From contig NZ_QWKZ01000014.1 of the NCBI RefSeq assembly GCF_003574085.1, positions 1 through 37,987 on the forward strand: a DNA stretch of 37,987 nucleotides. Direction: 5' to 3'. A program made the translations under genes and the position numbers. Below, piece by piece: positions 1 to 37,987 of this stretch. Within the stretch, counting starts at the first letter, position 1; the number at the start of each line of letters is the position of its first letter. This stretch comes from Meiothermus luteus. Lineage in GTDB: Bacteria > Deinococcota > Deinococci > Deinococcales > Thermaceae. Below the pieces are notes generated by a model that ran no database searches, was not told the origin of the DNA, and saw only the letters and a program-made list of their open reading frames with translations.

Positions 1-42
1 GGGGGAGGGGGCCGGTTTGGTGTATATATAGCTTGTTTTTCG

Positions 43-79
43 GTGTATTCTGCGATACACACATAAACTACACTGTTAT
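43..79 (+). promoter_or_regulatory. Inverted repeat and -10 box upstream of the PEP-synthase regulator gene
   Basis: GTGTAT (43-48) and ATACAC (55-60) form a perfect 6-bp inverted repeat around a 6-nt centre, the shape of a dimeric repressor site. A possible -10 box TGTTAT (74-79) ends 6 nt before the ATG at 86, and no Shine-Dalgarno sequence precedes that ATG, so the transcript may be leaderless, as is common in Deinococcota. The matching -35 region is poor. The site and promoter are inferred from pattern alone. Confidence 0.35.
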
Positions 80-85
80 TCGGGT

Positions 86-901
86 ATGCAGCGCACGGTC
101 TTCATCGTTTCTGACCACACCGGGCTTACCGCCGAGTCGGTGGCCCGAAGCCTTCTGGCCCAGTTTGAGGGAATCTCTTTTCGCTACGTCACGCGCCCTT
201 TTACGGACAGCGAGGAGGAGGTCTACGACCTCCTTTACGAAATCAACGCCACTTTTGAGCAGGAGGGGGTGCGGCCCATCGTCTTCTCCACCCTGGCCAA
301 CCCTGTGCTCAACGACCAGCTCAAGACCGCCCCAGCGCTGCACTTTGACCTCTTCCGCACCTATTTGGGTGAACTCGAGCGGGAGCTAGGCCGGCCTCCC
401 ATGGGCCGGGTGGGGCGGCTGCACAGCATCAGCGACCGCAACTACTTTGCCCGTATAGAGGCGGTGGACTTCGCCCTTTCCACCGACGATGGGCTGGGCG
501 AGCGCTACTACCAGATGGCCGATGTGATCCTCACCGGGGTAAGCCGGGCTGGGAAGACCCCCACCTGCTTGTTCCTGGGCATGCAGTACGGCATCCGGGC
601 CTCCAACTATCCCCTTGTCGAGGCCGACTTTGAGCGCGAGACCTTGCCCGAGCCTATCCGCCCGTACCACCAGAAGGTCTTCGGCCTTACCATCCAGCCC
701 TTTCGGCTCCACCAAATCCGCACCCAGCGCAAGCCCGGCAGCCGCTACGCCTCGCTGGAGCAATGCGAGTACGAGGTGCGCCGGGCCGAGCAGCTCTTCC
801 GAAGGCTGAGCATTCGCTACTTTGACACCACCAGCGCTTCGGTGGAGGAGATTGCCGCCAACATCGTTCAGACCGCGGGCCTTCGGCGGCGCATAGATTG
901 A
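86..901 (+). CDS. ppsR: Pyruvate, phosphate dikinase / PEP synthase regulatory protein (kinase-pyrophosphorylase, DUF299)
   Basis: This 271-residue protein matches the PSRP family: ADP- or ATP-dependent protein kinase and Pi-dependent pyrophosphorylase that switches PEP synthase or pyruvate phosphate dikinase off and on by phosphorylating a threonine near the catalytic histidine. Seen in the sequence: the N-terminal SDHTGLT motif (residues 9-15) and the P-loop GVSRAGKT (151-158), followed by the typical ASNYPL stretch. Length is normal for the family (about 270). The ATG start is preceded by no ribosome site but by a -10 box, so it is probably leaderless. The target kinase gene is not in the window. 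It is a cytosolic regulator of gluconeogenic carbon flow. About 120 bp separate it from sufC, so it is probably its own transcription unit. The family call is secure; which target it modifies (PEP synthase or PPDK) cannot be told from here. Confidence 0.9.
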
Positions 902-953
902 TGGGGGATGAGAAATCCCAACTAAACTACTATACTTTCTTGAATATAGGGCG

Positions 954-1015
954 TATACTGCTAATTGCAAGCGATTCGCAGTAAGCTGCTGCGGGCGTTT
1001 GTAACCAGAGGGGAA
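954..1015 (+). promoter_or_regulatory. Probable suf promoter (-10 box) and strong ribosome site
   Basis: A TATACT box lies at 954-959, about 60 nt before sufC, and a second copy of TATACT lies at 931-936. No good -35 box stands at the expected distance. AGAGGGGA (about 1007-1014) is a clear Shine-Dalgarno sequence for the ATG at 1020. No iron-sulfur regulator site was recognised. Confidence 0.35.
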
Positions 1016-1019
1016 AAAC

Positions 1020-1775
1020 ATGGCCAACGAGCTTGAAATCCGTAACCTGCATGCCCGTATCGTGGACGGCGAAGCCATTCTCAAAGGGGTCAATCTGGTG
1101 GTGCCCAAGGGGCAGATTCATGCGGTGATGGGCCCCAACGGGGCCGGCAAGAGCACCTTGGGTAAGGTGATCGCGGGCGACCCGGGCTACGAGGTAACCC
1201 AGGGGGACATCCTGGTGGACGGCGAGAGCATCCTGGAACTGGGCCCCGACGAGCGGGCCCGCAAGGGGCTGTTCCTGGCCTTCCAGTACCCGGTGGAGGT
1301 GCCGGGGGTCTCCAACGCCAACTTCCTGCGTTTGGCCCTACAGGCCAAGCGGGGTGAGGAGGTGAGCGTCTCCGAGTTCTACGCCAAGCTGCAAAAGGCT
1401 CTAGAGACCCTCGAGTGGGACGAGAGCATCCTGACCCGCTACTTGAACGACGGCTTCTCCGGGGGGGAGAAGAAGCGCAACGAGATCATGCACATGATGG
1501 TGCTGGAGCCCACCTACGCTATCTTGGACGAAACCGACTCGGGGCTGGACATTGACGCCCTGAAGCTCGTGGCCAAGGGGGTGAACGCCATGCGGGGGCC
1601 CAACTTTGGGGCGCTTCTCATCACCCACTACCAGCGCATCCTGAATTACATTGTGCCCGACGCGGTGCACGTGATGATTGATGGCCGCATCGTCACCTCG
1701 GGCGGGCCTGAGCTGGCCATGAAGCTCGAGGAGCAGGGCTACGACTGGGTCAAAGAGCTAGCGGTGGCCAACTAG
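1020..1775 (+). CDS. sufC: Fe-S cluster assembly ATPase SufC
   Basis: SufC is the ABC-type ATPase of the SUF machinery; it binds SufB and SufD and drives the conformational change that lets the SufBC2D scaffold build Fe-S clusters in the cytosol. The 251-residue protein shows Walker [10 protein letters not shown] (residues 38-46), the signature FSGGEKKR (146-153) and the SufC-specific Walker B region [12 protein letters not shown] (166-177). Length equals that of other SufC proteins. A strong ribosome site precedes the ATG. It is first of the block sufC-sufB-sufD-Rieske, with gaps of only 10-35 bp, so these are one operon. No sufS or sufU/sufE is in the window, so the sulfur donor must be encoded elsewhere. 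No oddities. Confidence 0.97.
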
Positions 1776-1806
1776 ACGCCGGCTGCTATGGCCGAAGGGG
1801 GCTGTT

Positions 1807-3216
1807 ATGTCCGAGAACATCCTGGTTGAAGACATCGGGAACGAATACAAGTACGGCTTTGTGGACGAGGTCAAGCCGGTATGGAAGGCTGAGAAGGGGC
1901 TTTCTAGGCGGGTGGTGGAGGCCATCAGCTACCACAAGGAAGAGCCCGCTTGGATGCTCCAGTTCCGCCTCAAGGCGCTGGAGATTTACCAGGCCAAGCC
2001 GGTGCCCACCTGGGGGGCCGACCTCTCGGGCCTCAACATGGACGAGATTTACTTCTACGCCAAACCCACCGAGAAGCGCGACGCCCAAAGCTGGGAAGAG
2101 GTGCCCGAGGCCATCCGCCGCACCTACGAGCGGCTGGGCATCCCCGAGGCTGAGCGCAGGGTGCTGGCCGGGGTGGGGGCCCAGTACGACTCGGAGATGG
2201 TCTACCACCAGGTACGCGAGGAGCTCAAGCGCCAGGGGGTGATTTTCGTCTCCATTGAGGAGGGGCTCAGGCAGTATGAGGACCTCTTCCGCGAGTACTT
2301 CGCCACCGTGGTACCCCCGGAGGACAACAAGTACGCCGCGCTCAACTCCGCGGTCTGGTCAGGGGGGAGCTTTGTCTACGTGCCCAAGGGGGTCAAAGTG
2401 GAGCTGCCCCTTCAGGCTTACTTCCGGGTGAACACCGCTGAGCTTGGGCAGTTTGAACGCACCCTCATCATCGTGGACGAGGGCGCCGAGGTGCACTACA
2501 TCGAGGGTTGCACCGCGCCCGTTTACACCACCGACTCCTTCCACTCCGGAGTGATTGAGATTGTGGTCAACCAAGGGGCCCGTAGCCGCTACACCACCAT
2601 CCAGAACTGGCCCCACAACATGTACAACCTGGTAACCCAGCGGGCCATCGTGAAGAAGGACGCCTACCACATGTGGCTGGACGGCAACCTGGGCTCCAAG
2701 GTGACCATGAAGTACCCCTCTTCCTACCTGGTGGAAGAGGGGGCCCGCTCGGACATCCTCTCCATCGCCTTCGCCAACACCGGCCAGCACCAAGACGCCG
2801 GCGGCAAGCTGATTTTTGCGGCCTCCCACACTGGCGGTTCGGTGGTCTCCAAGAGCATCTCCAAGGGCTCGGGCCGCAGCAGCTACCGGGGCCTGATTAA
2901 GGTCTACGAGGGGGCCAAGCATGTCAAGGTGAACGTGGAGTGCGACGCCCTTTTGATCAACGAGGAGTCCCGCACCGACACCTACCCCTACATGGAGATT
3001 GAGGACGACACCGCCACCGTGGGCCACGAGGCTACCGTGAGCCGCCTCAACGACGAGCAGATTTTCTACCTGCAAAGCCGGGGCCTGCCTGAAGACGAGG
3101 CCGCCGCGCTGATTGTGCGTGGCTTCATTGAGCCGGTAGCCAAGGAGCTGCCCCTCGAGTACGCTGTGGAGCTGAACCGCTTGATTGAGCTGGAGATGGA
3201 AGGGTCGGTGGGCTAG
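1807..3216 (+). CDS. sufB: Fe-S cluster scaffold protein SufB
   Basis: SufB is the scaffold subunit of SufBC2D on which sulfur from the desulfurase and iron are assembled. The 469-residue protein is of normal length, with no intein, a known insertion in some SufB proteins. Seen: the N-terminal segment with EDIGNEYKYGFVDE, the central beta-helix core (SVWSGGSFVYVPKGVKVELPL about residue 178 on), and the C-terminal family hallmark SRGLPEDEAAALIVRGFIEP, shared with SufD. The ATG follows AAGGGGG, a good ribosome site, 31 bp after sufC. It has the same strand and operon as sufC and sufD, consistent with a stoichiometric complex. Identity is secure from the near-continuous family pattern. Confidence 0.97.
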   Translation: MSENILVEDIGNEYKYGFVDEVKPVWKAEKGLSRRVVEAISYHKEEPAWMLQFRLKALEIYQAKPVPTWGADLSGLNMDEIYFYAKPTEKRDAQSWEEVPEAIRRTYERLGIPEAERRVLAGVGAQYDSEMVYHQVREELKRQGVIFVSIEEGLRQYEDLFREYFATVVPPEDNKYAALNSAVWSGGSFVYVPKGVKVELPLQAYFRVNTAELGQFERTLIIVDEGAEVHYIEGCTAPVYTTDSFHSGVIEIVVNQGARSRYTTIQNWPHNMYNLVTQRAIVKKDAYHMWLDGNLGSKVTMKYPSSYLVEEGARSDILSIAFANTGQHQDAGGKLIFAASHTGGSVVSKSISKGSGRSSYRGLIKVYEGAKHVKVNVECDALLINEESRTDTYPYMEIEDDTATVGHEATVSRLNDEQIFYLQSRGLPEDEAAALIVRGFIEPVAKELPLEYAVELNRLIELEMEGSVG

Positions 3217-3239
3217 CCCGCCGGGAACCGCCAGTCTGG

Positions 3240-4589
3240 ATGGAATCTTTAGTTATGGAGCTGACCACTACCCTTTCTCGTGACCTGGTCTTGCAGCTTT
3301 CCAAGGGGCTGGGCGAGCCCGAGTGGCTCCTGAACCAGCGCCTGGCGGCCTGGGAGACTTTTGTCAAGTTGCCCTACCCCACCACCCGCACCGAGGAGTG
3401 GAAGTACACCGACATCTCCGGGGTGCCCTTTGAGTCGCTGGCCCCTGAGCAACCCCGCGGCCGGAAAGGCCCGATTCCCGAGGCGGTCCAGGCCCGCATT
3501 GCCCAGGCCGAACTAGCAGGCTACGCGGTGTTTGTGGGCTCCGACTTGGTGCATGTGGAGCTGCCCGAGGCCTACCGCGCCCAGGGGGTTATCTTCACCA
3601 GCCTGCACGAGGCGTTGAAGGAGCGCCCCGACCTAGTCAAGGACAACCTCTTCAGGACGGTAAACTGGAACGATTTGGTGGGTCCTCAGGCCCGCCGCCC
3701 GGAGAACTCCAAGATTCCCGCGCTAAACGCGGCCCTTTTCACCCATGGGGTGTTCCTCTACGTGCCTAAAGAGGTGGAGTTTAGCAAGCCCATTGGGGTC
3801 TTCAAGTACCTGGAAGGAGGGTACCTCTCCGGTTCCCGCACCCTGATCGTGGGCGACGAGAACAGCCAGGCGGTCTACATTGAGGAGTATGTTTCTCCCT
3901 CCCAGGTGGCCCCCTCGGTCAACACCTCGGCCACCGAGATCGTGCTCAAGCAAGGGGCCAAGGTGCGCCACGCCCACATCCAGCTTTTGGGCCAGGGCTT
4001 CTACCACTTCCACCGCCAGCGGGCCCTTTTGGAGCGGGACGCGGCCCTCAACGACCTGGTGGTGAACATGGGGGCCAGCCTGAGCCGGGCCGAGGTGCAG
4101 TCGGAGATGCTGGGGCCGGGTTCGGCCTCGGAGATGCTGGGCCTGTACTTCACCACCGGAACGCAGCACGTGGACCACTACACCCTGCAGCACCACGTGG
4201 CCGACCACGCCTACTCCGATGTGCTCTACAAGGGTGCAGCCAAAGACCAGAGCCGCACCGTGTACGCGGGGCTTATCAAGGTAGAGCAAGGGGCCCAGAA
4301 GACCGACGCCTACCAGACCAACCGCAACCTGCTGCTTTCGGAGGACGCCCGGGCCGACTCGGTTCCCCAGCTCGAGATTGGCGCTAACGACGTAAAGTGC
4401 TCCCACGGCTCCTCCACCGCGCCGGTGGCTCCCGAGGAGCTCTTCTACCTGATGAGCCGGGGCCTGCCGCGCCACATGGCCCAACAGATTCTGGTCAAGG
4501 GGCACATGGCCGATGTGCTTACCCGCATCCCCATAGAGCCTCTGCGGCAGCACATTGAGAGCATCATCGAGGAGAAAGTGCGCGTTTAG
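3240..4589 (+). CDS. sufD: Fe-S cluster assembly protein SufD
   Basis: SufD is the SufB paralogue that pairs with it in SufBC2D and helps iron entry. The 449-residue protein has the SufD-type N-terminus with the motif YPTTRTEEWKYTDIS (about residues 44-58), a beta-helix core, and the C-terminal SRGLPRHMAQQILVKGHMADVL region shared with SufB. The ATG at 3240 is used here. An in-frame ATG at 3255 (MELTTTLSRDL) is an equally possible start, with GGATGGA upstream as a weak ribosome site; neither start has a convincing one. It lies 23 bp after sufB and 11 bp before the Rieske gene, in the same operon. Confidence 0.95.
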   Translation: MESLVMELTTTLSRDLVLQLSKGLGEPEWLLNQRLAAWETFVKLPYPTTRTEEWKYTDISGVPFESLAPEQPRGRKGPIPEAVQARIAQAELAGYAVFVGSDLVHVELPEAYRAQGVIFTSLHEALKERPDLVKDNLFRTVNWNDLVGPQARRPENSKIPALNAALFTHGVFLYVPKEVEFSKPIGVFKYLEGGYLSGSRTLIVGDENSQAVYIEEYVSPSQVAPSVNTSATEIVLKQGAKVRHAHIQLLGQGFYHFHRQRALLERDAALNDLVVNMGASLSRAEVQSEMLGPGSASEMLGLYFTTGTQHVDHYTLQHHVADHAYSDVLYKGAAKDQSRTVYAGLIKVEQGAQKTDAYQTNRNLLLSEDARADSVPQLEIGANDVKCSHGSSTAPVAPEELFYLMSRGLPRHMAQQILVKGHMADVLTRIPIEPLRQHIESIIEEKVRV

Positions 4590-4600
4590 GGGCGCCTGCT

Positions 4601-4915
4601 ATGTGGGTTCCTGTTGCCCGGCTCGAGCAGTTTGAGAACGGCCGCCTGGTGGTGCGGGTGGAAGGGGAGAAGACCCCGGTGCTGCTGCTTTACACCGGGG
4701 AGGAGGTCTTTGCCATCGCCGACGTGTGCACCCACGACAAGAACCCCCTTTCTGATGGCCCCCTGGACCTCACGCCGGGCGCTGAAACCATCCAGTGTAC
4801 CCGCCATGGCGCCCGCTTCAACCTGCGCACGGGTAAGGCCACCCTGCCTGCCCCCCGCCCGGTGAAGGTCTATCCTGCCAGGCTCGAGGATGGGCAGGTC
4901 TGGTTGGAGGTGTAA
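4601..4915 (+). CDS. Rieske-type [2Fe-2S] ferredoxin (non-haem)
   Basis: This is a small soluble Rieske ferredoxin of 104 residues. The two cluster-binding boxes are complete: C43-T-H45 and C66-T-R-H69 (two cysteines, two histidines). It has no membrane anchor, so it is a cytosolic electron carrier and not the Rieske subunit of a bc1 complex. It is the last gene of the suf operon, 11 bp after sufD, before a terminator. In many bacteria a Rieske or NirD-like ferredoxin follows sufBD; a role as electron donor to cluster assembly is inferred from that position, not shown. It could also serve an oxygenase encoded elsewhere. Confidence 0.9.
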   Translation: MWVPVARLEQFENGRLVVRVEGEKTPVLLLYTGEEVFAIADVCTHDKNPLSDGPLDLTPGAETIQCTRHGARFNLRTGKATLPAPRPVKVYPARLEDGQVWLEV

Positions 4916-4933
4916 GGGCGGCTTGACCTTTTT

Positions 4934-4966
4934 GGTGGCCGGAACCTCGGCCACCACGCCTTTTTT
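4934..4966 (+). terminator. Rho-independent terminator of the suf operon
   Basis: GGTGGCCG (4934-4941) and CGGCCACC (4948-4955) make a perfect 8-bp stem with a 6-nt loop, followed by a run of six T (4961-4966). It ends the plus-strand suf operon just before the convergent cas6. Confidence 0.85.
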
Positions 4967-4992
4967 CCCGTTGCGCCAGGCCCGGGCGCACG

Positions 4993-5844
4993 TCAGGTCA
5001 GGGCGGTACGGAAGCCATGGGAAGGCGGTGAAGCCGGACTGTGGCTCGACCTAGCCTTAGGCCTAGGAGAGGGTTGCACCCTAGCAACGCCCATGCCATA
5101 TGGGGTCTTGGCTCCCACGCCGCTGTAGAAGGCCAAAGCCGAGAGTCTTCCTAGAGCCTCCTGGGCTTCGAGGCTCTCGCTATGGAGCTTAAGGGTTACC
5201 TCTCCGGTGAACCCAGGGAAGAAACTTTTCCCAGCCTGGACACGGTGGAAGCGCAAGCTGTGGAAGCCCGCGAGCTCGAGATCTAGTTCAAAAAGGATGC
5301 GCAGAGCGGCCTCCTCTCTGGGAGGGTAAGGATAGGGGCTGTGGGCCTGCCACTTGTCCAGGAGCGAGCCCACAATGAGCCGGGGGTCGGGAAGGGGAGT
5401 ATAGCGGGTACGCCCGCCCGGCTTGGAGGTGGCGAAGACCGTAGGGCTTTGGAAGAAGAGGGTGGCTTCCCGTCGCCTAGGAGCCTTTTTCAGCTCTGCC
5501 CAAGCGCAAGTCCCAGCCATAGAATGCCCCTCGGGGGTGGCCAAAACCCGCATGAGTCGGTAGGGGGTGTCCCCCAGCGGAAGGCCCTCGGGGGCCGCCT
5601 CGAGCAGTACCCGCAGAAAAGGGGCGAAAAGCCCGTCGTCCAGGGTGGTGAAGCGCAGGAAGAGGGCTCTGTTCCTCCCGATCAGGGGCGCCAGGGTAAA
5701 GGGCTTGCGCGGGGCCTCGTGGAGCCTTTGGGCAAGCTCTGGGTCCATCCGGGAGAGCAGGGCGAAGAAGAGGCCATGGGCGTACTTGGCGGGGTAGAGG
5801 GGGGTCTTTTCGCCGATGAGCTCGAGGACGACAGCGTGGGGCAT
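4993..5844 (-). CDS. cas6: CRISPR pre-crRNA endoribonuclease Cas6
   Basis: Cas6 cuts the repeat transcript to free crRNAs and usually stays on the 3' hairpin. The 283-residue protein is a two-ferredoxin-fold RAMP protein. Seen: an N-terminal half with YAHGLFFALL (His23, a candidate catalytic histidine) and the family motif LHEAP..KPFT (41-50), and the C-terminal glycine-rich loop SGVGAKTPYGMG (241-252), the signature of Cas6. A low-complexity, Arg/Ser/Pro-rich tail of about 25 residues follows the loop and is longer than usual. It is last in the minus-strand interference operon; its ATG shares the A of the cas3 stop (TGATG), so it is translationally coupled. The expected substrate is the 36-nt repeat of the adjacent arrays. 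Confidence 0.9.
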   Translation of the reverse strand: MPHAVVLELIGEKTPLYPAKYAHGLFFALLSRMDPELAQRLHEAPRKPFTLAPLIGRNRALFLRFTTLDDGLFAPFLRVLLEAAPEGLPLGDTPYRLMRVLATPEGHSMAGTCAWAELKKAPRRREATLFFQSPTVFATSKPGGRTRYTPLPDPRLIVGSLLDKWQAHSPYPYPPREEAALRILFELDLELAGFHSLRFHRVQAGKSFFPGFTGEVTLKLHSESLEAQEALGRLSALAFYSGVGAKTPYGMGVARVQPSPRPKARSSHSPASPPSHGFRTALT

Positions 5845-8567
5845 CAGGCCTCCTTGAGGGCTGTGTCGGCCAAATAGTGCAGGATAATAGGCTTTCCTTG
5901 CCGTTTTCCTTTCCCCCTACCTAGACTTTCCTCGGTGTAGTAGAAAACCCCCTCTGTACCTTCATCCTCGTATAACCAGGTGCGCAAACGCACTTTGAGC
6001 GGTGGGTCACTGGACCAACGCTCGCGCCGAAAGATACGAGGAAGCTGAACCAACCCTTCATCGCGGCGATATGTTTGAGCCAACTCCCCTTTCAAAACCA
6101 ACCGGTAGCGCCCCCGGTACAGATCGCCCCAGGTGGTCAAAGGTTCCCACCCACCTTGTATGCTTTTGTCGGTGTCACGGTGGGCTCGGTAGACCTCGAG
6201 CCGCCAGTTCCTCGCCTCTTCTGGGCTTGGGGCCAGGTGGGGTTGCTTCGAACTGTAGCTGAGCCGACCCACAGGAACCTCGACCTCCCAGGGATCTGCC
6301 TCATCCTCGCGTACAACCACGGTCAGCGTCGGTTCCCAGCTTCGGGTAGCGATAAAACCGAGTTGGTGCAGGGGTTCGTATTCCAGACGGTACTCGTAGA
6401 CGTAGCGGGAAAGCAGGCGGAAGGCCACCTCGGCTCGAGGGTCCTGTAAAACGGGTCGTGGGTAAACTTCAAGAAGCCGCCGAGCCTCCTCAGGACCCAG
6501 GGCTTCCATTTCCCGCAAAAGTGAGATGTACTTCTCCAGAGCCTCCCTTTCTTCCCTAAGGGGGTTTAGGTAATTCGGGATCCAGGAGCCCACCACCCGT
6601 ACCTCTGCATTGGCTACTGTGCCCCGGCGATTCACCCGCCCTGCTCGTTGTACCAAGGCCTCAGGGGTGCAGAACTCGGTAATCAGATGGGTCGCGTTCA
6701 GGTCTACACCCACCTCAATGGCCGAGGTGCTCACCAGCACATAGGGCTTTTCCTGCTCATCCAGCTCCTTCACCCGCTTGTAGACCAGCCGTCGCCACCC
6801 AGGGTCTAGCCGTCCGTGGTAAAGGAAGAGATTGGATCCTAGCAACGCCTCCTGTGAAGGCTCAGACAACGGGCTAAGGTCCGAAGGCCGGTCTTGCTTG
6901 AGCGCCCGGTAGACCAATGCTGCGTCCTTAACCCGATCCAGGCTCAGGATGACCCGCTCCTTACCGCTCCATACCTCACGCAACTCGCTCAACAGGGCTT
7001 CTCTACGAGATGCCTTGTGGGCTTTAAAGTCCTCTGGAGGGTTGCCCTCGGCTTTGAACAAAAGTTTCCGCTGGCCCATGTAAGGACCGCGGCCCATTTC
7101 CCTCTTTAGCCTCTCTTCATCTGTGAAGTTTAGGGGGGTAAAGCCCTTAGGCAGGCTTTCCTTATAACTCTGGGGCATGGTAGCGGTCATGACCACAAGG
7201 GGATGGCCGCGCACGTGGAGGGCCTCGAGGAGCCGGGAAAAGTTGGTGAAGGCCGTACCCTCGTAGGTGTGAGCTTCATCAAAGACAAAAGCGGTGGAAG
7301 GTTGCCCTAGCCGTAGGGGATAAGCGTAGGACTTGCGCTCGGGGTCATAGCCGAAGTAGCGATAGAGCAGTTTGTCCAGCGTGGTGAGGACCAGATCGCC
7401 TCGGTACAGGTGGCGCTTTAGCGAGGTTCTGACCTCCCCCTTGCTGAAAAGCATGTACTCTATCCGATCCCCGGTGTCCACAATGAGCCGGTAGGTGCGG
7501 TGGGAAATGCTGCTCAATGTTTTCAGAATTCGCTCGAAGCGAGCCAGGTGGTCTTCCAAGAGGGCCTTGGCCGGAAGCACCAGCACCACACGCCGATTTT
7601 GAGCGAGCAGGGGTAGGGCGGCTGCTTCTGTCTTGCCGCTACCGGTGGGGGCCATCAGGAGAAGGGCGTCGTTTTCACTGTGCAGGTGCTCCCAGACTTC
7701 TTTTTGCAACGCGTTGGGTGAGAAGCCACACACCCGCTCATAGAAAGTATGGCAGTCGCTGGAAGCAGGCGGAGCTTCCCCTCTGCCCTCTTCGCTCCAC
7801 GGCAGAAGGCGCACTTCAACCCTGACTTCTTCGCCCCCTTTCAAGGCTAAGCTCTCGAGGTGTCGTACGCGCTCTGCCAAGCCCTTTTCCTTCCAACCTT
7901 CCTCCAGCGCATGAACCTGAAAGCAGAACGTAAGCGTGAGAGGGTCGGTGAAGGGAAATGGATCGAGGCGAAACACCAGGGGCCCCGTTCCGTAGGGGAA
8001 GGGAGGACCCTGGACATGGGTTTCCGGGGGATGCACCTCAAAAGAGAGGAAGGGTGTTTCCCGCGCCTCTCCCGCCCAGATCCAGCCCGAGAGTTCAGCC
8101 TCGATCTGATCGCACATCTGGTAGGTGTAGAGGTCGCTGGCGAAGCGCCGCCTTACCGTATCCGGTTCAAGGTCTCCCTGTCCTTGCTCAACCAACCGAT
8201 ACACTGCCCGGACCACCTCCGGCGTGGAATAGTCATGGTGCCCGCGTTCGATGGCACGGGCGTAGGGATCGTCCAGACCTTCTGGCAAGCGGAAGCGATG
8301 GCCGGAGAAGCTGTAGCTCCAGCCACGGCTCCCCTGGGGCGGGAGGATACGAAAGGTATATTGCTTACCCCAGTCGTGGTGCCGTACCGCTTCTAAGAGC
8401 TTCCCCTGGGTGGCCTCATGCAGGGCAAACTCCCCTTCCATGGCCCAGTGACGAAGCAAAGTTTCCACGTTTTGACGGTGGTTCTCCAGGGGCTGAAAGG
8501 CGACCTTCTCTAGTCGCTCGCCTTTGGGAGGCCAGAAGAAAACCCGCCCTATCCCTTTCACGACCAC
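5844..8567 (-). CDS. cas3: CRISPR-associated helicase-nuclease Cas3 with N-terminal HD domain
   Basis: Cas3 is recruited by the crRNA complex, then nicks and unwinds target DNA. The 907-residue protein has an N-terminal HD nuclease (His30, H64-D65 in HHDWGK, His90, H110-H111) and a superfamily 2 helicase: Walker A APTGSGKT (306-313), DEAH (430-433), TATMP (461-465), and motif VI QRAGRVNRRG (640-649). About 180 residues between HD and helicase (120-300) carry no motif I recognise. It starts with GTG at 8567, overlapping the end of cas5 by 10 bp, and its stop overlaps the cas6 start. In canonical subtype I-D, Cas3 lacks HD, which sits on Cas10d instead. Here HD is on Cas3, an important difference given the I-D-like Cas7 next door. 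Confidence 0.95.
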   Translation of the reverse strand: MVVKGIGRVFFWPPKGERLEKVAFQPLENHRQNVETLLRHWAMEGEFALHEATQGKLLEAVRHHDWGKQYTFRILPPQGSRGWSYSFSGHRFRLPEGLDDPYARAIERGHHDYSTPEVVRAVYRLVEQGQGDLEPDTVRRRFASDLYTYQMCDQIEAELSGWIWAGEARETPFLSFEVHPPETHVQGPPFPYGTGPLVFRLDPFPFTDPLTLTFCFQVHALEEGWKEKGLAERVRHLESLALKGGEEVRVEVRLLPWSEEGRGEAPPASSDCHTFYERVCGFSPNALQKEVWEHLHSENDALLLMAPTGSGKTEAAALPLLAQNRRVVLVLPAKALLEDHLARFERILKTLSSISHRTYRLIVDTGDRIEYMLFSKGEVRTSLKRHLYRGDLVLTTLDKLLYRYFGYDPERKSYAYPLRLGQPSTAFVFDEAHTYEGTAFTNFSRLLEALHVRGHPLVVMTATMPQSYKESLPKGFTPLNFTDEERLKREMGRGPYMGQRKLLFKAEGNPPEDFKAHKASRREALLSELREVWSGKERVILSLDRVKDAALVYRALKQDRPSDLSPLSEPSQEALLGSNLFLYHGRLDPGWRRLVYKRVKELDEQEKPYVLVSTSAIEVGVDLNATHLITEFCTPEALVQRAGRVNRRGTVANAEVRVVGSWIPNYLNPLREEREALEKYISLLREMEALGPEEARRLLEVYPRPVLQDPRAEVAFRLLSRYVYEYRLEYEPLHQLGFIATRSWEPTLTVVVREDEADPWEVEVPVGRLSYSSKQPHLAPSPEEARNWRLEVYRAHRDTDKSIQGGWEPLTTWGDLYRGRYRLVLKGELAQTYRRDEGLVQLPRIFRRERWSSDPPLKVRLRTWLYEDEGTEGVFYYTEESLGRGKGKRQGKPIILHYLADTALKEA

Positions 8568-9361
8568 ACCTCTACCAAGCTTTGGGGTACACGGAAGCCC
8601 TCAGCCACCCACCAGTCAGTTTCCATTTGTCCCCCTTCAGGAAAGGCCATAGGGAATTGTTCGAAACCCTTTATAGGGGCGGGGTCTTGCCAATTCCCCA
8701 CACCTTCCCATACTGGCTTGTAAAGTGTGTAGACGCTAAAGTTGAGTTCCCCCTGGGTTGCACCGTTTATGGCCTCCTCAAGGGTGATTAGGGTGCGGGG
8801 TTCGGCCCGTCCCCGCTCTGAGCGGAAGGATAGTACTGGCGAAACAAACTCGAGATAGGCGTACCCTTCCTTGCCGAGCTTGCCCCCATACGGCAGGGTC
8901 TCGTTCTCTGACCTAAAGGGTGCGACCAGGGCCTCGAGGGGTTCTTTCTCCTGGCAAAGGACATAGCCCACAAAGTGCTCCTCGAGCAGGTACTCCCAGG
9001 AGTGGAGCTGCGGGGCCTCCATGTCGGCAGTGACCAACGCAGAGCGCGTCTTCGAGGCAAACCCCTTGGTGCCGTGCCTCTTTGTGCGGTGGGGCACGGG
9101 CTTGATGCGTTCAGAATAAGCTCCCAGGCTGATCAAGGGCTTGGGCAGGTAGTAAAAGGGGCTATCCCTGAGGCCAGTTTCCAGGAAGTCCGGTCCTTCA
9201 GACTTCGTGGTGCTCGTGGCGTATCGCCAGAGCCGGTATAAGAAGCCCGAGAGGGTACTGGGGGGCACGAAAGGGTAACTGGCGATGTCCAGCATGGAGC
9301 CTGGTAACACTCGGAAGGTTAGTGCTCCAGTAGCCCTGAGGACGAACCGAAGACCGTACAT
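8558..9361 (-). CDS. cas5: CRISPR-associated Cas5 family protein
   Basis: Cas5 caps the 5' handle end of the crRNA complex and contacts the large subunit. The 267-residue protein opens with the Cas5 pattern (GALTFR near residue 13-18, then YPFVPPSTLSGFLYRL about 29-44), followed by a glycine-rich element near GGKLGKEG. The ATG lies just after the cas7 stop; its own end overlaps cas3. The class is clear from the N-terminal motif and the gene order cas7-cas5-cas3. Subtype is less clear: the PPSTLSGFL box is usual in I-A/I-B Cas5 and I could not assign it to Csc1 (the I-D Cas5). Confidence 0.85.
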   Translation of the reverse strand: MYGLRFVLRATGALTFRVLPGSMLDIASYPFVPPSTLSGFLYRLWRYATSTTKSEGPDFLETGLRDSPFYYLPKPLISLGAYSERIKPVPHRTKRHGTKGFASKTRSALVTADMEAPQLHSWEYLLEEHFVGYVLCQEKEPLEALVAPFRSENETLPYGGKLGKEGYAYLEFVSPVLSFRSERGRAEPRTLITLEEAINGATQGELNFSVYTLYKPVWEGVGNWQDPAPIKGFEQFPMAFPEGGQMETDWWVAEGFRVPQSLVEVWS

Positions 9362-9363
9362 AG

Positions 9364-10233
9364 TTAGACCAAGTGTTCTTTGGCGAATACTTCAGCCATC
9401 CGCTCGAGCTCGGCCAGAGCAGCCTCGCCCACCCAGCGGGCGAAGTAGGCATCTTCGGCTTTACCGCTTGCAAAGCTTACTCCCCGAACCCGCCGGGCTT
9501 CTTGGCGGAAGCTCGCAAGAGCCTCTTCTATGTCGGTTTGGTGCGGACTGATGATGGGCCTAGCTCCCTTGGGCACTAAGTAGCGGTCAAGGACCAGGTA
9601 AGGGCCAAACTCCTCGTCTGAAAGGACACACGCCCCCTTAGGGTTACCCGCCCCCACGCGGGGCAGTGCGTTGAGGAAAGCGTAAGCCGCAGCAGCGAAC
9701 TCCTCCTCGCTCACGCTGAGGGCATGGTTGTAGACCGGGTAGTAAAGGCCCGGCTGGTTGTATTCGCGCCTAAAGGGTGTAGGGTTCTCCTGATCCTTGC
9801 CCGAACGCACCAAGTCGGAGGGGTGCATAGCCCGCTGCTTCTCCTGGGGTTCTAGGGTTTGAATTGCCACGCCGCCCCCATGGGTAAGCCGCCCAATAAC
9901 GGTCTTTTCTCCTGGGCGCAGGGCTCCATAGACACGGCATATTGGGCAGGTTGGCTTGTCACCCTCCGGCTCCATCCGGGCGCAGGTACCTGGGATGCCG
10001 CACTCGAGGTGCTCCCCTAGAGTCTTGCCATCTCTGTGCGGGGCCCAAAGCAAGGTGCGCCGCTCGATCCCCCGGCGCTTGGTGGGCGAGAAATAGGCCT
10101 TGACCACCTTACCCCCGGGCCCCTCCAGGGTTACCGTCTCCACCCGGTTGACGTTGATCTCTACCTCGTGGCCAAAGTAAAGCTCCTGCGGAGCCTCCAA
10201 CACCGCATAGATATCCCAGTGGTACCGTTTCAT
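9364..10233 (-). CDS. cas7: CRISPR-associated Cas7, Csc2-like backbone subunit
   Basis: Cas7 polymerises along the crRNA spacer to form the backbone of the surveillance complex. This 289-residue protein carries a four-cysteine zinc site, C78, C84, C96 and C99, with CPIC followed by RVYGA, the arrangement I know from subtype I-D Csc2. Later segments (IGRLTHGGGVAIQT and NALPRVGAGNPKG) fit the beta-hairpin thumb and RNA-binding loops of RAMP backbone proteins. It is third from last in the operon, 10 bp after the large subunit and 2 bp before cas5. Cas7 identity is strong from context. The Csc2 (I-D) assignment is from motif recognition only. Confidence 0.82.
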   Translation of the reverse strand: MKRYHWDIYAVLEAPQELYFGHEVEINVNRVETVTLEGPGGKVVKAYFSPTKRRGIERRTLLWAPHRDGKTLGEHLECGIPGTCARMEPEGDKPTCPICRVYGALRPGEKTVIGRLTHGGGVAIQTLEPQEKQRAMHPSDLVRSGKDQENPTPFRREYNQPGLYYPVYNHALSVSEEEFAAAAYAFLNALPRVGAGNPKGACVLSDEEFGPYLVLDRYLVPKGARPIISPHQTDIEEALASFRQEARRVRGVSFASGKAEDAYFARWVGEAALAELERMAEVFAKEHLV

Positions 10234-10242
10234 GCTGCCTCC

Positions 10243-10776
10243 TCAGTCCTGCAAGAGTCTTGGGTAACGGGTGAACAAGAAGAGCTTGACTTGATACAGA
10301 AAACCTCTCCAGTCAGCGGGGCTGGGGTACTGGGTAATCAGCCAGGCGTACACAGCAGACAGATCCTCCGGACGGAGGCTCAGAAAGCGGGTAGGACGCC
10401 CCTCGATCTCCGCTTGGCCCTCCCGTGAAAGGCTCTGCCCGAATTTTTGGTCTGCCTCCTCCAGCAGTTCTTTGGCCCAGCGGTAGCCGTACTGGTGGCG
10501 CTCATCCCAGTAAAGCCGCACCTCGTCGTAGCCGTATCCCTCCGTTCCCTCGGGCGTAGCTCGTGCAGCGGAGGCGCGGTTGAGGAAGAGGGCGGGTTCG
10601 GCGTCTGCCAGTTGAATAAGCTTCTTGAGCTCCCGGTCTCTGTCCTCCAACTTGAGGTCGCTACGCTTTTGCAGCGCCCGGCGAGCTTCTTCGGTAAAGG
10701 CATAGAGCAGGCTGGCATAACCCACAATGTGTCGTTGTTTCTGCGCCTCTTTCTTGGCCTGTTCATCACCCTTCAT
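10243..10776 (-). CDS. Probable small subunit Cas11 made from an internal start in the large-subunit gene
   Basis: Inside the large-subunit frame, a GGAGGT sequence stands 4 nt before an in-frame ATG at 10776, a much better ribosome site than that of the large subunit itself. Starting there gives a 177-residue, lysine/arginine-rich, predominantly helical protein (MKGDEQAKKEAQKQ...), the right size and character for Cas11. An in-frame ATG four codons earlier (10788) is a second option. Internal translation of Cas11 from cas10d or cas8 is established for subtypes I-D, I-B and I-C, and no separate small-subunit gene exists in this locus. The signal is seen; the product is inferred. Confidence 0.6.
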   Translation of the reverse strand: MKGDEQAKKEAQKQRHIVGYASLLYAFTEEARRALQKRSDLKLEDRDRELKKLIQLADAEPALFLNRASAARATPEGTEGYGYDEVRLYWDERHQYGYRWAKELLEEADQKFGQSLSREGQAEIEGRPTRFLSLRPEDLSAVYAWLITQYPSPADWRGFLYQVKLFLFTRYPRLLQD

Positions 10777-12519
10777 GAGTACCTCCATCAAGCTTCCCCG
10801 TGCCTCCTCTACCTCCCGCTGGATCGCTGGAAGCTCATTCGTGTCAAAGCCTCCCTCCGCCAACCCTAGGAGCAGCTCGTATTCACCAAAAAGCCAACGC
10901 CCCCGGTCAAAGTAGCGCACCGCCCGACCCAGCCGGCGGTTGAGGTCATCCCTGAGGCGAATCTCCTGTCGGTAAGCCCGGGAGAAGACGGCGGTGGCGA
11001 AGAGGGTGGAGGGGCTTAGCCGAACCTCGCTACCCTTGTTGTAGAGGTAGACCTCGAGGCCCCTCTGGAATACCTCTGGGGGCAAGGTCAGCGCCAGCTT
11101 GGCTAAGGCATAGTGCTTACGGCCCCAAACCTCAGGGGCTGGTCTTCTCTGGCTATCGCTTTCGGTAGCCCGCAGGCCGATGTAATCTCCTGCGCTTGCC
11201 CCCAATTCGTTTAGCACCTGCCGTTCCAGGGCCCGCCGGGCCTCTTCGCGAACATCCGCCCAGCCTCCCAGCCGCACCACCTGGGTTTCTGCCGTGAGCT
11301 TAACCGGCCCCAGGAGACTAAGGCCCGCACACACAGCACACACCTCTACCGGCCCGCTGGAGCCTGCCGACTGCGCCCGCTGCTCGGGGGCCTCGAAGAG
11401 AAGCCGCCGCGATTTGAAGGTGGGGTTATTTCTATCCAGAACCTTTCCGCAGCTGTAGCAGAAGCGCCCATGAGAATCTCCCGCTGGGCGAAAACCACTC
11501 ACAAATGCGTTGGTAGAAAGCAACGGCGTCAGGGTGTATAGCTCGTATTCCCCCTCAGCTAAGCGAACCATCTCCCAGATGATCTTGGGGAAGATATCCC
11601 CACGGGCGGAGTTAAGCTGCTCCCGAGCGGTGGGTCCATACCCGCGGGCTGCTTGCTCTACCTCATAGTAAATCTGCGGATTACGAGCTCTGAGGCGGTC
11701 GGGCAGGGTCTGCAAGTCAACGGATCCCCCCAGGACCACTCTGAAAGTTTGGGCGGTTCGACTATTCGGATAATTCTTGATTAGCCGTTCAACCCCTGAG
11801 CGCACCTGCTCCTGGAAGGAAAGGGCCTTCTCACGCTTCTTAGCTTCTTCCTCACGCAACTTCGAGGCATTTTTTGCATCGGATTCTTCCAAGGCTTTCT
11901 TGGCGAGAATATTGGCCTCCTCCAAATCTCGCCGGTTCACCTCCAAACCCTTTCGCATAGCCAGCCAATAAAGGCCAGCGATGCTAAGGGCGTGCGAGTG
12001 GTTGAAGATGGGGGTTTCCAACGTGGAAAACCCCGCACCTCCAGCAAGTTTAGCTGAGTTCAAGGCCAAGACGAAAGTTCGCCGGAATCCCTGAGCACTG
12101 GTCAGCTCTTCCAGGAAAGCCCGCCAGCGCTCCTCGAGCCAGAGCCCAGGGTCACTCGGAGCTTCTAAGGGAAACCACAGCACCACGTGACCTGCGCTCT
12201 CGCTCTCTACTACTGCCCTGTCACCCTGCTCCAGAAAGCGCACGAACTCGGCCAGCACGTATTCGTATGCCAAGCGAGCCTGGGTTTCGCCAGGGAGGGG
12301 ATGCTTGTAGAGCAATAGGTGCTTCCCCTCTAATTGGGGTAGACCCTGCGAACAGGAAGCACTACCCCGATTGAGCGCTCGGGCGAGCTGGGGGAACCCG
12401 TAATGGACCAACCACTCCAGGACACTCGGGTCACCTTTAAGACAGCCCAACCAGTGTAGGGCCTCTCCGCTGCGTACCGCAGCGAGCGCAGCGTATTTTT
12501 TCACTTCTAACCTTGTCAT
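10243..12519 (-). CDS. Type I CRISPR large subunit (Cas10d/Cas8-like) with zinc finger
   Basis: By position (first of large subunit-cas7-cas5-cas3) and size (758 residues) this is the large subunit that reads the PAM and holds the complex to target DNA. Numbering from the ATG at 12519: a zinc finger C354xxC357...C394xxC397, a charged, probably coiled-coil stretch (about 195-235) and a helical C-terminus. There is no N-terminal HD motif and no GGDD cyclase motif, so it is not a type III Cas10. It looks like Cas10d (Csc3) lacking its HD domain. The upstream TTG (12540) overlaps the WYL stop and is an alternative start. Its last 177 codons can be read separately from an internal start at 10776 (own entry). 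The family name is tentative: Cas10d-like, with Cas8b as the alternative. Confidence 0.7.
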   Translation of the reverse strand: MTRLEVKKYAALAAVRSGEALHWLGCLKGDPSVLEWLVHYGFPQLARALNRGSASCSQGLPQLEGKHLLLYKHPLPGETQARLAYEYVLAEFVRFLEQGDRAVVESESAGHVVLWFPLEAPSDPGLWLEERWRAFLEELTSAQGFRRTFVLALNSAKLAGGAGFSTLETPIFNHSHALSIAGLYWLAMRKGLEVNRRDLEEANILAKKALEESDAKNASKLREEEAKKREKALSFQEQVRSGVERLIKNYPNSRTAQTFRVVLGGSVDLQTLPDRLRARNPQIYYEVEQAARGYGPTAREQLNSARGDIFPKIIWEMVRLAEGEYELYTLTPLLSTNAFVSGFRPAGDSHGRFCYSCGKVLDRNNPTFKSRRLLFEAPEQRAQSAGSSGPVEVCAVCAGLSLLGPVKLTAETQVVRLGGWADVREEARRALERQVLNELGASAGDYIGLRATESDSQRRPAPEVWGRKHYALAKLALTLPPEVFQRGLEVYLYNKGSEVRLSPSTLFATAVFSRAYRQEIRLRDDLNRRLGRAVRYFDRGRWLFGEYELLLGLAEGGFDTNELPAIQREVEEARGSLMEVLMKGDEQAKKEAQKQRHIVGYASLLYAFTEEARRALQKRSDLKLEDRDRELKKLIQLADAEPALFLNRASAARATPEGTEGYGYDEVRLYWDERHQYGYRWAKELLEEADQKFGQSLSREGQAEIEGRPTRFLSLRPEDLSAVYAWLITQYPSPADWRGFLYQVKLFLFTRYPRLLQD

Positions 12520-12532
12520 TCCCCCCGGAACT

Positions 12533-13507
12533 CTAACCAACTTCGGTCACCCCCTCCGGCGACAGATTAGCCTCCACCGCCCCCCGCGCCCACGCCACCA
12601 CCCTCAGCCTCAACTCCTCCGGCTCGAGCACCCTCGCATGCGGCCCGTACCCCACGATGAAATGCACCAGGTCTTCCGAAAGGGGCACCTCCACCTGCCA
12701 GATGACGCTACCGTCCTCGAGGTCTTCCACCTGTTGGGTGGGATGGCGGCGGGTGCGACGGATAAACCCGGCCTTTTCGGGGGAGAAGCGCACCCGGACG
12801 CACACCGCCTGCCCCTCGCCGCCAAAGGCCCGGAAGCGGCCCTGCGCATAGGCCCGCACATCGAAGGCGGGCTTAGGGAAGTGCTCGCGGGTGAGCTTGA
12901 GGTCCTGAATCTGGTCCAGCCTGAGGTCCTTCACCGGGTCGTGACCGGCCCTGCGGCTATTGTGGTTGGCGCCCACCAGGTAGAGGTGGGGGTCGCGGGC
13001 GATGAGGGCGTAAGGGTCGAAGCGGTAGGTCCTGACCTGCCCCTTGGCGTTCTTGTAGGTCACCTCACAGACCCGCCGCTCCCTTATGGCCTGCACCACC
13101 CGCTCGAAAAGCCCCTCGGGGTACTCGTCGGCCAAGGGAGTATAGAACACCGGCTCTTCCTTCTGGGCGCGCCCCCACTCCCCTCGGCCCAGCCGCTCCA
13201 GGACTCGCCGGGCTAGGGGGGTGAGGTGCTCCAACCGCTCCACCGCAGCCCGAAGGGCCTCCACCTCGGCCTGGGTCAGGCGGAAGGTCATCTCTACCTC
13301 CTGAGGGGCCTCGAGGCGGAACCAACCCCGTGGAACCTCCGGGTCCTCCTGGTGGGTGCACACCCAAACCCCCAAGGCTTGGGCTTTTTCCCTCAGGCGA
13401 TACACGCTCTGCCGAGCCACCCCAAGCCGGGTACTTATCTGCTCCACCGGAAGCCCTCTGGGGTGCTCCAGCAAGAGTTGGATGAAATCGGCTACCCGGC
13501 TTTCCAT
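12533..13507 (-). CDS. WYL-domain transcriptional regulator of the cas operon
   Basis: The 324-residue protein has an N-terminal winged helix-turn-helix (about 5-60, LPVEQISTRLGVARQSVYRL), a central WYL domain (about 150-230, where the name-giving motif reads LYLVGAN) and a C-terminal WCX-type extension (about 230-315). WYL domains bind ligands such as nucleic acids or nucleotides. WYL regulators are often placed in CRISPR loci; one in Synechocystis represses a type I-D system. It sits inside the operon, 14 bp after the Cas4-like gene and overlapping the extended large-subunit frame, so it probably regulates its own operon. Whether it represses or activates cannot be read from the sequence. 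Confidence 0.88.
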   Translation of the reverse strand: MESRVADFIQLLLEHPRGLPVEQISTRLGVARQSVYRLREKAQALGVWVCTHQEDPEVPRGWFRLEAPQEVEMTFRLTQAEVEALRAAVERLEHLTPLARRVLERLGRGEWGRAQKEEPVFYTPLADEYPEGLFERVVQAIRERRVCEVTYKNAKGQVRTYRFDPYALIARDPHLYLVGANHNSRRAGHDPVKDLRLDQIQDLKLTREHFPKPAFDVRAYAQGRFRAFGGEGQAVCVRVRFSPEKAGFIRRTRRHPTQQVEDLEDGSVIWQVEVPLSEDLVHFIVGYGPHARVLEPEELRLRVVAWARGAVEANLSPEGVTEVG

Positions 13508-13521
13508 GATTCAGAACCAGT

Positions 13522-14283
13522 TTACTCAGTAACGAGGCTCTGTGCTGCTAACTCCGTTACCTCACCAGTACGGGTGTCCAGCAAGTAGCGCCCGGGGGCT
13601 TGCGAAGCCGAGCAGGCGTGAGCGTAAGGGCAGTAGCGACAGGCCCGACCCGGGTTGAGCGCCTTGGGATTGGCTAAGGCGGTGCACAAGCTCTCCTGCA
13701 TCCGCCTGAGCCGGGCGTAGCCCCAGGGGATGATCTCCTCCGACCAGGGCTCTACCACTTCTTCTCCGCTCTCCAGGCCCACGGCGCGGGCCAACCGGGG
13801 AGGATTCCCAGTGGCTCCGTAGGCCAGAAACAGGTAGAGACGGAGCTGTTCCCGGCTGCCCCCTGGGTTTCCCGTCTTCCAGTCCCAAATCTCCTGGCCT
13901 AAGAGCAAATCCAGCTTGCCTACGAAGCGCACCGGCTTTCCGTCAAGTTCCAGCTTCCACTCCACGAACGCCTCCACCCGGTGCGCCTCCCCCTCGAGGT
14001 TGGGTCGGTAGTCGGCCTCGAAGCGGGCGAGGCCCCTCTGAGCCCGGTTCAGCAGGTCATCCAGCTTCTCGCCTTCGCTAAGCATCACCCGCCGAGGCAA
14101 GCGGAAGGCTCCCTGGTTCACCGGGAGACCCAGGCGCAGGCTGGTGGCGATGCGCCCGTGAACCTCCTTGCCCAGGGCTGTGCTGGCAAAGGGGGCAAGG
14201 GAAGGCTCTTTGTGTAGCTGGGTCCGCACGTAGCGGCTGGGGCAGGCCAAGTCGGCCTCGAGGGTAGGGTAAAGGGTCGTCAT
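13522..14283 (-). CDS. Cas4/AddB-like PD-(D/E)XK nuclease with Fe-S cysteines
   Basis: First gene of the interference operon. From the ATG at 14283 (ribosome site GAGGG just upstream; a longer TTG start exists at 14328) the 253-residue protein has all Cas4-type landmarks: C14, H42, D125 (GKLDLL), D134-x-K136 (WDWKTG), Q146, and a C-terminal triad C215, C218, C224 for a [4Fe-4S] cluster. Cas4 trims prespacer 3' ends and selects the PAM side. It differs strongly from the Cas4 at 15115-15681 (188 residues, next to cas1), so the locus has two Cas4-like nucleases. It may be a second prespacer processor or a RecB-family repair nuclease attached to the operon. Nuclease fold secure; role inferred. 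Confidence 0.8.
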   Translation of the reverse strand: MTTLYPTLEADLACPSRYVRTQLHKEPSLAPFASTALGKEVHGRIATSLRLGLPVNQGAFRLPRRVMLSEGEKLDDLLNRAQRGLARFEADYRPNLEGEAHRVEAFVEWKLELDGKPVRFVGKLDLLLGQEIWDWKTGNPGGSREQLRLYLFLAYGATGNPPRLARAVGLESGEEVVEPWSEEIIPWGYARLRRMQESLCTALANPKALNPGRACRYCPYAHACSASQAPGRYLLDTRTGEVTELAAQSLVTE

Positions 14284-14349
14284 CTGCCCTCGAGCCTGGA
14301 GGAGAGCTGTCGCCTCATCCGGTGACAATAGGCGGTCACGTAATTGGTC

Positions 14350-14385
14350 TTGAGGAGCTATGTAGATATAGCCATAATAGCCATA
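14350..14385 (+). promoter_or_regulatory. Leaderless promoter and direct repeats of the toxin-antitoxin operon
   Basis: TTGAGG (14350-14355), 17 nt, then CATAAT (14373-14378), then 6 nt to the ATG at 14385: standard spacing for a leaderless transcript. There is no ribosome site. TAGCCATA occurs twice in tandem (14369-14376 and 14378-14385), overlapping the -10 box and the start codon, so it is a candidate operator for self-repression by the antitoxin-toxin complex. Confidence 0.55.
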
Positions 14386-14660
14386 TGCGTAGCGTATCCG
14401 TCAGCGAGGCCAAAAACCGGCTAAGCTTGCTCCTGGACTGGGTAAGACAAGGCGAGGAGGTGCTCATCCTGGACCGGGGTACCCCAGTAGCCCGGCTCAG
14501 CCCCGTCCCACCGGCCTCCGGGGAGGCTTTGGGCCTTCTGGAACGCTCGGGGCTGGTTCGTCGCGGTAGCGGGAGGGCCGTTCTGGCGGGGCTACCCTGG
14601 CCCAAGGCCCGCTCGAGCGCCCTGGAGGCCCTCCTATCCGAGCGGGAGGAAGGGCGTTGA
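14385..14660 (+). CDS. Antitoxin, Phd/YefM family
   Basis: A 91-residue protein starting MRSVSVSEAKNRL, the Phd/YefM DNA-binding fold that represses its own promoter and whose C-terminus wraps the toxin. Seen: SVSEAKNRLSLLLDWVRQGEEVLIL and TPVARLSPV (about residues 3-44), then a variable acidic C-terminal tail. A longer frame reaches back to 14322, but the ATG at 14385 is at the conserved N-terminus and directly follows a -10 box. It overlaps the PIN toxin by 4 bp (TTGA). The pair stands in the gap between the two divergent halves of the cas locus, and may stabilise that locus or simply have landed there. Confidence 0.87.
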   Translation: MRSVSVSEAKNRLSLLLDWVRQGEEVLILDRGTPVARLSPVPPASGEALGLLERSGLVRRGSGRAVLAGLPWPKARSSALEALLSEREEGR

Positions 14661-15091
14661 GGTTCTGGGATAGCTCGGCCCTGGTTCCCCTCCTCACCCT
14701 CGAGCCCACCTCCTCCCAGATGCTCGCCCTCTACCAGAGCGACCCCGAGCTTTTGGTCTGGTGGGGCACCGAGGTGGAGCTTGCCTCGGCCCTGGCCCGA
14801 CTGGAGCGGGAAGGGGCGCTACGGCCGGAGGAGGCCGACCAGGCCTTCGCCCGGCTCATGGCCCTCAAGTCCGCTTGGCACGAGGTGCTGCCTTCGGAGG
14901 AGGTGCGGGAGGCTGCGAGGCGCTTTCTCCGGGTGCATCCCCTACGGGCCATGGACGCCCTACAACTGGCTGCAGCCTTCGTAGCCAGCCGCGGGAGGCC
15001 TTCACAGCTCACCTTTGTCTGTCTGGATGCGCGGTTGTTGTTGGCGGCGAAGCGGGAGGGATTCCCGGTATTAAGTCACCTAGAGGAGTGA
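14657..15091 (+). CDS. vapC: PIN-domain ribonuclease toxin, VapC family
   Basis: VapC toxins are Mg-dependent RNases that cut tRNA or rRNA and stop translation when freed from their antitoxin. The 144-residue protein keeps the acidic active site: D5 (FWDSSALV), E41 or E39 (TEVELAS), D100 (MDALQLA) and D124 (CLDARLL). It starts with TTG overlapping the antitoxin stop, which implies coupled translation. About 24 bp follow before cas4, on the same strand, so cas4-cas1-cas2 may be read from the toxin-antitoxin promoter. All catalytic positions are intact, so it is probably active. The pairing with a Phd/YefM-type antitoxin is common for PIN toxins. Confidence 0.88.
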   Translation: MRFWDSSALVPLLTLEPTSSQMLALYQSDPELLVWWGTEVELASALARLEREGALRPEEADQAFARLMALKSAWHEVLPSEEVREAARRFLRVHPLRAMDALQLAAAFVASRGRPSQLTFVCLDARLLLAAKREGFPVLSHLEE

Positions 15092-15114
15092 CACCTCGTG
15101 GGTAAAAGGGTGGC

Positions 15115-15681
15115 ATGGACTACTTGCCACTCGCCAGGGTCAACACCGTCGCCTACTGCCCTCGGCGCTTCTACCTGGAATACATCCTGGGCGAACTCTA
15201 CGCCAACCACCACGTCATCGAGGGTCAGTACCTCCACGAAAGGGCCTACACCGAGCCGGACGAACTCTCGGGGCTTTGGGTTTGGTCGGACCGGCTGGGG
15301 TTGGTGGGGGTGGTGGATCGCTTGGAGTGGCGGAAGGGGGAGGCCTTGGTAGTGGAGTACAAGGTGGGCCGGGCCAGCGAAGAAGCCTACCTCTCCGACG
15401 CCGTTCAGCTCGCAGCCCAGGCCCTGTGCCTCCTGGAATCACGGGGGATCGAGGCCAAGCGAGGCTTCGTTTACTACCATAAGAGCCACGTCCGCCGCGA
15501 GGTGGCCTTCACAGAAGCGCTCTTTGCCGCTGTAGAGAAAGCCGTGGCCCGGATGCGCACCCTTCTTGGGAGCTCCAGACCTCCGGGGGTGGAGGTGCCC
15601 CCTGCCAAGTGTGGGGGGTGTAGCGTGCGGGAAGCCTGCCAGCCCGAGCTGTGGCGCAAGGGGGTGGCGGGGTGGGTGTAG
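15115..15681 (+). CDS. cas4: CRISPR-associated exonuclease Cas4
   Basis: Cas4 works with Cas1-Cas2 to choose PAM-bearing prespacers and trim them to length and orientation. The 188-residue protein is standard: Fe-S cysteines C15, C166, C169 and C175, His41, and the nuclease core D68 ... E81-Y-K83 (VVEYKVG). It starts with ATG at 15115, 24 bp after vapC, and its end overlaps the start of cas1. With cas1 and cas2 it forms the adaptation module, opposite in strand to the effector genes. Its activity is relevant to the oversize phage segment in the array, whose left edge coincides with the end of a normal spacer. Confidence 0.95.
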   Translation: MDYLPLARVNTVAYCPRRFYLEYILGELYANHHVIEGQYLHERAYTEPDELSGLWVWSDRLGLVGVVDRLEWRKGEALVVEYKVGRASEEAYLSDAVQLAAQALCLLESRGIEAKRGFVYYHKSHVRREVAFTEALFAAVEKAVARMRTLLGSSRPPGVEVPPAKCGGCSVREACQPELWRKGVAGWV

Positions 15682-16649
15682 TCTATGTGCTCGAGCCCGA
15701 CGTCTACCTTTCCAAAGAGGGAGGAACCCTCAAGATAGCTCGCCGCGCCGGGCGAGAAGTCCTGCTGCAAAAGCCACTCATCGGCATCGAGGAGATCGTG
15801 GTGCTGGGAAATGCGGTAGTGACCCCGGCCCTCCTCAAGCACTGCGCCCAGGAGGGCATCGGCCTGCACTACATGTCCTCTGCGGGCACCTACTACGCAG
15901 GCCTCACCCGCACCCCGGCCAAGAACGCCCCGGCGCGGGTGGCCCAGTTCAAGGCTCACCTGGACCCGGCCCGAAAGCTTGCCCTGGCCAAGCGTTTCGT
16001 GCTGGGCAAGCTCCGAAACGGTCTGGTGCTCCTCAGGCGCAACGGGGCCCCTGGCTGGGAAGCCCTCCGAGCAGCCATAGCCGACGCCGAGAGAGCCCCG
16101 GACGAGGATGCTTTGCGCGGGGTGGAGGGGATGGCTGCCGACGCCTACTTCCGGGCCTTTGCGAGCCTCTTGCCCGAAGGCTTCCAGTTCGCCGAGCGCA
16201 ACCGCCGTCCGCCCCGCGACCCGGCCAACAGCCTGCTCTCGCTGGCCTACACCCTGCTCGCCAAGGAGTGTGAAAGCGCCCTTCAGATCGCCGGACTGGA
16301 CCCCTACGTGGGCTTTTTGCACGAAATCCGCTATGGTCGAGCCTCGCTGGCGCTGGACCTGATGGAGGAGTTTCGGAGCATCCTCGCCGACTCGGTGACG
16401 CTCTCCCTTTGCAACAATCGCCGCCTCACCCTCGAGGACTTCGACGATGCCGAGGGCTACCCAAGACTGCGCAAGGAAGCCTGGCCTAAGTTCTTAAAGG
16501 CCTGGGAGGAACGCCTCGCCGAGCGGGTGCGTCACCCCCTCCTGGGTAAGAGCCTCTCATACCGCCAGACCCTGCTGGCCCAAGCCCGCATCCTCGTCAA
16601 GCACCTCCTGGGCGAGCTGCCTCAGTACGAGCCCTTCACGGTGCGATGA
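15672..16649 (+). CDS. cas1: CRISPR integrase Cas1
   Basis: Cas1 is the integrase that joins new spacers to the leader-proximal repeat. The GTG at 15672, after a G-rich ribosome site and inside the cas4 end, puts the conserved start VVYVLEPDVYLSK at the N-terminus (325 residues); a GTG at 15651 gives seven extra residues. Metal ligands are present: E152 (VEGMAADAYF), H217 (GFLHEIRYG) and D229 (LALDLMEEFR). Length is normal for type I Cas1 (about 320-340). The 3' end overlaps cas2 by 4 bp (ATGA). It looks intact, so the array should still be able to grow. Confidence 0.95.
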   Translation: MGVVYVLEPDVYLSKEGGTLKIARRAGREVLLQKPLIGIEEIVVLGNAVVTPALLKHCAQEGIGLHYMSSAGTYYAGLTRTPAKNAPARVAQFKAHLDPARKLALAKRFVLGKLRNGLVLLRRNGAPGWEALRAAIADAERAPDEDALRGVEGMAADAYFRAFASLLPEGFQFAERNRRPPRDPANSLLSLAYTLLAKECESALQIAGLDPYVGFLHEIRYGRASLALDLMEEFRSILADSVTLSLCNNRRLTLEDFDDAEGYPRLRKEAWPKFLKAWEERLAERVRHPLLGKSLSYRQTLLAQARILVKHLLGELPQYEPFTVR

Positions 16650-16930
16650 AGGAGCTTTACCTCGTCATCGCTTACGATACCCCCTCGGACTCGAGGCGGG
16701 CCAAGCTCGTCAGACTCCTCAAGGGTTTTGGCGAAAGGCGGCAATACTCGGTCTTTGAGGCTCGGCTTACCCGCGAGCAGTGGGCCCACCTCAAGGGAAG
16801 GTTGGAGGCCTTGGTAGACAAAAAAGAGGACATCCTCGCAGTCTACTTCCTTCCCCCCGAGGCCGTGGGCCGGACCTGGCGGGTCGGCCACGAAGGGCTC
16901 AAGCGTCTCGAGGACCCTGACTTTGTATAG
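16646..16930 (+). CDS. cas2: CRISPR adaptation protein Cas2
   Basis: Cas2 is the small dimer that holds two Cas1 dimers and sets spacer length. The 94-residue ferredoxin-fold protein shows the N-terminal YLVIAYDTPSD (Asp11) and the family motif RRQYSVFEARL (about 31-41). Its ATG overlaps the cas1 stop, so the two are coupled. It is last of the adaptation module; the leader and first repeat follow within 240 bp, the usual arrangement. No oddities. Confidence 0.95.
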   Translation: MKELYLVIAYDTPSDSRRAKLVRLLKGFGERRQYSVFEARLTREQWAHLKGRLEALVDKKEDILAVYFLPPEAVGRTWRVGHEGLKRLEDPDFV

Positions 16931-17168
16931 CGAGCGCGAAGGCCACCTATGCAAGACCCCGGTAGCCAAGCCGGGGTTCTCCTCGCTCTGGAGGGTGCTC
17001 TAACCCTATGCAGGGGGACCTCGAGGCTTCCGTCGCGTGCGCACGGCTTCTTTAGGGCAAAAACCCCCTTTTCCTCCCCAAGTACCCTGGCCCCGCTTGC
17101 GCATAGTACCCCCGCGTGCGAAAATGGCCCTAGCGGGATTGTCCAGCACGGCGCTCGCAGGGGCGTCC
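16931..17168 (+). promoter_or_regulatory. CRISPR leader
   Basis: The 238-bp gap between cas2 and the first repeat is the leader: the repeat ends in ATTGAAAC at its right side, the usual transcript 3' end, so transcription runs left to right and new spacers enter at 17169. ACCCCGG/CCGGGGT (16956-16977) is a 7-bp stem that may end the cas4-1-2 transcript. A candidate array promoter is TTGCGC (17097-17102), 17 nt, GAAAAT (17120-17125), placing the start near 17132. The leader is GC-rich rather than the AT-rich kind common elsewhere. The promoter is a pattern match only. Confidence 0.65.
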
Positions 17169-20100
17169 GTCGCAAAGCCTGTTAGCCTCGTAGAGGATTG
17201 AAACAAACTAGCTAGGCTTTCCTCGATGCGCTGATTGGGTCGCAAAGCCTGTTAGCCTCGTAGAGGATTGAAACCAATAAACTCGCGTCTAGTAATCGCG
17301 CGAAGCTCCGTCGCAAAGCCTGTTAGCCTCGTAGAGGATTGAAACTGGTCAGGCAGATCCTTGGGCACGGGCCCCACCACGAGTCGCAAAGCCTGTTAGC
17401 CTCGTAGAGGATTGAAACCCGAAGAAGTTGGCGCCGTCAGGCCCCTGGGCGCTGGTCGCAAAGCCTGTTAGCCTCGTAGAGGATTGAAACCGGTAGGCTG
17501 GCCTGGTTCTCCAAGAGCTTTCGCCTGTCGCAAAGCCTGTTAGCCTCGTAGAGGATTGAAACGCCGTGCATTTGGCGAGGCCTTTGAACGCGAGGCGTCG
17601 CAAAGCCTGTTAGCCTCGTAGAGGATTGAAACTCGGGGTAGAGGGAAAACTCGTTATCTGCAACCCTCGTCGCAAAGCCTGTTAGCCTCGTAGAGGATTG
17701 AAACCTGGCCAACCCGGTCAAGCTGGTGGGCGGTGTACCGTCGCAAAGCCTGTTAGCCTCGTAGAGGATTGAAACGAGGATGTGCCGTTCTGCTCTAACC
17801 CTCATCCTCTAGTCGCAAAGCCTGTTAGCCTCGTAGAGGATTGAAACTATCATGTCTATCACCCCGCGGGCATCGTACCACGCGTCGCAAAGCCTGTTAG
17901 CCTCGTAGAGGATTGAAACGAGCCTGAGACGCTCCAGTTCTCCCCTCTCATCTCTGTCGCAAAGCCTGTTAGCCTCGTAGAGGATTGAAACCAGGGCGTC
18001 CCCGTCCTGCGCTACTTCGGCTACCCCGTCGCAAAGCCTGTTAGCCTCGTAGAGGATTGAAACGGGCGCTGAACGGGCAGTAGTCATCCCTAACATCCAG
18101 GTCGCAAAGCCTGTTAGCCTCGTAGAGGATTGAAACCCCCGCGCCCGCCTGCGCCCCTGATAAGACGGGAGGGTCGCAAAGCCTGTTAGCCTCGTAGAGG
18201 ATTGAAACTCCCGGAGGTAGGACTGAAACACGCGCACGGGGATGCGTCGCAAAGCCTGTTAGCCTCGTAGAGGATTGAAACGATGCCGGAGGAGCGCGTT
18301 TACGAGCGTCTAGAAGCGTCGCAAAGCCTGTTAGCCTCGTAGAGGATTGAAACCTCTCTGGCATCCGTAACGCCGCCAAGGCGTTCTTGGTCGCAAAGCC
18401 TGTTAGCCTCGTAGAGGATTGAAACTACCTTCACCCAGGATTGGCTTGCCCCCCGCATGTGTCGCAAAGCCTGTTAGCCTCGTAGAGGATTGAAACACAA
18501 TCTCTCCACCCGCACGCAAACGCTCCCAGGAGTCGCAAAGCCTGTTAGCCTCGTAGAGGATTGAAACTCTTGTATCTGGGCCACCTTTATAGCGGCCATC
18601 CTAGTCGCAAAGCCTGTTAGCCTCGTAGAGGATTGAAACTACCATGACTCTTGCCCATAACCGCCCACGCCCCAAGTCGCAAAGCCTGTTAGCCTCGTAG
18701 AGGATTGAAACCAGCTAGACCTTGAGCCGGTGGAGGCCCGCTGGCAAGTCGCAAAGCCTGTTAGCCTCGTAGAGGATTGAAACTCCAGCACCGGCATCAC
18801 CGACTCCGAGACTCTCCAGGTCGCAAAGCCTGTTAGCCTCGTAGAGGATTGAAACTATCTCCTCCCGCCGGGGGTGGGTGCAGATTGTGCACGTCGCAAA
18901 GCCTGTTAGCCTCGTAGAGGATTGAAACGCTCATTGGCGTTCACCTCCCGCGCCCACTCCAGGAGTCGCAAAGCCTGTTAGCCTCGTAGAGGATTGAAAC
19001 ACGTACTCGTCCCGGTGGAGCCGGACCACGCCCACCGTCGCAAAGCCTGTTAGCCTCGTAGAGGATTGAAACCTCAATCAGGACGACGTTCCCCCAGACC
19101 CTGTGGGCGTCGCAAAGCCTGTTAGCCTCGTAGAGGATTGAAACGTGCAGGGCCTCCTCGGGGAAGAGGCTCCACCACCGGTCGCAAAGCCTGTTAGCCT
19201 CGTAGAGGATTGAAACCCCACGGTGCCGGCCACGCTGGCGTTCACCCGGATCGGTCGCAAAGCCTGTTAGCCTCGTAGAGGATTGAAACCGCGTCGGCGC
19301 TCGCGAGGGCACCGCTGGCATTGAGGTCGCAAAGCCTGTTAGCCTCGTAGAGGATTGAAACCAGCTCGTCGAGGCTGTTGATTTTGCGTGGTTCCAAGTC
19401 GCAAAGCCTGTTAGCCTCGTAGAGGATTGAAACGCTACCACGCCTCCGCCCTGAGCGGTGCGCCAACGGGTCGCAAAGCCTGTTAGCCTCGTAGAGGATT
19501 GAAACGCCCGTTGCTTGGCCTCATTAGTCAGCGCCACCGCGTCGCAAAGCCTGTTAGCCTCGTAGAGGATTGAAACGCATTGCAGGATTTGCCGTCGTTT
19601 TTGTTTGCGTATGTCGCAAAGCCTGTTAGCCTCGTAGAGGATTGAAACACCCACCGCCTGATTCCAGCTCAACGCCCAGCACCGTCGCAAAGCCTGTTAG
19701 CCTCGTAGAGGATTGAAACCGAGTAGGCGCGGCCATCCAAAATGGTTACGCCCGGGTCGCAAAGCCTGTTAGCCTCGTAGAGGATTGAAACGATGTTGGC
19801 CTCGAGGGGCCAGTGAAATACCTTGAGTCGCAAAGCCTGTTAGCCTCGTAGAGGATTGAAACCTCCGCACCGGCTCGTCATAGTCCGAGGCCCACCTGAG
19901 TCGCAAAGCCTGTTAGCCTCGTAGAGGATTGAAACGAGAACGCCACGGCCGAACTGCTCGAGGCCCACCGCGTCGCAAAGCCTGTTAGCCTCGTAGAGGA
20001 TTGAAACCTGTGGATCAGCCCCCGCACCTGGGAGGCACTGGCCGTCGCAAAGCCTGTTAGCCTCGTAGAGGATTGAAACCCGCCGCTGATGCGCTGGTTC

Positions 20101-21950
20101 GAGCAGCTGGGCCTTGTCGCAAAGCCTGTTAGCCTCGTAGAGGATTGAAACACGGCCTCGAGCCCGATGTCCCGCAGCCGGTCGCGCGTCGCAAAGCCTG
20201 TTAGCCTCGTAGAGGATTGAAACTAGGAGCCCACCTGCTGGAATGGCCGCTTGGAAATAGCGTCGCAAAGCCTGTTAGCCTCGTAGAGGATTGAAACCTC
20301 CGCACCGGCTCGTCATAGTCCGAGGCCCACCTGAGTCGCAAAGCCTGTTAGCCTCGTAGAGGATTGAAACGCAGAGAGCGCGGGAGCAAATTCGCCGCTG
20401 AGGGCGCGTCGCAAAGCCTGTTAGCCTCGTAGAGGATTGAAACACTCGCCACCATGCGGTTGAAGCGTTTGCTGCCCCGTCGCAAAGCCTGTTAGCCTCG
20501 TAGAGGATTGAAACAGAAACTAGCATTGTTGTTGGAGTTACAGTTTTCGCGTCGCAAAGCCTGTTAGCCTCGTAGAGGATTGAAACCGGCCGCTACCGCC
20601 TGTACAACTCCTCGGCCCTCGTCGCAAAGCCTGTTAGCCTCGTAGAGGATTGAAACGGTCGCCAGATACACATGGTGCCACGAATCCCCCCCGGTCGCAA
20701 AGCCTGTTAGCCTCGTAGAGGATTGAAACGCCCAGCGGGTGCTGGATAAAGGGGGGATTACCTCTTGTCGCAAAGCCTGTTAGCCTCGTAGAGGATTGAA
20801 ACTTCGCTAATCTGGACCTGGCTGAGGTGGCCCGGCTCGTCGCAAAGCCTGTTAGCCTCGTAGAGGATTGAAACCCGATACCGGGGACGCGGCCTGATCC
20901 AGCTCACGGGGTCGCAAAGCCTGTTAGCCTCGTAGAGGATTGAAACAATCCCGCGGGGTGGCTCGTGGAGGCGGGGGCGGACGTCGCAAAGCCTGTTAGC
21001 CTCGTAGAGGATTGAAACCTACAATGGCTTTGGGAGCGCCATTGCTCCCAGGAGTCGCAAAGCCTGTTAGCCTCGTAGAGGATTGAAACCTGCAGGCCCG
21101 CCGGGAGGCACGGGCCTACGAGCTTGGTCGCAAAGCCTGTTAGCCTCGTAGAGGATTGAAACATGCCACGGCCCGTGAGGGTTGTCGCCCCCGGGAAGTC
21201 GCAAAGCCTGTTAGCCTCGTAGAGGATTGAAACGCTGAAGCCGATGTCCACCTCAATGTATTCCAGGGTCGCAAAGCCTGTTAGCCTCGTAGAGGATTGA
21301 AACTTCTGTCGCATTCCCCGGCCCTACGGCAGCCTTAGAAGTCGCAAAGCCTGTTAGCCTCGTAGAGGATTGAAACGTCCTGGAGGGTGCGGAGGTTGAT
21401 GCCGTGCGCCTCGTCGCAAAGCCTGTTAGCCTCGTAGAGGATTGAAACAGGCGGCGCAGCTGATTCTCCGATATGACCACGTAGGTCGCAAAGCCTGTTA
21501 GCCTCGTAGAGGATTGAAACATAAAACCTCCTGAAACCTCCAAGGGGGGCCTATGGTCGCAAAGCCTGTTAGCCTCGTAGAGGATTGAAACTTCACGCCG
21601 TTACGCACCACATCGGCCTCCACGGTGTCGCAAAGCCTGTTAGCCTCGTAGAGGATTGAAACGAATTCCCGGCTCGGGGAACGGATACCCAGAGCATGTC
21701 GCAAAGCCTGTTAGCCTCGTAGAGGATTGAAACATGCGGATGGCCGCCTGCAGATGCCGCACCTCGCAGGTCGCAAAGCCTGTTAGCCTCGTAGAGGATT
21801 GAAACACGAGGTTCTGCAACAGGCCCCGAATGGGGGCGGGGGTCGCAAAGCCTGTTAGCCTCGTAGAGGATTGAAACTCTGCGCTCAGAATGACCTGGTT
21901 CTCAGTTACCACGAGTCGCAAAGCCTGTTAGCCTCGTAGAGGATTGAAAC
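17169..21950 (+). CRISPR. CRISPR array, leader-proximal part: 67 repeats, 66 spacers
   Basis: Sixty-seven copies of a 36-bp repeat beginning GTCGCAAAGCCTG and ending GAGGATTGAAAC, with spacers of 34-38 bp. By eye all copies are identical. The repeat holds a small hairpin CCTC-GTA-GAGG directly before ATTGAAAC, so Cas6 cleavage would leave that 8-nt handle. Translated fragments suggest phage targets, though none could be searched. One spacer occurs twice (19863-19899 and 20298-20334). The last repeat (21915-21950) is followed not by a normal spacer but by 2706 bp of phage DNA. Reading frames through the array are artefacts of the repeat. Confidence 0.99.
19863..20334 (+). repeat. Duplicated spacer inside the array
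   Basis: The 37-bp spacer beginning CTCCGCACCGGCTCG stands at 19863-19899 and again, identical, at 20298-20334. Five different spacers lie between, and the neighbours of the two copies differ, so this is not a simple block duplication. Confidence 0.97.
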
Positions 21951-21986
21951 CTCCCCGCTCAGGAGCATCTCCCGGGCCCTGGGGGT
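21951..21986 (+). other. Protospacer copy identical to spacer 24693-24728
   Basis: The first 36 bp of the phage fragment, starting CTCCCCGCTCAGGAGC and ending CCCTGGGGGT, are identical to the first spacer after the insert. In the phage copy the sequence runs on (CCAATCC...) as part of the protease gene, coding in reverse for TPRAREMLLSGE. The PAM side is lost because a repeat abuts it. Confidence 0.98.
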
Positions 21987-22271
21987 CCAATCCACGTTCA
22001 CCGCCCAGAGCCCGTCCGGGCGGACCTCGAGGTCGAACCACCCGGCGGCGGGAGCGGGCCCGGCGTTGAAGATGTTGAGAGCCCCGTGCTCGTAGTCGAT
22101 GGAAAGCCGGTTCCCCCACTCCCGCCAGCGCTCCATGACCGAGCGGGCCGATACGTCGTCAAAAACGAAGACCCCTTTGGTGGTCTCGATGCGCCCGAAG
22201 GGGAAAACGCGAAACTCCCGGGGAGGTTCTCGCCCCGGAAGCTCAACCGTGAGGGTGTATTGCCGCGTCAT
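21951..22271 (-). pseudogene. Mu gpI-like phage head protease, 3'-truncated
   Basis: The surviving 107 residues begin MTRQYTLTVELPG and carry the conserved N-terminal region of Mu-type phage head-maturation protease/scaffold (gpI): LSIDYEHGAL followed by PAPAAGWFDLEVRPDGLWAVNVDWT. It is cut after LLSGE by the CRISPR repeat; the frame then runs through the repeat and stops at 21906, giving a meaningless tail. Full-length relatives are about 350 residues, so the catalytic part is missing. In the intact phage it processes the capsid scaffold. The gene has its own minus-strand promoter-like sequence and hairpin upstream. It is a dead fragment here, and its 3' edge is the target of the neighbouring spacer. 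Confidence 0.85.
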
Positions 22272-22280
22272 GGCCCATGC

Positions 22281-22304
22281 AAAACCCCAGGCAAACGCCT
22301 GGGG
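22281..22304 (-). terminator. Hairpin with T run between phage gpF and protease genes
   Basis: CCCCAGGC (22285-22292) and GCCTGGGG (22297-22304) form an 8-bp stem with a 4-nt loop. Read on the minus strand it is followed by TTTT (22284-22281). It lies between the promoter-like boxes at 22329-22357 and the protease start at 22271, so it may be a terminator or attenuator of the phage head operon. Confidence 0.55.
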
Positions 22305-22328
22305 GTAGAGTTTCGCTAGCTTAACCTC

Positions 22329-22357
22329 ACCCTAGCGCAAAGCGGGACTCAGGTCAA
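22329..22357 (-). promoter_or_regulatory. Promoter-like boxes upstream of the phage protease
   Basis: On the minus strand TTGACC (22357-22352), a 17-nt spacer and TAGGGT (22334-22329) match housekeeping sigma boxes, about 58 nt before the protease ATG at 22271. The -35 is good and the -10 fair. Confidence 0.45.
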
Positions 22358-22366
22358 GGGGCGTGG

Positions 22367-22457
22367 TATACTGGAGTTAACCCGCCGGGCTGGGCCCGGG
22401 TTCCTGATAGCCCGGTGCAGGACGCGCGGCCTTCCGGGAGGCCGTAGCCCCTTATTT
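22367..22457 (+). ncRNA. Possible small structured RNA in the phage intergenic region
   Basis: On the plus strand a TATACT box (22367-22372) is followed by two hairpins, CCGGGCT/AGCCCGG (22385-22391 with 22409-22415) and CGGCCT/AGGCCG (22427-22432 with 22439-22444), then TTATTTT (22451-22457). This could be a transcript of about 75 nt antisense to the end of gpF. There is no clear -35 box and I recognise no RNA family. The hairpins may instead be an untranslated part of the phage head operon. Confidence 0.25.
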
Positions 22458-23588
22458 TGGCCACCGCAAGAACCCTGTCCGTTGCCCCTGGAGATAGTTT
22501 GGCGAGCGAGTTTCCAGGAAAGTCAGGGCCACTAGGACCCCACGGTGGAACTCAGCGGAAAGGACCACGTGGCGGTCTCGTCCTTCTCGGTAAACCTTAA
22601 GATACCTCTGCCGAAACACCACCCGCCGCCCGTGCTGGAGGGGCATGAGCCACACTTCCGCCGGACGCTCCACCAGGTCGGGGAGCCAAGCCAGGTAGCG
22701 CTCCCGCCCATCCCGGGCCAGGTGGTCCAGGAGCCCCCGGTCCACCAGCACCGCCAACCCCGTGGGGTCCACCAGGTGGACGGGCAGGGGGCCAAACACC
22801 TCCGCCAAGAGCTGCCGGAAGCGCTCCTCCCCCACCTCCGCCACCGTGGGCAGGGGCTTGCGGGGCGGGGGCTCCGCGGGCAGCCGCTCGGGCCGCCCGT
22901 AGGAGCGCCAGTCCGGGGGTTCCCCGATAAACGCGGGGGTCCAGGGCAGGAGGGCCGCCTGGCGCTGCCCCTTGGCGTAGCCCTCTACCCACTCCTCCGC
23001 CACCGGGGAGAGCCCAAACCCCTCCTGCGGGGGCATGGCGGGGAGGATGGCGCTTATCCCCCGGCGTCTGGCCTCTGCTTCGGTGAGGGCCCGCACCCCT
23101 GAGCGGCAGTTGTGGTGCAGGGGCGGCCAGTTCTGCTGCCACCAGGGGTCTTCTGCCGGGCGCACCACCCCGTCCCGGGCCCGGCAGATCTCCGTGGTAC
23201 GGCTGTCCAGCACGGCATCGTACATGAGGTAGGGGTGGGAGCGGCGCACCGCGGGGTCCTGCAGCTGATCCCACCGGCCGGCGGAGTACGCCGCCTGCAC
23301 GTTGTTGCGGAAGACCGTCTCCAGGTGCCCCCGGCTCCACCCCCCGCCGAGGATGGCCAGGGCTTCCTTCCGCCAGACCTCGAGGGGCACCCCTTCCTCC
23401 AGGGCCCGCAGGAGGGAAGCGTGCAGCTCGGCCATGCGGTCCAGGGTGGCCACCCCGGCGGCGGTGAACGCCCGACGGCGGGCTTCCTCCGTGAGCTGGG
23501 CCCACTCCCCTTTGAGGAGTGGCACCCGCTCCCGGAACCAGGCCACCGCCTCCTCAAAGCGCAAGGGGTCGGCGCTAACGCTCCACAT
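22452..23588 (-). CDS. Mu gpF-like minor head protein fused to a PBECR-type nuclease-like domain
   Basis: The only complete phage gene in the insert (378 residues). The middle carries the phage Mu F / SPP1 gp7 head-morphogenesis domain: MYDAVLDSRTTEICRARDG (about 121-139) and the cysteine-histidine end WPPLHHNCRSG (about 153-163). A linker leads to a C-terminal domain (about 245-378) with conserved features of the barnase/EndoU/colicin E5/RelE-like (PBECR) phage nuclease group: FGPLPVHLVD, GRRVVFRQRYL and the final LETRSPNYLQGQRTG. gpF-type proteins bind the portal side of the head and may enter the host with DNA. The C-terminal call is by pattern only. It overlaps the portal gene end by 14 bp. 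It has no host promoter on its strand here and is probably silent. Confidence 0.8.
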   Translation of the reverse strand: MWSVSADPLRFEEAVAWFRERVPLLKGEWAQLTEEARRRAFTAAGVATLDRMAELHASLLRALEEGVPLEVWRKEALAILGGGWSRGHLETVFRNNVQAAYSAGRWDQLQDPAVRRSHPYLMYDAVLDSRTTEICRARDGVVRPAEDPWWQQNWPPLHHNCRSGVRALTEAEARRRGISAILPAMPPQEGFGLSPVAEEWVEGYAKGQRQAALLPWTPAFIGEPPDWRSYGRPERLPAEPPPRKPLPTVAEVGEERFRQLLAEVFGPLPVHLVDPTGLAVLVDRGLLDHLARDGRERYLAWLPDLVERPAEVWLMPLQHGRRVVFRQRYLKVYREGRDRHVVLSAEFHRGVLVALTFLETRSPNYLQGQRTGFLRWPK

Positions 23589-24656
23589 CCCGGATGACCC
23601 CGTACCGCCCGGCCAGGGCGGCCATGGTCAGCGCCAGCTCGGTGAGGGCCGCCACCTCCTCGGGCGATGCGTCCCGGTAGCGGCGCATGAGGATGGCCCG
23701 CACCTCCTCGTAGCTTCCCGCCCTGGCAAGCTCTTCCTCCAACCCCTCCAACGGGTCCGGTAGCCGCTCCAGGAGCCGGTCGGCCAGGGCGTCAGCGTAG
23801 AGCTGCCCCTGCACAAAGCCGGGGGCTTCCCGTGGGCTGTCCCCCGACGCCAAGCGCACCCGCCGCAGTTCTTCTCCCCGGCGCAGGGGGATGCCGTATT
23901 GCCCCGCCAGGGCCTCGAGGTCCACGGGCACCCCGGCCTGGGCAAACGTGGCCACGGCGTTGGCCAGGCGGGCCAGGGTCTCCGCTTGGAGCTGCCGATC
24001 CTCTGGCGGCGTGGTGTCCCAGCGGGGCCAGGGGGCCAGGTCCGGCCTGCCGAAGTTGTATTCGGCCCACAGGGTGAGCACCCCCTGCCGCAGGGCCGTG
24101 GCCAGGGTCTCCGCATCGGCTTCCAGCAAATCCTGCCGCACCCGGGCGTGGACCTGGGCGGCGGCGTAGCTCCCCCCTTGAACATCAGTAGTCAGGTTTT
24201 GCCCCAGAACTGCCACCGCGATGGCCACATTGGCCCACTGGATGGCGGCCTCTTTGGACCGCCAGACCCCCTCGGGAGGAGCCAGCATTTCCAAACGCCA
24301 CCCTTCGGGCAGGACCAGGCCCGTGTCCCCCCCGAGGTCGGCCAGGAGCTGGGCCAGTTCCTGGCCCGTGGCCCCAGCCGGGCCCTCGGCGGTGGCCACC
24401 CGGAGCGCCCCCACCTCGTTGTCCCGGGCCCAGTAGCGGATGGCGTCCAGCTTCACCAGCCAGGGCAGGGCTAGGGCCCGCCACAGCCCCCGCTCCCAGG
24501 GGCGCTTGGGGCCGTAGGGGGTGTAGAGCAGCCAGAGCCCCTCCTGCAAGGGGTGCTCCTGCCCCTGGGCATCCCGCACCCACCACGCCCCCTCCCGCCA
24601 GCGCAGGGCTCCGGGGTGCCACACGTCCAGCTGGGGCCAGACTAGCCCGTCCTCCT
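23575..24656 (-). pseudogene. Mu gp29-like phage portal protein (DUF935), 5'-truncated
   Basis: About 360 residues of a Mu-type portal protein remain. The diagnostic segment is GQNLTTDVQGGSYAAAQVHARV followed by RQDLLEADAETL, typical of the DUF935 family. Full-length relatives have about 500 residues, so roughly the first 140 are missing. The frame begins at the repeat boundary; the apparent TTG start lies inside the CRISPR repeat at 24663 and is an artefact. In the phage the portal is the ring at the head vertex through which DNA is packed. It overlaps the gpF-like gene downstream, as in Mu-like phages. The fragment cannot make a working portal. Confidence 0.88.
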
Positions 24657-25916
24657 GTCGCAAAGCCTGTTAGCCTCGTAGAGGATTGAAACCTCCCCGC
24701 TCAGGAGCATCTCCCGGGCCCTGGGGGTGTCGCAAAGCCTGTTAGCCTCGTAGAGGATTGAAACCTCGACCAACACCCGCGGGGCCAGGGGACCGTGGAC
24801 GTCGCAAAGCCTGTTAGCCTCGTAGAGGATTGAAACCGATCCGATGTGGAAGGTTAGCGCCAACCCGGTCGTCGCAAAGCCTGTTAGCCTCGTAGAGGAT
24901 TGAAACATGCGCTCCTGATGCTGATCTAGCCTCTCGTGTAGCCGTCGCAAAGCCTGTTAGCCTCGTAGAGGATTGAAACATTCTGGCGCTGGGCCTGGAC
25001 GGGGCCCTCGGGGATGTCGCAAAGCCTGTTAGCCTCGTAGAGGATTGAAACCGGGTGGAGACGCCGAGGATTTCGGCGGCCTCACGTCGCAAAGCCTGTT
25101 AGCCTCGTAGAGGATTGAAACCTGCTAGCAGCTCGAACCTCAGCGGCAACGGTTCCCGTCGCAAAGCCTGTTAGCCTCGTAGAGGATTGAAACACCTCCG
25201 AGGCCGCCCTTGGGGCACTCCACGAGGGCGTCGCAAAGCCTGTTAGCCTCGTAGAGGATTGAAACAGGAGGGCGTCGGTGCTTCCACTAAGGGACAAAGT
25301 CGCAAAGCCTGTTAGCCTCGTAGAGGATTGAAACTTTTAGCTTTTTTAGTAGCTTTTCTACCCCACTTTGTCGCAAAGCCTGTTAGCCTCGTAGAGGATT
25401 GAAACAAGTCCTAGACCCGTTTCTAAAAAACAAATAAGGCCGTCGCAAAGCCTGTTAGCCTCGTAGAGGATTGAAACCTCTGCCCCCCTTTTAGCCCAGG
25501 AAGTCCAGTCCAAACGTCGCAAAGCCTGTTAGCCTCGTAGAGGATTGAAACCTCTCACCTTTCTAAGATTTTAGTCAAGGACGGTCAGGTCGCAAAGCCT
25601 GTTAGCCTCGTAGAGGATTGAAACACCCTTCCACTCGCGTGAAGGAGGAGGTAGCCAAGAGTCGCAAAGCCTGTTAGCCTCGTAGAGGATTGAAACAAGC
25701 ACCGTCACCTTCTCTTCCGCCACACCCTCAGGGAGTCGCAAAGCCTGTTAGCCTCGTAGAGGATTGAAACGTCAGAAACCCGGTACTAGACGAAATCAGC
25801 TACCTAATGTCGCAAAGCCTGTTAGCCTCGTAGAGGATTGAAACAGTCCAGGGAGGACTTATAGAATTTTCGCAAGGAATGTCGCAAAGCCTGTTAGCCT
25901 CGTAGAGGATTGAAAC
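24657..25916 (+). CRISPR. CRISPR array, leader-distal part: 18 repeats, 17 spacers
   Basis: The same 36-bp repeat and orientation as 17169-21950, so this is the older end of one array interrupted by phage DNA. The first spacer (24693-24728) matches the edge of the insert exactly. The spacer at 25052-25085 reads in reverse as EAAEILGVSTR, a helix-turn-helix fragment. Spacers from about 25266 on are poorer in GC (for example 25335-25369) than those of the leader-proximal part. The last repeat (25881-25916) shows no decay, which is unusual for an array end. Confidence 0.99.
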
Positions 25917-26016
25917 AACCCCAAGCTTCACGTCGGCGGTCTGCGGTGCCCTGGGCGAGGCGGTGCTGCTAGCGCTTGAGGTCGTACCTCGAAGCACCTT
26001 CACGCCTTGGGTTTAT
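25917..26016. other. Array trailer region, no gene seen
   Basis: One hundred bases between the last repeat and the stop of the convergent prenyltransferase gene. No repeat remnant, hairpin with T run or coding signal was recognised. The first 36 bp after the repeat could be a last spacer whose closing repeat is lost. Confidence 0.5.
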
Positions 26017-26859
26017 TTACTGGCCAAAGCGCCGCTCGCGTTTTTGGTAGTCACGCACGGCGCGCAGGAAGTCCACCCTGCGGAAAGCTGGCCAGAAGGC
26101 GTCAAAAAAGTAATACTCGCTGTAGGCGGCCTGCCAGAGCAAAAACCCCGAAAGGCGTATTTCCCCTGAGGTGCGGATGATGAAGTCGGGGTCGGGGACA
26201 CCTGCGGTGTAGAGCCGTTCGGAGATGTGCTGCATGTCCAGCTCCTCGGCCAGCTCCTCGGGAGACTTACCGGTCTGGGCTGCTTCCAGGAGCAGGCTTT
26301 TGACCGCGTCTACTATTTCCTCCCGGCCGCCGTAGCCCATGGCGATTTGCAGGAGCATGCCGCTGTGATGGGCGGTGGCCTGCTCTAGCTCCTCTAGGGC
26401 CTCCAGTACCTTGGGGGGAAAGCGGTCATGGCGGCCTATAACCCGCACCCGCACCTCGTTGGCGTGGATGCGGGGGTCTTGGGCCATGCGCTTAGCCTCA
26501 CGTACAAAAAGCTGCATTAGGGTCTCCACTTCGGTTGGGCTGCGCCGCCAGTTGTCGGTGGAAAAAACCCAGATGGTCACGGTGGGGATGCCTAGCTCCA
26601 AGCACCACTCCAGCACCTCGTAGGCTTTCTGCACGCCAAACTCGTGGCCCTCGTGCCCCGGTAGCCCCAGCTCGCGGGCAAAACGTCGGTTGCCGTCTAG
26701 AATCAGTCCTAGGTGCCTGGGCAACTGGCCTTGCCGAACCTCGGCTTCAATACGCCGTTCATACCACCAGTACAGGGGTTTGAGCAGAACCTCGGCCAGC
26801 TTTACGAGCCGCCTTCGTAGAGAAACTTTGGGTACGCGGGCGGGAGAAGAGGGCGCCAT
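26017..26859 (-). CDS. uppS: Isoprenyl transferase (cis-prenyltransferase, UppS family)
   Basis: The enzyme adds isopentenyl diphosphate units in cis to an allylic primer, making the polyprenyl carrier of cell-wall glycans at the membrane surface. The 280-residue protein shows the pyrophosphate site LDGNRRFAR (catalytic D55), IWVFSTDNWRRS (97-108), MGYGGREEIVDA and the C-terminal RTSGEIRLSGFLLWQAAYSEYYF. DGNRRFA in place of DGNGRWA is the variant found in the Rv1086-like subgroup, so product length cannot be assumed to be C55. About 48 residues precede the catalytic motif, longer than in E. coli UppS (about 25), with a basic, aromatic stretch that could touch the membrane. It is convergent with the CRISPR array. 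Confidence 0.93.
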   Translation of the reverse strand: MAPSSPARVPKVSLRRRLVKLAEVLLKPLYWWYERRIEAEVRQGQLPRHLGLILDGNRRFARELGLPGHEGHEFGVQKAYEVLEWCLELGIPTVTIWVFSTDNWRRSPTEVETLMQLFVREAKRMAQDPRIHANEVRVRVIGRHDRFPPKVLEALEELEQATAHHSGMLLQIAMGYGGREEIVDAVKSLLLEAAQTGKSPEELAEELDMQHISERLYTAGVPDPDFIIRTSGEIRLSGFLLWQAAYSEYYFFDAFWPAFRRVDFLRAVRDYQKRERRFGQ

Positions 26860-27048
26860 GGATTACCTCAACCCTCACCATCTTAGCCAGAAGCATGGGC
26901 CAATCGTAAGAAAAATGCCCGCTTGCCTGAGCCAGAGAGGGTTGGTTCGCCGGGAATTAAGATTTTTGTAACCCCAATTTGGGCAGAATAAACCCAAGGA
27001 GGCTTCCTAAAGGCGGGCAGGACCGCTTGGTTAAGGGAGGGGGACGGC

Positions 27049-28614
27049 ATGGTGCTTCGCTTGTTGCTGGCGTTGGTGCTCTTGGGGTGGGCCTGGGGCC
27101 AAGGTGTGGGCAGCGGACGTCATACCGACAGCCTGCACGGGTTCTCGGTGCTTGTGCCGGAGGGGTATCAGGTTAAGCTACTGCCCTATGGGCTTCTCAT
27201 TGGCGACTTGGAGGGATTCGTTCTGGTACGGGGAGGGCCGCTGAAAGACCCTCGCGGGGCGGTAGCGTCGCTTTTGCAGGAGGCCCGGTGGTTCTCTGGG
27301 GGAAAGGCTCAGTACCACTACAAGGAGGTGCCGGGGGGGATTTTGGTCCTGGCTCGAGGCCTCGCCTACCCCTTCCACCTAGCCGATAACCTGACCGGCC
27401 TGCCCCCGGGGGCCTTTCAGGATGGTTTCATAGGCTCGCTCTCCTACGAGGCGGCTCACCTGCTCCTGCCGGGGAGCCGGAGCCTGCTTTTGGTGAGCGT
27501 CTACCTGCCCGAAGGTGCCTCGCCGGCGCTGCGCAAGGGGGTCCTCTCGGTTTTGCGCTCGCTGGAGTTTCTGCCCCAGTCTTCGCGGGTAGCCTACGAG
27601 ACCCAGGTGGTGCCCGACCCCCTTTTGCAGATGGAGGCTTTTTACGCGCCGGTACCACGGGGTTTTACCTTCCAGGGGGGATTGGTGCCCATGAACAGCA
27701 CTATGCGGTCGCTGGCCTTCTCGCTCAGGGGCGCGGGGGCCTCCTTGCGAATGGACCAGCTCTACGCTGAGAGCAGCGCCCTCCAAAGCGGATTTGGTGG
27801 CAGCGCGGTCAGCCGCCTCATTTGGAATGGGCAGGCTACCCAGTTTCAAGGATTTCTCTGCCCCAGCTCGGCAGCCGAGGTGGCGGAGCTTCTGACCGCG
27901 CTTTGGGCCCAGGAGAGGGGGGCTTCGTGGCAGGTTAGGAAGATTGAGGCGGCTAAGGCCCCAACCAACCGGGTTTACCGCCGCATCCAGGAGATAAAGG
28001 CCCAGGAAGAGGCGGCTGCTTCAGCGGGGCTTCCAATGGCGCCCCAGCGGTACCGCCCGAATTTCACCCTTCAGGCCGAGTCGGGAGGCCAGGTACGGGA
28101 GGCCAGGGTGTCCGGGCAGGTGACCTCCTTCTCACGGGCCGACTACATTGCCCAAGACGCGAGCTGCTTTACCCAGCTGGGGGTGGTGCTGAGCGAAGGC
28201 AGCGCCGCTGCTTTGGTCCAGGCCAAACCGATCTTCCAAGGCTTCCTGGTGGGGCTGCGGGTAAACCCTGCGTGGCCCTGGCAGGAGGCCCAACGGGCCC
28301 AGCGCCAGAGCACGACGACTACCCGGATGGTGCTCGGGTGGCTGCGCGAGCAGCAGGAGTTCAACACCTGGATGAGCCGGAGCTGGAGCAACCTGCTTTC
28401 CGACCAGACCTATGTGCGCGACCCCTCTACCGGTGAGGTCTTTCGGGCCTACAAGGCCTCTTTTGACACGGGGACCTTCTGGCGCGACCCGGTTTTTGGG
28501 GGGATGGTGGGCGCTGTGGAGCGCGGGGGCAGCCTGGAGGGGCTCTTGCGCCAGGGTGGGTGGAGGCAGCTCGAGGAGTCCCTCTCTGGCCTCCCGGGCA
28601 CGTGGCGTAGGTGA
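27049..28614 (+). CDS. Secreted protein of unknown function
   Basis: I do not recognise the family. The 521-residue protein begins with a typical signal peptide, a basic start and a leucine-rich core (MVLRLLLALVLLGWAWGQG), with likely cleavage near residue 18, and has no other membrane segment, so it should be exported. The first 180 residues read like a repeated alpha/beta fold (SLHGFSVLVPEGYQV, LLPYGLLIGDL). A second, similar part starts near residue 200 (FYAPVPRGFTFQGGLVPM). The ATG has a strong ribosome site (GGGAGGGGG). Codon use resembles neighbouring genes, so it is a resident gene. It stands alone, with 190 bp upstream and a convergent transporter 2 bp downstream. No function is proposed. 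Confidence 0.75.
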   Translation: MVLRLLLALVLLGWAWGQGVGSGRHTDSLHGFSVLVPEGYQVKLLPYGLLIGDLEGFVLVRGGPLKDPRGAVASLLQEARWFSGGKAQYHYKEVPGGILVLARGLAYPFHLADNLTGLPPGAFQDGFIGSLSYEAAHLLLPGSRSLLLVSVYLPEGASPALRKGVLSVLRSLEFLPQSSRVAYETQVVPDPLLQMEAFYAPVPRGFTFQGGLVPMNSTMRSLAFSLRGAGASLRMDQLYAESSALQSGFGGSAVSRLIWNGQATQFQGFLCPSSAAEVAELLTALWAQERGASWQVRKIEAAKAPTNRVYRRIQEIKAQEEAAASAGLPMAPQRYRPNFTLQAESGGQVREARVSGQVTSFSRADYIAQDASCFTQLGVVLSEGSAAALVQAKPIFQGFLVGLRVNPAWPWQEAQRAQRQSTTTTRMVLGWLREQQEFNTWMSRSWSNLLSDQTYVRDPSTGEVFRAYKASFDTGTFWRDPVFGGMVGAVERGGSLEGLLRQGGWRQLEESLSGLPGTWRR

Positions 28615-28616
28615 CC

Positions 28617-29486
28617 TCAGGCCTTTTTCGGCTGGCCCCTGGGGCTGTCTTGGGGGCCCAGCACCATCCACACCACCCCCAAGAGCACCAGCCCAGCCCC
28701 CAGGTAGCCCAAGGGGCTGAAGCGCTCCCCCCAGAAGAGCCAGGCGGCCAGGGCGGCCACCACCGGTTCCAGGGTGGCCACCACCGAGGCTCGGGTGGCC
28801 TCGAGCCGCTTTAGCCCCGCGAAGTAAAGCGTGACCGCGAAGAAGGTGGAGGCCACAGTGAGAAAGCCAATGGCCGCCCAGGCCTCGGCGGTTTTAGGGG
28901 CAAACTGCACAAAGGGCAGAAGCCCCAGCGCCCCTACCGGTAGGGCGTAGAGGAAGAGCGTGGGGGTGCTGTACCGGCCCAGGTACAGCTTTCCGAAAAG
29001 GTAGTAGGTGGCGTAGGTTAGGGCCGAGAGCAGCCCCCAGAAGACCGCTGCGGTGGTGATGCGCACCCCACCCCCCTGCAGGCTGACCAGGGCCACCCCC
29101 AGTAGGGTCAGCCCCACCGCCAGGAGCTTGTGGGGTCCCATCGGCTCCCGCAGAAAGAGCCAGGAAAGGAGGGCCACAATGGCCGGGGCGGTGTACAGGA
29201 GCACCGAGGCCAGCGCCGCCCCTCCGCTTTGGATGGCGAGCTGGTAGGCCCCGTAGAAGAGCGAAACCCCCACCAGACCAAACCCCACCACCGCCCAGCG
29301 GTCGGCGGGCTCAATCCGCACCTGCCGAAGCAGGAGGGCCTGGGCCCCGAAGAGCACCCCTCCCAGCGCGGCCCGCCAGAAGGCCACCTCGAGGGGGCTT
29401 ACCCCCGCCGCAAAGGCCCATTTGGAGACCACCCCCAAAAGCCCCCACAGGAAGGCCGCCGCGGCGACGTAGAGGTACCCCGCCAC
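28617..29486 (-). CDS. DMT-superfamily transporter, EamA family
   Basis: The 289-residue inner-membrane protein has about ten hydrophobic helices in two EamA halves (about 5-135 and 145-275), beginning AGYLYVAAAAFLWGLLGVVSKWAF. The second half opens with AVFWGLLSALTYATYYLFGKLY and ends with the typical PVVAALAAWLFWGERFSPLGYLGAGLVLLGV. Members export amino acids, metabolites or drugs; the substrate cannot be read. It starts with GTG immediately after the small membrane protein gene (3 bp), so they are co-transcribed. It is the last gene of the long minus-strand series that begins at the GntR regulator. Confidence 0.9.
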   Translation of the reverse strand: MAGYLYVAAAAFLWGLLGVVSKWAFAAGVSPLEVAFWRAALGGVLFGAQALLLRQVRIEPADRWAVVGFGLVGVSLFYGAYQLAIQSGGAALASVLLYTAPAIVALLSWLFLREPMGPHKLLAVGLTLLGVALVSLQGGGVRITTAAVFWGLLSALTYATYYLFGKLYLGRYSTPTLFLYALPVGALGLLPFVQFAPKTAEAWAAIGFLTVASTFFAVTLYFAGLKRLEATRASVVATLEPVVAALAAWLFWGERFSPLGYLGAGLVLLGVVWMVLGPQDSPRGQPKKA

Positions 29487-29489
29487 GGC

Positions 29490-29741
29490 CTACTCGGTCC
29501 GGGCGTTGCGGCGGCCCAGCAGGCTTAGCACCAGCCCCAGCCCCAAGAGCAGCCCGGAGCCGAAGACCACCAGGTAGGTTACCCAAAGACGGGGGTTCAC
29601 GTTGTAGAAGTCGCGGCTGCGCTGGGCGGTCAGGGCCACCAGGTAGTCGCGAATGGTGATGAAGTTCATGGTGGCCAGCACGATGGCCACAATCAGCAGG
29701 ACCAAGCCCAGAATCAAGGAGATGCGCCCCAAAACGTTCAT
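29490..29741 (-). CDS. Small two-helix membrane protein, unknown function
   Basis: An 83-residue protein with two hydrophobic segments (about 5-25, ISLILGLVLLIVAIVLA, and about 53-75, WVTYLVVFGSGLLLGLGLVLSLL) joined by a polar loop, and an RRNARTE tail that favours the cytosol. No domain recognised. It has an ATG start and tight linkage (3 bp) to the EamA transporter, which supports a real gene. Function unknown; it could be an accessory of the transporter. Confidence 0.7.
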   Translation of the reverse strand: MNVLGRISLILGLVLLIVAIVLATMNFITIRDYLVALTAQRSRDFYNVNPRLWVTYLVVFGSGLLLGLGLVLSLLGRRNARTE

Positions 29742-29782
29742 GGCCCCAGTCTACTGGATTTGCGGGCCCGGCGCTTTTGCTC

Positions 29783-30997
29783 CTAGCCTTCCGGGAAGGG
29801 GATGGCCGTCACCACCTCTCCTGCGCTTTTGGGCACCCCCGCTTCCACCACCACCAGGGCGTTGCCCAAGGCCATGGAGTGAAGCACCACGCTGGACTGG
29901 CTGCCCGTGGAGAGCGCCCGATACTGTCCTCCTTCCCAGCGCAGCACCGCCCGTCGGTAGGCCCGGCGGGTGGGGTGGGCCTCGAAGGGGGTCTCGGCCA
30001 GGGCCTCGAGCCGCTGGTAGGGCGGGTCGTTGCGGCCCAGCAGCCGGAAGAGCAAGGGCCGCCCGAAGAGCAGGAAGGTGACCATGGCCGAAACCGGGTT
30101 GCCCGGCAGCCCCAGCAGGGGCAGGCCCTGCCAGGTGGCGAAGAGGAGGGGGCCCCCAGGCTGTATCCGTACCCGCCAGAAGTGCACCTCCCCCTCCTGC
30201 TCAACCATCCTACGCACGATGTCGTACTCCCCCATGGAGACCCCTCCCGAGGTGAGGAGAAGGTCAAGGGGCCCCGTCTGGGTGAGCCGGGTGCGCAGGT
30301 CCTCTAGGTCGTCGTTGGCCTTTCCCAAAGGAATTGGCTCCCCTCCGGCCTCCGCCACCAGCCCGGTCAGGGCGTAGCCGTTGGCGTTGTACACCCCTCC
30401 ATGGGGAAGGGGCTGGCCCGGCTCCACCACCTCATCGCCGGTGACCAGGATGCCCACCCGGGGCCGCCGCACCACCGGAAGGGTGGGGTAGCCCATGGCC
30501 GCGGCCAGGGCCACCCGCCCCGGGGTGAGCCGGTCGCCTTTGAACAGGTAGGTCCTGCCCTCCATCAGGTCAACCCCTTGCCGCCGGATGTCGGCCGGGG
30601 TGGCGGGCTTCAGCAGCCACACGAAATCGCCCTCCCGCCGGGTGTCCTCCACCCGCACCAGGGCGTCGGCCCCGGGCGGCACGGGCGCTCCGGTGAAGAC
30701 CTGGACGGCCTCGCCGGGCCCAACCCGCCCCGCAAAGGGCCTGCCGGCAGGGGACACCCCCACCACCCGGAGCCGCACCGGGCGGTCTGGCTGGGCCGAG
30801 AGGGTGTCGGCCTGGAGGCAGGCGTAGCCGTCTGCCGCGGTGTCGTCGGTCTGGGGGTGGCTGACCTTGGCGGCCAGGTCAACCCCCAGGGTCCGCCCGA
30901 AGGCCGAGGCCAGGGGCAGGTGCTCCAGCTCGGCGATGGGGCGGGTCCGCTCGAGGATGGCCTCTAGGGCCTCTTCAGCGCTGAGGTTTTGCCGCAT
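29783..30997 (-). CDS. moeA: Molybdopterin molybdenumtransferase MoeA
   Basis: MoeA inserts molybdate into adenylylated molybdopterin, the last common step of molybdenum cofactor synthesis. The ATG at 30997 gives 404 residues, the usual length; a longer open frame upstream is not coding. Seen: N-terminal SAEEALEAIL, the substrate-binding DDTAADGYA (about 48-56), VFTGAPVPPGAD, the MoCF domain ILVTGDEVVEPG, TSGGVSMGEYDIV and the C-terminal PGNPVSAMVTF. It follows dtd by 41 bp on the same strand. No other cofactor gene is present in the window, so the rest of the pathway lies elsewhere. Confidence 0.95.
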   Translation of the reverse strand: MRQNLSAEEALEAILERTRPIAELEHLPLASAFGRTLGVDLAAKVSHPQTDDTAADGYACLQADTLSAQPDRPVRLRVVGVSPAGRPFAGRVGPGEAVQVFTGAPVPPGADALVRVEDTRREGDFVWLLKPATPADIRRQGVDLMEGRTYLFKGDRLTPGRVALAAAMGYPTLPVVRRPRVGILVTGDEVVEPGQPLPHGGVYNANGYALTGLVAEAGGEPIPLGKANDDLEDLRTRLTQTGPLDLLLTSGGVSMGEYDIVRRMVEQEGEVHFWRVRIQPGGPLLFATWQGLPLLGLPGNPVSAMVTFLLFGRPLLFRLLGRNDPPYQRLEALAETPFEAHPTRRAYRRAVLRWEGGQYRALSTGSQSSVVLHSMALGNALVVVEAGVPKSAGEVVTAIPFPEG

Positions 30998-31038
30998 GGG
31001 TCTATTAAAACACCCTGCCAACCCCTCGCGTGGGGCGC

Positions 31039-31509
31039 TCATCCGTGCTGGCGGCGGGGAGCGTGCCGCTCGCTGGAGTCCAGGATCAGGGTCACCGGCC
31101 CCTCGTTGACCAGATGGACCTCCATGTGGGCCTGGAAGACCCCGGTTTCCACGTGCAGGCCCTGGGTGGAGAGCAGGTCGCAAAACTGCTCGTAAAGCCG
31201 CTTTCCCTCGTCGGGAGGTGCGGCCTGGACGAAGCTGGGCCGGTTGCCCTTGCGGGTGTTGCCGTACAGGGTAAACTGGGAGACCACCAGCACCTCGCCC
31301 CCGACCTCGAGGAGGCCCCGGTTCAGCTTCCCCTCTAGATCGGGAAAAACCCGCAGCCCGGCAATCTTGCGAGCCAGGTAGGCGGCGTCCTCCTGGGTAT
31401 CGCCCCGCCCCACCCCGAGCAGGACCAAGAGCCCCTGGCCAATTTGGCCCACCACCTGGCCCTCCACCACCACCCGGGCCTCCCTAACCCGCTGGACCAC
31501 CGCGCGCAC
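31039..31509 (-). CDS. dtd: D-aminoacyl-tRNA deacylase
   Basis: DTD removes D-amino acids, and glycine wrongly charged on tRNA-Ala, from tRNAs. The 156-residue protein shows both invariant motifs, SQFTLYG (77-83) and NEGPVT (135-140, the Gly-cisPro selectivity loop). Length is slightly above the usual 145-150, owing to a basic RHAPRRQHG tail. The window also carries an AlaX-type alanyl-tRNA editing gene near its right end, so two separate tRNA proofreading enzymes lie within 6 kb, on opposite strands. It lies between the SDR gene and moeA on the same strand, with no functional link to either. Confidence 0.96.
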
Positions 31510-31563
31510 GCCCAGACAATACCAGCCCGCTGCCTTGTGCGCAAAGGCCTGCTTGGCGGGCGC

Positions 31564-32364
31564 CTACCCCTCCAGAAGCGAGCGCATCTGCCGCTGGATG
31601 AAGCGGGTGGCCCAGGCCGGGGCCAGGCGGTAGAGGAAGTCCATCAGCCGGGCATCGGAGCCCACCAGCACCCGGAAGCGGTCCTGCTCCATGCCGGCGA
31701 TGATGCGGCGGGCGGCCTCCTCGGGAGGCAGCGGCTTGAGCGAGCCGCGCTGCCCTTCGGCCTGGCGAACCTCCACCCCCGAGTTGGCGGTGATGTTGGT
31801 GGCCACCGCCCCTGGAAAGACCACCGTGACCCGCACCGAGGTGCCCAGGAGCTCGGCGTAAAGCCCCTCGGTCAGGAGCTTGACCGCGGCCTTGGAGGCC
31901 CCATACAGGCTCTGCCCTGGCACCGGCAGGAAGCCCCCCATGCTCGAGAGGTTCACGATGTGGGCCTCGGGGCGTGCCAAGAGGTGGGGCAAAAAAGCCT
32001 TGGTCATGTAGAGGGTGCCGTAAAAGTTCACGTTCATGACCCGCTCAATGGCCCCGTACTCCAGGTCGCTCACCCGCGCGAAGGGCTGGATGATTCCGGC
32101 GTTGTTGATGAGGCCGTCCACCGCCCCATGCCGGGCCGCCACCTCCGCCGGTAGGGCCTCCACCACCTCCCGCTGGGTGATGTTGAGCACGTGGGTGGAA
32201 AGGCGCTCCCCGGCCTTGGCCAAGGTGCTGGTCTCCTCCAGGCCCCCGGCGTTGAGGTCCACTGCCGCCACCCGGGCTCCCCGGCCCAGCAGCTCCAAAA
32301 CCAGAGCCCGCCCGATGCCGCTGGCCCCGCCGGTAACCACGATGACCTTGCCTGCAACCCTCAT
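31564..32364 (-). CDS. Short-chain dehydrogenase/reductase (SDR) of unknown substrate
   Basis: A classical SDR of 266 residues: NAD(P)-binding TGGASGIG (11-18), NNAG (87-90), catalytic S140 or S141, Y154 and K158 (YGASK). Asp36 (AVDLN) at the end of the second strand suggests NAD(H) rather than NADP(H). A strong ribosome site (AGGAGGT) precedes the ATG. The C-terminal region after residue 200 includes LMDFLYRLAPAWATRFIQRQMRSLLEG, a basic tail. The substrate cannot be told. It sits 47 bp after the aminotransferase in the proline-catabolism series but without an obvious role there. Confidence 0.9.
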   Translation of the reverse strand: MRVAGKVIVVTGGASGIGRALVLELLGRGARVAAVDLNAGGLEETSTLAKAGERLSTHVLNITQREVVEALPAEVAARHGAVDGLINNAGIIQPFARVSDLEYGAIERVMNVNFYGTLYMTKAFLPHLLARPEAHIVNLSSMGGFLPVPGQSLYGASKAAVKLLTEGLYAELLGTSVRVTVVFPGAVATNITANSGVEVRQAEGQRGSLKPLPPEEAARRIIAGMEQDRFRVLVGSDARLMDFLYRLAPAWATRFIQRQMRSLLEG

Positions 32365-32411
32365 AGAAGACCTCCTCTTGCTCTTGGCATGACCTAGGCT
32401 GCTTTTCCCCC

Positions 32412-33482
32412 TTAGCCAAGCCCCCCGAGCGCTTCGCGCATGAGCTGGGCCACAGCGTAGGCGTCGTAGAGGTCAGAGTAGCCCATGAGGGAGACCCGGA
32501 AGACCTTTCCCTTGAGCTGGCCCTGCCCGCCGATAATGGTGGCCCCCCGCTTGGCAAAGGCCTCCTTGACCTGAGCGTAGGAGACTCCTTGGGGGAGGTA
32601 GAAGCAGGTGGTGGCGGGACTTTTGACCTCGGGCACGGGCTTTAGGCCCAGCTCCTGGCCGGCCGCGTAGAGAATCTGGTTCTGCGCCTGTTTGAGGGCC
32701 AGGTGCTCCTCCAGCCGGGGCAGCAACTCTTCCAGCACCGCGGCGGTGGCCGCCACCAGGTTGATGGCCGGCGTCCAAGCCGACTCGCCGGTGCTTTGCA
32801 CCTTGAGCTCGGAGGCCAGGTTCAGGTAGAAGCCGCGGGGTTTGAGCCGCTCTATGGCCCGGGGCGACAGGGCCAGGTAGGCCAGGCCGGGAGGGCACAT
32901 GAGGCCCTTCTGCGAGCCGGCCACCGCAGCGTCTAGGCCCCAGTCCTCCAGGGCAAACGGGCTCACGCACAGGCTGGTGATGGCGTCCACCACCACCAGC
33001 GCCTCGGGAAAATGGGCCTTGAAGGCCCGGGCCAGCGCCTGCACGTCGTTTAGGGCCCCGGTAGAGGACTCGGAGTGGGTGAGCAAGAGCCCGGCAAAGG
33101 GGCCTGAGGGGCTTTCCAGGTGTTCCGGGCGTACCACCCGGCCCCACTCGAGCTCCATTCGCTCCACCCGCAGCCCGGCCTGTTGGGCAATCTTGGCCCA
33201 GCGCTCGGAGAAGTTGCCGTGTACCGGCACCAAAACCCGCTCACCAGGGGCGAAGAGGTTGTGCACCAGGGCGTCCATGCCCGCGGTGCCCGAGCCGGTG
33301 AGCAGGAGGACCTGGCCTTTGGTCCGGAAGGCGGCCTCGAGGCCGGCCTTGGCCTGCAAGAAGACTTTTTTGGCAGTCTCTGAGCGGTGGTGGAGCTGGG
33401 GGCGGGAGAGGGCTTCTTGGGCTTTGGGGTGGAGCTCCACGGGGCCAGGGGTGAGCAGCCGGGAACGGTACATGGCGCTCAT
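32412..33482 (-). CDS. Class V pyridoxal-phosphate aminotransferase (alanine/serine-glyoxylate type)
   Basis: The 356-residue protein belongs to the class V aminotransferases: TPGP (11-14), GSGTAGM (63-69), HSESSTG (136-142), VVDAITS (164-170) and the PLP lysine K192 in GSQKGL. The closest groups by pattern are serine/alanine-glyoxylate aminotransferases and archaeal-type phosphoserine aminotransferases; the amino donor cannot be decided. Two starts are possible (33482 or the ATG at 33473). It follows the P5C dehydrogenase gene by 25 bp, so it may handle glutamate or alanine nitrogen downstream of proline breakdown; that is inference from position. Confidence 0.88.
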   Translation of the reverse strand: MSAMYRSRLLTPGPVELHPKAQEALSRPQLHHRSETAKKVFLQAKAGLEAAFRTKGQVLLLTGSGTAGMDALVHNLFAPGERVLVPVHGNFSERWAKIAQQAGLRVERMELEWGRVVRPEHLESPSGPFAGLLLTHSESSTGALNDVQALARAFKAHFPEALVVVDAITSLCVSPFALEDWGLDAAVAGSQKGLMCPPGLAYLALSPRAIERLKPRGFYLNLASELKVQSTGESAWTPAINLVAATAAVLEELLPRLEEHLALKQAQNQILYAAGQELGLKPVPEVKSPATTCFYLPQGVSYAQVKEAFAKRGATIIGGQGQLKGKVFRVSLMGYSDLYDAYAVAQLMREALGGLG

Positions 33483-33507
33483 TTTAAAGGCCCTGGCGGA
33501 GACTGCC

Positions 33508-35055
33508 TTAGAACCGCTCGGTCACGCTTTTCATCTGCAGGAAGTTGAGCAGGTAGTCGGGGCCTCCGGCCTTGGTGTCGGTGCCCGAGAGGTTGAACCC
33601 GCCAAAGGGCTGCACCCCCACCAGAGCACCGGTAATCTTGCGGTTGAAGTAGAGGTTGCCCACGTGAAACTCCCGGCGGGCCTTCTCCAGCCGCTCGCGC
33701 TTGCGCGAGAAGACCCCACCGGTGAGGCCATAGCGGGTGTTGTTGGCCACCTCGAGGGCGGTGTCAAAGTCGGGCACCCGCAGCACCGAGAGCACCGGGC
33801 CGAAAATCTCCTCCTGGGCGATTCGGGCGTCGGGGGAGACCCGGTCAAAGAGGGTGGGGGCCACGAAGAAGCCGCTGCCCTCGAGCCGGCGCCCTCCCAG
33901 CAGGAGCCGGCCCTCCTGCCGCCCGACCTCAATGTAGTTCAGCACCGTTTCCTCCTGCTTCTGGCTGGCCAGGGGGCCCAGGTCAGGGTTCTCCTCCGCA
34001 GGGCCCACGATGAGGGCCTCGGTGCGATCCAGCACCTCCTCCATCAGCAGGTCGTAGATGCCGTCCACCACGATGAGCCTTGAGGCGGCCGAGCACTTTT
34101 GTCCCTGGAAGCCAAAGGCGCTCTGCACGGTGGCCTGGGCGGCGGCCCTGAGGTCGGCGGTCTCGTCCACGATCAGGGCGTCCTTTCCGCCTAGCTCGAG
34201 GAACACCCGCTTAATCCAGACCTGCCCCGGCGAGAGCCGGGCGGCCATCTCGTTGATCTGCAGGCCCACCTCGAGGGAACCGGTGAAGTTAATGAAGCGG
34301 GTGCGGGGGTGCTTGACCAGGTAGGCCCCCACCTCGCTGCCCTCCCCTGGCAGGTAGTTGGCCACCCCAGGGGGCAGCCCGGCCTCCTCCAGGACCTCAA
34401 ACAGCTTGGCCGCGGCGACCACGGTGTCCTCGGCTGGCTTGACCACCACTGTGTTCCCCACCGCGATGGGCGCGGCGGTCATGCCGGTCAGGATGGCCAG
34501 GGGGAAGTTCCAAGGGGCGATGACCACCCCGGCCCCCAGGGGGATGTAGAAGGCCTCGTTGTCCTCGCCGGGGTAGGGGAGCACTGGGGCCCCATCCTTG
34601 TACTTTAGGGCTGAGATGGCGTAGTAGCGCAGGAAATCAATGGCCTCAGCCACGTCGGCGGCGGCTTCCGTCCAGTTTTTGCCGATCTCGTAGACCAGCC
34701 AAGCCTCTAGCTCCCGCTGGCGGCGCTTCATGATGTGGGCCGCTTTTAGGAGCAGGCGGCTGCGGTGCTCCTGGGGCCAGTCCCGCCAGCTGGGGAAGGC
34801 CCGCCAGGCTGCCTCCAGCGCCGCGTCGGCCTCGGGGATTCCGGCCTTGGCGCTCTGGCCTACCACCTCCACCGGATTGGAAGGGTTGGTGGAGACGATG
34901 ACCTCCTGGGTGTTCACCCGCTCCCCGTCGATGATAAGCGGGTAGTGGCGGCCAAACTGGGCCCGCACCTCAACCAGGGCCTTGCGCATGGCCTCAAAGG
35001 CTTCTTGGCTCTGGAAGGTTTCAATGGGTTCGGGGCGGTAGGGTTCGGGGGTCAT
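33508..35055 (-). CDS. rocA: L-glutamate gamma-semialdehyde (1-pyrroline-5-carboxylate) dehydrogenase
   Basis: It oxidises glutamate semialdehyde to glutamate with NAD, the second step of proline breakdown. The 515-residue aldehyde dehydrogenase shows PWNFPL (181-186), FTGS (257-260), catalytic Glu287 in LELGG and Cys321 in [11 protein letters not shown]. Length and sequence agree closely with the structurally known Thermus thermophilus P5CDH (about 516). A strong ribosome site (AAAGGAG) precedes it. It lies 21 bp after proline dehydrogenase, so both enzymes are made together as separate proteins, as in Thermus, unlike the fused PutA of enterobacteria. Confidence 0.96.
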
Positions 35056-35076
35056 AAGGCTCCTTTCTCGGCTTGG

Positions 35077-36000
35077 TCATCCCTGCACCAGGCTCCGGAC
35101 GACGAACCACAGGTTCTCCGGCCGCTCGGCGATGCGCCGGGAGAAGTAGGGGTACCAGTCGGTGCCATAGGGCACGTAGGCCCGCACGGTGTAGCCCTCC
35201 TGGGCCAGCTTTTGCTGCTCTTTGGGGCGCACCCCGTAGAGCATCTGGAACTCAAAGCGTTCCCGGTCGATGCCTCGCTCGGCCGTCCAGCGCTTTATCT
35301 CCTCAATGAGCCCCGGGTCGTGGGTGGCGATGGCGGTGGGAAGGCCCCGCTCTAGGGCCCTCTTGCAAAGCCAGAGGAACTGCGCGTCCACCAACCGCTT
35401 CTCCTGGAAGGCCACCTGGGGGGGTTCTTTGTAGGCCCCCTTGACGATGCGCACCGGGGTACCCAGGGGAACCAGGGCCTCCAGGTCCTGCTCACTGCGC
35501 TTCAGGTAGCTTTGCAGCACCACCCCCAGCCGGGTGTGGCCCGCCTCCCGCAGCCGCCGGTAGACCCGCAGGATGCCGTCTACTCGGGGGCTGTCCTCCA
35601 TGTCTATTCGCACAAAGCAGCCGGCCTCTTCGGCCTCGGCCAGAACCCCCTCCAGCAAGGAGGCCGCCAGGTCTTCGGAGATGTCCAGGCCGAGCTGAGT
35701 GAGCTTTACGGAGATGTAGCGGGGGTGGGGCACCGCCTTTAGGGCCTGCACCAGCCCGATAAGCCCCTTTTGGAACTCCAGGGCCTGAGCCTCGGTGCCG
35801 ACCATCTCCCCCAGCAGGTCCAAGATGGCGTGCACACCCCGGCCCTCCAGCTCCTCCACAGCCCTCAGGGCCTCCTCCAGGGTGTCGCCGGCGATGAACC
35901 GACGGGCAAAACTTCGGCCTCGAGCCTTCACCAGGCCCTGAACCCAGGGATTTTGGGCCACGGCCAGCACAAAAGCGCGGTAGCTCTGGTTCCAGTCCAT
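35077..36000 (-). CDS. Proline dehydrogenase (FAD-dependent, monofunctional)
   Basis: It oxidises proline to pyrroline-5-carboxylate and passes electrons to the quinone pool. The 307-residue TIM-barrel protein has the landmarks SVKLTQLG (97-104), RIDMED (131-136), [16 protein letters not shown] (185-192), FQMLYGV (251-257) and the proline-binding end [15 protein letters not shown] (285-299). Length equals that of the Thermus enzyme (307). Short N-terminal helices (1-40) match the Thermus enzyme, where they affect membrane association. A ribosome site GGAGAG precedes the ATG, 10 bp after the GntR regulator. Commonly called PRODH or putA-type; it is not the bifunctional PutA. Confidence 0.96.
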
Positions 36001-36010
36001 AGGCGCTCTC

Positions 36011-36670
36011 CTAAACCCCCGTGGCCTCCGCCAGGCTCTGGACGATCAGATTGCGGAAGTGGAAGATATGCAAACGCGCGGCCTGGGCGGCCCGCTCGGG
36101 GTCACGGTCCTTTAGGGCTGCGAGGATGGCCCGGTGCTGTCTGCGGGTCTCAGGGTGCTGGGAAAGGGTGGGCTGAAAGCCACGGGCCAGGGCCAGGCTC
36201 GAGCGCAGCCCGGCGTAGACGCGGGCCAGGGTCTTGTGGTGGGCGGCCTCCACCAAGGCGGTGTGAAAGGCGAAATCTACCTGCATCTGCCGGGTATGGT
36301 CTTGGGGCGGTAGGGTTTCTAGGGCCAGCAGCAGCCTTCCTAAGGCCTCCAGCTCCGTAGGTCTGGCCCGTTGGGCGGCCAGGGCCGCGGCCTCCCCTTC
36401 CAGTAAGGCCCGCAGGTCGTAGACCTCCCGCACCTCCTCGAGAGAGAGCACCCGCACCCGGGCCCCCCTCCCGGGGGACAGCTCCACCAGCCCCTCCTGG
36501 GCCAGGCGCTGCAGGGCTTCGCGCACCGGGGTTCGGCTCACGCCCAGCTCCTGGGCCAGCCCGGCCTCGAGAATGCGGGCCCCGGGGGGTAAAAGGCCCC
36601 CCAGGATGGCCTCTCGCAGGTGGGCGTAGGCCGCTTCCCGCACCGAGTGGGGCCGCTCAAAAGGGGGCAT
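36011..36670 (-). CDS. GntR-family regulator with FCD domain (FadR type), probable proline operon regulator
   Basis: From the ATG at 36670 (219 residues, [18 protein letters not shown]) the protein has a GntR winged helix (about 8-75; [27 protein letters not shown]) and an all-helical FCD ligand domain (about 85-215) with candidate metal ligands in [11 protein letters not shown] and the late histidines. A longer frame to 36706 exists, but its extra codons are the operator palindrome, so 36670 is preferred. The palindrome at 36669-36684 overlaps the start codon, which predicts self-repression. It is 10 bp before proline dehydrogenase; the ligand is probably an intermediate of that pathway (inference). 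Confidence 0.88.
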
Positions 36671-36686
36671 ACTGTATACAGTATAC
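36669..36686. promoter_or_regulatory. 16-bp perfect palindrome over the GntR start codon (operator)
   Basis: ATACTGTATACAGTAT (36669-36684) is perfectly palindromic, with the TGTATACA-type centre seen in GntR/FadR-class operators. On the minus strand TATACT (36686-36681) is a -10 box 9 nt before the ATG at 36670, so operator, promoter and start codon coincide and the transcript would have almost no leader. It also lies 57 bp before the plus-strand AlaX gene. Confidence 0.75.
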
Positions 36687-36740
36687 ATTTCCACGGACCA
36701 ACCCATTGACGCCAGCCTCCTTTGCCTGGAGCCTAAGGGT

Positions 36741-37907
36741 ATGCGGATGTACTGGGAGATGCCCTATCAGGGGGAGTTTGAGGCCCGGGTGATAGGGGCT
36801 TGGACCGAAGGTGGGGCCCACTACGCGGTGCTGGACCGCACCCTTTTCTACCCCACCGCTGGGGGCCAGGCCTGCGACACCGGGACCCTGGGGGGGGTGG
36901 CGGTGTTGGAGGTGCAGGAAGAAGGCGACCAGATTGTGCACCGCTTGGAGCGCCCTTTACGGGAGGGGGAGCGGGTGCTGGGGCGGCTTGACTGGTCTCG
37001 GCGCTACCGCCACATGCAGCGGCACACCGCTGAGCACATCCTGGGGCAGGCCTTCTTGCGGTCAGGGGGCTGGCAGGTGCGGGCGGTGAACATGATGGGG
37101 GCGGTGTGCACCATAGACCTAGACGGTCCTCCGGAGGAAGGGATCGTGCGCCAGGCCGAGGCCCTGGCCAACTGGGCGGTCTACGCCAACGCCGAGGTGC
37201 GCAGCTACTTTATTGACCAGGCCGAGGCCGCCCACCACGGGTTGCGCCGGGCCCCCAGCCCCAAGGTGGCGGGGCGTTTGCGGGTGGTGGAGGTGGTGGG
37301 CTGGGACAAGGTGGCCTGCGGGGGACTGCACGTGGCCCGAAGTGGGGAGGCTGGGCCGATCAAGGTCCTCAAGTTTGAGCGGTATAAGGGGGGCACCCGC
37401 GTCTACTTTGCGGCGGGCTGGGAGGCTCTGGAGCTCTTTGAGCGGGAGCACCGGCTGCTCCAACGGCTTGGGGAGCGGTTCAGCACCGGGCCTTTGGAGG
37501 TGGAGAAGCCGATTGCCAGTCTACAGGAGGGTTTCTACCGGCTGCGCGCGGAGCACACCCTTCTGAAGGATGAGCTGGCCGAGCGCATCATGCGCGGACT
37601 TCTGGCCGACTTCCCCAACCTCACCATCTGGGCCCAGGTGCCCGACTGGGCGCTGGAGATGGTGGGCAAGCGGCTGGCGGAGTGGCCAGGGGTGCTGGCC
37701 CTTCTAGTGGCCCAGGCCGAGGACAAGACCCGGTATGCCCTCCTAAAGCACAAAAGCCGCAGGGAAAACCTGGAGGCCCTTTGGGAAGCGGTTTTGAAGC
37801 CGCTAGGGGCCCGTGGTGGGGGGGCTTTGGTCAAGCTAGGGGTGCTGCCTGTGCCGCCGCACGTGGCCCTGGAAGCCTTCCGCAGCCATATGGCTGCTGT
37901 GGGGTAG
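36741..37907 (+). CDS. alaX: Alanyl-tRNA editing protein (AlaX-like, with AlaRS C-terminal-type domain)
   Basis: It hydrolyses serine (or glycine) wrongly attached to tRNA-Ala. The 388-residue protein begins with the AlaRS-type beta-barrel region carrying FYPTAGGQ (37-44), then the editing domain with zinc ligands H95 and H99 (HTAEH) and C193 and H197 (CGGLH). The segment RYKGGTRVYFAAG (214-226) links to a C-terminal part of about 150 residues resembling the DHHA1 domain of AlaRS, including a helical stretch. This is the long AlaX type; short forms have about 160-240 residues. It has an ATG start with no strong ribosome site. It is divergent from the GntR gene, sharing the region with the palindrome. 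Its stop lies within a palindrome before glpD. Confidence 0.9.
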   Translation: MRMYWEMPYQGEFEARVIGAWTEGGAHYAVLDRTLFYPTAGGQACDTGTLGGVAVLEVQEEGDQIVHRLERPLREGERVLGRLDWSRRYRHMQRHTAEHILGQAFLRSGGWQVRAVNMMGAVCTIDLDGPPEEGIVRQAEALANWAVYANAEVRSYFIDQAEAAHHGLRRAPSPKVAGRLRVVEVVGWDKVACGGLHVARSGEAGPIKVLKFERYKGGTRVYFAAGWEALELFEREHRLLQRLGERFSTGPLEVEKPIASLQEGFYRLRAEHTLLKDELAERIMRGLLADFPNLTIWAQVPDWALEMVGKRLAEWPGVLALLVAQAEDKTRYALLKHKSRRENLEALWEAVLKPLGARGGGALVKLGVLPVPPHVALEAFRSHMAAVG

Positions 37908-37918
37908 GCTATAGCCTA
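37905..37918. promoter_or_regulatory. 14-bp palindrome between alaX stop and glpD start
   Basis: TAGGCTATAGCCTA is a perfect palindrome. It contains the alaX stop and the A of the next ATG. TAGGCT (37905-37910) could be a -10 box 7 nt before that ATG, suggesting another leaderless start, but no -35 box was seen. Confidence 0.3.
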
Positions 37919-37987
37919 TGAACCGCGCCGAAGTGCTGGACCGGCTTACCCAGGAAACCTTTGACCTGCTGGTGGTGGGGGGAGGGG
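37918..37987 (+). CDS. glpD: Start of glycerol-3-phosphate dehydrogenase (partial, cut by window end)
   Basis: Only 23 codons are present: MNRAEVLDRLTQETFDLLVVGGG. The final LLVVGGG is the beginning of the FAD-binding Rossmann motif (GxGxxG), and the lead-in (RAEVLDRL...FDLLVVGGG) is typical of aerobic glycerol-3-phosphate dehydrogenase. It could be another FAD-dependent oxidoreductase. It starts 10 bp after alaX. Confidence 0.6.
   Translation, partial: MNRAEVLDRLTQETFDLLVVGGG

Follow-up and report, generated by a model that had tools for sequence, protein, structure and literature searches.

A type I-B CRISPR array of Meiothermus luteus was found to hold 2706 bp of phage DNA in the place of one spacer. 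We consider this segment to have entered, with a probability of about 0.6, by homologous recombination of the array with a phage at two stored spacers, here called S1 and S2. This is the best explanation for the two flush edges of the segment, the doubled repeat–S2 unit and the missing S1 taken together, for what is a single example taken from a draft assembly. The window analyzed, 37,987 bp in length, is one whole contig of that assembly (2.87 Mb in 224 contigs).

A phage segment in a spacer position

The array is built of 85 copies of the repeat GTCGCAAAGCCTGTTAGCCTCGTAGAGGATTGAAAC, with zero mismatches in any of them, and the 3′ end of the repeat reads GATTGAAAC. Array and insert comprise the following features:

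17169–25916, plus strand: CRISPR array of 85 repeats of 36 bp and 84 spacer positions (repeat scan)
21915–21950, plus strand: left-hand repeat of the insert, intact and identical to the consensus
21951–24656, genes on the minus strand: phage segment of 2706 bp in a spacer position, 81% identical to the G028 prophage and 75% to phage Riverbug
21951–21986, plus strand: copy of S2 at the left edge of the insert, 36/36 identical to 24693–24728
24657–24692, plus strand: right-hand repeat of the insert, intact (repeat scan)
24693–24728, plus strand: S2, an ordinary spacer (repeat scan)

Among the 84 positions, 83 hold spacers of 33–38 nt (33 nt in one case, 34 in 6, 35 in 14, 36 in 43, 37 in 15 and 38 in 4), and the remaining one, at 21951–24656, spans 2706 bp and so lies outside the length range of an ordinary spacer in this array. 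The sequence-only reading had described phage DNA lying flush between two intact repeats, about 75 times as long as a normal spacer and beginning with the 36 bp of the adjacent spacer. All of this was borne out, with both repeats matching the consensus, a length ratio of 2706/36 and identity to S2 over 36/36 positions; such a shared spacer at the edge is what a product of recombination should carry. The direct repeat found on either side of the phage DNA consists of exactly 72 bp, namely the repeat plus S2, and leftwards the identity stops there. Elsewhere in the array, a 37-nt spacer is present twice (19863–19899 and 20298–20334), six units apart and with different neighbours, which represents either reuse of a protospacer or a remnant of array duplication.

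The CRISPR-Cas locus and the leader side

The locus is a type I-B CRISPR-Cas system, with the required gene set present:

4993–12540, minus strand: interference genes cas8b-cas7b-cas5b-cas3-cas6 (PADLOC profiles)
15115–16930, plus strand: adaptation genes cas4-cas1-cas2 (profile matches)

The PADLOC E values were 5e-108 for Cas8b, 2e-113 for Cas7b and 1e-49 for Cas5b, and Cas3, Cas6, Cas4, Cas1 and Cas2 were matched as well. The region between the two cas operons (13522–15091) holds a second PD-(D/E)XK nuclease, together with two small plus-strand genes that, judged by their translations alone, resemble an antitoxin–toxin pair. The sequence CGCGTGCGAAAATGNCCC was found 5′ of the first repeat and also 5′ of the related array in G020, a genome in which a similar repeat is present as single repeats only, on two contigs and in one case at the contig end. 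The leader is thus on the low-coordinate side, adjoining cas2, and the spacers to the left of the insert should therefore be the newer ones.

Phage content and relatives of the insert

The insert encodes part of a phage head module, with genes cut at both of its edges:

21951–22271, minus strand: Mu I protease, N-terminal part (PF10123), cut off by the left edge
22452–23588, minus strand: Mu-F head morphogenesis protein with a PBECR2 domain, reading frame intact
23575–24654, minus strand: Mu-type portal protein, C-terminal part (PF06074, E value 3e-48, profile positions 80–336 of 336), cut off by the right edge

The relatives of the segment were the G028 prophage (81%), the G034 prophage (76%) and the temperate Thermus phage Riverbug (75%), the latter being the nearest complete phage. 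The earlier designation of the insert as Mu-like is apt for the head module and not beyond it, as the annotation of Riverbug includes an integrase and a terminase but not a transposase. A search of IMG/VR, INPHARED and the Thermaceae genomes gave no parent phage and only relatives of at most 81% over the whole segment. In the available relatives the phage sequence carries on at both edges, without the repeat, the presence of which in a parent phage would, according to the sequence-only reading, have spoken against both models of capture. Viral contigs were searched for exact matches to parts of the repeat, of S1 and of S2, with zero hits, and none of them contained the final 32 nt of the repeat. 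Over the last 300 bp (24351–24656), identity to the G028 prophage (L004/L119) rises from about 80% to 98–99%, and this step would seem to be a mosaic border within the phage. The insert is present as a single copy in the host assembly. A resident prophage was considered as its source and rejected, the host assembly holding no further Riverbug-like head or tail DNA (using a query without the early-gene third of Riverbug).

PAM of the array and the left edge

For 21 spacers a protospacer was located at ≤4 mismatches, and the four bases 5′ of it were read; GGTN preceded the protospacer for 18 of these 21 spacers, and the PAM of the array is 5′-GGTN. In 7 of the 8 phage relatives that were read, GGTA stands directly 5′ of the point corresponding to the left edge, a position that was also aligned. 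A PAM as sought at this edge was thus present in the homologues, and on its leader side the insert begins as an ordinary spacer would. In the array, the repeat occupies the PAM place of the S2 copy, and therefore the copy at 21951–21986 is not expected to be a target of the S2 crRNA. S2 is the sole spacer of the array that matches the insert (the next best has 12 mismatches), and as judged from these matches the insert should now be targeted by no array spacer.

The left edge would also agree with capture of an untrimmed prespacer, a course of events that we find improbable: right after the acquisition of S2, Cas4-Cas1-Cas2 would have made a cut at the PAM of S2 once more and inserted the resulting long piece of phage DNA in full at the leader end. 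The GGTA of the homologues lies on the side facing the leader, as this would require, the cas4-cas1-cas2 genes are present, and the insert is on the leader side of S2, in the order expected had it been acquired next. In a type V-A system, spacers become somewhat longer when Cas4 is lost, but their most frequent length stays unchanged (PMC9419969). The same GGTN site would have to be used twice in succession out of roughly 680 per phage strand (a number extrapolated from 54 in 2.7 kb), for which the exact duplicate spacer elsewhere in the array suggests that site reuse may happen. However, one integrase complex must in addition meet both ends of a 2.7-kb molecule, no similar long insert was seen in the other Thermaceae arrays examined, and both the shared PAM end of two adjacent entries and the placement of a PAM near the right edge would be left as coincidences. 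That type I-B Cas4-Cas1-Cas2 took in 2.7 kb of phage DNA as a single spacer, correctly cut at the PAM end and left untrimmed at the other, is by our estimate likewise improbable; if it is true, the adaptation machinery is able to bring DNA of gene size into the chromosome.

A transposon or phage integrase could instead have inserted DNA into a repeat, with later shrinkage to 2.7 kb. Long gaps in related arrays do come from insertion sequences, and prophage integration into CRISPR loci has been described (Varble et al. 2021, as cited in PMC10434264). The present insert nevertheless has no transposase or integrase gene and no split target, both repeats being intact, and it is an internal segment of head genes that begins at a PAM and repeats the neighbouring spacer, which makes such an origin highly implausible.

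The right edge and a putative former spacer

At the opposite end of the insert, the following two elements were noted:

24615–24618, plus strand: GGTG, PAM of the putative protospacer S1, same sequence in the G028 prophage
24619–24656, plus strand: S1, putative protospacer and spacer of 38 nt, flush with the right edge (PAM position and length)

GGTG stands 38 nt before the right edge, at which an ordinary spacer of 38 nt, S1, could therefore have ended; the last 37 nt of S1 are identical in the G028 prophage. GGTN at spacer distance is found for 10–12% of the positions in the insert, giving a likelihood ratio of about 2.2 for the right edge, and the PAM at this edge is thereby weakly suggestive of S1. 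The length of 38 nt is rare, with 4 of 83 spacers. A cut at a PAM on the opposite strand of the right edge was also considered and rejected, the nearest homologue reading CTTT there and not the expected NACC. The sequence-only reading had proposed to look in the arrays of relatives for a spacer equal to the last 34–38 bp before 24656, and this search did not find one in 50 Thermaceae genomes; at ≤3 mismatches S1 was a spacer in no array of these genomes, with matches only in the window and in the G028 prophage. The repeat itself was absent at ≤2 mismatches from all the others of the 50 genomes, none of which thus has a sister array.

Ten spacers (18497–21841, and S2 at 24693–24728) match Riverbug-like phages, 9 of the 10 on one strand, including one run of neighbours:

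19001–19253, plus strand: sp26–sp29, four consecutive spacers, all matching one strand of Riverbug-like phages

With spacers against one strand of this phage family thus standing side by side in the array, an S1 placed beside S2 would be ordinary. A further spacer, sp46 (20444–20478), matches a TnpB-family gene in several Meiothermus genomes and in a plasmid of M. taiwanensis, with a flank other than GGTN.

Shared S2 and S1 sequences could also have misled the assembly, with reads from free phage being joined to reads from the array. The assembly is a draft of 224 contigs and both junctions fall at sequences possibly common to phage and array. Against this, the right junction of such a chimera requires an R-S1-R-S2 array (R, repeat) that is absent from the assembly, and head or tail DNA of the Riverbug type, the end of which might mark a false join, is found on no other contig. 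A chimera is unlikely, because false joins over 36–38 bp would be needed at both edges, yet a 36-bp repeat in 85 copies was assembled through in one contig.

Probable recombination of the array with a phage

Homologous recombination between array and phage, as the preferred reading, could have proceeded as follows. S2 would have been acquired first and S1 then beside it, both of them taken from one and the same strand of a single Riverbug-like phage, so that the array would have read X-R-S1-R-S2-R-Y; on the phage the order would be S2-P-S1, with about 2.6 kb between the two. A phage infecting the cell or taken up by it would later supply DNA, with the stored spacers serving as short homologies. 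Uptake of DNA is possible, as a ComEC family protein is encoded. A crossover in S2 would link the array copy X-R-S1-R-S2 to the phage, and a crossover in S1 would link the phage to a second array copy, S1-R-S2-R-Y, the product of this unequal exchange being X-R-S1-R-[S2-P-S1]-R-S2-R-Y. Unequal exchange at S1 and S2 would therefore leave repeat plus S2 (72 bp) bounding the insert on both sides. The leftover S1 would be self-targeting and would be removed by ordinary repeat–repeat deletion, resulting in the observed structure. Loss of S1 is to be expected because the S1 of the insert keeps its GGTG PAM and would be attacked, and S2 could stay because the S2 copy of the insert has a repeat where the PAM would be. 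Alternatively, an array already holding S2...S1...S2 might have arrived at this structure through a single double crossover.

Recombination of array and phage had been one of three models in the sequence-only reading and is the best supported of them, without need of the pre-existing second copy of S2 that it had included, as an exchange of ...S1-R-S2... with ...S2-P-S1... suffices. The structure of the array, its PAM, the PAM preceding the left edge in homologues, the one at spacer distance from the right edge and the lack of S1 among the spacers are observations; the former S1, both crossovers and the order of the crossovers are what we infer. The explanation is weakened by its need of two short crossovers (36–38 bp) and a later deletion, and also by the finding of S1 in no array, the rarity of the 38-nt length and the 81% identity of the closest phage.

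If recombination is the true origin, the array preserves from nature the mark of a process known until now chiefly through laboratory experiments. Stored spacers would then be landing sites for phage DNA, with a trace readable in the sequence, and immunity to a phage would itself provide the homology that lets parts of this phage into the chromosome. The suggested rule is that a spacer such as S2 may stay if the insert's copy of it has lost the PAM, and that one such as S1, with the PAM of its copy kept, must go.

Comparison with known systems

The type I-B system of the Thermus thermophilus megaplasmid resembles the present one in genes and gene order (cas4-cas1-cas2, WYL regulator, effectors, cas3, cas6) as well as in its repeats, but the megaplasmid arrays examined are without a phage segment, unlike the Meiothermus array. 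In arrays from about a dozen other Thermaceae records, no second example of phage DNA flush in a spacer position was found; the five gaps longer than 95 bp seen there all had insertion sequences or eroded repeats. In related Thermaceae arrays, IS-like elements break up repeats and spacers or adjoin them (L123 at 22762, L129 at 21168 and L134 at 6833). The IS insertions of L123, L124, L127, L129 and L134 are, as here, gaps of kilobase size (1.1–4 kb) in or beside arrays, but they hold transposases, their repeats or spacers are mostly split or eroded, and none starts with the neighbouring spacer. Literature searches for spacers of unusual length or form yielded no relevant paper.

In Streptococcus pyogenes, a whole prophage is reportedly integrated at CRISPR repeats. 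Phage DNA is thus inside a CRISPR array in both cases, the difference being that Meiothermus carries an internal fragment without an integrase, flush with the spacer borders. In staphylococci, phages and CRISPR loci are said to recombine using short spacer–protospacer identity as homology, with transfer of CRISPR DNA by the phage as the reported outcome. Spacer–protospacer identity would serve as recombination homology in both systems; there CRISPR DNA was reportedly moved by phage, whereas here the phage interval between two protospacers would have been left in a natural type I-B array. For staphylococci, phages have already been reported to recombine with CRISPR loci by way of spacers (Varble et al. 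2019, Nat Microbiol 4:956, as cited in PMC8616872 and PMC9071438), and the Meiothermus array would therefore represent a natural variant of a known process and not a new kind.
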